Assembly: GCA_014804655.1 (NCBI GenBank)
Contig: JAAUZK010000010.1
Location: 64,502-128,501, forward strand
DNA: 64,000 bases
From: Lachnospiraceae bacterium
GTDB taxonomy: Bacteria; Bacillota; Clostridia; Lachnospirales; Lachnospiraceae
Direction of reading: 5' to 3'
Position numbers and translations under genes: made by a program
Shown: positions 1 to 64,000 of the stretch, piece after piece
Position numbering within the stretch: the first letter of the stretch is position 1
How the letters are laid out: each line of letters begins with the position of its first letter
The notes under the pieces: model-generated
Seen by the model: only the letters and a program-made list of their open reading frames with translations
Database searches by the model: none
What the model was told of the DNA's origin: nothing

Positions 1-363
1 AATCCGATCAAGGTGACCGATGTGGCGGATTACGTCTGCATTAACAGAAGTTATCTGTATACGCTTTTTATAAATTCCATGGGTATGTCGCCGCAGCAGT
101 TTCTGACGACATTCCGCATCACAAGGGCGGCGCAGCTGTTGTCAGTTACGGAGCTGCCAATCGAGAGTATCGCGCTTTCCTGCGGCTATCACGATCCGCT
201 TGTATTTACCAAGGCATTTAAACAGATGAAGAAGATGTCGCCTACGGGCTACCGCAGACAGATGCAGGAAGGCGGAACACGCCGTAATAAAGAATATTTG
301 AAGCAGGTGGAGGATTTCATTAATCAGATCAACAGCCTGAACGATACGTTGTCACCGACATAA
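1..363 (+). CDS. AraC-family transcriptional regulator, C-terminal part (5' end outside window)
   Basis: This is the C-terminal DNA-binding part of an AraC/XylS-type regulator. The reading frame is open from base 1, so the gene starts upstream of the window; the GTG at 13 is an internal valine and not a credible start. Two helix-turn-helix units are visible: 'VTDVADYVCINRSYLYTLF' with the following recognition helix, and 'PIESIALSCGYHDPLVFTKAFK', which is the family signature, followed by 'SPTGYR'. About 35 charged residues trail behind the domain. The sensory N-terminus is missing, so the effector is unknown. AraC proteins of this layout often control sugar-use genes, and galK-galT lie directly downstream on the same strand; a regulatory link is inference. 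Confidence 0.85.
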   Translation, partial: NPIKVTDVADYVCINRSYLYTLFINSMGMSPQQFLTTFRITRAAQLLSVTELPIESIALSCGYHDPLVFTKAFKQMKKMSPTGYRRQMQEGGTRRNKEYLKQVEDFINQINSLNDTLSPT

Positions 364-409
364 TGCGGCAAGGGTATGGTGCCGACGGGATAGTAACTCA
401 GATAACATT

Positions 410-438
410 TTGACAGATTTATTTAACAAAGAGATATT
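410..438 (+). promoter_or_regulatory. Candidate sigma-A promoter of galK-galT
   Basis: A perfect TTGACA (410-415) is followed after 17 bp by GATATT (433-438). It lies in the 284-bp gap between the AraC gene and galK. The leader would be about 200 nt long and contains two direct copies of GCGCATATG near 497 and 527. Promoter activity is inferred from the consensus match only. Confidence 0.4.
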
Positions 439-647
439 TTAAAACGGCTCGATATTTTATATCATTAAAGCATATAAACAAGGGAGAGCAACCGTGTGCG
501 CATATGACTCGGAATAAAAGGGATGCGCATATGGGATTTATAACAAAAAGCTAAAGACGATTTGAAAGACGGCGGCGGACGGACAGAGAAGAAGAGGTGC
601 TTGGGAGCGCTTAGTATAATAAAATTTAAAAGAGAAGGAGAATGGGC

Positions 648-1811
648 ATGAAAGAAACAGTATTAAAGAAATTTGAGGAACTGTATGGGGATACACAGGG
701 TGTGAATGTCTATTTTGCACCGGGACGTGTAAACCTGATCGGTGAACATACGGATTATAACGGAGGACATGTTTTCCCGTGTGCACTTACTATCGGCACT
801 TATGCCGCAGTCAGAAAGAGAGCGGACAAAAAGCTGAATTTCTATTCTATGAATTTTGAAGAGCTGGGTGTAATCGAGAGCAGTCTGGAAGATTTAAATC
901 CTTCTGATAAGGCGGGATGGACTAACTATCCGAAGGGTGTTATGTGGGCTTTTGCGGGCAGAGGCATGGAGATGGACTGTGGTCTGGACATGGTACTTAA
1001 CGGCAATATCCCGAACGGTTCAGGGTTATCCTCCTCGGCTTCACTGGAGGTTCTTACCGGTTACATGCTGAAAGATCTGTACGGATTTGAGGTGACGAAT
1101 ATTGATCTGGCGAAGATCGGTCAGTATTCCGAGAATAATTTTAACGGCATGAACTGTGGCATTATGGATCAATTTGCCTCTGCCATGGGCAAGAAAGATA
1201 ACGCAATTTTCTTGGATACGGCAGATCTGTCTTACGAGTATGCACCCCTTGTCCTGAATGGTGCGAAGATCGTGGTAACCAACAGTAACGTGAAGCATTC
1301 GCTTGTCAATTCCGCGTACAACGAGAGAAGAAGTGAGTGTGAGAAGGCGCTGGAGGAGTTACAGGCCGTGATCGATATTAAGGGGCTGGGCGATCTCACC
1401 GAGGAGCAGTTTGAAGCAAACAAATCGGCCATCAAGGACGAGGTGCGTGTCAGAAGAGCGAAGCATGCGGTGTATGAGAATCAGAGAACAATTCGTGCGG
1501 TGGAAGCGCTTAAGAAGAATGACCTGAAGCTGTTCGGCGAGTTAATGAATGCTTCCCATGTATCGTTAAGAGACGATTATGCGGTTTCCTGTGAGGAGAT
1601 CGATGTATTGGTGGAAGAAGCGTGGAAGATTGACGGTGTGATTGGTTCCCGCATTACCGGCGGCGGATTCGGCGGCTGTACGGTCAGCATCGTATGCGAT
1701 GAAGCGGTGGATGCTTTCAAGGAGAAAGTCGGTGCGGCGTATCAGGAGCGTGTAGGTAAGATAGCGGATTTCTATGTGGTAGAGATCGGTGACGGACCGA
1801 GCAGACTCTGA
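648..1811 (+). CDS. galK: Galactokinase
   Basis: Galactokinase phosphorylates galactose to galactose 1-phosphate with ATP, the first committed step of the Leloir pathway in the cytoplasm. The protein is 387 residues, the usual length. It shows the GHMP-family signatures: the sugar-binding 'GRVNLIGEHTDYNGG' near residue 26, the ATP-binding 'GLSSSASLEV' near 126 and the C-terminal 'GGGFGGCTV' near 345. The start at 648 is preferred over the ATG at 642 because AAGGAG (635-640) then sits 7 nt upstream instead of touching the start codon. It is followed by galT on the same strand after about 100 bp, so the two form a galactose operon. No galE is present in the window. Confidence 0.96.
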   Translation: MKETVLKKFEELYGDTQGVNVYFAPGRVNLIGEHTDYNGGHVFPCALTIGTYAAVRKRADKKLNFYSMNFEELGVIESSLEDLNPSDKAGWTNYPKGVMWAFAGRGMEMDCGLDMVLNGNIPNGSGLSSSASLEVLTGYMLKDLYGFEVTNIDLAKIGQYSENNFNGMNCGIMDQFASAMGKKDNAIFLDTADLSYEYAPLVLNGAKIVVTNSNVKHSLVNSAYNERRSECEKALEELQAVIDIKGLGDLTEEQFEANKSAIKDEVRVRRAKHAVYENQRTIRAVEALKKNDLKLFGELMNASHVSLRDDYAVSCEEIDVLVEEAWKIDGVIGSRITGGGFGGCTVSIVCDEAVDAFKEKVGAAYQERVGKIADFYVVEIGDGPSRL

Positions 1812-1910
1812 TTCGACAATAATATGAACGACATACGTCCGGATGCATTGTGAAGAAAAACCGGAAGTGTTGCAGATGGTAGAAAGACAAATTGGCGGGA
1901 AGGAGATATT

Positions 1911-3416
1911 ATGATTCAACAGGATATTAAGAAACTGGTGCAATACGGATTGCAGACCGGTTTAATAACGGAAGCGGATAAAATTTATACGACTAACAGG
2001 TTGCTGGAGCTGTTCCGACTGGATGAGTTGGAAGAAAATGACACCAATGTCACAATGAGCGAAGAGGAACTGGAAGATGTACTTACATCTATGATGGACT
2101 ATGCTTATGAGCAGGGCATCATGACGGAGAACAGTATCGTGTACCGTGATTTGTTTGACACGAAGATCATGAGTATGCTGGTGCCCAGACCCAGTGAGGT
2201 GATTTCCGTTTTTGAAGCGAAGTATAAGAATGATCCCAAGGAAGCCACGGATTATTTCTATAAATTGAGTCAGGACACGGACTATATCAGAAGATACCGC
2301 ATCAAGAAGGATCAGAAGTGGGTAGCTTCAACGAAGTACGGGGATCTGGATATCACGATCAATTTGTCCAAGCCGGAGAAAGATCCTAAAGCGATTGCCG
2401 CAGCCAAGAATGCAAAGCAGAGCGGTTATCCGAAATGTCTGCTCTGTATCGAGAACGAGGGATATGCAGGCCGTGTGAATCATCCCGCAAGGCAGAATCA
2501 CAGGATCATTCCGGTTACGATTAACGGAAGTAAGTGGGGATTCCAGTATTCTCCCTACGTATACTATAATGAGCACTGTATTGTGTTTAACTCTAAGCAC
2601 ATTCCGATGAAGATCGAACACGATACGTTTTGTAAATTGTTTGACTTTGTAAAACAGTTTCCGCACTATTTCGTGGGTTCCAATGCTGATCTGCCGATCG
2701 TGGGAGGCTCGATTTTGAGCCATGATCATTTCCAGGGCGGACATTATGAATTTGCCATGGCCAGAGCCGATGTAGAGAGAACTTTTACCGTGAAAGGATT
2801 CGAAGACGTAAAAGCCGGAATCGTAAACTGGCCGATGTCGGTGATCCGTATTGCGTCACAGGATACGGACAGGCTGATTGCTTTAGCGGATGTGATTCTG
2901 GCAGCGTGGAGAGGTTATACGGATGAGGCGGTGTTTATCTTCGCCGAGACGGATGGAGAACCTCATAATACGATTACGCCGATTGCCAGAAAGAGAGGCG
3001 ATCTATACGAGTTGGATCTGGTGCTGCGCAACAATATTACCACACAGGAGCATCCGCTCGGCGTATATCATCCGCATGCAAACCTGCACCATATCAAAAA
3101 AGAGAATATCGGACTGATCGAAGTAATGGGATTAGCGGTACTGCCGGCCAGATTAAAGGATGAGATGGAGCGTCTTGCAGAGGCAATTGTCTCCGGTGCA
3201 GACATTCGCAAAGATGAAGTGCTTGAAAAGCATGCCGTCTGGGTAGATGAGTTTCTGCCTAAGTATCAGGATGTTACCAAGGATAACATAATGGATATTC
3301 TGCATAAGGAGATCGGTAACGTGTTTATGCAGGTGCTGGAGGATGCCGGTGTCTATAAGAGGACGGAGGAAGGACAGGCGGCATTTGACCGGTTTGTACA
3401 GAGCCTGAACAAATAG
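1911..3416 (+). CDS. galT: UDP-glucose--hexose-1-phosphate uridylyltransferase (GalT2 type)
   Basis: This enzyme exchanges galactose 1-phosphate with UDP-glucose to give UDP-galactose and glucose 1-phosphate. At 501 residues it is the long Firmicute form (GalT2), not the roughly 350-residue E. coli type. Family motifs are visible: 'NHPARQNHRIIPV', 'GGSILSHDHFQGG' and 'HPHANLHHIKKENIGLIEV', with several histidines that form the uridylylation site. It lies 99 bp after galK with a GGGAAGGAG-like ribosome binding site just before ATG 1911, and a hairpin terminator follows. The product feeds UDP-sugars to central metabolism and surface glycans. Confidence 0.95.
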   Translation: MIQQDIKKLVQYGLQTGLITEADKIYTTNRLLELFRLDELEENDTNVTMSEEELEDVLTSMMDYAYEQGIMTENSIVYRDLFDTKIMSMLVPRPSEVISVFEAKYKNDPKEATDYFYKLSQDTDYIRRYRIKKDQKWVASTKYGDLDITINLSKPEKDPKAIAAAKNAKQSGYPKCLLCIENEGYAGRVNHPARQNHRIIPVTINGSKWGFQYSPYVYYNEHCIVFNSKHIPMKIEHDTFCKLFDFVKQFPHYFVGSNADLPIVGGSILSHDHFQGGHYEFAMARADVERTFTVKGFEDVKAGIVNWPMSVIRIASQDTDRLIALADVILAAWRGYTDEAVFIFAETDGEPHNTITPIARKRGDLYELDLVLRNNITTQEHPLGVYHPHANLHHIKKENIGLIEVMGLAVLPARLKDEMERLAEAIVSGADIRKDEVLEKHAVWVDEFLPKYQDVTKDNIMDILHKEIGNVFMQVLEDAGVYKRTEEGQAAFDRFVQSLNK

Positions 3417-3484
3417 GGAAGCGTATATCGGACTATTGCAGAGTATAAACATAAGTAATCGATAGAGTATTATGAAAAGAAATG

Positions 3485-3512
3485 AGGCGGAATCGTTAGA
3501 TTCCGCCTTTTA
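3485..3512 (+). terminator. Rho-independent terminator of galK-galT
   Basis: The arms AGGCGGAATC and GATTCCGCCT form a perfect 10-bp stem with a GTTA loop, followed by a short T-rich tail. It lies about 70 bp after the galT stop codon. Confidence 0.85.
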
Positions 3513-3688
3513 GACACGCCTGCAAGATAGCAGTGTGAAGATCAGAAATGACAGAGTAAGGTGGTGTTTCGGTTTATAGGGATGATCTGTCATTCTGTTA
3601 GAAATGCGATGCTATTATGTATAAAGCCGACAGATGTTGCTGGGCATGTGTTTGTGTATATTACATACGACATTTATTAGAATATTTT

Positions 3689-4036
3689 TCAAAGGTTCTC
3701 GTTAACATCCAGTATGCTGCAAAAAAGGTTATAGAAGTCTTTCTGTTGGCGCGGTGTCAATTTTTGGAACATGGAGATCATATGTTGATACTTCTTAAGA
3801 AGATGCATGTTGTCTGCCAATAACAAATCTGCACTCAGACGTTCCTCAGAGAGATACAGAACATAATCTGTAGAGACCTGAAAAAAACGTGATACACTGA
3901 TCACAAGCATGGCATCGGGAGTAGATAACCCGCATTCCAGTTTGCTCAATGTGGTCTGATTGACACCCAGATAGTTTGCGAGCGTCTGTTGTGATAATTT
4001 TTTTTCCAATCGTAATTCTTTGATTCTTGTTTTCAT
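3689..4036 (-). CDS. XRE-family helix-turn-helix regulator
   Basis: A 115-residue protein with an N-terminal Cro/C1-type helix-turn-helix: 'RIKELRLEKKLSQQTLANYL' then 'NQTTLSKLECGLSTPDA', residues about 4-60. The C-terminal half is helical and charged ('LTPRQQKDFYNLF') and may form the dimer interface. It stands alone between the galactose operon and the repeat-rich gap at 4037-4830, and it is transcribed leftward. No partner toxin or phage gene adjoins it, so its target is unknown. The HTH assignment is secure; the function is not. Confidence 0.85.
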   Translation of the reverse strand: MKTRIKELRLEKKLSQQTLANYLGVNQTTLSKLECGLSTPDAMLVISVSRFFQVSTDYVLYLSEERLSADLLLADNMHLLKKYQHMISMFQKLTPRQQKDFYNLFCSILDVNENL

Positions 4037-4316
4037 GCGAGTATCCTTTTTGTTATTTTAGGCGATTTCCTCGGGGAAAAAATTCCAATTTTTAATAAGG
4101 ATATTCTGTACAGAATATTTTTGGATAAAGGCAGTAGGAAAAGTGGTATAAGAGAAAAATAAATACAATATGTTGTACGGAATTACGTTAATAGTACAAT
4201 ATATTGACGAATATTCGTTATCTTAAATATGGAGGTGCTGGGGCGCAGATAATTAAGCCGTGCTAAAATATACGCTATTGCTTAGTCGTAATGTTACTTA
4301 GACAATCCGGACGCGC

Positions 4317-4460
4317 CGGACAGTATGCAGATATCCTAAGGACGCGCTTTCGCTCGGTTCCAAACGCAGCGGTACTAAGCTCGAAAGTTGCTGCGCAACT
4401 TTAAACCTCGCTAAGTGCCGGCGTTTTCCAACGGTCCTTATGACATCTGCATACTATCCG
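4317..4460 (-). repeat. Long-stem structured repeat element, copy A
   Basis: The ends 4317-4343 and 4434-4460 are inverted repeats that pair at about 24 of 27 positions (both carry GTATGCAGAT or its complement). Inside lies a second hairpin (AAAGTTGCTGCGCAACTTT, 4385-4403). Read on the minus strand, the core is homologous to copy B at 4573-4724 (shared blocks 'CGAGGTTT', 'GTTGC..AGCAACT' and 'CGAG.TTAG.ACC'). No reading frame spans it. It may be a MITE-like or REP-like mobile repeat or a structured RNA; the sequence does not decide. Confidence 0.6.
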
Positions 4461-4572
4461 ACGCTGTGTATTGATACCATTTAGTCTGAATGATATTGTT
4501 TTTAGTAGTCAAAGTATCAGTAAACAAAGAAGAATTAGGATGATATTATTGTTTAGTCATAGCCACAACCTA

Positions 4573-4724
4573 GCGCAGATGGAAGATAATATTTTAAGGA
4601 GCCCCTTAAAAAGCGTCAGTGCTTAACGAGGTTTTGAGTTGCAAAGCAACTCACGAGTTTAGCACCTGCTACGCTTTTTACGGAGCGAGAGCGCGGCTCC
4701 GTAGATATTATCTTCAACCTGCGC
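4573..4724 (+). repeat. Long-stem structured repeat element, copy B (inverted relative to A)
   Basis: The outer arms 4573-4603 and 4695-4724 (GCGCAG..GGAAGATAATAT and ATATTATCTTC..CTGCGC, plus GGAGCC/GGCTCC) are inverted repeats. An inner hairpin TGAGTTGCAAAGCAACTCA sits at the centre. It is an imperfect, oppositely oriented relative of copy A, with a diverged outer stem but a conserved core. Together A and B fill most of the 794-bp gene-free gap 4037-4830; the rest of the gap is AT-rich with no gene seen. Confidence 0.6.
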
Positions 4725-4800
4725 GGACGTCTTAAATAACCTAATTAACAATACCAACAAAAATAAACCGCAAAGTGCATTTTTCACCCGCAGAATGTGA

Positions 4801-4806
4801 TATACT
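4801..4806 (+). promoter_or_regulatory. Candidate -10 box for the DnaQ-like exonuclease gene
   Basis: TATACT preceded by TGTGA (extended -10 character), 25 bp before the start codon at 4831. The -35 region is weak. The ribosome binding site GGGAGGA lies at about 4818-4824. Confidence 0.3.
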
Positions 4807-4830
4807 GCTCTATAACAGGGAGGATTCACA

Positions 4831-5559
4831 ATGGGAGAGAAACCGACAGGTTCATATGTATGTATTGACTTGGAGACGACCGGACTGAACCCCAAGACAG
4901 ATAAGATCATTGAGATCGGTGCAATCAGGGTTGAGAATCATGTAATCATAGAAGAGTGGGAAACATTCGTGAATCCGGACAGACAATTGGACGAACGAAT
5001 CATTGAGCTGACAGGAATACGAGACGAGCAGCTGATATCGGCGCCGATGATCGATCAGGTACTGCCGAAGCTGCTTGAGGTGATAGGCGATCGTGTGCTG
5101 CTGGGGCACAGTGTGACATTTGACTATTCTTTTATCAAAAGGGCGGCAGTGGGACAGAAGCTTTCTTTTGAGAGAAACGGTATTGATACGCTTAAAATTG
5201 CCCGCAAATATCTGCCGAATCTGGAAAGTCGCAGTCTCGGATATTTGTGCGAATATTTCGGTATCAACCACAGTGCCCACAGGGCACTGTGCGATGCACG
5301 GGCTACCGTGGAGTTGTACCGGAAGCTGACAGAGCTGTTCTATGATATGGAAGCAGCAGAAGGAAATAAAAGCCTGTTTCTGCCGAAAAAACTGCGGCAT
5401 AATGTGAAACGGGATACACCGGCCACGAAGCCGCAGAAAGAACAGTTATATAAATTGACAGACAGGCATAAACTGATAATAGATTATGATATTGAAAAGC
5501 TTACCCGTAGCGAGGCTAGCAGGAAGATTGATCGTATTCTTGCAGAATACGGACGATAG
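4831..5559 (+). CDS. DnaQ-like 3'-5' exonuclease (DEDDh family)
   Basis: A 242-residue protein with an exonuclease domain in the first 165 residues. The three Exo motifs are complete: Exo I 'DLETTGLNP' (residues 11-19), Exo II 'LLGHSVTFDYSFI' (about 90-102) and Exo III 'HRALCDARATVELY' (about 149-162) with the DEDDh histidine. It resembles the proofreading domain of PolC and the epsilon subunit, but no polymerase is attached. The C-terminal 75 residues are basic and of unknown role. GGGAGGA sits 6 nt before the ATG. Its 3' end overlaps the convergent gene at 5516-6133 by 44 bp. A role in DNA repair or RNA trimming is likely, but the substrate is unknown. Confidence 0.88.
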   Translation: MGEKPTGSYVCIDLETTGLNPKTDKIIEIGAIRVENHVIIEEWETFVNPDRQLDERIIELTGIRDEQLISAPMIDQVLPKLLEVIGDRVLLGHSVTFDYSFIKRAAVGQKLSFERNGIDTLKIARKYLPNLESRSLGYLCEYFGINHSAHRALCDARATVELYRKLTELFYDMEAAEGNKSLFLPKKLRHNVKRDTPATKPQKEQLYKLTDRHKLIIDYDIEKLTRSEASRKIDRILAEYGR

Positions 5560-6133
5560 TCTTCTGCATGGCGGAGTTTAACGTTTCGGCAATTGGGTAC
5601 AGGCTGTGGATTTTTTCCGGTGTATGCTGTTCCTGATAGATCTGACAGAGCAGGCGGTATGTGGAGCTTACGTCTGTGCCTGTGGAAACGGAGAACTCCA
5701 GCATGTGACAAGCTTCCTTGATGTATCCCGAATCATAGAGAAGCTGTGCCCACTGCTGCAGTGTGCGGACTAAAAGGGTATAGTTCTGATCGTAACGGAT
5801 CAGAAGATCAAGATTGGGAGCACCGTAGCGCAGTTTGAGCTCCGTGTTGGTAAGGCCGGTGAAATTGACGATAGGCAGTTCGCTCAAAGAGAGAATGATC
5901 TGCTTATAGTCATCTACCTTCGGGACATCCTCAAGAAGCGACATCGGAAACTCTTCTACAGGAATCGTGATGTAGTCAAGATCGTCCAGCGGTTTACGCC
6001 TTGTGCTGTTAGCCGCAAGCTCTCTTTCCCAGAAGGCTTCCCGTGAAGAAGCGTCGGATTTTTTATGGGATTTGAGGTAGAAGAAGATTGCGGCGGAAAG
6101 TATGAGAACGCTTGCATTAATTATAAAATTCAT
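5516..6133 (-). CDS. Hypothetical membrane-anchored protein
   Basis: A 205-residue protein not recognised as a named family. The start at 6133 (MNFIINASVLILSA..) is chosen because a GAAAGGAT ribosome binding site lies 8 nt upstream and the protein then begins with one clean transmembrane helix (residues about 3-21) followed by a basic stretch 'KSHKKSD'. The rest is predicted cytoplasmic and helix-rich; the part 'LYDSGYIKEACHMLEFSV.TGTDVSSTYRLLCQIY' looks TPR-like, so it may be a small membrane-tethered scaffold. It converges with the exonuclease gene (44-bp overlap) and diverges from the small ORF at 6171-6266. The real ORF could be extended to 6295, but that would overlap the small ORF and has no ribosome binding site. 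Confidence 0.7.
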   Translation of the reverse strand: MNFIINASVLILSAAIFFYLKSHKKSDASSREAFWERELAANSTRRKPLDDLDYITIPVEEFPMSLLEDVPKVDDYKQIILSLSELPIVNFTGLTNTELKLRYGAPNLDLLIRYDQNYTLLVRTLQQWAQLLYDSGYIKEACHMLEFSVSTGTDVSSTYRLLCQIYQEQHTPEKIHSLYPIAETLNSAMQKTIVRILQEYDQSSC

Positions 6134-6170
6134 ATATAATATCCTTTCAGAAAGTGGGGAGGATTCATCT

Positions 6171-6266
6171 ATGTTTAACAGAAAACAGAGGAAGATTATA
6201 TCTTCGATCATCATAATAATTGTCGTGTTAGCAATGATTATTCCGATGATATTGTCTGCAGTATAA
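6171..6266 (+). CDS. 31-residue single-pass membrane peptide
   Basis: ATG 6171 is preceded at good distance by a strong GGGGAGGA site (6157-6164). The peptide starts 'MFNRKQRK', giving a positively charged cytoplasmic end, and continues with an unbroken hydrophobic helix 'IISSIIIIIVVLAMIIPMIL', ending SAV-stop. It lies between two divergently oriented neighbours and just upstream of the VanW-like gene. The charge pattern, the ribosome binding site and the clean stop support a real small gene. Its function is unknown. Confidence 0.6.
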   Translation: MFNRKQRKIISSIIIIIVVLAMIIPMILSAV

Positions 6267-6325
6267 ATTGTACCACTAATTTTATGTTTGAGCAATTTTA
6301 CTTGTGAGAAAGGTTTGGTTATTTC

Positions 6326-7822
6326 ATGAAAAGATTGTCCATGGCGGGTCTGATGATGATAACAGCGTTGATGGTTTCTACGCTGCCGGTCAATGCCCGG
6401 GAAGATAAATTTGAATCAGGAATTTATGTGGATGATATAAATCTGTCCGGTATGACGCTGCAGGAAGCGGAAGATCAGATAGAGGCGTATGTCAATTCTT
6501 TCGGTGAGGCGGAGATCACGATGAATGCAGTTGAAGGCGGCACCATCGTTACGACGGCTTCCGAGCTGGGACTCAAATGGGGTAATGAAGCAATCCTTAA
6601 GGAAGCGGCGAACTTCGGCCGGGACGGTGATATTCTGCGATGCTATAAAGAATTGAAGGATTTGGAATACCAGAATAAAGTATATCATGCAAAATTCGAT
6701 TTTGATAAAAATAAAATCAGGACGTTAATCGAAGAGAATGCTACACAGTACAACAGAGAGGCAGTCAATGCGACACTGACTAAGACAGAAGAAGGGTTCG
6801 ATATTACCGAGGGGCAGTCAGGTGTCATGGTGGATATGGCAGCTTCTGTGGATACGGTATACGATTATCTCACAAACGATTGGGACGGTACAAGCTGCGC
6901 GATCGACTTGGTGATTACCGTGGAAGAGCCTAAGGGAAATGCTGAGGACCTTGCAAAGGTCAGAGATGTACTCGGAACTTTTACGACCAGTTATTCTACT
7001 TCCGGCGGATCGAGAAGCGCAAATGTAGCTAATGGCTGCAATCTGATCAACGGTACAACTATGTATCCGGGCGATGAATTTTCCGCTTATGAGGCGGTGT
7101 CTCCTTTTACAGAGGCAAACGGATATTATATGGCCGGCTCTTATTTGAACGGACAGGTGGTAGACAGCCTCGGCGGAGGAATCTGTCAGGTGTCCACGAC
7201 GCTGTATAATGCTGTTTTGTTGTCGGAACTGGAAGTGACGGAGCGTTACAATCACTCCATGATCGTTACCTATGTGGATCCTTCAGCGGATGCTGCGATT
7301 GCAGAGTCTTCCGGTAAGGATTTTAAGTTTAAAAACAACTTGGACTATCCTATTTATATAGAAGGTGTTACTACGCCGGACAAACAGATTACTTTTACGA
7401 TCTATGGTGTGGAGACGAGAGACAGCAACCGTGAAGTCATCTACGAAAGTGTCGTTCTGGAGCGGACCGTGCCGGATACGGAGGTTATCTATACAAATGA
7501 ATCTCTGCCTGTAGGATATTGCTCTGTGCAGTCGGCGCACATAGGATATAAGGCGCAGTTATGGAAAGTAGTGCGTGAGAACGGTGTTGAGGTCAGCAGG
7601 GAGCAAGTCAACAGCAGCTCCTATATGAAAGCGCCCAGAAGTGCGACGGTTGGTGTTGCTTCACCTGATGAAGGGGCGCGTAATGCCATCATGGCTGCGG
7701 TAGCAACTAACAGTATAGATGAAGTGAAAGCAGTGGCGGGTGCATATAAGGCCGCAGCGGATGCGGCAGCGGCTCAGGCGGCGGCAGACGCAGCAGCACA
7801 GGAGGCACCACCGGCAGAGTAG
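6326..7822 (+). CDS. VanW-family exported protein
   Basis: A 498-residue secreted or cell-wall protein. It opens with a signal peptide (MKRLSMAGLMM.., cleavage likely after 'VNA' near residue 24). Residues about 30-210 look like the peptidoglycan-binding-like repeat domain that often precedes VanW ('GIYVDDINLSGMTLQEAEDQI'). The VanW domain follows (about 215-350) with 'GDEFSAYEAVSPFT', 'GGGICQVSTTLYNAVL' and 'ITERYNHSM'-type motifs. A G5-like region and a low-complexity Ala-rich tail (residues about 465-498) end it. VanW proteins are common in Clostridia and are linked to the cell envelope; the biochemical role is not established. It appears monocistronic or first in a unit with the AIR synthase 37 bp downstream. 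Confidence 0.88.
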   Translation: MKRLSMAGLMMITALMVSTLPVNAREDKFESGIYVDDINLSGMTLQEAEDQIEAYVNSFGEAEITMNAVEGGTIVTTASELGLKWGNEAILKEAANFGRDGDILRCYKELKDLEYQNKVYHAKFDFDKNKIRTLIEENATQYNREAVNATLTKTEEGFDITEGQSGVMVDMAASVDTVYDYLTNDWDGTSCAIDLVITVEEPKGNAEDLAKVRDVLGTFTTSYSTSGGSRSANVANGCNLINGTTMYPGDEFSAYEAVSPFTEANGYYMAGSYLNGQVVDSLGGGICQVSTTLYNAVLLSELEVTERYNHSMIVTYVDPSADAAIAESSGKDFKFKNNLDYPIYIEGVTTPDKQITFTIYGVETRDSNREVIYESVVLERTVPDTEVIYTNESLPVGYCSVQSAHIGYKAQLWKVVRENGVEVSREQVNSSSYMKAPRSATVGVASPDEGARNAIMAAVATNSIDEVKAVAGAYKAAADAAAAQAAADAAAQEAPPAE

Positions 7823-7859
7823 ACCAGACCCATCACAATCAGATGTTAGGCACAGAGTC

Positions 7860-8843
7860 ATGAGAAGAGGAAAAATATCGGAGAGCGTGTTGAAACGTTC
7901 CGTATTGAAAAAGATCAAAACACATAGAGAAGAAGTGATAAATGGCGCAGGTGTAGGGACAGACTGCGCTGTTTTATCGTTGCGGGAAGAGTATGAGACG
8001 GTGCTTGCGACTACGCCAGTGTCGGCACCGGTCGAAGATCTTAGCACCTATGCTATATCCATGGCGTTAAATAATGTGGCCGTGTCAGGGGCGGAGCCGA
8101 TTGGCGTGCTGCTTACGATTCTGCTGCCGGAAGAGGCTGAGGAGTGTGACTTGCAGGAATTGATGGAGCGGGCAGAAACCGTCTGCAGTGTGTGCGGCAC
8201 AGAGATCATCGGCGGGCATACGGAGGTGACTCCGGTTGTGTGCCGACCGGTTATGGTGGTGACCGGAGTGGGAAAACGGCATACTTCCCGGACGAAGCTT
8301 TTGCCGGGAGTCGGCCCCGGTCAGGATATTGTGGTGAGTAAATGGATCGGTCTGGAAGGAACGATACGGCTGGCAAAGGAACATAGGGAAGAACTGTGTG
8401 CGAGATATCCGGCGCGCATGATCGAGGAAGCGGCCGCCTTTGACAAATATCTGTCCATCATACCGGAGGCCGCCACCGCCGTGAAGTCCGGCGTTTGCGG
8501 AATGCACGATGTATCCCGAGGCGGTATATTCGGTGCTCTTTGGGAGATGGCACAGGGGGCAGGCGTTGGACTGGAAATAGATTTGAAGAAGATACCGGTG
8601 AAGCAGGAAACGATAGAGATATGTGAATTTTACGGTTTGAATCCCTACGAGCTGTTATCGGGTGGGAGCCTGATCATGACGGCAGAGGACGGCACGGTGC
8701 TTGTGTCGGCACTGGCCGGAGAGGGTATTCCGGCAGTGGTTGTGGGAAGAACGACGGGTGGCAATGACCGCGTGATCTATAACGAAGAGGAAAAACGTTA
8801 TCTGGATAAACCGAAAGAGGATCAGATCTATATGGTAGATTAA
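7860..8843 (+). CDS. AIR synthase-related protein (HypE-like fold)
   Basis: A 327-residue member of the PurM/HypE/SelD superfamily of ATP-dependent enzymes. Motifs include 'GAGVGTDCAVL', 'SMALNNVAVSGAEPIG', 'GTEIIGGHTEVTP' and 'GVCGMHDVSRGGIFGAL', which build the two halves of the ATP site. True HypE ends in PRIC with a catalytic cysteine; this one ends in 'QIYMVD', so it cannot make the HypE thiocyanate and its reaction is unknown. The ATG at 7860 is chosen because the homologous part begins there; the open frame extends further upstream through the Ala-rich tail of the VanW gene without a plausible start. It is 30 bp ahead of the Lrp regulator. Confidence 0.8.
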   Translation: MRRGKISESVLKRSVLKKIKTHREEVINGAGVGTDCAVLSLREEYETVLATTPVSAPVEDLSTYAISMALNNVAVSGAEPIGVLLTILLPEEAEECDLQELMERAETVCSVCGTEIIGGHTEVTPVVCRPVMVVTGVGKRHTSRTKLLPGVGPGQDIVVSKWIGLEGTIRLAKEHREELCARYPARMIEEAAAFDKYLSIIPEAATAVKSGVCGMHDVSRGGIFGALWEMAQGAGVGLEIDLKKIPVKQETIEICEFYGLNPYELLSGGSLIMTAEDGTVLVSALAGEGIPAVVVGRTTGGNDRVIYNEEEKRYLDKPKEDQIYMVD

Positions 8844-8873
8844 TAATGGGAATATAAGGAGGATATGATCAAA

Positions 8874-9356
8874 ATGAGAGAAGAATTATTAGCGATCGTA
8901 GAGAGGAACAGCCGCATTGATTTAAAAGAGCTGGCAGTTATATTAGGTGTGGAGGAGATTGATGTAGTCAATGAGCTGGCAGCTTTGGAAGCAGAGGGTA
9001 TTATCTGTGGTTATCATACGATGATCGACTGGGAGAAGACTTCCATAGAGAAAGTTTCTGCATTGATCGAGGTGCGGGTGACACCGCAGCGCGGACAGGG
9101 ATTTGACAATATTGCCGAGCGGATCTATAAATATCCGGAGGTAACCTCCGTATATCTTATTTCTGGTGGTTATGATCTGCTGGTTACTTTAGAAGGCAAA
9201 TCCTTAAAGGAAATCTCGGGCTTTGTGTCTGATAAGTTATCGACGCTGGAATCTGTCCTGAGCACGGCGACCCATTTTATATTAAAAAAATATAAGGATC
9301 ATGGCACAATTTTGGCTAGGAAGTATGAAGATACAAGAGAGAAGGTGACACCGTGA
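8874..9356 (+). CDS. Lrp/AsnC-family transcriptional regulator
   Basis: A 160-residue regulator. The N-terminus carries a winged helix-turn-helix ('RNSRIDLKELAVILGV..IDVVNELAALEAEGIICGY'), and the C-terminal half is the RAM/ligand-binding domain ('VSALIEVRVTP', 'VYLISGGYDLLVTLEGKS'). AAGGAGGA (8856-8863) favours ATG 8874; the ATG at 8865 is almost on top of the site. Its last codons overlap the aminotransferase start (GTGA at 9353-9356), so the two are translationally coupled. Lrp proteins sense amino acids, so it probably tunes the coupled aminotransferase. Confidence 0.9.
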   Translation: MREELLAIVERNSRIDLKELAVILGVEEIDVVNELAALEAEGIICGYHTMIDWEKTSIEKVSALIEVRVTPQRGQGFDNIAERIYKYPEVTSVYLISGGYDLLVTLEGKSLKEISGFVSDKLSTLESVLSTATHFILKKYKDHGTILARKYEDTREKVTP

Positions 9357-10525
9357 GAAATATGTTATCAGATAAAGCAGTAGCGTTGAAACCTTCCGGT
9401 ATCCGAAAATTTTTTGACATTGTGAGCGAGATGGACGATGCGATCTCCCTCGGAGTAGGTGAACCGGATTTTGATACCCCGTGGCATATCAGGGATGAGG
9501 GCATCTATTCGCTGGAGAAAGGGCGTACCTTCTATACTTCCAATGCAGGACTGAAGGAATTGAAAGAAGAGATCTGCCATTATACCAAGAGGAAACAAGG
9601 TGTTACATATGATCCGGTGCACGAGGTGCTGGTTACCGTGGGAGGTTCCGAGGCGATCGATATCGGTATGCGTGCGGTTGTCAATCCCGGCGACGAGGTA
9701 TTGATTCCGCAGCCCAGTTTTGTATCCTATGAGCCATGTGCGATTATGGCGGGCGCCGTGCCGGTCATTATTGAGTTGAAGGCGGAGAATGAATTCCGCC
9801 TGACGGCACAGGAATTGGAAAGCGCCATTACGGATAAGACGAAGATGTTGGTTCTTCCTTTCCCGAACAATCCCACCGGTGCCATTATGGAGCGGGAAGA
9901 TCTGGAAGCCATTGCAGAGGTGATCCGAAAACATGATATACTTGTCATGTCTGACGAGATTTATGCGGAGCTGACTTATAAAGAGAAACATGTATCCATT
10001 ATAGAGATTGAAGGTATGCGGGAGAGGACGATCCTGATCAACGGTTTCTCCAAGGCATTTGCCATGACCGGGTGGAGACTCGGCTATGCCTGCGGACCGA
10101 GGGAGATCATCGAGCAGATGGTGAAGCTTCATCAGTTTGCAATCATGTGTGCGCCCACCACAAGCCAGTATGCTGCGGTGGAAGCGCTCCGAAACGGAGA
10201 TGGCGATGTGCAGGAAATGCGCACGGCATATAATCAGAGAAGGCGGTATCTGATGAATGCCTTCCGCGAGATGAATCTGGAATGCTTTGAGCCCTTCGGT
10301 GCTTTCTATGTGTTCCCATGCATTAAGGAATTCGGCATGACCAGCGAAGAATTTGCCAACAGATTTCTGACGGAAGAGAAGGTTGCCGTAGTACCCGGCA
10401 CGGCATTCGGTGACTGCGGGGAGGGGTATCTGCGGATATCTTATGCGTATTCGCTGGATAATCTTAAGCTGGCCATTGGGAAGTTGGCGGATTTTGTACA
10501 GAGGCTGCGAAGCGAATCTAAATAG
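9353..10525 (+). CDS. Pyridoxal-phosphate aminotransferase, class I/II
   Basis: A 390-residue fold-type I aminotransferase. The PLP lysine lies in 'NGFSKAFAMTGWRLGYACGP' (residues about 224-243), and the cofactor and substrate contacts 'LPFPNNPTGA' and 'DEIYAEL' are present. It looks like the MalY/PatA or aromatic aminotransferase branch that is common in Clostridia next to Lrp regulators. It starts with GTG at 9353 overlapping the regulator stop, with an AGAAGG-type site upstream. The true amino-acid substrate cannot be read from sequence. It is followed by trmL after 24 bp. Confidence 0.9.
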   Translation: MRNMLSDKAVALKPSGIRKFFDIVSEMDDAISLGVGEPDFDTPWHIRDEGIYSLEKGRTFYTSNAGLKELKEEICHYTKRKQGVTYDPVHEVLVTVGGSEAIDIGMRAVVNPGDEVLIPQPSFVSYEPCAIMAGAVPVIIELKAENEFRLTAQELESAITDKTKMLVLPFPNNPTGAIMEREDLEAIAEVIRKHDILVMSDEIYAELTYKEKHVSIIEIEGMRERTILINGFSKAFAMTGWRLGYACGPREIIEQMVKLHQFAIMCAPTTSQYAAVEALRNGDGDVQEMRTAYNQRRRYLMNAFREMNLECFEPFGAFYVFPCIKEFGMTSEEFANRFLTEEKVAVVPGTAFGDCGEGYLRISYAYSLDNLKLAIGKLADFVQRLRSESK

Positions 10526-10549
10526 GTTATATTTTTGGGAGATGTTATC

Positions 10550-11071
10550 ATGCATATTATACTGCATCAGCCCGAAATCCCGGCTAATACCGGCAATATC
10601 GGCCGTACCTGTGTTGCCACAGGTACGAGCCTTCACTTGATCGAGCCGCTGGGTTTCCGCCTGGATGAGAAATCGATCAAACGGTCCGGTATGGATTATT
10701 GGGAACATTTGGATGTTACCAGATACATGAATTATCAGGAGTTTCGGGAGAAGCACCCCGATGCTAAGATCTGGATGGCTACTACGAAAGCAAAGCGCGT
10801 TTATACAGATGTCGCATTTGCGCCGGATGACTATATTATGTTCGGTAAGGAGAGCGGCGGTATCCCGGAGGAAATTCTGGTAGAAAATGAAGAGACCTGT
10901 ATCCGCATTCCTATGTTGGAGCAGATCAGGTCTCTAAACTTGTCTAATTCTGTGGCGATCGTGCTGTATGAAGCGCTTCGCCAGAATCAGTTCGACGGTT
11001 TGCTAAAGGCAGGGGAACTGCACCGCCTGCACTGGAAAGACGAGGAAGTGGACGCAGATTGCGGGGAGTGA
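10550..11071 (+). CDS. trmL: tRNA (cytidine/uridine-2'-O-)-methyltransferase
   Basis: A 173-residue SPOUT-fold methyltransferase that 2'-O-methylates the wobble base 34 of certain leucine tRNAs. It starts with the family hallmark 'MHIILHQPEIPANTGNIGRT', and the knot region shows 'IMFGKESGGIPEEIL' and 'IPMLEQIRSLNLSNSVAIVLYEALRQ'. The ATG at 10550 lies 7 nt after GGGAGA, which decides the start. It converges with the histidine kinase gene, and a hairpin covers both stops. Confidence 0.93.
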   Translation: MHIILHQPEIPANTGNIGRTCVATGTSLHLIEPLGFRLDEKSIKRSGMDYWEHLDVTRYMNYQEFREKHPDAKIWMATTKAKRVYTDVAFAPDDYIMFGKESGGIPEEILVENEETCIRIPMLEQIRSLNLSNSVAIVLYEALRQNQFDGLLKAGELHRLHWKDEEVDADCGE

Positions 11072-11096
11072 ACTTAATGAGATTGTTCACCGCAAT
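11058..11096. terminator. Hairpin between convergent trmL and kinase genes
   Basis: ATTGCGG..TGAAC (11058-11073) pairs with GTTCACCGCAAT (11085-11096), with a small bulge. It overlaps both stop codons and could terminate from either side, though there is no clear T run. Confidence 0.35.
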
Positions 11097-12520
11097 CAGT
11101 CATCGTCCTCCACATCTGATTTTGACAGAGAGAAGATGAATTCGGTTCCTACGCCCTCAGTGCTGATCACGTTGATATTTTCGCCGTGAGAGCGGATGAT
11201 TTCTTTCGTTATGGACAATCCCAGTCCTGTGCCCTTTTTATCTTTGCCGCGAGAGAGATCTGATTTATAGAATCTGTCCCAGATCAGTTTCAGATCGTCC
11301 TTCGGAATACCGATGCCGGAATCTTTGACGCTGACGAATACCTTGTTGTGCTTCTCTGTCGTTTCTATCTTGATCACGGAATCGTGATGGCTGAACTTGA
11401 TGGCGTTATCTAACAGATTGTAGAGTACCTGCTGAATCTTATCCACATCGGCTACCACATACATCTCATCGCCTGTCAGTACCAGTTCGATGGCGATCGT
11501 CTTGGCGCGGCATGTGCCCTCGAAAGAAGCCGCTACGTTGCGGATCGTCCTGTTAATATCGAAATCAACCTTATTCAACATGATCCCTTTTGTATTCAGA
11601 TTATTAAGCGTCAGAAGGCTGTTAGTCAGTTTCCGCAGACGTTCTGTTTCGTTTAAAAGGATCGTGAGATATTTTTCGTGCATTTCCGGCGGGATTGTGC
11701 CGTCTATCATCGCTTCCAGATATCCCTTGATAGAAGTCAGCGGGGAACGGAAGTCGTGGGAAACGTTGGCAACGAATTTCTTCTGGTCGTCCTCGGAGCG
11801 GGCGATTTCACTGGCCATATAGGACAGAGTTGCTGCCAGATAGCCCATCTCATCTTCGCTTTCTACACTGAATTCATAATGCATATTGCCGCTGGCATAC
11901 TGCTCTGTTGCTTCCGTGATCTTACGAAGCGGAATATAAACGATTTCCGTGAAGAAGATCAGGATAATGAGTGATAACAGAAACAGAATGACCAGCATGA
12001 TATAGGAAATCGTAAGCAAGTTATCGGCCTCTTTAAGTATACCTGATATGGAACTGTGAATCACCACATATCCCTTGACTTTATAGTCGGAGGTGATGGG
12101 CGCGAACACGCTCAGCATATCTTCGTCGAAGGTATTAAAAAAGTTGCCGATTGTATAGTAGGAACCTGCCGTAACAGTGGGATCAAAGTTTTCGATCATG
12201 ATCTCATTTTCCACATCCAGAGGAGCGGAGGAGTCTAAGATCAGACGACCGGATGGATTGATGATCCATAACGTAGCGTTTAGGTAAGTATCCAATGCGT
12301 CCAATTGTGATTTAACGACCTCAAGAGATACTTCATTATTGTACAGTCCGCTTGCATAGGTGTTGGCGATCAGTGTTGCCTCTCGGTAGAGCGAGTCTGC
12401 CTGCTGCTTCTTCAGATGATCCATATTCATATTGGACACAAAGGTTGCCACAACTACGAAGCCAAACAGACCAAAAATGATGTAGGCAAGTATTAATTTG
12501 AGATATAGTGTTTTCCTCAT
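11096..12520 (-). CDS. Sensor histidine kinase
   Basis: A 474-residue membrane kinase. It has an N-terminal transmembrane helix (about 8-28), an extracytoplasmic sensor of roughly 135 residues, a second helix (about 168-190), a HAMP linker, and a HisKA domain with phospho-acceptor H255 in 'VSHDFRSPL'. The ATPase domain follows with N box 'NLLDNAIKFS', G1 'DSGIGIPKDD' and G2 'GTGLGLSI'. The partner response regulator lies just upstream (9-bp gap, same strand), so the two form a cotranscribed two-component system. The signal is unknown. The acidic tail 'SDVEDDD' is unremarkable. Confidence 0.94.
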   Translation of the reverse strand: MRKTLYLKLILAYIIFGLFGFVVVATFVSNMNMDHLKKQQADSLYREATLIANTYASGLYNNEVSLEVVKSQLDALDTYLNATLWIINPSGRLILDSSAPLDVENEIMIENFDPTVTAGSYYTIGNFFNTFDEDMLSVFAPITSDYKVKGYVVIHSSISGILKEADNLLTISYIMLVILFLLSLIILIFFTEIVYIPLRKITEATEQYASGNMHYEFSVESEDEMGYLAATLSYMASEIARSEDDQKKFVANVSHDFRSPLTSIKGYLEAMIDGTIPPEMHEKYLTILLNETERLRKLTNSLLTLNNLNTKGIMLNKVDFDINRTIRNVAASFEGTCRAKTIAIELVLTGDEMYVVADVDKIQQVLYNLLDNAIKFSHHDSVIKIETTEKHNKVFVSVKDSGIGIPKDDLKLIWDRFYKSDLSRGKDKKGTGLGLSITKEIIRSHGENINVISTEGVGTEFIFSLSKSDVEDDD

Positions 12521-12529
12521 ATAATTTTC

Positions 12530-13228
12530 CTATCTGGATTCAAATTTGTAGCCAATACCCCAGATTGTGGCGATACGCCACCTTTCATGGTCATTGATCT
12601 TCTCACGGAGACGCTTAATATGTACGTCAACGGTGCGCGTGTCGCCGATATACTCATAACCCCAGATCTGATCCAGGAGCTGTTCTCTCGTAAATACATG
12701 ATTCGGCGAGGAAGCCAGAAAATATAACAGCTCCAGTTCTTTGGGCGGCATCTCGATTGTTTTACCCATATAGACAACGGAATAGTTTGTCTGGTTGATG
12801 ACAAGATCGGGATATTCCACGCTCTTTATGTCGGAAGCTTTCGGTTCCGCAGTGGCAGGCTTGTACCGGCGCAGAACGGCTTTGACTCTGGCAACCAGCT
12901 CTTTGGAGTCAAAAGGCTTCTCCATGTAATCGTCAGCGCCCAATTCCAGACCGAGTACTTTATCAAAGACCTCGCCTTTGGCGGACAGCATAATGATGGG
13001 CAGTGTGGATTTGGACCGAATCTCACGGCAGACCTGATAACCGTCGATGCCGGGAAGCATCAGGTCGAGAAGCATCAGATTCGGCTCGAAGCTGTCCACT
13101 GCGGTGAGTGCCGATTCTCCGTCGTTGACAATCATCGTCTCAAAACACTCTTTCGTCAGATAGAGGGAGATTAACTCCGCGATATTGTTGTCATCGTCTA
13201 CAATTAAAATTTTCTGTTTGTTTACCAT
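12530..13228 (-). CDS. OmpR-family response regulator
   Basis: A 232-residue two-domain regulator. The receiver domain has the acidic pocket 'VDDD', the phospho-acceptor D55 in 'MLLDLMLPG' and K in 'MEKPFDSKEL'. The C-terminal winged helix includes 'PKELELLYFLASSPNHVFTREQL' and 'TRTVDVHIKRLREKI'. The start at 13228 (MVNKQKILIVDD) has AAGGT 5 nt upstream. The kinase gene follows after 9 bp. The long upstream gap 13229-13837 should hold its promoter. Confidence 0.94.
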   Translation of the reverse strand: MVNKQKILIVDDDNNIAELISLYLTKECFETMIVNDGESALTAVDSFEPNLMLLDLMLPGIDGYQVCREIRSKSTLPIIMLSAKGEVFDKVLGLELGADDYMEKPFDSKELVARVKAVLRRYKPATAEPKASDIKSVEYPDLVINQTNYSVVYMGKTIEMPPKELELLYFLASSPNHVFTREQLLDQIWGYEYIGDTRTVDVHIKRLREKINDHERWRIATIWGIGYKFESR

Positions 13229-13712
13229 ATTTACCTTGTATGATGTTTGGAGAAGCAAAACACCATGTTCCCTTTCTTTATTTTTTATGAGAAATTACTT
13301 ATTCTTGCACGAGTTTGCGAAGCAAATCTCGCAATCGAGTGTAGCTCGATTTTGTATAGGAAATTCTGCGGTATATATAAAATTATATGCGCTGGGATGT
13401 CCAAACGTCAACTGCAACAGTTCCGTTGCTATACTTTTACTGCAAATATATAAACATGCGTTGAATTCAAATGTGATAGAAACGGAAACGTGATAGTGAT
13501 ATGATAACAGAAATGTCTCCAAAGGGAGCCACATCAGTAGCTAGAATCAATTGATACTTATTGAGAGATTGCTGAAAAAGTGCTTTCAACGGACGAGTGC
13601 GAATCCGCTGAAGTTGACATGGGGTATAAAATGAAAAGAATAGATATATCATATAAAACATTCAACATATCGCAATTGCCCGCATCGTTTCATAATGTAT
13701 TTATAAAATTGC

Positions 13713-13773
13713 GCCCTATAGTGTCATGAGATTGTCAGTGCCTTGACACTATAGGGCACTAGCAATCTCATGA
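13713..13773. other. Two interlocking perfect inverted repeats (pseudoknot-type topology)
   Basis: GCCCTATAGTGTCA (13713-13726) is the exact reverse complement of 13744-13757. TCATGAGATTG (13724-13734) is the exact reverse complement of 13763-13773. The pairs are arranged a-b-a'-b', so as RNA they could form a pseudoknot or two exclusive hairpins. A third pair, AGTGCC/GGCACT (13737-13742 and 13755-13760), is interleaved. The element sits in the 609-bp gene-free gap between the response regulator and the AraC gene. The rest of that gap holds small hairpins near 13313-13352 but no gene that I can support. Confidence 0.6.
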
Positions 13774-13837
13774 GCCTGACCATATACAACCCAAAAAACC
13801 TTTACCTTTTCACTGGAATTTACTTTTCAAGTCAGTG

Positions 13838-14806
13838 CTACATCTTCCGCACCGGTCTGACATATTTCCAAAACCGTTTCGGATCATGATAAAAGTAAAA
13901 CACTCTGCCCGGAGTGGTATCAAGACAGTAACCGGCGGCAGCATAATCAAATGCTTTCATGGCTGCTTCGATCTTTTCTTCCACACGGCTGTTCTCCTTC
14001 TCTAAGTCAAAGGACCCGTGCTCAAAAACGACATATTCAGCTTCAGGAACATCGACCATAAGCATTTGGGCAGGTACATCGCCACTATAGTCAATCGGAA
14101 GGCGTACACCGTAGCATTCTGCAAGAGGAATCCCCCAGCTGCAGATTCTGCCGGTCGGCTCATTTATATATGCCATAATCTGACCGCTTCCGCTATTCGC
14201 TTCACTGTCTCCCATATCGTCCAATTTGCCCTTGATACTGTCAAGTAAACCACAGATCGTTTCACAATCCTGTCCCGGAATAAGACTCTGTTTCTGCCAA
14301 AAGTCCCAGTATCCAATGCTCTCATAATTTTTAATGTGTAAAAATTTGTGTGCCGGAATCGTTACAAAATAAGTTTTTACATCCTTTGCAGATTTTTCCA
14401 TACCGCATCCTCCAATGCTTAATAAGTAACTGTCGAAAGGCTTTATGATCGTACGAAGCGCGACAGGTCTTGGATTATGACGATATTCACTTGGGGTAAT
14501 GCTATAGGCTTCCTTAAATGCGCGCGTAAAAGCTTCATGTGAAGAAAACCCATACTTCACAGCAATATCCAATATCGAATTTTCAGTATCTCTGAGTTCT
14601 TTCAGTGCAAAAGCTAATCTTCGATACCGCAGATAATCTCTAAACTGCATACCCGAGATTTCTCTGAATTTTCTTGAGATATGACATTCAGAATATCCTA
14701 ATTTATCAGAAAGACATCTCAGTGACAATGCTTCATCATCATTCCTTCTAATACATATGTCTATCTCTTCAATCATAATCTGTATCTGCTTCTGCCATTC
14801 GTACAT
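13838..14806 (-). CDS. AraC-family regulator with GyrI-like effector domain
   Basis: A 322-residue regulator of the Rob/SoxS-like layout with its DNA-binding domain first. Two helix-turn-helix units are present in residues about 25-110: 'SLRCLSDKLGYSECHISRKFR' and 'SILDIAVKYGFSSHEAFTRAFK', followed by 'TPSEYR'. The remaining 200 residues match the GyrI-like small-molecule binding fold ('FVTIPAHKFLHIKNYESIG', 'ARYGVRLP'-like core and 'EYVVFEHGSF'). This class usually responds to drugs or hydrophobic compounds. No efflux gene adjoins it, so the target is unknown. It lies downstream of mutS2 on the same strand but separated by about 95 bp. Confidence 0.9.
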   Translation of the reverse strand: MYEWQKQIQIMIEEIDICIRRNDDEALSLRCLSDKLGYSECHISRKFREISGMQFRDYLRYRRLAFALKELRDTENSILDIAVKYGFSSHEAFTRAFKEAYSITPSEYRHNPRPVALRTIIKPFDSYLLSIGGCGMEKSAKDVKTYFVTIPAHKFLHIKNYESIGYWDFWQKQSLIPGQDCETICGLLDSIKGKLDDMGDSEANSGSGQIMAYINEPTGRICSWGIPLAECYGVRLPIDYSGDVPAQMLMVDVPEAEYVVFEHGSFDLEKENSRVEEKIEAAMKAFDYAAAGYCLDTTPGRVFYFYHDPKRFWKYVRPVRKM

Positions 14807-14900
14807 CTGTTATTTAACCTCGGCTCGACCATCCTGCATTTATTATACGGAGTTGAAAATAAATCTGCTTGATTTTAGTTGCGGAAAACTGCCGCTTCTA

Positions 14901-17276
14901 TCAATCTTTAAACTCAGCAATTGTGACACCTGCGTCACCTTCACCAAACTCTCCCAGCCGGTAACTTTTTACTACCTTATTCTTGCGCAGGTAATTGTGT
15001 ACCGCATTTCGCAGCGCCCCGGTGCCTTTACCGTGAACGATGCGGACACTGGGCAGGTGTGCCAGATAAGCATCATCTAAATATTTGTCCAGCTCCGATA
15101 AAGCTTCGTCAACCGTTTTGCCCAGCAGATTGATCTCGGTGGAGACGGAGTAGGACTTGGACATCTTAAGTTTGCCGGAGGAGCTGCGCTGCATCCGGCC
15201 GGTGCTGATCGTCTCCTCCTCCGCGAGAACAAGATCGTCTAAGGATACTTGCGAGCGAATGATACCGCACTGGACAAAGAGTTTGCCGTTCTTGTCCGGA
15301 AGGGAGCTGACGGTACCCTTTAATCCCATGGAAATGATCTTCACACTTTCCCCCAGTTTGATCTGGCTCGGCTTTAGGAGCTTGTGGGTAGGTTTGTCAT
15401 TTTTCAGTGACAGTTTATCATTTTTCTCGGAAATCTTATCCCGCACCTTCTGGCGGGATTTCTCCAACTCTTTGATGGAAGACCCGGCGCCTGCCTTCTG
15501 AAAAGTGCGAATCGTTTCGTCAGCGAGCTCCTTGGCGTTTTGCAGGATCTCGCGAGCTTCCTCATTTGCCTCTCGCAGAATACGTGCTTTCGCCTGATCG
15601 ATTTTCTCCTGTTTGGCTTCCAACTGCTTCTTTAATGTCTGAACCTCTTCCTTGTAGGACGCTACTTCCGCCCGTTCTTTTTCAATGGTCAGCCTGCTGT
15701 TTTCCAAGTCTGTCAGAAGATCTTCGAAGCTTTCCTTATCCTCCGTGATATGCCGCTTGGCTTCCTCGATGATGTGATCCGGAAGTCCCAGTTTGGATGA
15801 GATGGCGAATGCGTTACTCTTACCGGGAATACCGATTAACAGGCGGTAGGTGGGCCGCAGTGTCTCCACGCTGAATTCGCAGCTTGCATTTTCCACGAAA
15901 CTCGTAGACAGCGCATAGACCTTCAATTCACTGTAATGTGTTGTGGCCATTGTCCGTATTCCGCGGCTGTGCAGATAGTCAAGTACCGCGATGGCGAGGG
16001 CGGCGCCTTCCGTAGGATCGGTACCGGCACCCAGTTCGTCAAACAGGCAAAGCGAATCGGCGTCTGCCGTCTGCAGAATGGACACGATATTTGTCATATG
16101 GGAAGAAAAGGTGCTGAGACTCTGTTCAATGCTCTGCTCGTCTCCGATGTCCGCGTAGACCTCTTCAAAAACGGACAACTCAGAGCGGTCTAATGCCGGA
16201 ATGTGCAGTCCCGCCTGCCCCATTAAAGTAAGCAGCCCCACTGTTTTTAGGGAAACGGTCTTACCGCCGGTATTGGGTCCCGTAATGACCAGAAGGTCAA
16301 AGTCTGTACCCAGCGAAATATCAATTGGTACAACTTTCTTTTTATCCAGAAGAGGATGGCGTCCCTGACGAATGCGGATCCGATGTTCTGTGTTAAAAAT
16401 CGGCATGGTGGCATTCTGTTCCATGGCGAGAGAGGCTTTGGCAAAGATAAAGTCGAGAGCGGTCATAGCTTTCTGGTTGCCTGCCAGTGTATCTGTATGT
16501 GTACCCGTCTGTGCACTCAAGTCCGCGAGAATGACTGCGATCTCTTCCTGTTCCTTGATTTCCAGTTCCCGCAGTTCGTTGTTCAGACTGACAACGGCCG
16601 CCGGTTCTATGAAGAAGGTGGAACCGGTGGAAGACTGGTCGTGTACCATGCCGGGCACCTGTCCTTTGTATTCGGATTTTACCGGAATGCAGTAACGGTT
16701 ATTACGCATAGTTACGACGGCATCCTGAAGATAGGTGCGGCAGGAGCCGTTGATCATGGAGCTGAGCTGGGAGTGAATTCGGTCATTGGTGATAGACATG
16801 CTGCGCCTGATGTGCTTTAATGTCGGGCTTGCATCGTCTGCGATCTCTTCTTCCGACAGGATACACCTGCGGATTTCATTTACCAGCGGTGTGAGCGGCT
16901 CCAGTATGTCGAAATATTCATCCAGCGAGTCGGCGGGTGTATCTTCCCGATCCTTCCGGCCGTAAGTCTTGATACGGTTCACATTTTCCAGAAAGGACGC
17001 TATGCGCAGAAGCTCTGCAATGGAGAGGACGCTGCCGATCTCCAGAGACTTGATGCACATGCCTAAGTCCTTGTTGCCGCCAAAAGAAGTTGAGCCTTTA
17101 CGGAACAGACGCCCCAGTGCATCTGCGGTCTCCGTCTGTGCTGCGGCGATTTTTGCCTGATCCGTCATGGGAACAAGCGCACGGGTCAGCTTTTTGCCCT
17201 GCTCCGAGGTGGCCTTGTCCGTTAATTGGTCAATGATCTTATTGTATTCTAAAACATGCAGTACTTTGTTGTTCAT
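14901..17276 (-). CDS. mutS2: MutS2 endonuclease
   Basis: A 791-residue MutS2 protein. It has the MutS-type clamp and ATPase core: Walker A 'TGPNTGGKTVSLKT' near residue 335 and Walker B 'CLFDELGAGTDPTEG' near 412. A long charged coiled coil follows (about 510-620). The C-terminal Smr nuclease domain contains 'HGKGTGALR' and a variant of the LDLRG motif ('INLLGKTVDEAL'). MutS2 acts in suppression of recombination and, as shown in Bacillus subtilis, in rescue of collided ribosomes. It lacks the mismatch-recognition domain of MutS1. Length is normal. It starts at 17276 and stands alone. Confidence 0.95.
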   Translation of the reverse strand: MNNKVLHVLEYNKIIDQLTDKATSEQGKKLTRALVPMTDQAKIAAAQTETADALGRLFRKGSTSFGGNKDLGMCIKSLEIGSVLSIAELLRIASFLENVNRIKTYGRKDREDTPADSLDEYFDILEPLTPLVNEIRRCILSEEEIADDASPTLKHIRRSMSITNDRIHSQLSSMINGSCRTYLQDAVVTMRNNRYCIPVKSEYKGQVPGMVHDQSSTGSTFFIEPAAVVSLNNELRELEIKEQEEIAVILADLSAQTGTHTDTLAGNQKAMTALDFIFAKASLAMEQNATMPIFNTEHRIRIRQGRHPLLDKKKVVPIDISLGTDFDLLVITGPNTGGKTVSLKTVGLLTLMGQAGLHIPALDRSELSVFEEVYADIGDEQSIEQSLSTFSSHMTNIVSILQTADADSLCLFDELGAGTDPTEGAALAIAVLDYLHSRGIRTMATTHYSELKVYALSTSFVENASCEFSVETLRPTYRLLIGIPGKSNAFAISSKLGLPDHIIEEAKRHITEDKESFEDLLTDLENSRLTIEKERAEVASYKEEVQTLKKQLEAKQEKIDQAKARILREANEEAREILQNAKELADETIRTFQKAGAGSSIKELEKSRQKVRDKISEKNDKLSLKNDKPTHKLLKPSQIKLGESVKIISMGLKGTVSSLPDKNGKLFVQCGIIRSQVSLDDLVLAEEETISTGRMQRSSSGKLKMSKSYSVSTEINLLGKTVDEALSELDKYLDDAYLAHLPSVRIVHGKGTGALRNAVHNYLRKNKVVKSYRLGEFGEGDAGVTIAEFKD

Positions 17277-17402
17277 AGTAATTTCCTTTATGATCTTTAT
17301 AATTGTGTCAGATATTATTCTATCATAAAGTGGGTGGAATTACTATGAGTTGTTACAGTTCGCAGGGGATCTTAATCGTTCGCACATATAGAAGTTAATA
17401 TC

Positions 17403-17420
17403 CACGGAGCCGCGCTTTCG
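17403..17420 (-). repeat. Short remnant of the 4.3-4.7 kb repeat element
   Basis: ACGGAGCCGCGCTTTCGC matches the reverse complement of the terminal part of copy B at 17 of 18 positions. It lies in the 238-bp gap between the divergent mutS2 and protease-like genes. The match is short, so chance similarity is not excluded. Confidence 0.3.
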
Positions 17421-17514
17421 CGCTTAAGGCTTCTTTACAATGGGGAGGAAAAAAGATATACTGAAAGAGCAGTGCAAAAGTTACTACTGTTCATGAGTAA
17501 GAGGAATCAGGTCG

Positions 17515-18876
17515 ATGGGAGAGCAGGATAAAGAACAAAGCGGCATAGAGCAGGGCGCGGTCAAGGAACAGGCAGAATATACGCCGCCTGTACAGCCGGA
17601 TTTTCTGCGTGAAACGATAAAACAGAAGCCGGTCAATAAGAAGAAGCTGATCAGAAGAACTGTGATCACGGTGGTGATGGCAGTCGTTTTCGGTCTGGTG
17701 GCATGTGTGACGTTCCTGGTACTTGAGCCTGTTATCAGCAATCGTCTGTACCCGGAAGAGGAAGCAGAGGAAGTGCAGTTCCCGGAAGAGACCGTGACGG
17801 AAGAGATGAAGCCTGAGGATATGCTGGTTGAGGAAGAGAAAGAGCCTGAGGTGGAGATCGTGCAGGCGGAGCTGGAAGATGAGCAGATCGAAAAACTGCT
17901 GTCACAGGTACAGTTCGGACTGGAAGATTATCAGGCGCTTTACGGGGAACTGGCTGAGGTGGCGCAGACGGCAGGGCGGTCTATCGTGACCGTAACCGGG
18001 GTCGTATCGGACGTGGACTGGTTCAATGATATTTATGAAAACGAGGCTTCTGCTTCGGGAATTATTGTAGCGAATAATGGTAAGTCTATTTTGATCTTAG
18101 TCAGCGGCGGAACGCTGAATAATGTGGATAGTATTATTGTAACATTCTGCGATCAGGCGAAAGTCAATGCGGAACTTGTACAGAAAGATGTCACGACGGG
18201 ACTGGCAGTCCTCTCGGTGCCGCTTATGAGCATAGAGGAAGAGACGATGGACGTTATAGACATTGCGAATCTGGGCAGTTCCAATAACAGCAATCTTCTT
18301 GGAACGCCTGTCATGGCGCTGGGCAGTCCGATGGGAACGAGCGGGTCGGTCTGTTACGGTGTAGTGACTTCTGCGGGAACAGTGTTAGATCAACCTGATT
18401 CCGCATATAAGACGATTACAACGGATATATATGCCAGCCGTAATGCGACGGGGGTGCTCGTCAATCTGAAAGGGATGGTCATCGGCATTATTGATAATGT
18501 CAACACAAGCAATGATATGGGAAATCTGTTGACCGCATACGGCATATCTGAGTTGAAGAGAACGATCGAAAAGATGTCCAATGATAAGGAAAGAGCTTAT
18601 CTTGGTATCCGTGGCGCTGATGTGACGAAAGAGGCAAGCGAGGAACTGAATATCCCGCAGGGTGCATATATTAAAGGGATCGAAATGGATTCTCCCGCAA
18701 TGGCGGCAGGGATACAGAGCGGCGACGTGGTGGTGCAGATCAATGAGACACCGGTTAACACTTATAACGATCTGCTCACGGTTCTGTATAATGCCAATCC
18801 GGAGGATACGCTGACTTTCCTGCTGATGCGGCAGGGACGAGAGATGAACGCAACGGTGACATTGGGAACGAGATAG
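17515..18876 (+). CDS. HtrA/DegP-like PDZ protein lacking the catalytic triad
   Basis: A 453-residue membrane-anchored protein with HtrA architecture: a basic cytoplasmic tail, one transmembrane helix (about 46-70), a Glu-rich linker, a trypsin-fold domain (about 150-345) and a C-terminal PDZ domain ('YLGIRGADVTKEA', 'AMAAGIQSGDVVVQINETPV'). The fold landmarks are recognisable ('ASGIIVANNGKSILILVSGG', 'TGLAVLSV', 'GSPMGTSGSVCYGVV'), but the three catalytic positions are lost: the NHV histidine position reads 'LVSGG', the TDLAV aspartate is G, and GNSGGPL reads 'SRNATGVL'. It is therefore probably a pseudoprotease that binds rather than cuts. Confidence 0.85.
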   Translation: MGEQDKEQSGIEQGAVKEQAEYTPPVQPDFLRETIKQKPVNKKKLIRRTVITVVMAVVFGLVACVTFLVLEPVISNRLYPEEEAEEVQFPEETVTEEMKPEDMLVEEEKEPEVEIVQAELEDEQIEKLLSQVQFGLEDYQALYGELAEVAQTAGRSIVTVTGVVSDVDWFNDIYENEASASGIIVANNGKSILILVSGGTLNNVDSIIVTFCDQAKVNAELVQKDVTTGLAVLSVPLMSIEEETMDVIDIANLGSSNNSNLLGTPVMALGSPMGTSGSVCYGVVTSAGTVLDQPDSAYKTITTDIYASRNATGVLVNLKGMVIGIIDNVNTSNDMGNLLTAYGISELKRTIEKMSNDKERAYLGIRGADVTKEASEELNIPQGAYIKGIEMDSPAMAAGIQSGDVVVQINETPVNTYNDLLTVLYNANPEDTLTFLLMRQGREMNATVTLGTR

Positions 18877-19016
18877 GCTGTAAAATTATGCCGGGGTGTG
18901 CTTATGCCATCGGTAATCGGAGACTCCGCATAGGTTGTGTCTGCGCGCATTTGACATAAGCCTGTATTATGAGGCGCTTCGATAGAATAAAAATCATGCG
19001 CAGGAATGAGGATAGG

Positions 19017-19961
19017 ATGAAGTATATTAAGGATTATAAAGAGGGCGACAGAGTATTTGATATCTATCTGTGCAAACATAAGCAGTCCGCGGTTACGAAG
19101 AACGGCAAACCATATGATAACGTGATCCTGCAGGACAAGACAGGAACCGTGGATGCTAAGATCTGGGACCCTAATAATGCAGGAATCGAGGATTTCGATA
19201 CATTAGATTACATAGAAGTGTATGGGGATGTAACCAGTTTTCAGGGAGCGAACCAGGTTAATGTGAAGCGCATCCGCAAGTGCAATGAGGGTGAGTATGA
19301 TCCCGCGGATTATCTTCCCGTAAGTAAATACCCGATCGAGGATATGATGAAAGAGCTGTTGGCACTGATCGACAGCATCGGGAATCCATATCTGAAGAAA
19401 TTGCTGCAGGCATTTTTTGTGGAAGACGAGGCATTTGTGAAGGTATTCAAACAATCCTCTGCGGCAAAGACAGTGCACCATGGTTTTGTGGGCGGCCTGT
19501 TGCAGCACACGCTTGCAGTGGCGAGACTGTGCGATTATTTTAGCAGTCAATATGCCGTTTTGAACAGAGATCTCCTGCTGACGGCGGCGATCTGTCATGA
19601 TATCGGCAAGACGAAAGAGTTATCTCTTTTCCCACAGAATGATTATACGGACGACGGACAGTTTCTTGGGCATATTGTAATCGGCAGTGAGATGATCGGG
19701 GAGAAGATCAGGATGATAGACGGATTCCCGGCGTTGCTTGCAGGGGAACTGAAGCACTGCATTCTGGCGCATCACGGGGAGTATTTGTTCGGATCACCAA
19801 AGAAACCTGCTATTGTGGAAGCGGTCGCGCTGACCTTTGCGGACAATACCGATGCGAAGATGGAGACCTTCACGGAACTTCTGGATAGTACGAATGAAAC
19901 GGGGTGGCTTGGGTATAACAGGCTGTTTGAGTCTAATGTGAGAGGGACTAAGGTAGAGTAG
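19017..19961 (+). CDS. YhaM-like 3'-5' exoribonuclease (OB fold plus HD domain)
   Basis: A 314-residue protein with an N-terminal OB-fold nucleic-acid-binding domain ('NVILQDKTGTVDAKIWD', residues about 35-55) and an HD hydrolase domain ('HHGFVGGLLQHTLAVARL', 'ICHDIGKTKEL', 'HCILAHHGEYLFGSPKKP'). This is the layout of YhaM/CbfA exonucleases, which trim RNA and DNA in a manganese-dependent way. The start at 19017 (MKYIKDYKEGD) follows GAGGATAG and matches the family N-terminus; an upstream ATG at 18969 in the same frame has no ribosome binding site. It precedes the RNA methyltransferase by 25 bp, so a small RNA-metabolism operon is likely. Confidence 0.9.
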   Translation: MKYIKDYKEGDRVFDIYLCKHKQSAVTKNGKPYDNVILQDKTGTVDAKIWDPNNAGIEDFDTLDYIEVYGDVTSFQGANQVNVKRIRKCNEGEYDPADYLPVSKYPIEDMMKELLALIDSIGNPYLKKLLQAFFVEDEAFVKVFKQSSAAKTVHHGFVGGLLQHTLAVARLCDYFSSQYAVLNRDLLLTAAICHDIGKTKELSLFPQNDYTDDGQFLGHIVIGSEMIGEKIRMIDGFPALLAGELKHCILAHHGEYLFGSPKKPAIVEAVALTFADNTDAKMETFTELLDSTNETGWLGYNRLFESNVRGTKVE

Positions 19962-19986
19962 GATAGCGAAAGAGGTATGACGACCT

Positions 19987-21540
19987 ATGGATTACGGAAA
20001 GTATCAGAAAAATGATATTGTCACGGTCAAGATAGAGGATATCGGCAATGACGGTGAAGGAATCGGCAAGGCGGAGGGATATACGCTTTTCGTAAAAGAT
20101 GCGGTTATCGGCGATGTGGTGGAGGCGAGAATCACCAAATGTAAGAAGAATTATGGTTATGCGAGAGTAGAGAAGGTGGTAACGCCTTCTTCTTTTCGTG
20201 TGGAACCTAAGTGCAGATTCCACAGACAGTGCGGCGGTTGCCAGATTCAGGCTATGAGCTATGACAGGCAGTTGATCTATAAACAGGATAAGGTACGGGG
20301 AAATCTGATCCGCATCGGCGGATTTGCACCGGAGCTGGTGGATGCTGTGACGGAACCGATCGTCGGCATGGAGGAGCCGTGGCACTATCGTAATAAGGCG
20401 CAGTATCCGGTAGGATATGATAAGAACGGGAATCTTGTCACCGGTTTCTATGCGGGCAGGACACATGACATTATAGCAAACACTGACTGCGCGTTAGGCG
20501 CGCCGGAGAATCAGGTCATTCTTGAGGCGGTTTTAGACTATATGCGAGAAAACCATGTAATCGCGTATCGTGAGGCAGAGGGCACCGGACTGGTGCGCCA
20601 TGTGCTGATCCGGACAGGATTTCAGTCGGGGGAAATCATGGTATGCATTGTGATTAACGGAAGGAAGTTGCCGGCAGAGGAGAGGCTGGTTGAGCGGTTG
20701 ACAGGGCTGAGATTCTCAGAAGGTGAAGGAAGAATGACAAGCATCTCTGTCAGCGTTAACACTGAGAAGACGAACGTAATTATGGGGAAGGAAATCCGGG
20801 TGCTCTGGGGGCAGGATCGGATTCACGATACGTTAGGTGGAATATCTTTTGCGATTTCTCCGTTGTCCTTCTATCAGGTTAATCCCGTGCAGACAGAGAA
20901 ATTGTATGCTCTCGCACTGGATTATGCCGGATTGACAGGGAAAGAGACCGTCTGGGACTTGTACTGCGGAATCGGAACGATATCCCTATTTATGGTGAAG
21001 AAGGCAAAGCAGGTGTATGGGGTGGAAGTAGTTCCGGAGGCGATTGCGGATGCCGGAGAGAATGCCCGCGATAATGGGATCAGTAACGTGGAGTTCTTCG
21101 TTGGAAAGGCGGAAGCAGTATTGCCGGCATTTTATGAGGGGAAATTGAATACGGATGGTGTGTCGGGAGAGGGAAACGGCAAGGAAATGGAATTGTCGCA
21201 CGAGCGGATGCGGCATCCTGACGTAATTGTGGTAGATCCGCCACGTAAGGGATGTGATGAGAAGTGTCTGGAGACAATGCTTGCGATGAAACCGGAGAGG
21301 ATTGTGTATGTGAGCTGTGATTCGGCTACGTTGGCGAGGGATTTGAAGGTACTGTGTGAAGGCGGTTATGAGTTGAAGAGAGTGCGGGCTGTGGATCAGT
21401 TTGGGCATAGTGTGCATGTGGAATCTGTGTGTCAGTTGGTAAGGAAGGAGACTGAGAGCAGTGCGGGAGAAAACATAACGAAGAGAAAGATAAATTACCG
21501 AGAGGAGGAAGTACTGAACCGCGGGTGTATTTATGGATAG
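19987..21540 (+). CDS. RNA (uracil-C5)-methyltransferase, RlmD/TrmA family
   Basis: A 517-residue SAM-dependent enzyme that methylates uridine at C5 in rRNA or tRNA. It has an N-terminal TRAM domain (about 1-65), an iron-sulfur motif 'CRFHRQCGGCQ' (about 73-83) with a distal cysteine, the SAM-binding 'WDLYCGIGTISLFM', the catalytic 'DPPRKGCDEKCLE' and 'YVSCDSATLARDL'. The iron-sulfur cluster points to the rRNA (RlmD/RlmCD) branch, but the exact site cannot be fixed. The C-terminus carries an extra tail of about 35 residues. It follows the YhaM-like gene. Confidence 0.93.
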   Translation: MDYGKYQKNDIVTVKIEDIGNDGEGIGKAEGYTLFVKDAVIGDVVEARITKCKKNYGYARVEKVVTPSSFRVEPKCRFHRQCGGCQIQAMSYDRQLIYKQDKVRGNLIRIGGFAPELVDAVTEPIVGMEEPWHYRNKAQYPVGYDKNGNLVTGFYAGRTHDIIANTDCALGAPENQVILEAVLDYMRENHVIAYREAEGTGLVRHVLIRTGFQSGEIMVCIVINGRKLPAEERLVERLTGLRFSEGEGRMTSISVSVNTEKTNVIMGKEIRVLWGQDRIHDTLGGISFAISPLSFYQVNPVQTEKLYALALDYAGLTGKETVWDLYCGIGTISLFMVKKAKQVYGVEVVPEAIADAGENARDNGISNVEFFVGKAEAVLPAFYEGKLNTDGVSGEGNGKEMELSHERMRHPDVIVVDPPRKGCDEKCLETMLAMKPERIVYVSCDSATLARDLKVLCEGGYELKRVRAVDQFGHSVHVESVCQLVRKETESSAGENITKRKINYREEEVLNRGCIYG

Positions 21541-21576
21541 ATTGGAAAAGAGATGGGCAATGATGGGAGGAAGCAG

Positions 21577-22206
21577 ATGGAGGAAGTAAGTAAAGCACTA
21601 GGGCACGATGACGAGTCAGGATTCTTGTTTGCACAGGAAATGCTCGCAGGAGATGTGACTGCAGCAGTAAATTTTGACAGATTGATGAGACATCCGCAGC
21701 AGGGATTTATTATTATGGAGTACTTATTATGCGAAGAAGAGCAAATGCGAAAACATAATACTACTCCATATACAAGTCACCCTAACAAATATTGGGATTT
21801 AAACAGGCGTAAATTTTTATCTCTGTGGAGAGCCGCGCTGGATTTGAAGGGAACATTGTACTTAGTCAACTACGCAAAAAGCGGTACGGAGTTTGAGGAT
21901 CAAATATTACTGATTAAAGTAAAGGGAATGAATGAAAAAGGTATATTTGATCAGGAAAGTACCCAGTTTACCAGAAGAAGCTTTCAGGCATGGTTCAGAG
22001 ATTTAAATCGGGCTTGTCTGGGACCGGAAGAGAGCATTCTTGCAAGGACGCCTATATATGTCAGAAAGGGTTTTTATCATTCAAAAAATAATTGTTCGTT
22101 TATGAGAGGTAAAGCTGACTATTATACATTTGATGAGTCAGAAACTTGGATATATGGAAGGTATCGCGCCTGCAAAGAATGTTACCCAAATAGAAATTAT
22201 CAGTAG
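21577..22206 (+). CDS. Hypothetical protein with C-terminal Cys/His motif
   Basis: A 209-residue soluble protein that I do not recognise as a named family. The start at 21577 is set by GGGAGGA 6 nt upstream. The last 45 residues show 'YHSKNNCSFMRG..' followed after a short spacer by 'RACKECYP'. This His-Cys-Cys-Cys pattern resembles the small metal-binding tails found at the ends of assorted bacterial proteins and probably binds zinc. The middle ('NRRKFLSLWRAALDLKGTLYLVNYA') has no diagnostic motif. It is separated by 36 bp from the upstream methyltransferase and 13 bp from the ArsC-like gene, which suggests cotranscription. Confidence 0.6.
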   Translation: MEEVSKALGHDDESGFLFAQEMLAGDVTAAVNFDRLMRHPQQGFIIMEYLLCEEEQMRKHNTTPYTSHPNKYWDLNRRKFLSLWRAALDLKGTLYLVNYAKSGTEFEDQILLIKVKGMNEKGIFDQESTQFTRRSFQAWFRDLNRACLGPEESILARTPIYVRKGFYHSKNNCSFMRGKADYYTFDESETWIYGRYRACKECYPNRNYQ

Positions 22207-22219
22207 GAGGTGAAATTAT

Positions 22220-22585
22220 ATGGGAGAAAGAGAAATGCTGTTTATAGAATATCCAAAATGTTCTACCTGCCAAAAGGCCAAGAAGTGGCTGGACGGACAT
22301 AACATTACATATACGAACCGTCATATTGTGGAAAATAATCCTTCTTATGACGAATTAAAAGAATGGTATGAAAAAAGCGGATTGCCGCTTAAGAAGTTTT
22401 TCAATACAAGCGGTCTCATGTATAAAGATATGAGTCTGAAAGATAAGCTTCCGACCATGAGTGAAGAAGAACAGCTAAAGCTTCTTGCGACTAACGGAAT
22501 GCTCGTGAAGCGTCCGCTTATCGTGGGTGATGATCTGGTAATTACGGGATTTAGGGAAGCAGAGTGGATGGAGAAACTGCAATAA
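22220..22585 (+). CDS. ArsC/Spx-family thioredoxin-fold protein
   Basis: A 121-residue protein of the arsenate reductase-like family. It has the CxxC redox pair in 'YPKCSTCQKAKKWL' (residues about 10-23) and the C-terminal 'MLVKRPLIVGDDLVITGF' signature, where the arginine belongs to the ArsC active site. The spacing matches Spx/YffB-like members; it could be a glutathione- or thiol-dependent reductase or a transcriptional Spx-type regulator. AGGAGGTGA is 6 nt before the ATG. No arsenic resistance genes are near, so arsenate reduction is not implied. Confidence 0.88.
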   Translation: MGEREMLFIEYPKCSTCQKAKKWLDGHNITYTNRHIVENNPSYDELKEWYEKSGLPLKKFFNTSGLMYKDMSLKDKLPTMSEEEQLKLLATNGMLVKRPLIVGDDLVITGFREAEWMEKLQ

Positions 22586-22636
22586 GAATTGCAAGGCGGA
22601 CACGCAGATTTGCATGCGACAGAAGATAAATTCCGA

Positions 22637-22665
22637 TTGGAATAAAACGCCGGATTTGCTATAAT
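22637..22665 (+). promoter_or_regulatory. Sigma-A promoter of the esterase/alpha-glucosidase operon
   Basis: TTGGAA (22637-22642) and a perfect TATAAT (22660-22665) are 17 bp apart. The site lies in the 131-bp gap before the SGNH hydrolase gene at 22717. Confidence 0.6.
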
Positions 22666-22716
22666 TGGCGTATACCAAAATCAGGAAATAATACATATGC
22701 GGACAGGAGAAAAAAC

Positions 22717-23844
22717 ATGACACCAAACCCGAATTTAAAGACATATAATTTGCAGGAAATTGAACATTACAAGATCTACGGTCGAACCGATGAGACGCAG
22801 AACCCGCTGCCGCTGTTTTTCAATGGGAGTGGTATTGAAGTGAATGTAACGGGAACAGAGCTGTGGATCGATATTGATGTGGATTATGATATGCATGAGC
22901 CATGGATCTGGACGGCGCTTAACGGTGCATTTATGAGCAGGCAGATGCTGGCAGCAGGTATGTATTCGTTGTGTCTTTTCAGGAGCATGAGTCCGGAGGC
23001 TGTCAAGAATGTGCAGTTTTTCAGAGAATTGCAGGCGATGTCGGAGGACAATACCTGCCGTTTGTTGATTAAGGGATTGCGCAGCGATGGTGAATTTCGT
23101 CCGGTGGCGGCTAAGCGTTATAAACTGGAATTTATTGGCGACAGCATCACTTCTGGAGAGGGAACATACGGAGCAAAGGAGGATACGGACTGGCTGGCCA
23201 TGTATATGAGCTGTAGCAGGGATTATGTAAGGATGGTTTCCGATGCGCTGGGTGCGGAGTATCGTATGGTATCTCAGGGCGGCTGGGGCGTACTGTGCGG
23301 CTGGGATAATGATCCGCGCCACAATATACCGTCCCGCTATGAGAAGATATGCGGTCTGGCGGAGGGAGAGATGAATGAGCATCTGGGCGCGGCTAAGCCT
23401 TATGACTTTACAAGCTGGGTGCCGGATGTCATTATTGTGAATCTGGGCACGAATGACGCCAGCGCGTTCAATCAGCCGGCGTGGACAGATCCTATGACGG
23501 GACAGACCTTTCAACAGAGAAAAGAGGCAGACGGAACCTATAATGCAGAAGACCTTGCACGCTTCAAACAGGCTGTGATTGATTTCCTCGGAATGATACG
23601 CAGGAACAATCCGACTTCTCATATCGTGTGGGCATATGGCATGCTGGGGTATGACCTGACATTGGCAATCACGGACGCCATGAATACTTACCAGCGACAA
23701 ACAGGAGATACCAATACCGCGTTCCTGCAATTACCTGATACGACGGATGAGACGGTGGGATCTCATGCTCATCCCGGAGAAAAGTCCCATGCAAGGGCGG
23801 CGCAGGTAGTCATTGAATATTTGGAAAAATTTCTGGGAGCATAA
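22717..23844 (+). CDS. SGNH/GDSL esterase, CE2 acetylxylan esterase-like
   Basis: A 375-residue two-domain esterase. Residues about 1-130 form a beta-rich carbohydrate-binding-like jelly roll, and the remainder is an SGNH domain: 'FIGDSITSGEG' with the serine nucleophile near residue 142, 'SQGGWGVL', 'VNLGTNDAS' and the C-terminal 'HAHPGEKSH' with the catalytic histidine. This order matches carbohydrate esterase family 2, which removes acetyl groups from xylan and related glycans. No signal peptide is seen, so it likely acts in the cytoplasm on imported oligosaccharides. It shares an operon with the GH31 enzyme 26 bp downstream, which agrees with glycan degradation. Confidence 0.85.
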   Translation: MTPNPNLKTYNLQEIEHYKIYGRTDETQNPLPLFFNGSGIEVNVTGTELWIDIDVDYDMHEPWIWTALNGAFMSRQMLAAGMYSLCLFRSMSPEAVKNVQFFRELQAMSEDNTCRLLIKGLRSDGEFRPVAAKRYKLEFIGDSITSGEGTYGAKEDTDWLAMYMSCSRDYVRMVSDALGAEYRMVSQGGWGVLCGWDNDPRHNIPSRYEKICGLAEGEMNEHLGAAKPYDFTSWVPDVIIVNLGTNDASAFNQPAWTDPMTGQTFQQRKEADGTYNAEDLARFKQAVIDFLGMIRRNNPTSHIVWAYGMLGYDLTLAITDAMNTYQRQTGDTNTAFLQLPDTTDETVGSHAHPGEKSHARAAQVVIEYLEKFLGA

Positions 23845-23870
23845 GAAGGCAGCAAAGCTAAGAGAAAGGT

Positions 23871-25871
23871 ATGGGTATAAGTATGATAAAAAGATACGTA
23901 TTCGGGAATCCCATTGAGACGGACGCGGTTTTAAATAAGCCGGAAGTCTGTACGTGGAGCAATGACAGACTGTGTTTTCGGGAAAACACATTGGAATGTG
24001 GGTTGGAAGAAGATGAGATCGTATATGGACTGGGACAGAATGTGAGGGGAATTAACAAGCGTGGCTGGATCTATGAGAGCAATTGTACGGACGATCCCCA
24101 GCATACCGAGAGTAAGCGCTCGCTGTATGGTGCGCACAATTTTCTGTTGCTTGACGGGGAGAAGAAGCTGGGCATCTTCGTAGATACGCCTTCTAAAGTT
24201 GTCTTCGATATAGGGTATACCGATCATAATCGGATGCGCATCGCACTACAGACCCCGGATTTTGAATTATATATGATTGAAGGAGAGAGCCTTAGCGGGA
24301 TCATAAAGGAGTTCCGCGGATTAATCGGCAGAAGTTATATTCCGCCGCGGTGGGCATTCGGTTACGGACAGAGCCGCTGGGGATATCGTTCGGCCGAGGA
24401 CATCAGGCAGGTGGTAAAGAATTATCGAGACAATCAGATCCCTTTGGACAGTGTATATCTGGATATCGACTATATGGAGCGATATAAAGATTTCACGGTG
24501 AATAAGGAGACTTTCCCTGATTTTGAGATGTTTGTGTCGGAAATGAAGGGGCAGGGAATCCACCTCGTGCCGATCATCGACGGCGGTGTCAAGGAAGAGG
24601 TCGGATACGATGTGTACGAAGAAGGCAGGGAAAAAGGATATTTCTGTAAGGATGAGGACGGGAAAGATTTTGTGCTCGGTGTCTGGCCGGGAAGGTGCTG
24701 CCTGCCGGATATGTTGAACGAGGAGGCGGGAAGATGGTTCGGGCGGAAGTATAAAATATTGCTGGATCAGGGCATAGACGGATTCTGGAATGATATGAAT
24801 GAGCCGGCGATTTTTTACTCGGAGAAAGGATTGGCGGAAGTGTTTGAGAAGATAGACCAATACCGCAACCGTAATCTTGATATCAATTCTTTCTTTGCGT
24901 TTCGGGATCTGGCGGAGCACATTTCCAATAATCCGAAAGATTATGCGTCTTTTTATCATAATTATAAAGGGAAAAGATATTGTCATGAAGACGTGCATAA
25001 CCTGTTCGGATATTATATGACGCGTTCGGCGGCAGAGGCGTTTGACGAGCTGTCACCGGAGAAGAGGATTCTGCTTTTTTCCAGAGCATCCTATATCGGA
25101 ATGCACAGATACGGCGGGATCTGGCAGGGAGACAATAATTCATGGTGGTCTCATCTTCTGCTGAATATTCGTATGATGCCGTCCTTGAATATGTGCGGAT
25201 TCCTGTATACGGGAGCGGATATCGGCGGCTTCGGAGCAGACGCTACGGAGGATTTGCTGATCAGATGGTTATCTTTCGGTGTGTTCACACCTCTGATGAG
25301 AAATCACTCAGCGTTGGGAACGAGACTGCAGGAGGCATATCAATTTGGAAACATTGATCTGATGAGAGATGTGATAGGGGTTCGGTATAAACTGCTGCCC
25401 TATCTCTACAGTGAATTTATGAAGGCGGCTCTGCGGGACGAAATGATGTTTAAGCCGCTGGGATTTGTCTATGGTGATGACAGGATAGCGAAACATGTGG
25501 AGGATCAGCTTCTTTTGGGAGATGAGATCATGATTGCGCCCGTGTATGAGCAGAATGCGGTCGGCAGAACGGTGTATTTTCCGGAGCCTATGAAACTGAT
25601 TCGGTTTTGCGGTGGGGAAGTACAGGAGGAAGAAGTCTATACGAAGGGTTATTCCTATGTGGACATGGCTCTGGGAGACGTGTGCGTGTTCCTCAAGGAA
25701 AACCGCATACTGCCGCTAGCGGACGGGGGACAAAGCATCGCGGAGGTGGATTTCGAACACCTGAAACTGCACTTTTACGGAGATCATGTAAAGCCTTATG
25801 AATATTATACGGACGACGGAGAGAGCAGAGACTGCGACCCTGACAGATTTATCAAGATGCTGGAGGCATAA
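23871..25871 (+). CDS. Alpha-glucosidase, glycoside hydrolase family 31
   Basis: A 666-residue GH31 enzyme that removes alpha-linked glucose (or xylose) from oligosaccharide ends. Landmarks are the N-terminal beta-sandwich ('YGLGQNVRGINKRG'), the barrel motif 'FGYGQSRWGYRS', the catalytic nucleophile aspartate in 'GFWNDMNEP', the acid/base region 'RASYIGMHRYGGIWQGDN' and 'WWSHLLLNIRMMPSLNMCGF'. No signal peptide is seen, so it is cytoplasmic. Start choice is uncertain: ATG 23871 is only 2 nt after GAGAAAGG and ATG 23883 is 14 nt after it. It is cotranscribed with the CE2-like esterase. Confidence 0.92.
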   Translation: MGISMIKRYVFGNPIETDAVLNKPEVCTWSNDRLCFRENTLECGLEEDEIVYGLGQNVRGINKRGWIYESNCTDDPQHTESKRSLYGAHNFLLLDGEKKLGIFVDTPSKVVFDIGYTDHNRMRIALQTPDFELYMIEGESLSGIIKEFRGLIGRSYIPPRWAFGYGQSRWGYRSAEDIRQVVKNYRDNQIPLDSVYLDIDYMERYKDFTVNKETFPDFEMFVSEMKGQGIHLVPIIDGGVKEEVGYDVYEEGREKGYFCKDEDGKDFVLGVWPGRCCLPDMLNEEAGRWFGRKYKILLDQGIDGFWNDMNEPAIFYSEKGLAEVFEKIDQYRNRNLDINSFFAFRDLAEHISNNPKDYASFYHNYKGKRYCHEDVHNLFGYYMTRSAAEAFDELSPEKRILLFSRASYIGMHRYGGIWQGDNNSWWSHLLLNIRMMPSLNMCGFLYTGADIGGFGADATEDLLIRWLSFGVFTPLMRNHSALGTRLQEAYQFGNIDLMRDVIGVRYKLLPYLYSEFMKAALRDEMMFKPLGFVYGDDRIAKHVEDQLLLGDEIMIAPVYEQNAVGRTVYFPEPMKLIRFCGGEVQEEEVYTKGYSYVDMALGDVCVFLKENRILPLADGGQSIAEVDFEHLKLHFYGDHVKPYEYYTDDGESRDCDPDRFIKMLEA

Positions 25872-25957
25872 TGTGTCTGTTCCGAAGTAGCAGAAAATAA
25901 GGCGGTCCGGCGGCAGGACAGAACCATAACACAGTGTCGCATAGGAGAATCACACAT

Positions 25958-26173
25958 ATGTTTAAGAGAAAGTCAGCAGCGCAGATACAACATTACGATA
26001 AAGAAACCTACAAGCCGATCTTGAAGTGCAGTATCTGCAACGGAGATCAGGTGGCAGGATTTCGGAATCTGCAGACGGGAAAATTTGAGGAGATCATGCT
26101 TGTCAGGAATACGGCTGATTTAAGAGAATTTATGGAGCGGTACGGAGTAAGCGAGGTACTGAAGGAATATTGA
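25958..26173 (+). CDS. Small conserved-looking hypothetical protein
   Basis: A 71-residue basic-to-acidic soluble protein. It starts 'MFKRKSAAQ' at 25958, 9 nt after AGGAGA. The central 'ILKCSICNGDQVAGFRNLQTGKFEEIMLVR' has a CxxC pair but no second pair, so zinc binding alone is doubtful. The final part is helical ('ADLREFMERYGV'). I cannot name a family. It precedes the TetR gene by 21 bp and may be cotranscribed with it. Confidence 0.6.
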   Translation: MFKRKSAAQIQHYDKETYKPILKCSICNGDQVAGFRNLQTGKFEEIMLVRNTADLREFMERYGVSEVLKEY

Positions 26174-26194
26174 AAAAAGAAAGGTTAAAGTATT

Positions 26195-26764
26195 ATGCCC
26201 AATACGACTAAGTATGCGCTGGAGGCATCGCTTAAGAAGCTGCTTACGAACAGACCGCTTGATAAGATAACAATCAATGACCTCACATCGGATTGCGGGA
26301 TCAGCCGGATGTCTTTCTACTATCATTTCAAGGATATATATGATCTGGTGGAATGGTGCTGTATCGAGGATGGACGCAAGGCGCTTCAGGGTAAGAAGAC
26401 CTACGATACATGGAAGGAAGGCATATATCAGATCTTTGAGGCCGTCATGGAGAATAAAACATTTATTTTGAATGTTTACCGATCTGTCGGCAGAGATAAG
26501 ATTGAGAATTATCTCCACAAACTGACCTATCAGTTGATTGCGGACGTAGTGGAAGAAAAGTGTGAGGGCGTGGATCTGCCGCAGGAGGATAAGGAGTTTA
26601 TTGCCGGATTCTATAAATACGGTTTCGTCGGGATTATGCTCGACTGGATCGAGCGGGGGATGAAAGATGACTACGGCGTGATCGTGGAGATGATGAGTGT
26701 TACCTTACACGGGAGCATTGCGAATTCCATACATAACTTTGAAGAGTGGAAGCAACGTTTTTAA
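26195..26764 (+). CDS. TetR/AcrR-family transcriptional regulator
   Basis: A 189-residue repressor-type protein. The N-terminal helix-turn-helix reads 'LTNRPLDKITINDLTSDCGISRMSFYYHFKDIYDLVEW' (residues about 14-52), the typical TetR pattern. The C-terminal helical part resembles the DhaS/YezE-type ligand domain of Firmicutes. A terminator follows, so it is not in the same transcript as the oleate hydratase downstream, but the adjacency suggests it could control that gene, possibly in response to fatty acids. That link is inference. Confidence 0.9.
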   Translation: MPNTTKYALEASLKKLLTNRPLDKITINDLTSDCGISRMSFYYHFKDIYDLVEWCCIEDGRKALQGKKTYDTWKEGIYQIFEAVMENKTFILNVYRSVGRDKIENYLHKLTYQLIADVVEEKCEGVDLPQEDKEFIAGFYKYGFVGIMLDWIERGMKDDYGVIVEMMSVTLHGSIANSIHNFEEWKQRF

Positions 26765-26772
26765 TCAAATGA

Positions 26773-26809
26773 GGCGGAATGATAAGTTTTTTATCATTTC
26801 GTCTTTTTT
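26773..26809 (+). terminator. Rho-independent terminator after the TetR gene
   Basis: GGCGGAATGATA pairs with TATCATTTCGTC (with G-U pairs) around a short loop and is followed by TTTTTT. Confidence 0.85.
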
Positions 26810-26986
26810 GTAAATGGGATTATGGAAAATATAGGCATATGATAGGGGCATGAGCAGATATCGCTGATGTACAGACGGATGGAAACAGGGCAGCTACTGA
26901 TCCGGCAGATCTTCCTGCATAATAAGAGACAGGAAGATAACGACATCAGGCGATACATAGAACCAATAAGAAAGGTGGATATGAAA

Positions 26987-28984
26987 ATGGCAAATAAGAA
27001 AGGGATCGGCATCGGCGTTGCAGTTGCGGCAGGAGCGGGCGCTGCAGCCTATGCGGCTAAGAACCATAAGAAAAACGAGGCGGGTGAAAATGCACCGCAT
27101 GCTGTACACAAGAAGGCAGTAGGGAAAAAGAGCGCGTACACGGATCTGGATTACCGCAATACGGAATTAGGCAGATACGACAAGAACAGCAAAGGTATCT
27201 ATTATACGAACGGCAACTACGAGGCATTTGCCAGACCGAAGAAACCGGAAGGCGTGGATGAGAAGAATGCCTATATCGTAGGCAGCGGCCTTGCAGCTTT
27301 AGCAGCGGCGTGCTTCCTGGTACGTGACGGACAGATGCCCGGCAGTCATATTCATATTCTGGAGGCGATGGACATTGCAGGAGGCGCCTGCGACGGAATC
27401 AATGACCCGGCCCGTGGATATGTGATGAGGGGCGGCCGCGAGATGGAGAATCATTTCGAGTGTCTCTGGGATCTGTTCCGCAGCATACCCTCCATTGAGA
27501 CTCCCGGAGTCTCCGTACTGGATGAGTATTACTGGCTGAACAAAGAAGATCCGAACTACTCCTTATGCCGCGCGACAATAAACCGTGGAGAGGATGCGCA
27601 TACGGACGGCAGGTTCAACTTAAGCCAGAAAGGCTGCATGGAGATCATGAAGCTTTTTATGACCAAGGATGAAGACTTGTATGATAAGACGATCGAGGAT
27701 GTGTTTGATGAGGAAGTATTTGATTCCACATTCTGGTTATATTGGAGGACTATGTTTGCTTTCGAGAACTGGCACAGTGCATTAGAGATGAAGCTGTATT
27801 TCCAGAGATTTATTCATCATATCGCAGGGCTGCCGGATTTCAGCGCACTGAAATTTACGAAGTATAACCAGTATGATTCCCTGATCCTGCCGATGCAGAG
27901 ATATCTGGAAGAGGCGGGCGTTGATTTTCAGTTCAATACGGAAGTGACCAACGTGATCTTCGATATCGACGGAGAGAAAAAGGTGGCCAAAGCCATAGAG
28001 TGTAAAGTAAAAGGAGTAGAGAAAGGCATTGTACTCACGGAAAATGACCTCGTGTTTGTCACCAACGGAAGCTGTACGGAAGGGACGATCTACGGTGATC
28101 AGAACCATGCACCGAACGGCGATGCGGAAGTCAGAACGAGCGGCTGCTGGAGCCTGTGGAAAAATATTGCAAAGCAGGACCCGGCATTCGGACGTCCGGA
28201 GAAATTCTGCTCCGACATTGCCAAGACCAACTGGGAGTCCGCAACGGTTACTACGCTGGACGACAAGATTATTCCGTATATCACGAATATTTGTAAACGT
28301 GACCCCAAGAGCGGCAAGGTCGTTACCGGCGGTATCGTAAGCTGCCAGGATTCTTCATGGCTGATGAGTTGGACGATCAACAGACAGGGGCAGTTCAAGG
28401 ATCAGGATAAAGATAAAGTATGTGTCTGGGTATATGGTCTGTTTACGGATGTACCCGGAGATTATATCAAGAAACCGATGAAAGAATGTACCGGTAAGGA
28501 GATTACGGAGGAATGGCTCTATCATCTGGGCGTGCCGGAAGAGGAGATTTCCGAACTGGCAGAGAACAGCGCTGTCTGTGTGCCTACAATGATGCCCTAT
28601 ATCACAGCATTCTTCATGCCGAGAACCAAGGGAGACCGCCCGGATGTCATTCCTGACGGGTGCGTAAACTTCGCATTCTTAGGGCAGTTTGCGGAAACAC
28701 CGAGAGATACCGTATTTACAACGGAATATTCTGTAAGGACTGCAATGGAAGCTGTGTACGGCCTGCTCGGCGTGGACAGAGGCGTACCGGAAGTATGGGG
28801 CAGCGTGTATGATATACGCGAACTGTTAAGCAGCAGCGTGAAGCTGATGGACGGTAAGTCACCGCTGGAAATTGACTTAGGACCGCTTAATCCCATGAAG
28901 AAACTTCTGCTTCATTTTATCAAGGGTACCGCAATCGAGAAAGTAATGCGGGATCAGAGAGTGGTGAAAGAGGGAATGATCTGA
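26987..28984 (+). CDS. ohyA: Oleate hydratase (MCRA family, FAD-dependent)
   Basis: Oleate hydratase adds water to the cis-9 double bond of oleic acid to give 10-hydroxystearate, a detoxification reaction common in gut bacteria. The 665-residue protein has the FAD-binding 'AYIVGSGLAALAAACFLVRDG' and 'HILEAMDIAGGACDG', the catalytic-loop region 'YVMRGGREMENHFECLWDLF' and the long conserved C-terminal part. ATG 26987 is chosen because AAGGTGG (26972-26978) lies 8 nt upstream; ATG 26981 is too close. The first 30 residues hold a Gly/Ala-rich hydrophobic stretch ('GIGIGVAVAAGAGAAAYAAK') not needed for the fold, which could tether it to the membrane. Confidence 0.95.
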   Translation: MANKKGIGIGVAVAAGAGAAAYAAKNHKKNEAGENAPHAVHKKAVGKKSAYTDLDYRNTELGRYDKNSKGIYYTNGNYEAFARPKKPEGVDEKNAYIVGSGLAALAAACFLVRDGQMPGSHIHILEAMDIAGGACDGINDPARGYVMRGGREMENHFECLWDLFRSIPSIETPGVSVLDEYYWLNKEDPNYSLCRATINRGEDAHTDGRFNLSQKGCMEIMKLFMTKDEDLYDKTIEDVFDEEVFDSTFWLYWRTMFAFENWHSALEMKLYFQRFIHHIAGLPDFSALKFTKYNQYDSLILPMQRYLEEAGVDFQFNTEVTNVIFDIDGEKKVAKAIECKVKGVEKGIVLTENDLVFVTNGSCTEGTIYGDQNHAPNGDAEVRTSGCWSLWKNIAKQDPAFGRPEKFCSDIAKTNWESATVTTLDDKIIPYITNICKRDPKSGKVVTGGIVSCQDSSWLMSWTINRQGQFKDQDKDKVCVWVYGLFTDVPGDYIKKPMKECTGKEITEEWLYHLGVPEEEISELAENSAVCVPTMMPYITAFFMPRTKGDRPDVIPDGCVNFAFLGQFAETPRDTVFTTEYSVRTAMEAVYGLLGVDRGVPEVWGSVYDIRELLSSSVKLMDGKSPLEIDLGPLNPMKKLLLHFIKGTAIEKVMRDQRVVKEGMI

Positions 28985-29034
28985 CAATCCGCGAATGCAT
29001 TTGTTTGCATGTGGGTGAAGGAACAATATATAAA

Positions 29035-29081
29035 GGGATGGAAAATGACGCCTGTGTGAGAACACGGGCGTTTTCCAATCC
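29035..29081 (+). terminator. Stem-loop after oleate hydratase
   Basis: GGGATGGAAAA..ACGCCTGTGT and ACACGGGCGTTTTCC..ATCCC pair through more than 20 bp with small bulges. There is no long T tail, so it may act as a transcript-end stabiliser as well as a terminator. Confidence 0.5.
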
Positions 29082-29217
29082 CTCGAGCAACGGTTTTGAA
29101 GCGGTATACACGATTTTACAGCTGTGCGCATAGGATAAATAATAATGATAAGGTGTGTACGGCTGCAGGGAGTGTCAGGAGAGACAGACGGCACATCGGG
29201 CTGGGGGAAGTTTGCGT

Positions 29218-29751
29218 ATGGATGGGATGGAACAAGTTTTGGAGAATAATTGTAATTTCGGAGGCGTGGCACCGCTGAATCTGCCGTTGCCTTATCCGAC
29301 GATCCGGGTCAGGGAGGAAAATCAATTCTATGCGAATCTACTTACGCTGGATTATTGCGGATCTGTGTCGGAGCTGACTGCGGCACTGCAATATATCCAT
29401 GGAGAAAGCTGTCTGTGCTGCCACAAGTGTGGAATGGCCAAGACAATTACAGGGATGGCGGTGGCAGAAATGATTCATCTGCAGATGCTTGGAGAGATGA
29501 TCCTGCTGCTTGGCGGAACAATTGATTTTTCAATCAAAACGCGCACCGGAAGGCAGATGTGGACACCGGAATACACAAATCTGGCGCACCATGAAGAGCA
29601 GATCATAGCAGCAAATCTTGAGGCGGAACAGGCGGCGATTGAGCAGTATCGGCAGCATATGAGCCTGATCGAGGACGATTATGTGAATGCACTTCTGGCG
29701 CGGATTGTGCAGGATGAAGAATATCACATTATGTTGTTGCAGAGGCTGTAG
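29218..29751 (+). CDS. Ferritin-like four-helix protein
   Basis: A 177-residue protein. Metal-ligand spacing of a ferritin-like di-iron or di-manganese bundle is visible: 'EENQFYANLLTLDY', 'AEMIHLQMLGEMI' (E..H), 'HHEEQIIAANLEAEQAAIEQY' and 'RIVQDEEYHIMLLQ' (E..H). It resembles the manganese catalase/CotJC and rubrerythrin-like group. A 'CLCCHKC' cluster near residue 60 is unusual and could bind metal. ATG 29218 follows GGGGGAAG by 8 nt. It is flanked by terminators and appears monocistronic. Catalytic role is uncertain: peroxide removal or iron handling are the options. Confidence 0.75.
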   Translation: MDGMEQVLENNCNFGGVAPLNLPLPYPTIRVREENQFYANLLTLDYCGSVSELTAALQYIHGESCLCCHKCGMAKTITGMAVAEMIHLQMLGEMILLLGGTIDFSIKTRTGRQMWTPEYTNLAHHEEQIIAANLEAEQAAIEQYRQHMSLIEDDYVNALLARIVQDEEYHIMLLQRL

Positions 29752-29834
29752 GCGGTAACGCGGCCAAGGAATGAAGGCGGCAGTTTGCTGTAGGGTACAG
29801 AGATTGTATCTGTAAAAAGTGATGAAAGAACGAA

Positions 29835-29875
29835 AGGGTATTGGGCGATGGATATACATCGTTCAATGCTTTTTT
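29835..29875 (+). terminator. Rho-independent terminator after the ferritin-like gene
   Basis: AGGGTATTGGGCGATG pairs with CATCGTTCAATGCTTT (with G-U pairs) around a GATATA loop and runs into TTTTTT. Confidence 0.7.
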
Positions 29876-29899
29876 GGTGTCAAAAAGATTTAGGTGTGG

Positions 29900-29905
29900 T
29901 ATAAT
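29900..29905 (+). promoter_or_regulatory. -10 box before the PRT/DprA-like module
   Basis: A perfect TATAAT opens a stretch (29903-29940, AATAGCGTG..GAATTTT..ACTTGCA) that is repeated with about 75-80 % identity at 38534-38568. The -35 region is not clear. The 130-nt leader to the first gene holds no other feature that I can support. Confidence 0.4.
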
Positions 29906-30033
29906 AGCGTGGGAGTGCGAATTTTTGGACTTGCATGACAAGCCACGAACTTGGACACAAAATACGAAATAACATTTATTGAACTGCGCCATTACACATG
30001 ATAGTATTAGGATAGAGAGGAGCAGTGACGGAT

Positions 30034-30573
30034 ATGGTATTTATAAATGATGCTTGGAATAACACTGGAGACATAGTAGTATATAGTAATTACCATAAAT
30101 ATTGGCTTGATAGAGAAAGAAAAATTAAGAATCCGCTGTTTGATGTTTTTAGCGGGAAAATTCTTGATTTAAAAGAAGGGAAGACATCTGCGGTCATATA
30201 TTTTTATAATTTATTGGATGCAGAAATCTGCAAGGGTGTAACAATATGTGTGGTGCCATCGAGCGATTCTTCAAAATCGATTACAGGAATCGGTATGCTG
30301 GCTGAAATGCTTGCGCAGAATGGACGAGTGGACAAGGCATATTTTCTGAGAAGAAATAAGGATATAGATAAACTGGCATTGGGTGGCAGGAGGAATCAAC
30401 AAATACATATGCAGTCCATATCAGCAGTGCAGGAAATAGACATCACGGGAGATATTGTATTGTTAATGGATGATGTAACGACCACAGGTAATTCTTTGTA
30501 TGCATGCAGAGAAATTCTGACACAGGCCGGTGCAGAGCATGTTGAAATGTTTGCTCTGGGGAAAGCGATCTAG
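30034..30573 (+). CDS. Phosphoribosyltransferase-fold protein
   Basis: A protein of about 179 residues with the type I phosphoribosyltransferase signature 'IVLLMDDVTTTGNSL' (the PRPP-binding loop, four hydrophobics, two Asp, then TTTG) near residue 148. The upstream 'ICVVPSSDSSKS' fits the second strand of the fold. It has no ComF zinc ribbon and is not a purine or pyrimidine salvage enzyme that I can name. Start is uncertain: ATG 30034 is 11 nt after AGAGGAG and GTG 30025 is 2 nt after it. The next gene, a DprA-like protein, begins 1 nt after its stop codon, so the two are almost certainly translated together and act together. Confidence 0.75.
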   Translation: MVFINDAWNNTGDIVVYSNYHKYWLDRERKIKNPLFDVFSGKILDLKEGKTSAVIYFYNLLDAEICKGVTICVVPSSDSSKSITGIGMLAEMLAQNGRVDKAYFLRRNKDIDKLALGGRRNQQIHMQSISAVQEIDITGDIVLLMDDVTTTGNSLYACREILTQAGAEHVEMFALGKAI

Positions 30574-30574
30574 C

Positions 30575-31342
30575 ATGAGAAACGGGTATTCTTTCAAAGA
30601 AATTCAAAAATTAAATATTGCAGAAAAAACAAAAGAGCAATCTGCAAATTTGGGAATATCTTACTGCACGATAGAAGATAAGAGTTACCCGAACGCCTTG
30701 AAGGAGATTCCGGGAAGACCAGTCGTTTTGTATTATAGAGGCGAGATTGGAATTCTAAATACCTACAAGAATATCGCTGTGATCGGAAGCAGGAATTGCT
30801 CTTTTAAGGGAAGAGAATTGGCATATAAAACAGGCAGGCTTTTGGCCGCCGAGGGTATGGTTGTGGTAAATGGTCTGGCATTAGGATGTGACACTGAGGC
30901 TTTGAGAGGGGCACTTGATGTTTTAGGAAAATGCGTGGCAATCATGCCGTGTGGGTTAGAAAATATTCAGCCAAAATCAAACAGAGGCCTGGCGCAAAAA
31001 ATTATTGATGCCGGCGGATGCATTCTGAGTGAATATTCGGTGGGTACGAGTTTAGCTAAATATCAATATGTTGAGAGAGATCGTCTGCAAAGTGGTGTCA
31101 GCCAAGGCATAGTAATTATTGAGGCCGAAAAACAAAGCGGAACGATGCATACCGCAGAATTTGCAGCCAGTCAGTGCAGGCGTTTGGCATGTTATTATCA
31201 TAAGTTGCTGGAAATGTCGTCAGGAAATCAATATCTTACTGATTCCGGGAGAGCTGTGAGCATAAGGAATGAAGAAGAGGCGCTTGCATTTGCGAAGGAA
31301 CTTCCGCGGGCGGAAATTTATCAGCAGATGTCATTGTTTTAG
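30575..31342 (+). CDS. DprA/Smf-like Rossmann protein (SLOG superfamily)
   Basis: A 255-residue protein with the DprA core: 'YPNALKEIPGRPVVLYYRGE', 'IAVIGSRNCSFKGRELA', 'MVVVNGLALGCDTEALRGAL', 'CVAIMPCGLENIQPKSNRGLA', 'ILSEYSVGTS' and 'GIVIIEAEKQSGTMHTAEFA'. Classical DprA (about 300-360 residues) loads RecA during natural transformation and has a C-terminal winged helix; this one ends soon after the Rossmann domain, and the usual 'GTSRP' region is changed. GGGGAAAG precedes ATG 30575. Its tight pairing with a phosphoribosyltransferase resembles the nucleotide-centred conflict systems in which SLOG and PRTase proteins co-occur, so it is probably not the housekeeping dprA. Confidence 0.82.
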   Translation: MRNGYSFKEIQKLNIAEKTKEQSANLGISYCTIEDKSYPNALKEIPGRPVVLYYRGEIGILNTYKNIAVIGSRNCSFKGRELAYKTGRLLAAEGMVVVNGLALGCDTEALRGALDVLGKCVAIMPCGLENIQPKSNRGLAQKIIDAGGCILSEYSVGTSLAKYQYVERDRLQSGVSQGIVIIEAEKQSGTMHTAEFAASQCRRLACYYHKLLEMSSGNQYLTDSGRAVSIRNEEEALAFAKELPRAEIYQQMSLF

Positions 31343-31415
31343 GAGCTGAGGAATAATATTTTGTACGTTAGTTTTAGTAACAAGCGGTGCGGGAAGGCAT
31401 AAAGGGGAGAATGTG

Positions 31416-32099
31416 ATGGCAGACTTCAAAGGACTGGCGGATAAGCGAAAATTAAAAGAAAGCAAATATGTAATGGATGCGGGGAAGCTGAAAATAGGAA
31501 AAGGCGTGATATTCTATGACGGTAATATACTGATACCGCTGTCTGCCATTTCTTTGGCGGAAATATCAGAGCAGGAGAAAAACGGGCAGGGTGATTATGA
31601 GTTGAAAATCCAGAACCATGCGGGAACATGTTTTTATGTAACGGCTTTTGACTTGGATTTTATAAGAGAAATACGCAGTGCGCTGATGATTTGCATTAGC
31701 GACAGGAGCGCAGTATACAGCGGCGTGGAGAGAGTTGTCGTAATCAAAGGAAACAAAATATACGGAGACAAGATTACGGCTGCGGGGAATATACATATTG
31801 ACAGTACAAAGCAGCCGGAAACTGCCGTGTCTGAAGAAAAAAAGATCAGCAAGGCAGGAGTCATAACAATATTGGACGATGAATGGAAGACCCTTGAGGA
31901 TTATGCGTTAAAAAGAATGAAAGATTTTCCGGCGAATGAAAGAAATCATACCATATGCGCGGCTATGGCGGCAGCGGCCGAGCTTCAAAACAGAGAAAAA
32001 TGCAAAAAGATATTGAAAGTGTCCGGTAATGATGCCTTAGATATGATTATAGCCGGTGCGCCGATCGCGGTAAAAGCGATTATTAATAAGCTCATGTAA
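31416..32099 (+). CDS. Hypothetical protein, third gene of the PRT/DprA-like module
   Basis: A 227-residue protein that I do not recognise. ATG 31416 is 6 nt after AAAGGGGAG. The first 100 residues are beta-rich and may form a PH-like or OB-like domain ('GVIFYDGNILIPLSAISLAEI..', 'YELKIQNHAGTCFYVTAFDLDFIREI'). A linker follows, and the last 75 residues are Ala/Glu/Lys-rich helices ('AAMAAAAELQNREKCKKIL'). It is 73 bp after the DprA-like gene on the same strand. Membership in the same functional unit is inferred from adjacency only. Confidence 0.6.
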   Translation: MADFKGLADKRKLKESKYVMDAGKLKIGKGVIFYDGNILIPLSAISLAEISEQEKNGQGDYELKIQNHAGTCFYVTAFDLDFIREIRSALMICISDRSAVYSGVERVVVIKGNKIYGDKITAAGNIHIDSTKQPETAVSEEKKISKAGVITILDDEWKTLEDYALKRMKDFPANERNHTICAAMAAAAELQNREKCKKILKVSGNDALDMIIAGAPIAVKAIINKLM

Positions 32100-32164
32100 T
32101 GGGAAGGATTGTAGGGAAGTGATTTTGGGGAATTAGTTCTTAGAATAGGCAGAATGGAGAACAT

Positions 32165-33847
32165 ATGGCAAGAACGGTAGGAATCGGTATACAGGATTTT
32201 GGGAAAATCATTGAGAACGATTATTTTTATGTGGATAAAACAGCCTTTATCAAGGAATGGTGGGAAAGCGGAGATGAGGTAACGCTGATTACCAGACCGC
32301 GCCGCTTCGGTAAAACGTTGACAATGAGCATGACGGAGCAATTTTTTTCTGTAAAGTATGCAGGGCGGGGCGATCTGTTTGAGAATCTGTCTATCTGGCA
32401 GGAAGAAAAGTTCCGTACTTTGCAGGGAACCTATCCGGTCATCAGCCTTTCTTTTGCGAATGTGAAAGAAAAAGACTATATGGCTACGAGAAAGAAGATT
32501 TGCCAGCTTCTTGCGGATTTATATGCAAATTATTCTTTTTTGCTTAATAGTGATGCGCTGCAGGAAGGTGATAAGGAGTTCTTCCGACGTATCTGTGCAG
32601 ATATGGATGATGTGGATGCTACATTGGCAGTACATTATCTTTCTAAATATTTGAATCTCTATTATGGAAAAAAGGTAATTATCCTTTTGGATGAGTATGA
32701 CACGCCCATGCAGGAGGCTTACGTGAACGGATATTGGGAAGAGGTGGTGGCTTTTACAAGAAGTCTTTTTAATGCTGCCTTTAAGACCAATCCTTGTCTG
32801 GAACGGGCAATTATGACCGGAATCACGAGAGTAAGCAAGGAATCTATTTTCTCTGATTTAAATAACTTGAAAGTAGTAACGACTACATCAGATGAATATG
32901 GCACTGTTTTCGGTTTTACGGAAGAAGAAGTTTTTGCGGTCATGGATGAATACGGGCTGGAAGAAAAGGAAAAGGTAAAGAGCTGGTATGATGGTTTTAT
33001 ATTTGGAAAATGGAAGGATATTTATAATCCATGGTCTATTCTGAATTATCTGGATACGGGAAGAGTCGCAACATACTGGGCAAATACCAGTTCCAACAGT
33101 CTGGTAGGGAAGCTGATCAGGGAAGGCAGTCCGGATATCAAAATGACGATGGAAGATTTGCTGCACGGAAAGATATTCCATACGATAATAGACGAACAGA
33201 TTGTATTTAACCAGTTAAACCATAGTGACAGCGCGATCTGGAGTCTGCTTCTTGCGAGCGGGTATTTAAGAGTAGAGCGATTTATGTTCATTGAAAAGAG
33301 CGGGAAAACAGAGTACGATCTCAAACTGACGAATAAAGAAGTCCGACTGATGTTTGAACAGATGATTGATGGGTGGTTTCGGGAGTATACGCCGGATTAC
33401 AATACTTTTATAAAGGCGCTATTACAGGATAATAAAAAGGCGATGAATACGTATATGAACAGAGTAGCGCTGGCAACGTTCAGTAACTTTGATACCGGAA
33501 GGAAGCCTTCGGGGGAGACGGAACCGGAGCGGTTTTATCATGGCTTTGTTCTGGGGCTGATGGTGGATCTGGCGGACAGGTATGAGATTACATCCAACAG
33601 GGAGAGCGGGTTCGGCAGATATGATGTGATGTTAGATCCGTATGACAAGAATGACAATGCTGTTATAATGGAATTCAAAGTACATGATCCTGATGATGAG
33701 AAGAGCCTGCAGGAGACCGTGGATGCGGCGCTTATGCAGATTGAGGAAAAGCGGTATGCGGCGGCGCTGACTGCTAAGGGGATTCCGGAGAGCAGGATAC
33801 GGAAGTATGGGTTTGCGTTTGAGGGGAAGAAGGTATTGATTGGGTGA
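32165..33847 (+). CDS. AAA-ATPase-like protein with PD-(D/E)XK nuclease domain
   Basis: A 560-residue protein of a family that is highly expanded in gut Bacteroidetes and Clostridia. The N-terminal AAA-like domain shows a P-loop in 'ITRPRRFGKTLTMS' (residues about 48-60) and Walker B 'VIILLDEYDTPMQEAY' (about 175-190), then 'ITRVSKESIFSDLNNLKV'. The C-terminal 100 residues hold a PD-(D/E)XK fold: 'ESGFGRYDVML' then 'AVIMEFKV', the D..ExK pattern. Function is unknown; transposon-like spread and defence roles have been suggested for the family. It lies 65 bp after the previous module and directly before the cysQ remnant. Confidence 0.88.
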   Translation: MARTVGIGIQDFGKIIENDYFYVDKTAFIKEWWESGDEVTLITRPRRFGKTLTMSMTEQFFSVKYAGRGDLFENLSIWQEEKFRTLQGTYPVISLSFANVKEKDYMATRKKICQLLADLYANYSFLLNSDALQEGDKEFFRRICADMDDVDATLAVHYLSKYLNLYYGKKVIILLDEYDTPMQEAYVNGYWEEVVAFTRSLFNAAFKTNPCLERAIMTGITRVSKESIFSDLNNLKVVTTTSDEYGTVFGFTEEEVFAVMDEYGLEEKEKVKSWYDGFIFGKWKDIYNPWSILNYLDTGRVATYWANTSSNSLVGKLIREGSPDIKMTMEDLLHGKIFHTIIDEQIVFNQLNHSDSAIWSLLLASGYLRVERFMFIEKSGKTEYDLKLTNKEVRLMFEQMIDGWFREYTPDYNTFIKALLQDNKKAMNTYMNRVALATFSNFDTGRKPSGETEPERFYHGFVLGLMVDLADRYEITSNRESGFGRYDVMLDPYDKNDNAVIMEFKVHDPDDEKSLQETVDAALMQIEEKRYAAALTAKGIPESRIRKYGFAFEGKKVLIG

Positions 33848-33850
33848 AGT

Positions 33851-33943
33851 ATGCTATGGACCAAAAACTGGAAAAAGAAACTTGAAGTTTCTAAGAAGAC
33901 AGCAGTAGAAGCCGGAAAAGAAATTATGAAAGTATGTATATAA
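33851..33943 (+). pseudogene. Remnant of the cysQ 5' end
   Basis: A 30-codon open frame whose product from residue 7 (NWKKKLEVSKKTAVEAGKEI, then MKV) matches the start of the intact CysQ at 40112 (SWEKELGVAKKAAIEAGKEI, then MKV). The match is also clear in DNA, in frame and without gaps: over the last 45 bp (33891-33935) only about 2 positions differ. It breaks off into unrelated AT-rich sequence and a stop. No ribosome binding site is seen. It is best read as a left-behind or duplicated fragment that marks a rearrangement around the 34-40 kb block. Confidence 0.65.
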
Positions 33944-34056
33944 TGATTTTATAAGAACATATTTGGTTTGTGAAAATATTATTATAGTAAATATTATAAT
34001 ATTTTTATTTGAGTGGGACAAAATAAACAATGAAGATGTTGAATTATTATTTTAAT

Positions 34057-34086
34057 TTGGACTTGTAAAAACCGAAAAATTATGTT
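34057..34086 (+). promoter_or_regulatory. Candidate promoter of the zincin/SIR2 cassette
   Basis: TTGGAC (34057-34062) and TATGTT (34081-34086) are separated by 18 bp, 34 bp before the small ORF at 34120. The surrounding 34.0-34.1 kb is very AT-rich. Confidence 0.35.
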
Positions 34087-34119
34087 AACATGATATCAAC
34101 TTTTTGCGGGAGGGGTACA

Positions 34120-34314
34120 ATGGGATACAGTGCTACAGAATATAAGGATAAAATTGGCGGTGACGCACTTGGCGTTTCGCATGCTGCTAAAATGAGCAGG
34201 TTAGGGTCGCCAAATGACGGAGTTCCTATTCTTGGAGATAGCGATAACTCAGAGCTGCTTATTAAAGAGATGGAAAATTTGTTGGGACTTAGAAGCTGGA
34301 TTGATAATGTATAA
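34120..34314 (+). CDS. 64-residue protein leading the zincin/SIR2 cassette
   Basis: ATG 34120 follows GGGAGGGG by about 5 nt, a strong ribosome binding site, so the ORF is likely real. The product (MGYSATEYKDKIGGDALGVS..) is soluble, Gly/Ser-rich in the middle and ends in an amphipathic helix ('LLIKEMENLLGLRSWI'). I recognise no family. Its stop codon lies inside the 5' arm of a perfect 21-bp hairpin (34310-34359), so its translation could influence whether the hairpin forms and hence transcription of the large gene behind it. It could also be a small partner, inhibitor or substrate of the zincin. Confidence 0.6.
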   Translation: MGYSATEYKDKIGGDALGVSHAAKMSRLGSPNDGVPILGDSDNSELLIKEMENLLGLRSWIDNV

Positions 34315-34359
34315 ACGAAAACACTTATTCTTTATGTCGAATAAGTGTTTTCGTTTATA
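34310..34359 (+). terminator. Perfect 21-bp hairpin before the zincin gene (attenuator or terminator)
   Basis: 34310-34330 (TATAAACGAAAACACTTATTC) is listed here by its ends only as arm one; arm two, 34339-34359, is its exact reverse complement, with an 8-nt loop. The stem is AT-rich and lacks a separate T run, but its own 3' arm is T-rich. It overlaps the stop codon of the small ORF. Confidence 0.6.
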
Positions 34360-34405
34360 CATTATTTATGTGTTAAATAATTGTAGGATAGGGGATAAAA
34401 CAACA

Positions 34406-37300
34406 ATGGATAAATTTCAAGGTATATTATTTACATTAAAAAAAAGAAAGCAGTATCCAAACGTAGCAGACAGGGAATTTTATGATTTTACTACATTTGG
34501 GTATTATGATGGGTTGTCGGTGTCCTATATTAATCAATGGTATCAGTTCAGACCTGCCGGAGTTGCAAGGTTATGTGGCTATGTAAGTCAAGGAGAGCCG
34601 TTTACAGATATTTATGTTATTAAAGGATTCTTTCCGGAGGATGAGAGTGCAGATGATGGTTTGTTTGATTATGCACTCTGGCGGGAAATAGGTCAGGAAA
34701 ATATAAATAAGGAGACTCAGAGCGGACTGAAAAGATATCCATATATTTGCCTTTCAGCTCTCCATTTGTCACAAACGTTTGTGGCGGAATGTGATACCTT
34801 AGAAGAAATGACGCACGAAGTTAAGAAATACATCGCACATATAGCGGAGGAAGAGAAGTGGAATTTGAAGGAATTACATTGCGCTGTTTTCCCGATTATT
34901 GGTTTTTCTGACTATGTTATTGCATTTGTTTCGGAAGATTTTGAGGCCCCTGCCCGCTGTATCAGCAGGATGCGTGAATGGAAACTATATGAAAAGGCGG
35001 TTATATCCAGTTGCTACACTATATGCGGTGTGTATAAAGACTTTAAAGTTACGAAAGAAAATTTAAACTCACACTCTAATGTCAGGCTCCTCGCAGAATT
35101 TAGCCTTAAGGAGGGTGCATCGGCTCAGGCATTTCATACTGTAATTCGTGACAAGCTAACAGACAGTTTGGCGGAAGCAGAAATAGATCCAGAGTGGAGA
35201 GATAAAGTAAAATCAGAGCTAGACAATTACTATATTACGTTTGGTAATGTAGATACTCTTGTTATGCCCAATATAAATATTGAGAGTTATCTTGCAATTT
35301 TTATGTCGGAGGAGTTTCAACCTGGAGGAATATTTTATAGAAATTATATTATAGGAACAAAGACCAGTATTTGTATTGCGGAGAGAACCAACGTAGACAG
35401 TAGTAGTAAATCAGATAGTTATGATGAAGATGACAGTCAAATAGAAACGATTGGAGTAGAATGTAAGTGGAGAGAGTTTTCATATGATTTTGAAAAAAAG
35501 CTAAGGGAGAAAAATTATACGGTTCGTATGTCCAGAGCAATTGAGCAGATCATACAAAACTACTATAACATTTCCAATACATTACATGGGTTTGATATTA
35601 GATGCAGCCTTAATAATTTTATTAGTGCAACACTTGATGATATCAGAATATGCTGGGAAGATGAAGAGGCCGATTGGGAGGAAATAAAAAGTGCTATTAA
35701 AGTATTTAGAGATAAAGTGGGTGATTTTGTGGCAGATCTTTTACGCTCGGATAAGCCCTTCATTGAAGGAAACACTTTGTCTCATCCGGCCATTGGATCA
35801 GCCACAAAAATATTGTTTGCTTATACAGCGATTTTAAATAAAATAGCAGATATGATGAGTGATAATGATCAACGGATAATATTTCTTGTTATTAGTGGAG
35901 GGGCGGATGCTACAACTGCAATAGATTTGTTCGCATTTGTGCGGGAAGATAAAATTAGTAAAGAAAAAAATATGAAGAAGCCGGTTCTTATTGTGGTGCC
36001 TGAAAAAGGATTGTATGATATAAAAGGAACGCTTTTTCGTATGCTGCATGAATGTATGCATTATTGCGGTGAGCGTCTAAGAAAAGAGCGTTATGACTTA
36101 TATTTAGATATTATGGCTGAGATAATGGCACAAGATATTATGAGAATATATTCAGGTGAAGGATTTATTAGAAAATATCTGGCAGCTCAAAAAATGTACT
36201 TGCCACCAGAGCAGTATGAACAAATACATGGCATGGTACAGAAGGAGATAGAAAATTGGTGTAAAGAAGTTAAGGCCGCGGTTAAAAGCTGTATATGTGA
36301 ATTCAAAGATTTTGTTGAGTATCGACAGCAACATTGTGACGGTGAGAATGCCTATTATGAAAGTGTGCTCTTTCATACGGTATCTGGAAGGGAACGTATT
36401 TCAGGTATTTTGAGTGATGACAGTATAGCAGATATCTGGAACAGGAAAGAAGAGCCTCTGAGTGAAAAAATAGAGAAAATAATAAAAGCGGAAGAGGACA
36501 AGCTGTACGAGAGGATTAACGTGATTTTGCGTCAAAAATCAGCGCATATATATACTGCAGATATCAGGGCGAGTCGAGTGAGTTATTGGAAGCAAAAAGA
36601 TGTGGATCGGCGAATAGCTAAATATTTAAATGTGTATGGAGCGTTTCTGGTCGATAATTATAATATCGGAATTAATAAAAATGGAAGATTTTTGTATAAT
36701 TATGATAAAATTTCAAAATTAGGATTTTGGAGTATGAGAGAGAGTAGGGCAGATTTGCTCGCGATTCGATTGTTGAATATGCATGTAGAGGAGTATTTGT
36801 TATCCTTTATATTTGAAGAAGAAGGTATTGATAGGGCAATGCCAATAACGCTGGATAATGTATTGCGGATGGGATCCGTTTTGAAAGTGGGGTTCCATAT
36901 TTCGAGAGATGATATAGGAACAGCTGTCCGCGACAAAATTCGTGAATATGCCGATAAGATAAAACGTGATGCGGGATATGAATATGAGGATAAAGAAGGA
37001 CGTATATATGATTATTTAAATGAATATATTGACAGAATCGAATTGCTATTAGAAATATATGAGAGTGGAAGATGGAAAGTGGTCGCTCAAGATATTGAAA
37101 AATATTTGACAGATATTTTAACTGTATTGGAGGGGAGATTAGGGGAAATACAAACTATAGAACAGTTGAGAGAAATATACAGGAAATGTGATATGACTGA
37201 TAAAGATAATGCCTATGCAACGATAGCATATTTGTTCCAACGGTGGGAACAACTGGCGAGGGAGGATAAATGTGAAACTGAAGGATGTACTAATAGATGA
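34406..37300 (+). CDS. Large protein with HExxH zincin-like metallopeptidase motif
   Basis: A 964-residue protein of no family that I can name. Residues 548-552 read HECMH within 'LFRMLHECMHYCGERLR', a helix context typical of zinc metallopeptidases. The segment 'MRESRADLLAIRLL' (E779, D783) has the E-x-x-A-D..A look of a gluzincin third-ligand helix, which would leave a long insert between the ligands. Just before the motif 'PVLIVVPEKGLYDIKGT' supplies a hydrophobic strand. There is no signal peptide or transmembrane helix, so it is cytoplasmic. ATG 34406 is used because the frame upstream runs through the hairpin. Its last 29 bp overlap the SIR2 gene, so the two are translationally coupled. 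Codon usage and base content are AT-rich compared with the housekeeping genes. Confidence 0.72.
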   Translation: MDKFQGILFTLKKRKQYPNVADREFYDFTTFGYYDGLSVSYINQWYQFRPAGVARLCGYVSQGEPFTDIYVIKGFFPEDESADDGLFDYALWREIGQENINKETQSGLKRYPYICLSALHLSQTFVAECDTLEEMTHEVKKYIAHIAEEEKWNLKELHCAVFPIIGFSDYVIAFVSEDFEAPARCISRMREWKLYEKAVISSCYTICGVYKDFKVTKENLNSHSNVRLLAEFSLKEGASAQAFHTVIRDKLTDSLAEAEIDPEWRDKVKSELDNYYITFGNVDTLVMPNINIESYLAIFMSEEFQPGGIFYRNYIIGTKTSICIAERTNVDSSSKSDSYDEDDSQIETIGVECKWREFSYDFEKKLREKNYTVRMSRAIEQIIQNYYNISNTLHGFDIRCSLNNFISATLDDIRICWEDEEADWEEIKSAIKVFRDKVGDFVADLLRSDKPFIEGNTLSHPAIGSATKILFAYTAILNKIADMMSDNDQRIIFLVISGGADATTAIDLFAFVREDKISKEKNMKKPVLIVVPEKGLYDIKGTLFRMLHECMHYCGERLRKERYDLYLDIMAEIMAQDIMRIYSGEGFIRKYLAAQKMYLPPEQYEQIHGMVQKEIENWCKEVKAAVKSCICEFKDFVEYRQQHCDGENAYYESVLFHTVSGRERISGILSDDSIADIWNRKEEPLSEKIEKIIKAEEDKLYERINVILRQKSAHIYTADIRASRVSYWKQKDVDRRIAKYLNVYGAFLVDNYNIGINKNGRFLYNYDKISKLGFWSMRESRADLLAIRLLNMHVEEYLLSFIFEEEGIDRAMPITLDNVLRMGSVLKVGFHISRDDIGTAVRDKIREYADKIKRDAGYEYEDKEGRIYDYLNEYIDRIELLLEIYESGRWKVVAQDIEKYLTDILTVLEGRLGEIQTIEQLREIYRKCDMTDKDNAYATIAYLFQRWEQLAREDKCETEGCTNR

Positions 37301-38426
37301 AATGTTCAGAAGAAATCAAAGAAATATAGATGAGTTAAAATCGAATCTCAATACTAAGGAAGAAAAAGAAGCATCCTGGGCGTTCTGTCTCGGGGCAGGA
37401 GTAAGTATATCATGTGGTCTTCCTGATTGGTCCAAATTGCTGGCAATTATAAGCGGCAATCTTTTGAATTCATATACGATCCCAGATGCGCTGGACAATG
37501 AGTTATTGCAAATCATGGCGGAATTAATTGAGCATATCGAAAAAAGCGATGATTTTATTAAGGCAATGTCCGGAGCAGCGCAGGGCACTGCAGTCGGAAT
37601 ATACAGAAATATTGATCCTTTGGAGCTGGCTGAATACATAAGAACTATGGTTGGGGAATTATTTGGCATCAGGGGTAATGATGAATTGATTAACAGGATT
37701 TTGCACGAATATATTAAAGAATCATTCGGGGTAAAGTGGGATGCTGATAACAAAATAGTGGGATATGATGAGTCAACCTTAAAAGCAGTAGTAGAAATGA
37801 TGGAGAATAAAAACATAAGAAGAGCCATTACCTATAATTACGACGACCTTTTGGAAATTTCATTGAGGGAGGATGGCAACCGGGTGGAGACTATTGTGCC
37901 GGAAGAGAAAAAGGAATTTGCGGAAGGAACCGATGTGTATAGAGTATATCATTGCCATGGATTGGTTCCGGTTCGAGATTCGGCTGATTTGGAGCAGATT
38001 ACGTCGCAAATTATATTGACAGAGACATCTTACTATAATGAAGAAGCCAGTAATTATAGTCTGGCAAATGTTTTGCAGGCATATTCCATGAATTATTGCA
38101 ATCTGCTTTATGTTGGCTTTTCCGGTGCAGATTATACATTCCGTAGGATTATCAGAGGCCTCGGCTTGGATAAAGATGAAATGCAGCATTATATTTTTTT
38201 CTGTGCTGATGATATTGTAAATATGGTATATGATGGAACAACAAATAAAGAAATAACGAAAGACGAGTTCATCAGACAAGTGGGGTGTGGTAATACAAAA
38301 TATGATTATGAGAGGCTGATGATCAACCAGCTCATTGTTTCTAAGACTTTATATTGGAAAGAAAAGGGAATGAATGTGATTTGGTCAACATGGGAGGAAC
38401 TTCCACAGGTATTGATGGGGCTGTAA
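37272..38426 (+). CDS. SIR2-like domain protein (probable NAD-consuming defence effector)
   Basis: A 384-residue protein with the SIR2_2-type Rossmann core: 'FCLGAGVSISCGLPDW' (residues 38-53, the NAD-binding GAGxS), 'TYNYDDLLE' (N189 and D191), 'YHCHGLVP' with the likely catalytic H229, 'ILTETSYYNE' and 'LLYVGFSGADYTFRRII'. It lacks the zinc-binding cysteines of true deacetylase sirtuins. Proteins of this kind act as NAD-depleting effectors in several anti-phage systems (Thoeris ThsA, DSR1/DSR2, SIR2-HerA). It starts with GTG 37272, 5 nt after GGAGGA, inside the 3' end of the zincin gene. A terminator follows. No TIR, HerA or Argonaute partner is near; the only partner is the HExxH protein. 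Confidence 0.85.
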   Translation: MKLKDVLIDEMFRRNQRNIDELKSNLNTKEEKEASWAFCLGAGVSISCGLPDWSKLLAIISGNLLNSYTIPDALDNELLQIMAELIEHIEKSDDFIKAMSGAAQGTAVGIYRNIDPLELAEYIRTMVGELFGIRGNDELINRILHEYIKESFGVKWDADNKIVGYDESTLKAVVEMMENKNIRRAITYNYDDLLEISLREDGNRVETIVPEEKKEFAEGTDVYRVYHCHGLVPVRDSADLEQITSQIILTETSYYNEEASNYSLANVLQAYSMNYCNLLYVGFSGADYTFRRIIRGLGLDKDEMQHYIFFCADDIVNMVYDGTTNKEITKDEFIRQVGCGNTKYDYERLMINQLIVSKTLYWKEKGMNVIWSTWEELPQVLMGL

Positions 38427-38490
38427 TGAGTCACCTGTTGCAATGGAGCTTCAGATGTTTTGGAATACCTTATGAACCAGTGGATGGCGG

Positions 38491-38526
38491 AAAGCAGGCA
38501 AAGATAATTTTATTTTTGCCTGTTTT
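38491..38526 (+). terminator. Rho-independent terminator after the SIR2-like gene
   Basis: AAAGCAGGCAAA pairs with TTTGCCTGTTTT (one G-U) around a 12-nt AT loop. It closes the zincin/SIR2 cassette. The rest of the 259-bp gap to 38686 holds the leader repeat at 38534-38568 and a TATAAT at 38605-38610. Confidence 0.75.
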
Positions 38527-38685
38527 GTGTTACAATAGCGTGAGAAGAATTTTCGAACTTGCAAGGCAGGTCATGAGTATGCTAGAGTGGTAGGCCAATG
38601 CTGTTATAATAATATATGCGGTGACAAAACAGAGTAAAAGAAGAACCAATAAAGTGACTTAATAATGATTGGAGTGCGGCGATCT

Positions 38686-40041
38686 ATGCGTAAGTTTCAG
38701 AAACAGCAGCTTAAAGACATTTTCAAAGAAATACACATAGTTCATCAGCAGTGCAGAGACAGGCTGGCGGAAAAAGAGTACCAGACAGTAAGAAATTTAC
38801 TTGCTGACTGCCAGGAGACGGTAATCCAGATTGGGGAGTTTATTGAAGATTTGGAAGGCACCGGGACGGAGGCTGTCTCTTACCTGGAGCGGTATTGTGA
38901 AGAACTGTATCAGATCAGTACACAATTGGAAGAAATATCGGCACATAAAGCTTATAAAAGTTTGGAAGGAATATTGATAAAAGCGGAGAATGCAGTGGAT
39001 CATATTTCTATTCGGAAGGAAATTGTATTTTTGCCGTATAAGGCAAGCATGTGGGATTCACTGGAAAGTGTGTATCTGGCGGCACGGGAAGACGAAATGT
39101 GTGATGCTTATGTGGTGCCGATTCCCTATTATGATAAGAATGCAGACGGAAGTTTCGGCGAAATGCACTATGAGGGCGGAGACTATCCAGATAATATTGA
39201 GATTACACATTATGAGGCATATGATTTGGAACAAATGCATCCGGATGTCATCTATATACACAATCCCTATGATAACTGTAATATTGTCACCAGCGTACCG
39301 GAACGGTATTTCAGCAGCAATCTGAGAAACTGTACGGATTGTCTGGTGTATATCCCATATTTTATATTGAATGAGATAGAGCCGGATAATCAGGAGGCGG
39401 TCGATCATATGAAGCATTTTTGCTTCCTGCCGGGAGTGATCTGGGCAGATAAGGTAATCGTGCAGTCTGAGAAGATGAGGCAGATTTATATCAATGAATT
39501 TATCAAGGCAGCGAAAGAGAGCGGATTGCCGGAAGAGTATACCAACAGAAAGAGATTGGAAGATAAAATATTAGCGCTTGGTTCTCCGAAATTGGACAAG
39601 GCACGCAATACGCGAAGGGAAGATCTGGAAGTGCCTGATGAGTGGCTTAAGGTCATAGAGAAACCGGATGGTACGTGGAAAAAGATTATTTTCTATAATA
39701 CGAGCATAAGCGCGCTTTTGAATGATGATGAGAAGATGCTTGAAAAGATGAAATGTGTTTTTAGTATATTTAAGGAGCAGCAGGACACGGTGGCGCTTCT
39801 GTGGCGGCCGCATCCGTTGATTGCTTCAACGATTAAAAGTATGAAGCCGGAACTCTGGGCGGACTATGAGAAGATTGTGGAGGCATACAGGGAAGAAGGC
39901 TGGGGGATATATGATGACAGCGCGGATTTGGAGCGGGCGGTAATATTGAGCGATGCTTATTACGGGGACATGAGCAGTGTAGTGCAGGTATATCAGGAAA
40001 CGGGGAAGCCGGTTATGATACAGAATGTGGACGTGTTATAG
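38686..40041 (+). CDS. CDP-glycerol glycerophosphotransferase-like protein
   Basis: A 451-residue protein that resembles the TagF/TagB-type transferases in its second half: 'IEITHYEAYDLEQMHPDVIYIHNPYDN', 'LVYIPYFI', 'VIVQSEKMRQIYI', 'ALGSPKLDK', 'IIFYNTSISALL', 'LLWRPHPL' and 'LSDAYYGDMSSVVQVYQETGKPVM' follow the GT-B order of that family. The first 110 residues are a charged coiled-coil region. These enzymes extend teichoic-acid-like or glycerol-phosphate-decorated glycans at the inner membrane face, so a role in the surface-glycan locus is plausible. ATG 38686 is 11 nt after GGAG; ATG 38665 lacks a good site. It precedes cysQ by 70 bp. Confidence 0.75.
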   Translation: MRKFQKQQLKDIFKEIHIVHQQCRDRLAEKEYQTVRNLLADCQETVIQIGEFIEDLEGTGTEAVSYLERYCEELYQISTQLEEISAHKAYKSLEGILIKAENAVDHISIRKEIVFLPYKASMWDSLESVYLAAREDEMCDAYVVPIPYYDKNADGSFGEMHYEGGDYPDNIEITHYEAYDLEQMHPDVIYIHNPYDNCNIVTSVPERYFSSNLRNCTDCLVYIPYFILNEIEPDNQEAVDHMKHFCFLPGVIWADKVIVQSEKMRQIYINEFIKAAKESGLPEEYTNRKRLEDKILALGSPKLDKARNTRREDLEVPDEWLKVIEKPDGTWKKIIFYNTSISALLNDDEKMLEKMKCVFSIFKEQQDTVALLWRPHPLIASTIKSMKPELWADYEKIVEAYREEGWGIYDDSADLERAVILSDAYYGDMSSVVQVYQETGKPVMIQNVDVL

Positions 40042-40111
40042 CGAGGCGGAATGTGGCGATTAAGGCAGCATTAGCAGAGTTTGACTATGAATAATAGGAG
40101 GCAAACAGAGG

Positions 40112-40888
40112 ATGAGCTGGGAAAAAGAGCTCGGGGTTGCTAAGAAGGCAGCAATAGAAGCCGGAAAAGAAATTATGAAAGTATATAACTCCGAAAAGAT
40201 AAATGTTGAATATAAGGATGACAGATCTCCGCTTACGGAAGCGGACAGGCAGGCGAATCAAGTAATTGTAGATATGCTGTCAGGGGAGTTTCCTGATTAT
40301 GCAATCTTATCGGAAGAGGAAAAGGATAACAGAGAAAGGAGGCAGAATGATTACTGCTTTGTAGTAGATCCATTAGACGGAACCAAGGAATTTATAAAAA
40401 GGAACGGACAATTTACGGTCAACATTGCTTTAGCCTATAAAGGGAAATCTGTTATGGGCGTAATTTATGTTCCGGTAACGGAAGAATTATATTGGGCGGC
40501 GGAAGGTAATGGGGCTTTTTTGACTTTGCATGGCAAGACTGAGAGAATCCATGTATCTGACAGAAGGACGGATATTCGTGTCGTAATGAGCAGTTCTCAT
40601 GGCTGCGCGGAGATGGACAACCTGATACAAAAAAATAATCTTGTCAACCAAGTTAAAATGGGAAGTTCTTTGAAGGGATGTATCATAGCGAAAGGAGAAG
40701 CGGAAATATACTACCGCTTTAACCCTACTATGGAGTGGGATACCGCAGCCATGCAGTGCATCGTGGAGGAGGCCGGGGCAATTTTTAATCAGATGGATGA
40801 TTCGGAAATGAGATATAACCGAGAGGATTGTCGAAACGGGAAAGGATTCTATATTATCAACTGTGCGGAAAACAAGATGAAGTGGTAA
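40112..40888 (+). CDS. cysQ: 3'(2'),5'-bisphosphate nucleotidase
   Basis: CysQ hydrolyses adenosine 3',5'-bisphosphate (PAP), the product of PAPS-using sulfotransferases, to AMP. The 258-residue protein has the inositol-monophosphatase-fold metal sites 'LSEEEKDNRE', 'VVDPLDGTKEFI' and 'WDTAAMQCIVEEAGA'. AGGAGG lies upstream of ATG 40112. It opens the sulfate-activation genes cysQ-cysD-cysNC. A fragment of its 5' end recurs at 33851-33943. In this locus it could also recycle a cytidine 3',5'-bisphosphate left by the phosphoramidate pathway; that is inference. Confidence 0.94.
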   Translation: MSWEKELGVAKKAAIEAGKEIMKVYNSEKINVEYKDDRSPLTEADRQANQVIVDMLSGEFPDYAILSEEEKDNRERRQNDYCFVVDPLDGTKEFIKRNGQFTVNIALAYKGKSVMGVIYVPVTEELYWAAEGNGAFLTLHGKTERIHVSDRRTDIRVVMSSSHGCAEMDNLIQKNNLVNQVKMGSSLKGCIIAKGEAEIYYRFNPTMEWDTAAMQCIVEEAGAIFNQMDDSEMRYNREDCRNGKGFYIINCAENKMKW

Positions 40889-41021
40889 AAAATTAAGTTT
40901 TGCTTGATTGCGCGCTTTGCCTGTGGCAAACTTGAAGCTTGCCAAAAAGGGAAACATGGGTATAAACATAAAAAGAGATTGAACATGTGCACAACAAAAG
41001 GTGTACAGAAATGAGGAGAAC

Positions 41022-41921
41022 ATGCGGGAGTTGACACATTTAGAGCAATTGGAGGCGGAAGCAATCTATATTATGCGGGAAGTTGCCGCTGAGTGCGAGA
41101 AGCCGGTAATGCTTTACTCGATTGGTAAGGACAGTTCAGTGATGCTGCATCTGGCCCTTAAGGCTTTCTATCCGGAGAAACCGCCGTTTCCCTTTCTGCA
41201 TATTGATACGACATGGAAATTTAAAGAAATGATAACTTTTCGGGATGAGACGGCTAAGAGACTAGGCATAGAAATGCTGGTATATACGAACGAAGAGGGT
41301 GTGAAACAGGGAATCAACCCTTTTGATCATGGCGCCGCGTATACGGACATCATGAAGACACAGGCATTGAAACAGGCATTGGATCACTATGGCTTTACGG
41401 CAGCGTTTGGCGGAGGGAGACGGGATGAGGAGAAATCCCGCGCAAAGGAGAGAGTGTTTTCATTTAGAAATGCACAGCATGCGTGGGATCCGAAGAATCA
41501 GCGGCCTGAAATGTGGAAACTGTATAACACGAAGATCAACAAGGGTGAGTCAATCCGCATATTTCCATTGTCCAATTGGACGGAAAAGGACATCTGGCAG
41601 TATATACGTCGGGAGAATATAGACATTGTTCCTCTCTACTTTGCGAAGGAAAGACCGATAGTGTATCGGGACGGTAATATCATCATGGTGGATGATGATC
41701 GGATGAAGCTGCGGCCGGATGAAAAAATAGAATGGAAAAAAGTGCGGTTCAGGACATTGGGATGTTATCCGCTGACCGGTGGCGTGGAATCTGATGCGGA
41801 TACATTGGATGCTATTATCAAAGAAACCTTACAGGCCATCACTTCGGAACGGACAAGCAGAGTGATTGATCACGAAGCGGCAGGAAGTATGGAGAGACGT
41901 AAGAGAGAGGGTTATTTCTAA
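41022..41921 (+). CDS. cysD: Sulfate adenylyltransferase subunit 2
   Basis: CysD is the ATP-pyrophosphatase-type catalytic subunit that joins sulfate to AMP to make APS, powered by its GTPase partner CysN. The 299-residue protein has the PP-loop '[12 protein letters not shown]', '[15 protein letters not shown]', '[21 protein letters not shown]' and '[17 protein letters not shown]'. Its length is the usual 300 residues. ATG 41022 follows GAGGAGAA. The partner gene starts 2 bp after its stop codon, so the two are coupled. Confidence 0.96.
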
Positions 41922-41923
41922 TT

Positions 41924-43774
41924 ATGAAAAGTTTATTAAAGTTTATAACCTGCGGAAGTGTGGATGACGGTAAATCTACTTTGATCGGTCATATGCTATA
42001 TGATGCTAAACTGATCTTTGCGGATCAGAAAAAGGCGTTGGAATTAGATAGCAAGGTCGGCAGCCGTGAGGGAAAGATAGATTATTCTCTGCTACTGGAT
42101 GGACTGATGGCGGAGCGGGAACAGGGCATTACAATTGATGTGGCATACCGGTATTTTACCACGGAAAAAAGAAGTTTTATTGTGGCAGATACACCCGGTC
42201 ACGAAGAGTATACAAGGAATATGGCGGTGGGAGCATCTTTTGCCGATGTGGCGGTAATTTTGATCGACGCGACACAGGGAATGCTGATTCAGACAAGACG
42301 TCATATCAGAATTTGTTCTTTGATGGGGATCAAGCACTTTGTGTTTGCAATTAATAAGATGGACTTAGTTCATTACGATAAGAGTGTTTATGATAAAATA
42401 GCCAGAGATATCAAAAAATTCATAAGTGAATTTGATGTGCACTCTATTCGTATGATACCTGTTTCGGCAACAGAGGGGGATAATATTACGCATACGTCAT
42501 CGACTATGCCATGGTATCATGACGAAACGCTGTTAGAATATCTGGAAAATATAGAACCATCAGATTTGTCGGGGCAGGAAGAGTTTGTCATGACGGTACA
42601 GCGTGTCAGCAGACCGAGTCATACTTTTAGAGGATTCCAGGGGCAGATCAATACGGGAGAAATATCCGTGGGGGATGAGGTTGTCGTATTACCCAGCGGC
42701 GAGCATGCTAAAGTGGCCGGAATCTACGTGGCAGATCAGGAGGAAGAGACGGCGCAGGCAGGAGAACCGGTTACCCTTCAGCTGGATCGGGAGATAGATA
42801 TATCCAGAGGCTGTGTACTTTGCAGAAATAGCAGAGCGGAGGAAAATTCCGTATGTGAGGAGGCTCCATTAAGTGTAGAAACCGCTAATATGGTTACGGC
42901 AAAACTATTCTGGATGGATGATGACAGATTAGTGCCGGGAAGAAATTATTGGATCAAGATAGGAACGAAAATGCTGCCGGCCTCTGTCATGAATATAAAG
43001 TATAAGATTGATGTTAACAGTGGGGAGCAGCTTCCGGCGGAACAGATTTATAAGAATGAACTGGCAGTGTGCGATATTATGTTATCAGAGAAATGTGCTG
43101 TCAGCGCGTTTGACAAAAATAAAGAACTCGGCAGTTTTATTTTTATCAACCGAGTGACCAATATGACTTCGGCGTGCGGTACGATCATGCATACTTTGCG
43201 CCGCTCCAATAATTTGGTATGGCAGGAAACCGATATCACGAAGCAGATTCGCTCGGAGCAGAAGAATCAGACGCCTAAGACTGTATGGTTTACGGGATTG
43301 TCGGGATCAGGCAAGTCCACACTTGCTAATGCGTTGGAGAAAAGATTGGTGGCGATGGGAAGGCACACCATGCTTTTAGACGGCGATAATATCCGTATGG
43401 GATTAAATAAGAATCTTGGATTTACGGAATCGGACAGAGTGGAGAATATCAGAAGAATAGCTGAAGTAGCTAAACTTATGAATGATGCGGGATTGATTGT
43501 GTTGACGGCGTTTATTTCTCCTTATAAGAGAGATCGGGAAAACGCGAAAGAGATTATTGGAGATGATTTTCTGGAAGTATATGTCAGCACACCGATTGAA
43601 GAGTGTGAGAGAAGAGACGTGAAGGGGTTATACAAAAAGGCAAGAAAGGGAGAAATTCCCAATTTCACGGGTATCAGCAGTCCTTATGAAGCTCCGGATA
43701 CTCCGGATGTGGTAGTTAATACGCAGGAGATGTCTATCGAAGATGCAGTATCTATGATTGTGGATAAAATGTAA
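41924..43774 (+). CDS. cysNC: Bifunctional sulfate adenylyltransferase subunit 1 / adenylylsulfate kinase
   Basis: A 616-residue fusion. Residues about 1-430 are the CysN GTPase: G1 'GSVDDGKSTLIG', switch 'EREQGITIDVAYRYF', 'DTPGHEEYTRNM' and 'INKMDLV'. Residues about 445-616 are the APS kinase CysC: Walker A 'TGLSGSGKSTLA', 'LLDGDNIRMGLNKNLGF', 'ISPYKRDRENAKEI' and 'GLYKKARKGEIPNFTGI'. With CysD it converts sulfate to APS and then PAPS. No PAPS reductase or sulfite reductase is in the window, so the PAPS may serve sulfotransferases. It converges with the LacI gene. Confidence 0.96.
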   Translation: MKSLLKFITCGSVDDGKSTLIGHMLYDAKLIFADQKKALELDSKVGSREGKIDYSLLLDGLMAEREQGITIDVAYRYFTTEKRSFIVADTPGHEEYTRNMAVGASFADVAVILIDATQGMLIQTRRHIRICSLMGIKHFVFAINKMDLVHYDKSVYDKIARDIKKFISEFDVHSIRMIPVSATEGDNITHTSSTMPWYHDETLLEYLENIEPSDLSGQEEFVMTVQRVSRPSHTFRGFQGQINTGEISVGDEVVVLPSGEHAKVAGIYVADQEEETAQAGEPVTLQLDREIDISRGCVLCRNSRAEENSVCEEAPLSVETANMVTAKLFWMDDDRLVPGRNYWIKIGTKMLPASVMNIKYKIDVNSGEQLPAEQIYKNELAVCDIMLSEKCAVSAFDKNKELGSFIFINRVTNMTSACGTIMHTLRRSNNLVWQETDITKQIRSEQKNQTPKTVWFTGLSGSGKSTLANALEKRLVAMGRHTMLLDGDNIRMGLNKNLGFTESDRVENIRRIAEVAKLMNDAGLIVLTAFISPYKRDRENAKEIIGDDFLEVYVSTPIEECERRDVKGLYKKARKGEIPNFTGISSPYEAPDTPDVVVNTQEMSIEDAVSMIVDKM

Positions 43775-43833
43775 AAGTTATTGTTCGCGGTGGGTATTTA
43801 GACGTGTAGATATAGAGGGATAGCGTGGCATGA

Positions 43834-44847
43834 TCAGAGAGGATGGCAGCTATCCCTTTTAATGATTTTACAAGGGAACTCCACACGGACACATTCGCTG
43901 TGCTTGTGCTTGATGCGGTCTAACAGGACTGTGACTGCCATTCTCCCCATATCCTCTTTGGGGACATTTACTGTGGTCAGAAGCGGAGAAGAGGTTTGGG
44001 AGAGCGAAATATTGTCAATTGAGATAACGGATATTCTGGAATCTGTTTTAGCCATTTTGCGATTGCCTGTTTTGGCAGGGTGCAGTTCAGACAGAGCTTT
44101 TAACGCTCCTAATGCAGAGATGTCATTGGCGCAGAACACAGCAGTGATATCCTGCCGCAAAAGCGTCTGCATGGCAAGAAAACCGCTGTCAAAGGTTTGA
44201 TCTGTGGAGCAGATATAATTATAATTTAGAGGAATGCTGCGGGCAATTAGTGTTTCGCAGTAACCGACATAGCGTGATTCAGAGGAACAGTCGCCGATAT
44301 AGCCGATTTTGCGGTGCCCTAAGGAAAGCAGGTGCTCCATGGCTTTGATGGCGGCTGTTTTGCCGTTACAGATAATTTCATCCATTTTATAGTTTGTCGG
44401 GTTACGGTCTACACCTACGATATTTCGCGTATATTTTCTGATTTGGATTAAGAAATCATCAGAGCAGCGTCCTAAGATGATAACCCCGTCTGCCGTTGCA
44501 AGGGAAGAAAAGTCGGTCTGTTCGGAAGTAGAGACAGAGTGCAGCAGACAGGAAGAGGCAAATAAGGATTCTTCAATACTCTGAAAAAGCTCACGAAAAA
44601 AAGGGTCGGTGTCCAGAGAATGAAAACGGGACAAAATAACAGCGATTCTGTAACCGGAGTTGTCTGCCTGAACGCCTGATTTAAGGTTGCGGGCATAGGA
44701 ATTCGGAACATAATTTAGGCTGTGCGCGGCCTCCCAGATTTTTTCCTTTAACTCGGGTGAAGCGCAGGTTGACACGGTGTTATTCAGTACACGTGAAACA
44801 GTTGAGGGGGAAACTCCCACCATTTCTGCTATTTTTTTTAGCGACAT
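43834..44847 (-). CDS. LacI-family transcriptional regulator of the sulfate transporter
   Basis: A 337-residue LacI/GalR regulator. The helix-turn-helix is 'MSLKKIAEMVGVSPSTVSRVLNN' (residues 1-22), followed by the hinge helix and a periplasmic-binding-protein-like sensor domain ('GVIILGRCSDDFLI', 'HRKIGYIGDCS', 'TAVFCANDISALGAL', 'ISVISIDNISLSQ'). Start 44847 has CGAGGA 4 nt upstream; an in-frame upstream ATG at 44907 lacks a site. It faces the sulfate-binding-protein gene across 252 bp that hold one perfect operator, with a second inside the target gene, so it probably represses the transporter. The effector is unknown; sugar-type ligands are usual for this family. Confidence 0.9.
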   Translation of the reverse strand: MSLKKIAEMVGVSPSTVSRVLNNTVSTCASPELKEKIWEAAHSLNYVPNSYARNLKSGVQADNSGYRIAVILSRFHSLDTDPFFRELFQSIEESLFASSCLLHSVSTSEQTDFSSLATADGVIILGRCSDDFLIQIRKYTRNIVGVDRNPTNYKMDEIICNGKTAAIKAMEHLLSLGHRKIGYIGDCSSESRYVGYCETLIARSIPLNYNYICSTDQTFDSGFLAMQTLLRQDITAVFCANDISALGALKALSELHPAKTGNRKMAKTDSRISVISIDNISLSQTSSPLLTTVNVPKEDMGRMAVTVLLDRIKHKHSECVRVEFPCKIIKRDSCHPL

Positions 44848-44930
44848 GTTTTCCTCGATTCTCCATGACGGATATACAATATTTATTATTAGGTGACAAG
44901 GCTTCATTGTGTGTTAATATACTACACAGA

Positions 44931-44942
44931 GCAAACGTTTGC
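44931..44942. promoter_or_regulatory. LacI-type operator O1, just downstream of a promoter
   Basis: The perfect 12-bp palindrome GCAAACGTTTGC is the classical LacI/GalR half-site arrangement with a central CG. It begins 8 bp after a -10-like TATACT (44918-44923), so a bound repressor would block transcription of the sulfate operon. Confidence 0.8.
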
Positions 44943-45099
44943 GTAAAAACAAGTTGCGAGAACTCTGTACATACAGATATAATACTAATGGTCTATATGC
45001 ATTATACCCGATAAAAGATTTAAGTTCAACTCATAATAATCGTAGATATGGACGATAAAAAAGATAAAGGAAGATGAAAGCGAGGAGGATAAAATAATT

Positions 45100-46143
45100 A
45101 TGAGAAGAAATGAAGCAAACGTTTGCTTAAAAAGCATAGTGACTGCGGTCATTATTCTGTCGATGAGTATTACAGGGTGCGGCAGTGGGGCGAATTCTGT
45201 GGCAGGAGGAGATGGGGAAATAGAGCTTTTAAATGTCTCCTACGATCCGACGCGGGAGTTTTATGCGGAGTACAATAAATTATTTAGCGAATATTGGAAA
45301 GAGAAGAGCGGGCAGGAAGTAATCGTGACACAGTCGCATGGTGGCTCCGGTTCTCAGGCACGCTCCGTGATTGAAGGAAATGAAGCAGATGTAGTCACGT
45401 TGGCGCTGGCGCATGATGTGACAGCGATTGAGGAGGCAGGACTGATTGAGTCCGGATGGCTCGGAGAATTCGACAAGGATAGTTCGCCCTATACATCTAC
45501 GATTGTATTTCTGGTACATAAGGGAAATGAGAAAAACATACAGGATTGGGATGATCTGGTAAAAGAAGGGATTGAGGTCATTACGCCTAATCCTAAAACA
45601 TCAGGAGGCGCATGTTGGAATTTCCTGGCGGCGTGGGCGTATCAGCAGGAGCGTGACGGCAATGACGAGGAACAGACGAAAGAATTTATGAGGAAATTGT
45701 ATCAGAATGTACTCGTGTTAGATTCCGGTGCGAGAGGGGCAACCAATACCTTTGTGGAAAACGGACAGGGAGATATACTGATTGCTTGGGAGAATGAGGC
45801 GTATTTGGCGATGGAAGAGTATCCTGATCAGTATGAGATCGTTACACCCAGCGTCAGCATTTTGGCACAGCCTTCGGTAGCTGTGGTGGATCGTAATGTG
45901 GAAGATCACGGCACGAGGGAGGCTGCGGAGGCATATCTTGAATATTTATACAGTGATGAGGCGCAGAGGCTGGCGGGAGAGAATTATTATCGCCCGACAC
46001 AAGAGGAAATTTTGCGGGAGTTTTCGGATCAGTTTAATTTAGAAATGAATCTTATTACGATTGACGACTTCGGCGGATGGGATGAAGCATACCGGGCTTA
46101 TTTTGATGACGGGGCAATCTTTGATCAGATTTATGATGAATGA
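45100..46143 (+). CDS. Sulfate ABC transporter substrate-binding lipoprotein
   Basis: A 347-residue extracellular lipoprotein that captures sulfate (or thiosulfate). The signal peptide ends in the lipobox 'SITGC' (Cys at residue about 28). The mature part shows the Sbp/CysP signatures 'LLNVSYDPTREFYAEYNKLF', 'VTQSHGGSGSQARSVIEG', 'ADVVTLALAHDVTAIEEAG' and 'TPNPKTSGGACWNFLAAWAY'. ATG 45100 follows GAGGAGG. A second LacI operator lies at codons 6-9, which is unusual. It starts an operon with two permeases and an ATPase. Confidence 0.94.
   Translation: MRRNEANVCLKSIVTAVIILSMSITGCGSGANSVAGGDGEIELLNVSYDPTREFYAEYNKLFSEYWKEKSGQEVIVTQSHGGSGSQARSVIEGNEADVVTLALAHDVTAIEEAGLIESGWLGEFDKDSSPYTSTIVFLVHKGNEKNIQDWDDLVKEGIEVITPNPKTSGGACWNFLAAWAYQQERDGNDEEQTKEFMRKLYQNVLVLDSGARGATNTFVENGQGDILIAWENEAYLAMEEYPDQYEIVTPSVSILAQPSVAVVDRNVEDHGTREAAEAYLEYLYSDEAQRLAGENYYRPTQEEILREFSDQFNLEMNLITIDDFGGWDEAYRAYFDDGAIFDQIYDE
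45115..45126. promoter_or_regulatory. LacI-type operator O2, inside the sulfate-binding-protein gene
   Basis: A second exact GCAAACGTTTGC (14-bp palindrome with its flanks, 45114-45127), within codons 6-9. Centre-to-centre distance to O1 is 184 bp, a spacing that would allow DNA looping by a tetrameric or paired repressor, or act as a roadblock. Confidence 0.8.
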
Positions 46144-46156
46144 AGGAGTAATGGCT

Positions 46157-47008
46157 ATGGAGCAACAGATTGTTAAGATTAAGAATAAGCGTGGCGTAAG
46201 AGTGATTCCGGGATTTGGTCTCTCGATGGGAGTGACGCTTTCGATGCTGAGTGTGCTTGTACTGATTCCACTGATCTCCATTTTCATCAGTGCCGGACAG
46301 CTTGACCTTCATGAATTTATAGCTGCGGTTACCTCTCGCCAGATTGTTTCCGGATATGTTGTCAGCTTTTCCTGTGCTTTTTTTGCGGCGCTTACGAATG
46401 CTGTGTTTGGGATGATTCTCGCGTGGGTGTTGGTGAGATATGACTTTCCGGGGAAACGGTTTATGGATGGAATCATTGAACTGCCTTTTGCGTTACCTAC
46501 CGCAGTGGCGGGAATTTCCTTGACGTATCTTTACTCGGATCAGGGGTGGATCGGTTCCATATTTGATAAGGCGGGAATAAAAATTGCATATACTCGAATT
46601 GGTATTACGATTGCTATGGTTTTTGTCGGGATTCCTTTTGTGGTAAGAACGGTGCAGCCGGTGTTAGCAAAATTGGACAGGCAGTATGAAGAGGCGGCGA
46701 TGATGCTCGGAGCCGGTCGTATGCGTATTTTCTGCAAAGTAATTCTGCCGGAGCTATTTCCTGCACTGCTCGCGGGATTCGGTCTTGCTTTTGCCAGAGG
46801 GATCGGCGAGTATGGGAGTGTTGTGTTTATTGCCGGTAATATTCCCTATAAGACGCAGATTGCGCCTCTGCTTATTATGACCAAGCTGGAACAGTATAAA
46901 TATGCGGATGCTACTGCGATCGCGTTGGTTTTGCTGTTGATTTCTTTTGTGCTGATGTTCTTGATTAATTCGATACAGATCTATATGCAGAAGTTTGGTA
47001 AGGCATGA
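46157..47008 (+). CDS. cysT: Sulfate ABC transporter permease CysT (CysU)
   Basis: A 283-residue inner-membrane permease with six predicted helices. The EAA loop that contacts the ATPase is seen in 'LDRQYEEAAMMLGAGRMRIFCKVILPELFPALLAGFGLAFARGIGEYG'-type order near residues 185-230, and the family motif 'ELPFALPTAVAGI' near 112. ATG 46157 is 8 nt after AAGGAG (46143-46148) and is preferred over ATG 46151. It begins 13 bp after the binding-protein gene. Confidence 0.93.
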   Translation: MEQQIVKIKNKRGVRVIPGFGLSMGVTLSMLSVLVLIPLISIFISAGQLDLHEFIAAVTSRQIVSGYVVSFSCAFFAALTNAVFGMILAWVLVRYDFPGKRFMDGIIELPFALPTAVAGISLTYLYSDQGWIGSIFDKAGIKIAYTRIGITIAMVFVGIPFVVRTVQPVLAKLDRQYEEAAMMLGAGRMRIFCKVILPELFPALLAGFGLAFARGIGEYGSVVFIAGNIPYKTQIAPLLIMTKLEQYKYADATAIALVLLLISFVLMFLINSIQIYMQKFGKA

Positions 47009-47047
47009 GGATTCGCAGCAGTTTATATGGATGAATGAGGAGTGAAT

Positions 47048-47941
47048 ATGGCTGAAAAGTTAAGCGAAACATACGAACAGGATATTATAGGGGATGGTAT
47101 TAATTCAATACAGAAGGTGATTGAACCGCATGGGGAAGAATCGGGGCGAACAACCCGATTTATATTGATTGGGATTTCAATGTTATTCCTATTTGTGATG
47201 TTGGTTTTGCCTCTGATCGTGGTGATCGTGAAGGCGTTGGGTGATGGGTGGCAGGCGTACATAAAAGCAATATCAGATCGGTATACCGTGAAAGCGTTAG
47301 AACTAACGCTGTTTGCAACAGTGTGCGCGGTGGCAGTCAATACGATATTCGGAGTGTTTGCGTCTTTTCTTTTATCCAAGTTTTATTTTAGAGGGCGGCA
47401 GGTGTTGGCGACTCTGATTGATATTCCGTTCTCTATCTCCCCGGTGATTGCAGGACTGGTATTTATTTTAACTTTTGGTAATATCGGATGGATGGGGAGC
47501 TTCTTGAAGGCTCATAATATTAAAATTGTGTTTGCTGTGCCGGGGGTTATTCTGGCGACGATTTTCGTTACATTCCCGTTTGTTTTCCGTGAGCTGTTCC
47601 CGGTTATGAATGCACAGGGCAAAGATGAGGAGGAAGCGGCGGCTCTGATGGGTGCCGGTGGATTTACGATTTTTCGGAGGATAACGTTTCCGCATATTAA
47701 GTGGGCACTGTTGTATGGAATCGTCCTGTGTACCGCGCGTGCGATGGGAGAGTTTGGGGCGGTGTCCGTTATCTCCGGACACTTAAGGGGAAAAACGAAT
47801 ACGCTGCCGCTCCATGTAGAAATTCTGTATAACGAGTTTAATACAACGGCGGCATTTGCAGTCTCATCTATTCTGGTCATACTGGCAGTGGTGATTTTGA
47901 TTATAAGAAGTCTGATAGAGCGTAAGCGTAAATTATTGTAA
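47048..47941 (+). CDS. cysW: Sulfate ABC transporter permease CysW
   Basis: A 297-residue partner permease. It has a cytoplasmic N-terminus of about 35 residues, then six helices; motifs are 'DIPFSISPVIAGLVFILTFG', 'PFVFRELFPVMNAQGKDEEEAAALMGA' (EAA loop) and 'GEFGAVSVISGHLRGKTNTLPLHVEILY', which is the CysW signature. ATG 47048 is 6 nt after GAGGAG; a GTG at 47042 is too close. It forms the channel with CysT. Confidence 0.93.
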   Translation: MAEKLSETYEQDIIGDGINSIQKVIEPHGEESGRTTRFILIGISMLFLFVMLVLPLIVVIVKALGDGWQAYIKAISDRYTVKALELTLFATVCAVAVNTIFGVFASFLLSKFYFRGRQVLATLIDIPFSISPVIAGLVFILTFGNIGWMGSFLKAHNIKIVFAVPGVILATIFVTFPFVFRELFPVMNAQGKDEEEAAALMGAGGFTIFRRITFPHIKWALLYGIVLCTARAMGEFGAVSVISGHLRGKTNTLPLHVEILYNEFNTTAAFAVSSILVILAVVILIIRSLIERKRKLL

Positions 47942-48004
47942 AAATGTTTGGGGATATGAAAACGGTATGACGGGAAAATAATAAGGCGTGAAAGAGGAAA
48001 ATTT

Positions 48005-48748
48005 ATGTATGTGGAAATGAGACAGATCAATAAAACTTTTGATGGCTTTCAAGCTTCTAAAGATGTGAGTTTCGGTGTAGAAAAAGGACATCTGGCGGCA
48101 TTGCTCGGTCCCAGTGGGAGCGGTAAAACAACCATTTTAAGAATGATTGCCGGATTGGACAGGCCGGATTCGGGCGATATCATGATCAACGGAAGCAGAG
48201 TGAATGATATACCGGGAAGTAAGCGCGGGATCGGATTTGTTTTTCAGAATTACGCGTTGTTCCGCTATATGACGGTAGCGGACAACATTGCATTTGGTTT
48301 GGAAGTGCAGAAAAAAAGCAAGGCGGAGATCAAGAATCGGGTGGAGGAACTATTGGAATTGGTTTCTATGCAGGAACTTGGTAAGAGATATCCCCATCAG
48401 CTATCCGGAGGACAAAGGCAGAGGGTAGCGTTTGCGCGAGCGCTGGCACCTGATCCGCAACTCCTTCTGTTGGATGAACCTTTTGCGGCGATTGACGCTA
48501 AGGTGCGGCGGGAACTGAGAACGTGGCTGAAAGAGATGATTGGAAGAGTGGGAGTTACCAGCATTTTTGTAACGCATGACCAGGAGGAAGCGGTGGAAGT
48601 CGCGGATACCGTAATTATAACTAACCAGGGCAGGATAGAGCAGGTTGGAACACCGGAAGATGTGTGTAGGCGGCCGCAGACGGAATTTGTGGAAGAGTTT
48701 ATTGATGCGGCGCGGTTTGAGGCGATGATGGCGATGGTGGGGAAATAG
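48005..48748 (+). CDS. cysA: Sulfate ABC transporter ATP-binding protein
   Basis: A 247-residue ATPase that powers sulfate uptake. It has Walker A 'LGPSGSGKTTIL', Q-loop 'FVFQNYALF', signature 'LSGGQRQRVAFARAL', Walker B 'LLLLDEPFAAID' and the H-loop 'FVTHDQEEA'. It lacks the roughly 100-residue C-terminal regulatory TOBE domain of the enterobacterial CysA (about 365 residues); short forms are common in Firmicutes. It ends the four-gene uptake operon. The glutamine-kinase-like gene follows after 44 bp, so read-through into the phosphoramidate cassette is possible. Confidence 0.93.
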   Translation: MYVEMRQINKTFDGFQASKDVSFGVEKGHLAALLGPSGSGKTTILRMIAGLDRPDSGDIMINGSRVNDIPGSKRGIGFVFQNYALFRYMTVADNIAFGLEVQKKSKAEIKNRVEELLELVSMQELGKRYPHQLSGGQRQRVAFARALAPDPQLLLLDEPFAAIDAKVRRELRTWLKEMIGRVGVTSIFVTHDQEEAVEVADTVIITNQGRIEQVGTPEDVCRRPQTEFVEEFIDAARFEAMMAMVGK

Positions 48749-48792
48749 AGGAAAAGTCGGCGAAAAAGAATATGTTGAAATGAGGAAGCGCT

Positions 48793-51237
48793 GTGAATAA
48801 ATTAGGCACAAAAGCAGAAACATTGCGGAAACTTTATCAAAAGTTAAAACACGCAGAAGTATTACCGCAGTATACTTTTACTGTAGGAGAATGGGAGACT
48901 GATCCTGAACAAGTAGAAAAAAAGTTTCTGTTATTAGGTTGGAACAATGAAGTGATTGTGAGAAGTAGTTCACTTGCAGAAGATACAAGCAGTAACTCTC
49001 AGGCGGGGAAATATGAATCCATTGCCAGTGTATCCGGTGTAGAGGAATTTCGGAAGGCTGTAGAGACGGTGATTGACTCATATGATGATGACAGTAAGGA
49101 TAATCAAGTCTTGGTGCAGCCCATGCTTGCCGATGTCAGCATATGTGGTGTTGCGTTTACTTTAGACCCGAACACAATGGGAAATTATTATGTGATCAAT
49201 TATGATGATAAGGGGTCTACTTCTGCCATTACATCAGGAAATGGGACTGCAAACAAATTATACTATAAATTTAAGCAAGAAATCTGCCGGCAGGTTCTGG
49301 CGGAGGAGAAAGAAGGACAAGTTCCGAATTCAGCACATCCGGTATCTGCATCAGGGAAGCGAATTGAGCAATTATGTTTGGCGCTACAGGAGCTCGAGAA
49401 CTTTTTCGGACAGAATAATCTGGATGTAGAGTTTGCCTTTACAGAGACAAATGAGCTTTATATTTTGCAGGTAAGAGCTTTGTGTATTCAGGGAGAACCG
49501 GCAGACAGGGAGCAACAGGAGAAGCAGTTGCGGCGGATCAGAGAGACGATACGACAGGCACAGAAGAAAAAGCCGTTCTTATGTGGGGAAAAAGCGCTTT
49601 ATAGTGTTATGACTGACTGGAATCCTGCGGAAATGATCGGTATTCGCCCGAAACCGCTGGCGCTGTCTCTTTATCGCGAGATTATTACTGACAGTGTGTG
49701 GGCATATCAGCGAGATAATTATGGGTATCGTAATTTAAGAAGTTTTCCTTTGATGGTGGATTTCGGCGGATTGCCGTATATTGATGTGAGAGTGAGCTTC
49801 AATTCCTTTATTCCGGCGGAATTGGAAGAGGAACTCAGTGATAAGCTGGTAAATTATTATCTGGACCGTCTAATTGAGAATCCGGCCAAACATGATAAGG
49901 CGGAGTTTGATATTGTATTTTCCTGCTATACCTTTGATCTGCCGCAGAGGATACAAATACTCAAAGATTATGGGTTTTCGGAAGGGGAAGTCAATAAGAT
50001 AGTCGCCGCGCTCAGAGATGTGACAAATAATATTATTGATCATAAGAGCGGTTTGTGGCGTAAAGATTACGGAAAGATTCATATACTAAATAAACGGTAT
50101 GAAGAGATTATGACCAGTGACTTCAATAAGATTGAAAAAGTTTACTGGTTGCTGGAGGATTGTAAGCGTTATGGAACACTTCCTTTTGCCGGGCTGGCCA
50201 GAGCAGCATTTATTGCCGTGCAGATGTTACGATCTCTTGTGACTTGCGGGATTCTTTCGAAAGCGGATTATGAGTCATTTATGAGTGGGGTTAATTCGGT
50301 GAGCTCGGATATGAACCATGATTTTGCGGAATTGTCACGGAAAGCTTTTCTTAAGAAATATGGGCATTTGCGACCGGGTACTTATGATATTACTTCCTTA
50401 CGCTATGATGAAGCACCGGAGTTATATTTTGAAAGGAGTAGTAAGTCGGTGCGGAATATGGCGGACTTGTTTGCTAAGGAGAATGCGGAATACGAAGGTG
50501 AAAAGGCAGAGGGTGAGCATAAAGGGAAAGAAGATTTCCGGTTATCGTTGCAGCAGTTGAGCTTGTTGAAAAAACAGCTGTGTGAAAATGGATTGACTAA
50601 TGATATATTGGAACTGTTGGATTTCATTAAGACTGTCATAGAGGGGCGGGAGTACGGTAAGTTTGCATTTACCAGAAACTTAAGTATGGCACTTAGGCTG
50701 ATTGGGGAGATCGGACAGGAACAAGGAATCTCGAAAGAGGACTGTGCGTTCCTTCACATTCATGATATTTATGAACTTTACGCTTCTGCGAGGGATGTGC
50801 GGACAGGCTTTCTTCATTCCATAGAGAGAGGAAAGTGTGATTACGAAGTGACGCGGTCTATTACGCTGCCGCCTATGATTATAAGTTCAGAAGATGTGCT
50901 GCAGTTTTATTATCCGGATTCGGAACCTAATTATATCACGTCGCAACGGACAGCCGGAGAAGTCTATATCCTTGAAGCGGCAAACGGGGCAGGAGACCTG
51001 CGGGATAAGATTGTTTTGATACCCAGCGCGGATCCGGGGTATGATTGGATTTTCTCGCATCAGATCAAGGGATTTATTACGATGTTTGGGGGTGCCAATT
51101 CGCATATGGCGATTCGCGCAGGTGAACTGTCTATTCCCGCTGTGGTGGGAGTGGGCGGCAAGACCTTCGAGCGATTTAGGAATGCGCAGATGTTGGAGAT
51201 CGATGCGGGCGGAAAGCTGGTTAGAGTGTTGAAATAG
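48793..51237 (+). CDS. PEP-synthase-like kinase, probable L-glutamine kinase (Cj1418-like)
   Basis: An 814-residue protein with an N-terminal ATP-grasp domain of the PPDK/PEP-synthase type ('VIVRSSSLAEDTSSNSQAGKYESI', 'VLVQPML', 'GVAFTLDPNTMGNYYVINY', 'DVEFAFTETNELYILQVRAL') and a C-terminal phosphohistidine swivel domain ('GFITMFGGANSHMAIRAGE', catalytic H771, then 'IPAVVG'). It lacks the PEP-binding barrel of true PEP synthase. In Campylobacter jejuni the homologous layout belongs to Cj1418, which phosphorylates the amide of L-glutamine. The other genes of that pathway follow here, which makes this assignment likely. It starts with GTG 48793 after GAGGAA. Confidence 0.82.
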   Translation: MNKLGTKAETLRKLYQKLKHAEVLPQYTFTVGEWETDPEQVEKKFLLLGWNNEVIVRSSSLAEDTSSNSQAGKYESIASVSGVEEFRKAVETVIDSYDDDSKDNQVLVQPMLADVSICGVAFTLDPNTMGNYYVINYDDKGSTSAITSGNGTANKLYYKFKQEICRQVLAEEKEGQVPNSAHPVSASGKRIEQLCLALQELENFFGQNNLDVEFAFTETNELYILQVRALCIQGEPADREQQEKQLRRIRETIRQAQKKKPFLCGEKALYSVMTDWNPAEMIGIRPKPLALSLYREIITDSVWAYQRDNYGYRNLRSFPLMVDFGGLPYIDVRVSFNSFIPAELEEELSDKLVNYYLDRLIENPAKHDKAEFDIVFSCYTFDLPQRIQILKDYGFSEGEVNKIVAALRDVTNNIIDHKSGLWRKDYGKIHILNKRYEEIMTSDFNKIEKVYWLLEDCKRYGTLPFAGLARAAFIAVQMLRSLVTCGILSKADYESFMSGVNSVSSDMNHDFAELSRKAFLKKYGHLRPGTYDITSLRYDEAPELYFERSSKSVRNMADLFAKENAEYEGEKAEGEHKGKEDFRLSLQQLSLLKKQLCENGLTNDILELLDFIKTVIEGREYGKFAFTRNLSMALRLIGEIGQEQGISKEDCAFLHIHDIYELYASARDVRTGFLHSIERGKCDYEVTRSITLPPMIISSEDVLQFYYPDSEPNYITSQRTAGEVYILEAANGAGDLRDKIVLIPSADPGYDWIFSHQIKGFITMFGGANSHMAIRAGELSIPAVVGVGGKTFERFRNAQMLEIDAGGKLVRVLK

Positions 51238-51356
51238 GGAGACGAAGCTTGTATGAGGATAAACTAAAGCAATCTGTTTTATATGCCGATAATTATTATA
51301 GTCATTCAGGATGAATGAAAGTATAATGCATGGATGCGATATATGATAGAGGGATT

Positions 51357-51388
51357 AACTGTCATTGCATCGGGATGTAATGACAGTT
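51357..51388 (+). other. Inverted repeat in the leader of the methyltransferase genes
   Basis: AACTGTCATT and AATGACAGTT form a perfect 10-bp stem around a 12-nt loop, in the 217-bp gap after the kinase gene. It is followed by TTTCTG rather than a T run, so it could be a weak terminator, an attenuator or a protein-binding site. Confidence 0.4.
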
Positions 51389-51454
51389 TCTGCGTGAGTA
51401 TAGTATATGTTTTAGTGTGCTGTTCATGACAATGAAGAAAAAGGAGAGGATAAG

Positions 51455-52220
51455 ATGAAACATGGGGATTTTACAGAATTAGCAAAGTACTATGGGAACA
51501 GACCGGGATATTCTAAGGTGGTATTGGAGTGTCTAAGGAATCATGTATTTAGCATAGTGGGAGAAGGTAAAGTGGCAGATATCGGTGCCGGAACCGGAAA
51601 ATTGACGGAGAATCTGTCAGAAATTGGTCTCGGCGGGTTTGCTGTAGAGCCAAATGAGGCTATGCGTGCCGAGGCGGCAAAAAAGTGCATGGGGGGTATT
51701 CTGTTGGTCTGAAGGTTATGCAGAAACGACAGGACTTGAAGATAATTGCGTAAATTGGGCGCTCATGGGATCTTCTTTTCATTGGGCAGACAGCAAGCTG
51801 GCAGTGAAAGAGTTTCATAGGATTCTTGTTCCGGGCGGTTTCTTTACTGCGATATGGAATCCGAGGGATATCGAGAGTAGTGAATTACATCAAAGAATTG
51901 AGGAGGCTGTTTATTCGGAAGTGCCGACAATGAAAAGAGTTTCTTCCGGCAAGACGATTTCAACGGAAGAAATGAGAGAGAAACTGCTTAGTGGAGGATA
52001 TTTTAAAGATATTCTTTTTATTGAAGCTCCCCATGTGGAGACTATGACAAAAGAAAGATATATGAATACGTGGAAGTCTGTGAATGATATTCAAGTGCAG
52101 GCAGGCAAAGAAGGATTTCAAAGGATTTTAGAAAAAATAGCAAAGATTATTTCTGAATTTGATGAAATAGAGGTTCCCTATCTCTCAAGATCATGGACAG
52201 TGCAGAGTTGTAAAAGCTGA
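51455..52220 (+). pseudogene. SAM-dependent methyltransferase, frameshifted at a G6 tract
   Basis: Two overlapping frames together encode a class I methyltransferase. The first (51455-51712) carries 'VADIGAGTGKLTENLSEIG' and 'AVEPNEAMRAEAAKK'; the second takes over at about 51691 and reads 'WSEGYAETTGLEDN', 'ALMGSSFHWADS', 'ILVPGGFFTAIWNPRD' and runs to 52220. Removing one G from the six at 51691-51696 restores a 254-residue protein colinear with the intact methyltransferase that follows. It may be phase-variable, truly broken or a sequencing slip. By position it matches the Cj1419/Cj1420 methyltransferases of the MeOPN locus. Confidence 0.8.
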
Positions 52221-52302
52221 TACATGATTGAATAGAATAGGGATGTCTCTCCCTTTTTGCTGTGCGACTGTATTTGAGATAAAGCAAAAAGGGAGGAAGA
52301 TC

Positions 52303-53055
52303 ATGAAAACAGAATGGGATTACACAGAATTGGCAGAGGCATATTTAAAAAGACCGGATTATGCACAGGATGCTATTGATAAGATGTTGGGCATTTCCGG
52401 AGTAAAGAAAGGGGATCTTGCTTGTGATGTCGGAGCAGGTGCGGCGCATTTGACCTTAAAATTGGCTGAGTACGGGTTGAATGTTTGCGCGATAGAACCC
52501 AATGATGCAATGCGCGCAAATGGTATTCGCAGGACAAGTACTTTTGAAACGGTTCAGTGGTTTGAAGGCGTTGGGGAGCATACGGGAATGGAAGAAAGCA
52601 AATTTGATCTGGTGACTTTTGGTTCTTCTTTTAATGTTTGTAATCGGCAGGAAGCGCTGGAGGAAGCAAAAAGGATTCTGAAAGATGGCGGCTGGTTCGC
52701 CTGCATGTGGAATCATAGGGATCTGGACGATCCGTTGCAGAGGGAAATTGAGGATATTCTGAAAATAGAGATAGCAGATTATAATTACGGAAGCAGACGG
52801 GAAGACCAGACGGAAGTCATCAATCAGAGCGGTCTGTTTGGCGAAGTGATCTATGTGGAGGGAACTGTGCTGCATGAGATTCTTGCGGAAGATTTTATCG
52901 AAGGATGGAAGTCTCATGGGACTGTGCAGCGCCAATCAAAAGATAAGTTTGATACGATTAATGAAGAAATTCGTAAAGTAGTTGAAGCAAAGGGTGAGAA
53001 ATATATTAAGGTGCCATATACAACCAGAATATGGATGGCACAAGTGAAGGCGTAA
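52303..53055 (+). CDS. SAM-dependent methyltransferase (Cj1419/Cj1420-like position)
   Basis: A 250-residue class I methyltransferase. SAM-binding motif I is 'ACDVGAGAAHLTLKLAEYG', followed by 'AIEPNDAMRANG', 'LVTFGSSFNVCNRQ' and 'RILKDGGWFACMWNHRD'. It is a paralogue of the frameshifted gene just upstream. ATG 52303 follows GGGAGGAAG, and the protein begins 'MKTEWDYTELAEAYLKRPDYA', matching the start of the paralogue. Within the cassette it may O-methylate the phosphoramidate group; the reaction is inferred from context only. Confidence 0.85.
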   Translation: MKTEWDYTELAEAYLKRPDYAQDAIDKMLGISGVKKGDLACDVGAGAAHLTLKLAEYGLNVCAIEPNDAMRANGIRRTSTFETVQWFEGVGEHTGMEESKFDLVTFGSSFNVCNRQEALEEAKRILKDGGWFACMWNHRDLDDPLQREIEDILKIEIADYNYGSRREDQTEVINQSGLFGEVIYVEGTVLHEILAEDFIEGWKSHGTVQRQSKDKFDTINEEIRKVVEAKGEKYIKVPYTTRIWMAQVKA

Positions 53056-53064
53056 AGGAGAGAC

Positions 53065-53673
53065 ATGGTTTCTGACATGAAAATCGTACTGTATACGCAG
53101 AGAGTTGAAGTAGTGGAAAGTTATGGAGAGCGGCGTGACTGTGCTGATCAGAATATTCCACGGTTTATTGAAGCGTGTGGATATTTGCCGATTCCGCTGC
53201 CGAATATTAGGGATATTGCAGAGAAGTTGATAGAGCAAATACGGCCGTCGGGAATCATTTTGACGGGTGGAAACAGTTTAACTAAATATGGTGGAGATGC
53301 ACCGGAAAGAGATGAGGCGGAGAGGCGGATTTTAGATGTTTCTTTAGGGTGTGATATACCGGTATGCGGATTTTGCAGGGGTATGCAGGTGATCTTGGAT
53401 TACTTTGATTGTGAATTGGAGCAAGTGCAGGGACATGTGGCAGTCCATCATAAGATTTTAGGAGCATTAGGCGAATTGGAGGTAAATAGTTTTCATAATC
53501 AGGCATGTTATAGAGTAAAGGATCCGTTGGAAGTGTTGGCGCAGGCGCAGGATGGTGTAATAGAAGCGATACGACATAAGGAGAAACGCATTTTAGGAAC
53601 CATGTGGCATCCGGAACGGGAGAATCCTATTATCAATGCAGATATAAGGCTGGTAAGGGGATTGTTTGGCTGA
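53065..53673 (+). CDS. Class I glutamine amidotransferase-fold hydrolase (Cj1417-like)
   Basis: A 202-residue enzyme of the gamma-glutamyl hydrolase group. The catalytic triad is complete: nucleophile C104 in 'CGFCRGMQVI', and H182 and E184 in 'TMWHPERE'. The oxyanion strand 'GIILTGGNSL' is present. In C. jejuni Cj1417 cleaves CDP-L-glutamine to cytidine diphosphoramidate and glutamate; size, motif set and neighbours here match that enzyme. AAGGAG is 4 nt before ATG 53065, 9 bp after the methyltransferase. The next gene is the cytidylyltransferase, as in Campylobacter. Confidence 0.85.
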   Translation: MVSDMKIVLYTQRVEVVESYGERRDCADQNIPRFIEACGYLPIPLPNIRDIAEKLIEQIRPSGIILTGGNSLTKYGGDAPERDEAERRILDVSLGCDIPVCGFCRGMQVILDYFDCELEQVQGHVAVHHKILGALGELEVNSFHNQACYRVKDPLEVLAQAQDGVIEAIRHKEKRILGTMWHPERENPIINADIRLVRGLFG

Positions 53674-53717
53674 ATATAAAGAAATAGTAATAATAGTAAT
53701 GAAAAGAGGATACTACT

Positions 53718-54497
53718 ATGAAAGTGATTATTTTGGCAGCAGGGCAGGGAACCAGATTACGTCCTTTGACAGATGACAGGCCGAAGTGTATGGTGGAAGT
53801 CAACGGAAAAAGCATTATTGAAAGACAGCTTGACACGATGCGTGCTTGTGGAATTTTGGATGAGGATATTACTATTATTTGCGGATACTGTAGCAATGTG
53901 TTAAAAAATAGGTTTAAGGGTACAAAGATTCACTTCATTGTAAATGAACAGTACGGTACGACAAATATGGTGTACTCGTTGATGTGTGCAAGAGAACTGA
54001 TGGAATCGGAAGAAGATATCATTATTTCCTATGGAGATATTATTTATGGGGAGTCTGTTTTTAAGAAAATATTAGGGGCGAGAGATGACATGTCAGTCGT
54101 TGTAGATGATGGCTGGTATGGATACTGGTCCGAACGTTGTGAGAATCCGCTCGATGATGCGGAAACATTAATGTTTGATCAAGATAATTATTTGACAGAG
54201 ATTGGGCAGAAGACTACAGATCTTGCGAAAGTGCAATCCCAGTACATTGGGTTGATGCGCTTTAAGGAAGAGGGGTTGAAAGTAATGTTATCTCTGAGTA
54301 CAGAAGCTGCGAGAAGAAGTAATAATGGTGAGGCACTTTGGAGAACAACGAGGACTTATGTTAAGATGTATATGACAGACTTGTTACAGGGATTGATTGA
54401 TGAAGGGCATAAGCTGCGTGCAGTTCATATAGAAAGAGGTTGGTTCGAGATTGATGATTGTGAGGATTTGAAAGTTGTGGAAGCGAGACTGAATTAG
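53718..54497 (+). CDS. Nucleotidyltransferase, probable CTP:phosphoglutamine cytidylyltransferase (Cj1416-like)
   Basis: A 259-residue sugar-nucleotidyltransferase-fold protein. It has the NTP-binding 'ILAAGQGTRLRPLTDDRPKCMV' N-terminus, 'NEQYGTTNMVYSL', the metal-binding 'ISYGDIIYGE' and the C-terminal 'GWFEIDDCEDL'. It belongs to the group that includes phosphocholine cytidylyltransferases, and in C. jejuni Cj1416 joins CTP and L-glutamine phosphate to form CDP-L-glutamine. The motif set alone would allow other substrates; the gene order supports this one. A good AAGAGGA site precedes ATG 53718. Confidence 0.83.
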   Translation: MKVIILAAGQGTRLRPLTDDRPKCMVEVNGKSIIERQLDTMRACGILDEDITIICGYCSNVLKNRFKGTKIHFIVNEQYGTTNMVYSLMCARELMESEEDIIISYGDIIYGESVFKKILGARDDMSVVVDDGWYGYWSERCENPLDDAETLMFDQDNYLTEIGQKTTDLAKVQSQYIGLMRFKEEGLKVMLSLSTEAARRSNNGEALWRTTRTYVKMYMTDLLQGLIDEGHKLRAVHIERGWFEIDDCEDLKVVEARLN

Positions 54498-54565
54498 CGG
54501 TCTGTTGCTAGAACATGTGATGAGGAGACTTATTGTCTGAAGTTGAATTGAGAGATTGGTGACAT

Positions 54566-55075
54566 ATGGGAACAGTATATTGGATTACCGGACTTTCCGG
54601 TGCGGGTAAGACGACAATCGGAAAATTGTTCTATGTGAAGATGAAAGAAAAATATCCTAATACAGTATTTCTTGATGGGGATACACTTCGGAAGGTATTT
54701 GGAGATGATTTGGGTTATTCCAAAGAAGATCGCAAGAAGTGTGCAATACGGTATTCGAGATTGTGTGCTATGTTACAGGAACAAGGGATGAATGTTATTT
54801 GCTGTACGATATCTATGTTTGATAGTGTGAGGGAATGGAATAGACTGAATATCAATAACTACAAAGAAATATATGTCAAAGCCTCCATGGAAACTTTGCG
54901 AAGGAGGGATCAGAAGGGGCTTTACAGTGGTATTACAGAAGAAAGACAGAAAGAGGTTGTTGGTATTCACATGGATATTGAGGTGCCCAAGCAGCCAGAT
55001 TTGGTTTTGGAGAATGATGGAGAGAGGATGCCTGTGGAACAGGTAGAGAAGATATTTCGGCATTGTGTGAATTAG
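54566..55075 (+). CDS. APS-kinase-like nucleotide 3'-kinase (Cj1415-like)
   Basis: A 169-residue P-loop kinase related to CysC: Walker A 'GLSGAGKTT' (residues 9-17), 'FLDGDTLRKVFGDDLGYS', 'RYSRLCAMLQEQGMNVICCTISMF' and 'LRRRDQKGLYSG'. The window already has an APS kinase fused to CysN, so this second, diverged copy in the amidate cassette probably has another substrate. In C. jejuni Cj1415 phosphorylates the 3'-hydroxyl of cytidine diphosphoramidate, giving a PAPS-like donor. It follows the cytidylyltransferase by 68 bp, the same order as in Campylobacter. Confidence 0.84.
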   Translation: MGTVYWITGLSGAGKTTIGKLFYVKMKEKYPNTVFLDGDTLRKVFGDDLGYSKEDRKKCAIRYSRLCAMLQEQGMNVICCTISMFDSVREWNRLNINNYKEIYVKASMETLRRRDQKGLYSGITEERQKEVVGIHMDIEVPKQPDLVLENDGERMPVEQVEKIFRHCVN

Positions 55076-55133
55076 GAAATGTGAGAAGATGAAGAGAAAG
55101 TATTCTTAGGTGATTTAAGGAGAGGGAGTTAGA

Positions 55134-57626
55134 ATGATAAGATTTTGTGACAGGGAAGTTGGCTGTGAAGAGTACGCATTATTAACCAGAATAGGAATGA
55201 TAGATTATTTTGTTCCGGATCATAAAGACGATATAATTTGTGTGTATGATAATTTCGATACCATGGGATATATTGGAATGATTACATATGATTCTTTTAG
55301 GAATTCTATTGGAATTGACGGAGCCATTCGACGAGAATGTGTGATTCTTAATGCTGATATATGGAAGAATACGAGAGAATACTTTGAAAATCGATCCAAA
55401 GATGTACTTCTTCCGGTTTTGAATGAAGCTGGGGAATTAATCTGCTTTGCATATGAGGATAGTGATGCAAATCGTGAAATTCGCATGTTACAAGAGCTAC
55501 AAGAAAGCCCCGATATTTTACAGTTTACGGATATATATCCTGAATTTAGATGTGTTAAGATTTATGAGTTTAACGAATTAGCTTTCTTTTTTGCAAAATA
55601 TCTGGAGAAACTAAATATTCCGGTAGAAGTTAATGGTGAAATGTGGCAGGATTTCTTCAATGGAGTAAAATGTCAGGCTCTTGATTATGAATGTCTTACG
55701 ATATACGCAGAAGGAATTGAAGGAAAAACGCGAAAATGGAAAGAAAATTTATTAAAAAGTGTTTCTGTGGAGTTTGAGTGCATTGATAAAATATATGAGG
55801 CCAATATAAAAAATGGAAATATAAAAGATGCAGATGGTGATTTTTTGTGGCTTATAGAACGACTCAGGAATGAAAGAGAAATTGTAATTATTGGCACAGG
55901 GATTTTTTCTTTAAATGTATGTGATTTGTTATTGGCTAATGACATTGATATTTTCTGTTTTATGTCAGAAGATGAAAATCTTCGAAAATATCGAATCGTT
56001 GGGAAAAAGGTATTGTCTGACAGGGAGATTAGCAAAGGTACAAAACATCCTGTATTTTTAGAGTGCTGTGCTGAAAACAGTGCATGGGGATTTGGCGGAG
56101 TAGACGGATACGGGTACAGAGGCTATCAGAGGAATCGCAGTTTTTTCTTAGTAAAGGATTATATAGATATCCCTGTAGGGAATTTACAGAATGTGCTAAG
56201 AGGTAAAAATGTTTTTCTTCTTGGTAATCTTAATTTGTGCTATTATGTGAGTCACGCGCTTGAAGTAGTAGAAGATTGCAATATTGTCTATTGGGATTTA
56301 TTAGAAGAGAATTTAGGAAAAGATATAAGAATGGCAGTCACAGATGGGGAGGATATGAGGGACAATGATATTTGCCTTTTGATTGAACCTCAATATTATT
56401 GCTATGGGGAAGAGAGATGTCAAATCATACAAAGGAAAGAGCAATTTTTTGAGAAATTGAGGGAAAAAGGGATTAATAATATTACGGAATATTTTTCTAA
56501 TAATGAAGTTCTTATTTCTATTCAGAGATACAAAAAAGAAAAGTATACGATTCCTTGTCTAACTCCTAATAAAATAGTGCTTAATATATCGGGACATATG
56601 AGTGGGAACACGTTTATTGAAAGTATATTGGATAGCCATCATCCGGATATGCTGATGATGAATAGTGTTGCTGTCGGGCGAATATTAGGTAATATGTTCC
56701 TTATATGTGTACAATTATCTGAAGAAAAAACAGAGAATATATTACGGGAATTTTGGAAAATATATAGTGCGATAACAACGGATGAGACGACGTTACTATT
56801 TTCAAATAAGGGCATTTTTTCCCAAAAAATGGAGGAATTATTAGCACAAAAAGAAACTTTCACATCACAGGAATTATTTGTTATGATTCATATGGCGTAT
56901 GAAAAGATATTGGGAAGGGATATATCGGATGTACAAAACATGCTGTTATATCATGAACAGCGTGAAGAAAGAAATCCAGGACGAATCAATTATGAGGCGT
57001 GGCTGTGTGATGAGAAAGTAAGCGGTTATTCAATTATGTTGACAAGAAACGCATATACGCGGGTGGGATCTTTTTTTAGATTTTGCACGAAGTATGATAC
57101 GTTTTTCTATCCTAGGATAAACGCATGGTGGGAGCATATGGTTTATATAGATGAAGGTAGTAAAATACCTGATAACTGGAAGCGATTTCGGGTTAAATTT
57201 GAAACTTTAAAGACTGAACCTGTGAAGACTCTTCAAGGCATCTGTGATGAGGTGGGTCTCTCGTGGTCTGAGGATTTTCTGGAAGACATATTCATAAGAG
57301 AGAAAGAACAGTCGGCAGATGAAGTAATAAATAACTTTAATTTAAAGCCGGCATATAATCTGTATGAAGAGTTTTTTTCTGATTTCGACAGATTTCGGAT
57401 TGATATGATGTTTTCAGGTGTACAAAGACAATTTGGCTATCCCTATGTAAGGTGTCTGGATTTTTCCAGACGGCAGTTGCAGGAAATGTTTTTAAAAGAA
57501 TTTAGATTTGAGAGAAAATTAGCTTATGCAAGCGATTACTATAAGATGCGGTATCGTAAAGATTTTATAGATAGAGTAAGAGAGTGTTTACAAAAAGTTC
57601 GAAGAGACGAGTTGTATAGAATATAG
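55134..57626 (+). CDS. Large protein with C-terminal sulfotransferase-like domain
   Basis: An 830-residue protein of mixed make-up. Residues about 245-340 form a Rossmann-like nucleotide or sugar module ('IVIIGTGIFSLNVCDLLLANDIDIFCF'). From about residue 480 a sulfotransferase fold is suggested: 'LNISGHMSGNTFIESILDSHHPD' at the PAPS 5'-phosphate loop position, 'YSIMLTRNAYTRVGSFFRF', 'RFRVKFETLKTEPVKTLQGICDEVGLSW' (the classic Y/F-E-x-L..P element) and 'MFSGVQRQFGYP'. It lies 58 bp after the APS-kinase-like gene and could transfer sulfate from PAPS or phosphoramidate from a 3'-phospho-CDP donor to a glycan. GGAGAGGGAG precedes ATG 55134. The gene is AT-rich. Confidence 0.62.
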   Translation: MIRFCDREVGCEEYALLTRIGMIDYFVPDHKDDIICVYDNFDTMGYIGMITYDSFRNSIGIDGAIRRECVILNADIWKNTREYFENRSKDVLLPVLNEAGELICFAYEDSDANREIRMLQELQESPDILQFTDIYPEFRCVKIYEFNELAFFFAKYLEKLNIPVEVNGEMWQDFFNGVKCQALDYECLTIYAEGIEGKTRKWKENLLKSVSVEFECIDKIYEANIKNGNIKDADGDFLWLIERLRNEREIVIIGTGIFSLNVCDLLLANDIDIFCFMSEDENLRKYRIVGKKVLSDREISKGTKHPVFLECCAENSAWGFGGVDGYGYRGYQRNRSFFLVKDYIDIPVGNLQNVLRGKNVFLLGNLNLCYYVSHALEVVEDCNIVYWDLLEENLGKDIRMAVTDGEDMRDNDICLLIEPQYYCYGEERCQIIQRKEQFFEKLREKGINNITEYFSNNEVLISIQRYKKEKYTIPCLTPNKIVLNISGHMSGNTFIESILDSHHPDMLMMNSVAVGRILGNMFLICVQLSEEKTENILREFWKIYSAITTDETTLLFSNKGIFSQKMEELLAQKETFTSQELFVMIHMAYEKILGRDISDVQNMLLYHEQREERNPGRINYEAWLCDEKVSGYSIMLTRNAYTRVGSFFRFCTKYDTFFYPRINAWWEHMVYIDEGSKIPDNWKRFRVKFETLKTEPVKTLQGICDEVGLSWSEDFLEDIFIREKEQSADEVINNFNLKPAYNLYEEFFSDFDRFRIDMMFSGVQRQFGYPYVRCLDFSRRQLQEMFLKEFRFERKLAYASDYYKMRYRKDFIDRVRECLQKVRRDELYRI

Positions 57627-57790
57627 TGCAATATAATATTTTATTTTGTGCATTTCCGAAGGACGAAACTAAAATAATATATTCTATATGTTGATAGCTA
57701 CTATGATTTTATAATCTGTGACACCGAGTAACATCAAATTTGGATTAAATGGATCACATATAATAGTAGAAAGCCTAAAAGGAGATTTTT

Positions 57791-58891
57791 ATGCAAGAAA
57801 ATCTTTTTGTTACAAAAGCAACTATGCCCCCATACGAGGAATTTATTGAAGCAATAAAACCGTTATGGAACACACATTTGATTACCAATATGGGAAAATA
57901 CCATCAAGAATTAGAGGAAAGACTACGACAGTATCTTAAAGTACCAAAACTGTCCTTAATGGTAAATGGACATATGTCATTAGAAATGGCAATTCAGACA
58001 TTTCATTTTCCGGAAGGTGCTGAGGTTATTACTACACCATTTACATTTATTTCTACGACGCATGCGATTATCAGGAATCATTTGAAACCAGTATTTTGTG
58101 ACGTGAAATTAAGCGATGGTACAATAGACGAATCCAAAATAGAGGAGTTAATTACAGAAAAGACAGTGGCAATTGTTCCCGTACATGTTTATGGAAATGT
58201 TTGCAATATAGAGGAAATACAGAGAATTGCGCATTGTTATCATTTAAAGGTAATTTATGATGCGGCACATGCCTTTGGAGTGGAGTATAAAGGAAAAGGA
58301 ATTGGTTCATATGGCGATGCCTCCATTTTCAGTTTCCACGCGACAAAGGTTTATAATACAATTGAAGGTGGCGCAGTTACCTTTTCAGATCATAAAATAT
58401 ATGAGCAGTTATACAATCTAAAAAATTTTGGGATTCAAGGAGAAGAAATGGTAGTAGATATCGGGGCAAATGCCAAAATGAATGAAATGTCAGCAATCAT
58501 GGGATTGTGTAATCTTAAATATGTGGATGAGGCTCTTGAGGAACGAAAAAAGAGATATGAATTTTATAAAAAAAATCTTGAAGGGATAAAGGGGATTCGT
58601 CTTTTTGACAGAAATCAGGAGGCAAGTAATAATTATGCCTACTTTCCCATTTTAATTGACGACTCGTATGATAAAAGTCGGGACGAATTACATAGTGCTC
58701 TGCGAGAACACAATATTTATGCGCGGAAATATTTTTATCCATTGACTTCAGATCAAGAATGTTTTAAAAATGAATATCGAAACGCACAACTGGAATATGC
58801 AAGATGCATTTCAAAAAAAGTTTTGGTATTACCACTTTATGATACCTTGGAAATGGAAAATATGGAGCGAGTACTTGATAAAATAGTGTAA
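57791..58891 (+). CDS. DegT/DnrJ/EryC1-family sugar aminotransferase
   Basis: A 366-residue PLP enzyme that makes 4-amino or 3-amino deoxysugars from keto-sugar nucleotides. The PLP lysine is K186 in 'SFHATKVYNTIEGGAV', and 'DAAHAFG' (D157) contacts the ring nitrogen; 'TPFTFISTTHAI' and 'PVHVYGN' are family motifs. It looks like the VioA/DesI-type branch. A 164-bp AT-rich gap precedes it and AAAAGGAGA sits 6 nt before ATG 57791. It supplies an amino sugar for the glycan made by this locus. Confidence 0.92.
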   Translation: MQENLFVTKATMPPYEEFIEAIKPLWNTHLITNMGKYHQELEERLRQYLKVPKLSLMVNGHMSLEMAIQTFHFPEGAEVITTPFTFISTTHAIIRNHLKPVFCDVKLSDGTIDESKIEELITEKTVAIVPVHVYGNVCNIEEIQRIAHCYHLKVIYDAAHAFGVEYKGKGIGSYGDASIFSFHATKVYNTIEGGAVTFSDHKIYEQLYNLKNFGIQGEEMVVDIGANAKMNEMSAIMGLCNLKYVDEALEERKKRYEFYKKNLEGIKGIRLFDRNQEASNNYAYFPILIDDSYDKSRDELHSALREHNIYARKYFYPLTSDQECFKNEYRNAQLEYARCISKKVLVLPLYDTLEMENMERVLDKIV

Positions 58892-58915
58892 TCGATTTAT
58901 GATAGGGGGATTAAT

Positions 58916-59626
58916 ATGCAAGTGGGAATTATGCAGCCTTATTTTTTCCCATATATTGGATATTGGCAGCTGATATATGCAGTAGATAAGTTTGTCTTGC
59001 TTGATGATGTGAACTACATTATGCGAGGATATATTAATAGAAATAGTATTTTGTTAAATGGAAACCCATATCGATTTACGATTCCAATAAAAAAGGCATC
59101 ACAAAATAAATTGATTATGGAAACAAAATTAAATTTTAGTTTGCCGGAAAAGAGAAAGTTTTTGAAGTTATTAGATTGTGCATATAAACACGCTCCGTAT
59201 TATGATGTTGTTATGCCAATAATCGAGTATATTATTCTTAGCCCACAAGAAGATTTAACAAAATACATATATATAAGTTTGAATGAAGTTTGCAAGTATT
59301 TACAAATTCAGACAGAAATTCTTATTTCTTCACAAATAGAAAAAAATACAGACTTACACGGAGAAAACAGAATTATTGAGATTTGTAAAAAATTGCATGC
59401 AAATATTTACATTAATCCTTGTGGTGGCAGAAAATTATATTCCCAGGAGAATTTTCGTAAAGAAAATATAGAACTTTATTTTCTAGATACAATTCAAGAG
59501 TGCATTTATTATAAACAAAAAAAGGGAGAGTTTGTTTCGAACTTGTCCATATTGGATGTGATGTTTTATAATAACAGAGAAACAATTGCAAGATTTTTAG
59601 GGGAATATGAGTTGAATCAAACTTAA
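58916..59626 (+). CDS. WbqC-like family protein
   Basis: A 236-residue protein that begins with the WbqC hallmark 'IMQPYFFPYIGYWQLIYAVDKFVLLDDVNY' pattern, followed by 'RNSILLNGNPYRFTIPI'. WbqC proteins recur in O-antigen and capsule clusters, usually next to aminotransferases and acyltransferases, and are thought to take part in amino-sugar modification; the reaction is not settled here. It follows the DegT gene by 24 bp with AGGGGG before ATG 58916. Confidence 0.88.
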   Translation: MQVGIMQPYFFPYIGYWQLIYAVDKFVLLDDVNYIMRGYINRNSILLNGNPYRFTIPIKKASQNKLIMETKLNFSLPEKRKFLKLLDCAYKHAPYYDVVMPIIEYIILSPQEDLTKYIYISLNEVCKYLQIQTEILISSQIEKNTDLHGENRIIEICKKLHANIYINPCGGRKLYSQENFRKENIELYFLDTIQECIYYKQKKGEFVSNLSILDVMFYNNRETIARFLGEYELNQT

Positions 59627-59699
59627 AAAGAAGCTGTTTAGATATTACTGTAGATGATAATATGAGTATTGTAAGCGTTTGGGCGAGGAGAAGTTAGGA

Positions 59700-60335
59700 A
59701 TGTCATATATTGATATTGCGCGTCATTATGAAAATTGTTATAGAATGTATGGAGATAATAACAGAGGGGTTGATTGGCCGAATAAGGAGGATGTAGACAC
59801 CAGATATCAAGTGATATTAGATGTGATGAAATTTGATCGTAGAAATGACTTAAGAATGGGAAAATTTTCATTGTTAGATTTTGGTTGTGGATTAGGGCAT
59901 TTATATGAATATATTGAAAAAAATAATGTGCCGGTTTTATATTCTGGGTTGGATATATCACCTTTATTTACTGATAAATGTAAAGAAAAATTCCCAGATG
60001 TGGAGTTTATCACATTGGATTTGCTTGAAGATGAATATAAATTGATGAAATATTATGATTATATCGTTTTAAATGGTGTTTTTACAGAAAAACGGGACTT
60101 GGTTTATGAAGAAATGTTTGAGTATTTTAAAGAACTTATTTCTAAAATTTGGAGAAACACAAATCGCGGAATTGCATTTAATGTAATGTCTAAGGATGTG
60201 GATTGGGAGCGTGAAGACTTATTCCATTTGTCATTAAGTGCGTTAAGTGGTTTTTTGACAAAAGAAATTACAAGGAATTTTATTATAAGGAATGATTATG
60301 GATTATATGAATATATGGTGTATGTATATAAATAA
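59700..60335 (+). CDS. SAM-dependent methyltransferase
   Basis: A 211-residue class I methyltransferase: motif I 'SLLDFGCGLGHLYEYIE', then 'YSGLDISPLFTDKCKEKFP' and 'YDYIVLNGVF'. ATG 59700 is 8 nt after AGGAG; an upstream TTG at 59679 is not supported. It is AT-rich and lies between the WbqC and FkbM genes, so it probably methylates a sugar or N-acyl group of the glycan. Confidence 0.85.
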   Translation: MSYIDIARHYENCYRMYGDNNRGVDWPNKEDVDTRYQVILDVMKFDRRNDLRMGKFSLLDFGCGLGHLYEYIEKNNVPVLYSGLDISPLFTDKCKEKFPDVEFITLDLLEDEYKLMKYYDYIVLNGVFTEKRDLVYEEMFEYFKELISKIWRNTNRGIAFNVMSKDVDWEREDLFHLSLSALSGFLTKEITRNFIIRNDYGLYEYMVYVYK

Positions 60336-60362
60336 AATTTAGAAAGCAAAGGAGATTTTGAG

Positions 60363-61475
60363 ATGCTCATGTTAGAGGAATTAAAAAAATTAAACATTAA
60401 AGAGAATCTAGCGGATGAATTAAAACGGCAGAATTTGCCACTTGTTATGTGGGGAGCTGGGGAAATTGCAGAGGAAGTAAATTTTTATTTGAAAAAAAAT
60501 GATATTAAATTGGATGATGTCTTTGTGGACAATGAATATTATTCTGAAAATGTATTGTTTGATGGAAAAATGGTACTTTCAGCCTCTATGTTGAGAGAGA
60601 AATATAAAGTTGTTAATGTTATATTAGGATGTTCAAACTATGAGAGAATTAAATCTATAGAGAAACTTGCGTTTGTAAATAAAGTGTTCTATTTATTTAG
60701 CTATACTTATGGGTTATATGAAAAGACGCCTTTGGATGAGATTAAAGAAAATATTGATGAATTTGAAAAGATTAATGGTATATTTGCGGACGATTTATCA
60801 TCTCAAAATTATCTTGCTTTTTTAAAAACAAGAGTCAGTGGCAATAATTCATATGTATTTGATTTGTTTAAACGGGAAAGTAATTATTTTAACAATGATA
60901 TATTTAAAGCCGATGCGAAAGAAGTACTTATGGATATTGGTGCATTTGATGGAGATACGATACGTCTGTTCTTAAAGGAGAGCGGAGGACATTATAAGCA
61001 TGTCTATGCACTGGAACCAGATAAGGTTAATAGAGAAATGCTAGAAAAGTATGTTCATAAAAATGCGTTGCAAAATGTTACGATTGCAGGAGAAATACCT
61101 TGGAAGGAAGAGGGGGAATTACATTTTGTTACAAACGAAAACGGGCAATTATCAAGTTTAGTGTTTAATGAAAATGGTAGAGCAGAAGGTGTAGGGAAAG
61201 GTATCCGTGCAAAACAGTTAGACGAGATGTTTCAGTATACAGAAAATATAACCTTGATAAAAATTAATTATTTAGAGGGGGTAAAAGAGGCATTACAAGG
61301 AGCAGAAAATATTTTAAAAATACATAAGCCCAAGTTGGCAATTTCTGTGGGTTTTGATTGTAACAACATTAGAAGCGTGCCAATGATAATTAAGGAAATT
61401 AATCCCGATTATAAATTATATTTAAGGTATAATCGAGCAACTGTATCTGCACTTACATGTTATGGAATTATTTAG
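60363..61475 (+). CDS. FkbM-family methyltransferase with N-terminal Rossmann module
   Basis: A 370-residue protein. Residues about 25-110 form the small Rossmann module often found in glycan clusters ('PLVMWGAGEIAEEVNFYLKKN', 'DDVFVDNEYY', 'NVILGCSNYERI'). The second half is an FkbM-type O-methyltransferase ('EVLMDIGAFDGDTIRLFL', 'YALEPDKVNREML', 'ITLIKINYLEGV' in place of the usual IKxDxEG, and 'HKPKLAISVGF'). The catalytic-loop aspartate of IKxDIEG is asparagine here (KIN), which may weaken activity. AAGGAG lies 7 nt before ATG 60363. Confidence 0.82.
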   Translation: MLMLEELKKLNIKENLADELKRQNLPLVMWGAGEIAEEVNFYLKKNDIKLDDVFVDNEYYSENVLFDGKMVLSASMLREKYKVVNVILGCSNYERIKSIEKLAFVNKVFYLFSYTYGLYEKTPLDEIKENIDEFEKINGIFADDLSSQNYLAFLKTRVSGNNSYVFDLFKRESNYFNNDIFKADAKEVLMDIGAFDGDTIRLFLKESGGHYKHVYALEPDKVNREMLEKYVHKNALQNVTIAGEIPWKEEGELHFVTNENGQLSSLVFNENGRAEGVGKGIRAKQLDEMFQYTENITLIKINYLEGVKEALQGAENILKIHKPKLAISVGFDCNNIRSVPMIIKEINPDYKLYLRYNRATVSALTCYGII

Positions 61476-61603
61476 ATCAGGTTACGATTAAGAGATCGCC
61501 CGTTTATAGATTATAAATAAAAATTTGGAGAGAGAATAGATTTTCTTTATTATGTGATAAGAGTTTTTATGAAGACATCAAAAGACTGGAGGTGAGAATC
61601 GGG

Positions 61604-63430
61604 ATGCTAAACCTTATCGAAAGAACGGAAGAAAACGAGATACAAAATAAATCGGAAATTAATACTAACTATAGAGGACGATTCGAAGTCAATACAGTAA
61701 AATCTATGTGGAAGCTTAAGGAAGAATATAAACTCTATCATATTTTTGTTTGGTTGGAAAATCAGATAGATATGGATATGTTTATTAAATTGAGTTTTTC
61801 AGGCATAATGGTCGAAGGGTTTTGCAATAATTATACAGAGACAATGGGCTCTTTTTTTGGAAAGCCAATCGTTCATATAGCGTCAATTATTTATAGGGAA
61901 GATGTCTTATTGGTTTGCTTTGAAGATAGAAAAAAAGAAAAACTTCGGGAGAAATTTTCAGAGAAGAAGGATTTGCTACTTTCTTATGATGAATTATTTG
62001 AAATTTGTGATCAAATAAAGTATGGTAAAGTTGTTGTTCTTTATGATTCCGTAAAAGAAGCACAGAGGGTAGTAAAAAAGTTGCAAGAGTACAATGCCAA
62101 TCTTGTGGGGACTTGCGCGCTAGGAAATGGAAATGATACACAAATTTTGTCAGAGAAATCATTCGCATTAGAAGAGGTATTAGCGAGAGAAAATCAATAC
62201 AATATTGTTTTGGCATCTTCAAAAGGATATTATGAAAAAAGCATATTGGATTTGCCTAATATGAATATTGACATTTTTGTTCCATCTGAGGATATATTTT
62301 ATTCTTCCTTTCTTGTAATTACGATAGGATATTTGGGATTATATTTGAATAAAGCATTACGTAAGGGTAAAAAAATTATATTGTATGGAACCGAATCCTA
62401 CTTTACAAATGCGTGGATGAATTTTTTGCATACTTTGGGAGTAAATTTGGACAAACTGGTAGATAACTGTGAGAATATGCAGAATATGGTTTACAGTGTG
62501 TATGAGCTTGCTTATGAGAATCCAAAAGACACATATATAATTATAAACAAGGAGGTAAATAAGTGGTCGGAAGCCTGTGAACTTATAGAAAGTTTAGGTT
62601 TTTCAGATTTTAATGAAATGTATACAGGGTTATATGCAGTTTCGTATCGACATCTTCCATATATAACAGATATATCACTTGGATACGTTACATCAGAACT
62701 TTTGAAAAATACAGAATGTGAAGGGTTTCGTATATATGGAGAAGTGGGAGAGGAAAAATACAAAATAGTTACATTGGGTGGGTCCACGACTACGTCGGAG
62801 GCCTTTAGAGTCCCGTGTTGGCCCGAATTATTGTTTAAGAAATTAATAGAAGAAGGTCATGAAATTGTTATTTATAATGGAGGTGTAGATGGATATACAG
62901 CGGCTGATGAGCTACATAAACTAATACGCGACGTAAGCTGTATAAAACCTGATCTGGTCATCAGTTTTTCAGGAATAAATAACCGCAGAAGGTCAGTATA
63001 TCCATATGTATCATCACATTTAATCAATGTTTTTGAGGAAATATGTCATGATGGATTATGTAAGGGACTAAAAAATGAAGTTATGAGCACGGCACAAATT
63101 TGGATACAACAAGAGCAAATGATGCGCGAGATCAGTGAGAATGTCTATAACGCAAAATTTATTTGTTTTGTACAACCTGTATATATCTCTAAGGAGAAAT
63201 TGTTGCCATGGGAACGATTGCAATTTGTAAATGTTGATGGAAATAGGGAGTTTTCCTTAAAATTTAGGAAAGAGGTATCGGAGTTGGCAAAACAATTTGC
63301 TTGGATGGTAGATATGCAGGATTTTTTTGATGAATATCCGGATGTTTTTTTTGACAGTATGCATGTGTATGAAAAAGGCAATCAAATGATAGCGGATGAA
63401 ATATATAATTATATAAAAGAAGGGTTGTAA
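61604..63430 (+). CDS. Two-domain protein with C-terminal SGNH hydrolase/acyltransferase-like domain
   Basis: A 608-residue protein. The middle (about 255-350) carries a Rossmann-like module ('KKIILYGTESYFTNAWMNFLHTLG', 'DKLVDNCENMQNMVYSVYEL', 'TYIIINKEVN') similar in pattern to those of the FkbM and 830-residue proteins. The C-terminal 220 residues form an SGNH fold: block I 'IVTLGGSTTTSEAF', 'YNGGVDGYTAADEL', 'LVISFSGINN' and the catalytic pair in 'FFDSMHVYEKGN'. It may add or remove an acyl group from the glycan. ATG 61604 is about 9 nt after GGAGGTGA. Confidence 0.72.
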   Translation: MLNLIERTEENEIQNKSEINTNYRGRFEVNTVKSMWKLKEEYKLYHIFVWLENQIDMDMFIKLSFSGIMVEGFCNNYTETMGSFFGKPIVHIASIIYREDVLLVCFEDRKKEKLREKFSEKKDLLLSYDELFEICDQIKYGKVVVLYDSVKEAQRVVKKLQEYNANLVGTCALGNGNDTQILSEKSFALEEVLARENQYNIVLASSKGYYEKSILDLPNMNIDIFVPSEDIFYSSFLVITIGYLGLYLNKALRKGKKIILYGTESYFTNAWMNFLHTLGVNLDKLVDNCENMQNMVYSVYELAYENPKDTYIIINKEVNKWSEACELIESLGFSDFNEMYTGLYAVSYRHLPYITDISLGYVTSELLKNTECEGFRIYGEVGEEKYKIVTLGGSTTTSEAFRVPCWPELLFKKLIEEGHEIVIYNGGVDGYTAADELHKLIRDVSCIKPDLVISFSGINNRRRSVYPYVSSHLINVFEEICHDGLCKGLKNEVMSTAQIWIQQEQMMREISENVYNAKFICFVQPVYISKEKLLPWERLQFVNVDGNREFSLKFRKEVSELAKQFAWMVDMQDFFDEYPDVFFDSMHVYEKGNQMIADEIYNYIKEGL

Positions 63431-63437
63431 AATACAA

Positions 63438-64000
63438 ATGTATATTTTGGGAATTTCAGCATTATACCATGATTCGGCAGCGGCATTGATTAAAGATGGT
63501 AATATTATTGCAGCAGTACAAGAAGAGCGATTTACAAGGAAAAAGCATGATATGGGGATTCCATTCCATGCAATTAAATATTGTATGGAATATGCCGGAA
63601 TTACATCGGAAGATTTGGAATGTGTTGTGTATTATGACAATCCTATAATGACCTTGGATCGTTTTGCGAAAAATGCACTGGCACTGGGAGAAAAAAGCGA
63701 TAGGTTAATTGCACGAACCTTTGAATCAATGCATTCTAAAAAAATATGGATACATAAAGAAATTGAAAAAGCGATTGGCGGTTTGGGAAAACGAGGGAAA
63801 CTATTAGTAACAGAGCACCACATTTCCCACGCTGCTTCCGCTTTTTATCCATCTCCGTTTACCGATGCAATCATTCTTACAGTTGATGGTGTGGGAGAAT
63901 GGGCAACTACTACTATAGGTGTCGGGCATGGGAGGGAAATATCTTTATTTGAGCAAATATCATATCCGCATTCTTTGGGTCTCTTATATAGCGCATTTAC
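63438..64000 (+). CDS. Carbamoyltransferase, NodU/CmcH family (3' end outside window)
   Basis: The frame is open from ATG 63438 to the window edge (187 codons seen). The N-terminus shows the family hallmark 'ILGISALYHDSAAALIKDG', then 'AAVQEERFTRKKHDMGIPFHAI', 'HHISHAASAFYPSPF' and 'ILTVDGVGEW', which form the Kae1-like carbamoyl-adenylate domain. Full-length members have about 570-600 residues. These enzymes transfer carbamoyl from carbamoyl phosphate to sugar or antibiotic hydroxyls. It starts 8 bp after the SGNH gene, so it is in the same operon. Confidence 0.9.
   Translation, partial: MYILGISALYHDSAAALIKDGNIIAAVQEERFTRKKHDMGIPFHAIKYCMEYAGITSEDLECVVYYDNPIMTLDRFAKNALALGEKSDRLIARTFESMHSKKIWIHKEIEKAIGGLGKRGKLLVTEHHISHAASAFYPSPFTDAIILTVDGVGEWATTTIGVGHGREISLFEQISYPHSLGLLYSAF

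What the first reader, a model, noticed from the sequence alone, without database searches (positions are those of the whole stretch)
48793..55075. Complete MeOPN-type phosphoramidate cassette in a Firmicute
Six consecutive genes match, by fold and nearly by order, the C. jejuni genes for capsule O-methyl phosphoramidate: PEP-synthase-like glutamine kinase (H771 present), two methyltransferases, class I amidotransferase hydrolase (C104/H182/E184), cytidylyltransferase and APS-kinase-like kinase. Any one of these would get a generic label (PEP-utilising enzyme, APS kinase), but together they predict L-Gln -> Gln phosphate -> CDP-Gln -> cytidine diphosphoramidate -> 3'-phospho-CDP-amidate. The order hydrolase-cytidylyltransferase-kinase is the same as Cj1417-Cj1416-Cj1415. 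A phosphoramidate-decorated surface glycan in a Gram-positive gut bacterium would be new ground.
Basis: partly seen in the sequence, partly recalled or inferred. Interest (0 to 1): 0.9.

Follow-up and report, generated by a model that had tools for sequence, protein, structure and literature searches.

The report
Phosphoramidate-donor cassette in gut Lachnospiraceae
A Lachnospiraceae bacterium carries genes very like those Campylobacter uses to make a rare phosphorus-nitrogen decoration for its capsule, beside a sulfotransferase-like gene that probably attaches it, and related gene sets occur in many other bacteria.

Summary
Window 48793-55075 encodes a PEP-synthase-like kinase, a broken and an intact methyltransferase, an amidotransferase-type hydrolase, a nucleotidyltransferase and an APS-kinase-like kinase. 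The kinase scores 928 bits on NF004508 (cut-off 501) and under 75 on PEP synthase and rifamycin phosphotransferase models. The hydrolase's best model is gamma-glutamyl-CDP-amidate hydrolase (128 bits, below its cut-off of 250). Both occur in the same 14 of 77 genus genomes. In 80 named loci from several phyla the hydrolase lies near the kinase in 75, the nucleotidyltransferase in 74, an APS-kinase-like domain in 68, a methyltransferase in 58. So the route to 3'-phospho-CDP-amidate is very likely and not confined to Campylobacter. I propose it as the phosphoramidate transferase, using a CDP analogue of PAPS; half of the 80 loci lack such a gene. The broken methyltransferase breaks at a G-run where six relatives have poly-G tracts, so it may be phase-variable. 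No C. jejuni sequence could be compared and nothing was assayed.

The parts
48793..51237 (+). L-glutamine kinase-like protein (814 aa; PPDK_N and PEP-utilisers mobile domain, H771)
   Evidence: NF004508 927.8 bits (cut-off 501); PEP synthase and Rph models 74.7 bits or less; Pfam; alignment A1
51455..52220 (+). methyltransferase MT1, broken by a frameshift at a G6 run (51691-51696); possibly a phase-OFF state
   Evidence: poly-G tracts at about the same place in relatives
52303..53055 (+). methyltransferase MT2 (intact), candidate enzyme for O-methylation of the phosphoramidate
   Evidence: Pfam Methyltransf_11; 50-64% identical to the 12 MT2-type cassette methyltransferases from outside the Lachnospiraceae that were aligned (A6)
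53065..53673 (+). gamma-glutamyl-CDP-amidate hydrolase-like class I amidotransferase (C104/H182/E184)
   Evidence: best NCBIfam model NF045546, 128.4 bits, below its cut-off of 250
53718..54497 (+). CTP:phosphoglutamine cytidylyltransferase-like nucleotidyltransferase
   Evidence: Pfam NTP_transf_3 and NTP_transferase; best PDB match CTP:phosphocholine cytidylyltransferase 1jyk, E 3.5e-15; near the kinase in 74 of 80 loci
54566..55075 (+). cytidine diphosphoramidate kinase-like member of the APS kinase family
   Evidence: NF004041 187.5 bits (cut-off 127; this model too is named adenylyl-sulfate kinase), TIGR00455 apsK 115.8, below 138.7; motif change
55134..57626 (+). ORF830: proposed phosphoramidate transferase; sulfotransferase-like domain about residues 470-800
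   Evidence: Sulfotransfer_3 E 0.00092, 20 bits, below the cut-off of 27; domain profile matches tyrosine sulfotransferase 5wrj, E 8.3e-16; co-occurrence
40112..40888 (+). CysQ 3'(2'),5'-bisphosphate nucleotidase; could recycle 3',5'-bisphosphate by-products
   Evidence: TIGR01331 249.5 bits (cut-off 228.8)
41001..43774 (+). CysD and CysNC, PAPS synthesis: a sulfation branch
   Evidence: TIGR02039 499.7 bits (cut-off 396.6) and NF004035 841.2 bits (cut-off 715)
45100..48748 (+). sulfate-uptake-type ABC transporter genes (binding protein, two permeases, ATPase)
   Evidence: ORFs; named by reading the translations (recalled), no family search made
38665..40041 (+). weakly Glyphos_transf-like protein, recurrent near cassettes; second candidate transferase
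   Evidence: PF04464 18.1 bits, below the cut-off of 22.1; genes of this wider kind in 29 of 80 loci
57791..61475 (+). DegT aminotransferase, WbqC-like, methyltransferase and FkbM-like genes: start of a surface-glycan cluster
   Evidence: Pfam for DegT and WbqC and for 59679-60335; FkbM-like by reading (recalled)

Best explanation
48793-57626 is a Campylobacter-type phosphoramidate cassette. [quoted passage not shown] the cytidylyltransferase joins the product to CTP; the hydrolase removes glutamate and leaves cytidine diphosphoramidate; the APS-kinase-like enzyme adds a 3'-phosphate, giving a CDP analogue of PAPS. One or both methyltransferases O-methylate the phosphoramidate, before or after transfer. 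ORF830, whose C-terminal domain is sulfotransferase-like, moves the (methyl) phosphoramidate from 3'-phospho-CDP to a hydroxyl of the surface glycan encoded downstream. A CysQ-type phosphatase could recycle the cytidine 3',5'-bisphosphate released. Shown here: gene content, family scores, catalytic residues, co-occurrence and fusions. Inferred: the reactions (from the C. jejuni enzymes) and the transferase, methylation and recycling roles (from context). The confidence given is for the donor route; I put ORF830 as the transferase at about 0.65 and MT1/MT2 as the methylating enzymes at about 0.65.
For: Kinase: 928 bits on NF004508, far from PEP synthase or Rph. Hydrolase: NF045546 is its best model and matches all 45 cassette hydrolases scanned. 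Kinase and hydrolase in the same 14 of 77 genus genomes. Of 80 named loci (the best-scoring of at least 544 relatives): hydrolase 75, nucleotidyltransferase 74, APS-kinase-like 68, MT 58, sulfotransferase-like 39. An APS-kinase-like domain is fused to the kinase: by family scan in L081, by an N-terminal P-loop of the same kind in six more. The window's APS-kinase-like protein passes NF004041 and fails TIGR00455; the APS kinase domain of the window's CysNC does the reverse. A CysQ gene lies inside the cassette of Chitinibacter (over the TIGR01331 cut-off) and a CysQ-like one in Andreprevotia. ORF830: 11 of 12 genus genomes with it have the kinase, 3 of 12 have CysD (recounted in 97). In 299 family genomes the domain occurs in 2, both with the kinase. 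C. [quoted passage not shown]
Against: No C. jejuni protein could be fetched for comparison. NF004508 is named only 'hypothetical protein'; its identity with the Cj1418 family is inferred. The hydrolase is far below its model's cut-off. Both models hit by the APS-kinase-like protein are named for APS kinase. 41 of 80 loci have no sulfotransferase-like gene, 21 of these a Glyphos_transf-like one instead; 3 of 14 kinase-bearing genus genomes (G013, G014, G026) lack ORF830, 8 of 10 in the family sample lack the domain, in G008 it is about 27 kb from the kinase and in G032 two of three copies are split between frames. APS-kinase-like and sulfotransferase-like genes are not associated across the 80 loci (p 0.76). 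Knockouts of Cj1419 and Cj1420 gave no apparent capsule change (PMC11800397, passage), which weakens the methylation step.
Confidence: 0.85

Rival explanations
1. ORF830 is an ordinary PAPS-dependent sulfotransferase that goes with the cysDNC and sulfate-uptake genes just upstream, and the phosphoramidate is attached by another enzyme, for example the Glyphos_transf-like protein at 38665-40041.
For: cysQ, cysD, cysNC and sulfate-type transporter genes lie directly upstream. The domain profile matches true sulfotransferases. Glyphos_transf-like genes occur in 29 of 80 loci and are partly exclusive with sulfotransferase-like ones (p 0.005, loci not independent).
Against: 9 of 12 genus genomes with ORF830 have no CysD match and no match to the other ATP sulfurylase, at the thresholds used; five of the nine are at least 90% complete. 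7 of 10 CysD genomes lack ORF830. ORF830 copies stand between cassette genes in G023 and G050.
Confidence: 0.25
2. The six genes do not form this pathway: a PEP-synthase-like enzyme, an APS kinase for sulfation, and unrelated methyltransferase, amidotransferase and nucleotidyltransferase genes.
For: The five intact genes have generic Pfam labels, the kinase models are named 'hypothetical protein' and 'adenylyl-sulfate kinase', and sulfation genes are adjacent.
Against: Identical distribution of kinase and hydrolase over 77 genomes, the set conserved in many distant genomes, fusion of kinase and APS-kinase-like domain, 11 of 14 kinase-bearing genus genomes without CysD, altered APS-kinase motif.
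Confidence: 0.04
3. The phosphoramidate is not methylated here; the methyltransferases act on a sugar of the glycan instead.
For: 22 of 80 loci show no methyltransferase of this type, some on truncated contigs. Unmethylated phosphoramidate is reported in lipopolysaccharides of Xanthomonas campestris and Shewanella (PMC3907429, passage). Cj1419/Cj1420 knockouts showed no apparent capsule change (PMC11800397, passage).
Against: MT goes with the APS-kinase-like gene across the loci: 57 of 68 with it, 1 of 12 without, p 7e-7; in the 57 loci with at least 4.5 kb on both sides 44 of 52 and 1 of 5, p 0.006; loci not independent. The hosts, and presumably the acceptor glycans, differ widely, yet MT2-type proteins stay 50-64% identical outside the Lachnospiraceae.
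Confidence: 0.3

Closest known systems
C. jejuni O-methyl phosphoramidate capsule pathway (Cj1415-Cj1418, with Cj1419-Cj1422)
   Same: Same four donor-making enzyme types; order kinase, hydrolase, cytidylyltransferase, APS-kinase-like kinase (C. jejuni gene order and directions recalled); methyltransferase genes alongside; a poly-G tract in one of them (cj1420c 9G, PMC4965091; CJJ81176_1419, 'putative CPS methyltransferase', G9, PMC13317227; passages).
   Different: A Lachnospiraceae host; methyltransferases between kinase and hydrolase; sulfation genes alongside; an 830-aa sulfotransferase-like protein as candidate transferase (Cj1421/Cj1422 not compared). cj1420c has its tract at +393, the MT1 genes at about +218 to +283.
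PAPS synthesis and PAPS-dependent sulfotransferases (CysDNC, tyrosine sulfotransferase)
   Same: A 3'-phosphorylated nucleotide donor, the same kinase family, a sulfotransferase-like enzyme, CysQ-type recycling.
   Different: CDP-amidate in place of APS (inferred); changed kinase motif; the proposed transferase occurs in genomes without a detected ATP sulfurylase.
Phosphoramidate-bearing lipopolysaccharide of Xanthomonas campestris and Shewanella
   Same: Phosphoramidate on a surface glycan, without the O-methyl group (PMC3907429, passage).
   Different: Their genes were not compared here.

Membership tests
L-glutamine kinase (Cj1418 type) | Full-length match to the family and not to PEP synthase/Rph | tested here: met
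   NF004508 927.8 bits, cut-off 501; others 74.7 or less. That NF004508 is the Cj1418 family is inferred, not tested.
L-glutamine kinase (Cj1418 type) | Swivelling-domain histidine | tested here: met
   H771, invariant in 8 aligned sequences
L-glutamine kinase (Cj1418 type) | N-phosphorylation of L-glutamine | not testable with these tools
   needs an assay
gamma-glutamyl-CDP-amidate hydrolase (NF045546) | Score over the curated cut-off of 250 | tested here: not met
   128.4 bits; 0 of 77 genus genomes over cut-off
gamma-glutamyl-CDP-amidate hydrolase (NF045546) | Closest model, Cys-His-Glu triad, kinase neighbour | tested here: met
Cytidine diphosphoramidate kinase (Cj1415 type) | In the APS kinase family but apart from true APS kinase; linked to the glutamine kinase | tested here: met
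   NF004041 passed, TIGR00455 failed; motif; fusions. Substrate not testable; no Cj1415 comparison.
CTP:phosphoglutamine cytidylyltransferase (Cj1416 type) | CTP-using nucleotidyltransferase beside the kinase | tested here: inconclusive
   nearest PDB sequence is a CTP:phosphocholine cytidylyltransferase; base specificity not testable
Sulfotransferase superfamily | 5'-loop and 3'-phosphate-binding regions | tested here: met
   domain profile A4 aligns with both regions of 5wrj, the second strongly (44.8 bits), the first weakly (14.4 bits); the window protein alone is below the Pfam cut-off
PAPS-dependent sulfotransferase | Carrier genome can make PAPS | tested here: inconclusive
   yes for the window genome; 9 of 12 genus genomes with ORF830 have no detected ATP sulfurylase
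MeOPN transferase (Cj1421/Cj1422) | Homology to Cj1421/Cj1422 | not tested

The most novel reading that the evidence does not exclude
Phosphoramidate decoration is a widespread bacterial surface chemistry, on capsule-like glycans in Firmicutes and perhaps on flagellin glycans in Pseudomonas, built around a CDP analogue of PAPS. Its transferases, in this lineage at least, are sulfotransferase-fold enzymes that have changed donor, and the methyltransferase is switched by poly-G phase variation in both Lachnospiraceae and Campylobacter.
Probability: 0.4. Interest if true: 0.88.

Novelty: new variant of a known kind. Interest (0 to 1): 0.72.

Why it matters
In 2019 the O-methyl phosphoramidate sugars were described as so far identified only in Campylobacter (PMC6429109, passage). 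If the prediction is right, gut commensals and many environmental bacteria make the same or a closely related group, so antibodies, phages and immune effects tied to a Campylobacter feature may meet it elsewhere. It also gives a testable candidate for a sulfotransferase-fold enzyme that moves a phosphorus-nitrogen group, and would put a function on hundreds of kinases now labelled 'PEP-utilizing enzyme' or 'hypothetical protein'.

Tried and rejected
Rejected: kinase as PEP synthase or rifamycin phosphotransferase; APS-kinase-like gene as part of the sulfation branch. Led nowhere: a viral-contig scan for the kinase (3 stretches, none confirmed); a split in which the 3'-kinase goes with sulfotransferase-like transferases and its absence with Glyphos_transf-like ones (CDAK x sulfotransferase-like p 0.76, CDAK x Gly p 0.75); a second sulfotransferase family in loci without the first (only L069 and L095).

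Literature: searches (3 papers; 6; 5; 1 paper, which I looked up: both terms only in its reference list) gave nothing on phosphoramidate in Lachnospiraceae, in flagellin of Pseudomonas, in Firmicutes or by a sulfotransferase, judged from listings. In one search I saw 15 of 28 papers and none of the 15 held 'sulfotransferase' or 'PRK05849'; one search was uninformative (12 of 1,471 listed, none of the 12 with the phosphoramidate term). Most subscription papers are not held.


Full report
What is there. The window lies on contig C10 of a 4.5-Mb genome in 60 contigs; the named genomes with the closest kinases are Lachnospiraceae (records very near the window may be left out there). cysQ, cysD, cysNC, a divergent regulator and sulfate-uptake-type transporter genes are followed by the kinase, MT1 (broken), MT2, hydrolase, nucleotidyltransferase, APS-kinase-like kinase, ORF830 and a surface-glycan cluster (regulator and transporter named by reading). 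The next 37 kb of the contig hold, among the ORFs scanned, glycosyltransferases, a carbamoyltransferase, a Glyphos_transf protein, and an epimerase, an IspD-type cytidylyltransferase and a zinc dehydrogenase in a row. I read the last three as CDP-ribitol synthesis, which would make the acceptor a teichoic-acid-like polymer; that is inference.

Kinase. Against NCBIfam it scores 927.8 bits on NF004508 (cut-off 501); the next model, a PEP synthase, has 74.7 and rifamycin phosphotransferase 51.9. H771 is invariant in the eight aligned sequences, down to 36% identity. Four other cassette kinases scanned, from Eubacterium sp. 14-2, Pseudomonas, Chitinibacter and Bryobacterales, score 951-969 on the same model. 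NF004508 carries no function in its name, so equating it with Cj1418 rests on context.

Hydrolase. The best model is gamma-glutamyl-CDP-amidate hydrolase, 128.4 bits against a cut-off of 250; the next best has 49.7. Of the 75 cassette hydrolases found I scanned 44 with the window's: all 45 match this model, best E 1e-38, close to the window's 3.6e-37. It is the nearest named family, but formal membership fails on score. In the genus, hydrolase and kinase occur in the same 14 of 77 genomes and not in the other 63.

APS-kinase-like kinase. It passes NF004041 and fails TIGR00455; the APS kinase domain of the window's CysNC does the opposite. NF004041 is itself named adenylyl-sulfate kinase, so the name gives no support. 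The consensus of 65 sequences of this type reads TiSmF..vr.WNR (capitals in over 90%) where the window's CysNC has FISPY..DREN. In L081 the domain is the N-terminal part of the kinase protein by family scan; six more long kinases (L075, L088, L093, L096, L100, L106) have the same kind of P-loop at the N-terminus. Only 3 of the 14 kinase-bearing genus genomes have CysD.

Distribution. Within the DNA held for these 80: hydrolase 75, nucleotidyltransferase 74, APS-kinase-like 68, methyltransferase 58, sulfotransferase-like 39, Glyphos_transf-like 29. Hosts include Lachnospiraceae, Paenibacillus, Pseudomonas, Chitinibacter, Azospirillum, Marinobacter, Nitrospina, Pirellula, spirochaetes and Acidobacteria. 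Yet the kinase is patchy: 1 of 398 genomes sampled from the phylum, the window's own, 10 of 299 in the family, 14 of 77 in the genus, 0 of 14 control genomes.

Transferase. ORF830 has a C-terminal domain whose profile (26 sequences) matches protein-tyrosine sulfotransferase 5wrj, strongly in the 3'-phosphate region (44.8 bits) and weakly in the 5' loop (14.4 bits) (the roles of these regions are recalled). Across the 77 genus genomes ORF830 occurs in 12; 11 have the kinase, the twelfth (G073) being a 64%-complete assembly with a partial match. Only 3 of the 12 have CysD and none has the other ATP sulfurylase, so nine show no route to PAPS; five of the nine are at least 90% complete. Fisher tests: with kinase p 6e-10, with CysD p 0.18 (genomes are related). 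In 299 family genomes the domain occurs in two, both with the kinase; in G775 it is next to the kinase. Against: kinase-bearing G013, G014 and G026 lack ORF830; in G008 it is about 27 kb away; in G032 two of three copies are split between frames; 8 of 10 kinase-bearing family genomes and 41 of 80 named loci lack such a gene. Other transferases must exist, and Glyphos_transf-like proteins are the obvious candidates.

By-product. In Chitinibacter (L068) and Andreprevotia (L102) a CysQ-like gene lies between hydrolase and nucleotidyltransferase; the first passes the CysQ cut-off, 233.5 against 228.8, the second was scanned with Pfam only (Inositol_P). That fits removal of a nucleoside 3',5'-bisphosphate released by the transfer.

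Methylation and phase variation. The 12 MT2-type proteins aligned from outside the Lachnospiraceae are 50-64% identical to the window's; other loci have only the MT1 type, 30-35% identical to MT2. MT1 in the window breaks at a G6 run. Of 22 MT1 genes inspected (21 genomes; L020 and L033 are one), six genomes have G9 or G10 at about the same place: G014, G010, G008, G048, L031 and L034; five are in frame, L031 is not; the other 14 genomes have no G or C run of six or more there. With eight duplicate loci removed (87 loci, 1.39 Mb), 6 of 30 tracts of eight or more G or C lie in MT1 genes, against 0.55 expected. Tracts also lie in MT2 (L050, L051), the kinase (L033, L050) and other genes. In C. 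jejuni, cj1420c carries a 9G tract (PMC4965091, passage) and its 81-176 counterpart CJJ81176_1419, a putative capsule methyltransferase, G9 (PMC13317227, passage; PMC3907429, passage, gives the two genes the same position). A G6 run is short for a switching tract, so the window copy may instead be a decayed gene or an assembly error.

Pseudomonas. In L063 the cassette follows FlgK and flagellin genes, and genes of the same two clusters stand before it in L067 and other Pseudomonas loci, which suggests a flagellin-glycan target there.

What is known. C. jejuni Cj1415-Cj1418 make CDP-phosphoramidate 3'-phosphate, the likely donor; deletion of Cj1421 and Cj1422 loses the group; Cj1419 and Cj1420 have no assigned function (PMC11800397, passages). 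O-methyl phosphoramidate was described in 2019 as identified only in Campylobacter (PMC6429109, passage); phosphoramidate without methyl is known in Xanthomonas and Shewanella lipopolysaccharide (PMC3907429, passage). The key enzymology papers were not held.

Verdict. Donor pathway very likely (about 0.85-0.9). ORF830 as its transferase likely (about 0.65). MT1/MT2 as the methylating enzymes plausible (about 0.65). No reaction was tested.

Noticed in passing
window 51691-51696; L022, L031, L033, L034, L040, L048: Poly-G tract at about the same place in the cassette methyltransferase MT1 of several relatives; the window copy is broken there.
   Followed up: yes
L033 9586; L050 6507 and 8503: G9, G10 and C10 tracts inside kinase and MT2 genes of other cassettes, possibly phase-variable too.
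   Followed up: partly
L063 4157-7906: A Pseudomonas cassette lies beside FlgK and flagellin genes; related neighbours in other Pseudomonas loci.
   Followed up: partly
L027 4640-7420 and L028 2834-5614: Kinase with an extra N-terminal domain (CTP_transf_like in L027), hydrolase and nucleotidyltransferase beside it, no APS-kinase-like gene seen in the 20 kb.
   Followed up: partly
window 30025-31342: Two overlapping genes, the second matching the DprA-like ShosA (PADLOC, E 4.3e-61); the first reads like a phosphoribosyltransferase (not searched), so a ShosTA-type pair is likely.
   Followed up: no
window 34214-38426: A 1028-aa protein without Pfam or PADLOC match beside a SIR2-like protein with a modest ThsA match (43.8 bits); perhaps a defence pair.
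   Followed up: no
L109 8500-9690 (same contig, downstream of the window): NKWYS-family protein with sulfotransferase-like loops to the eye; may be the PAPS user of this locus.
   Followed up: no
MT837632.1 664-3006: A 9.5-kb record labelled Bacteriophage sp. from human faeces encodes a kinase 33% identical to the window's; phage origin unverified.
   Followed up: no
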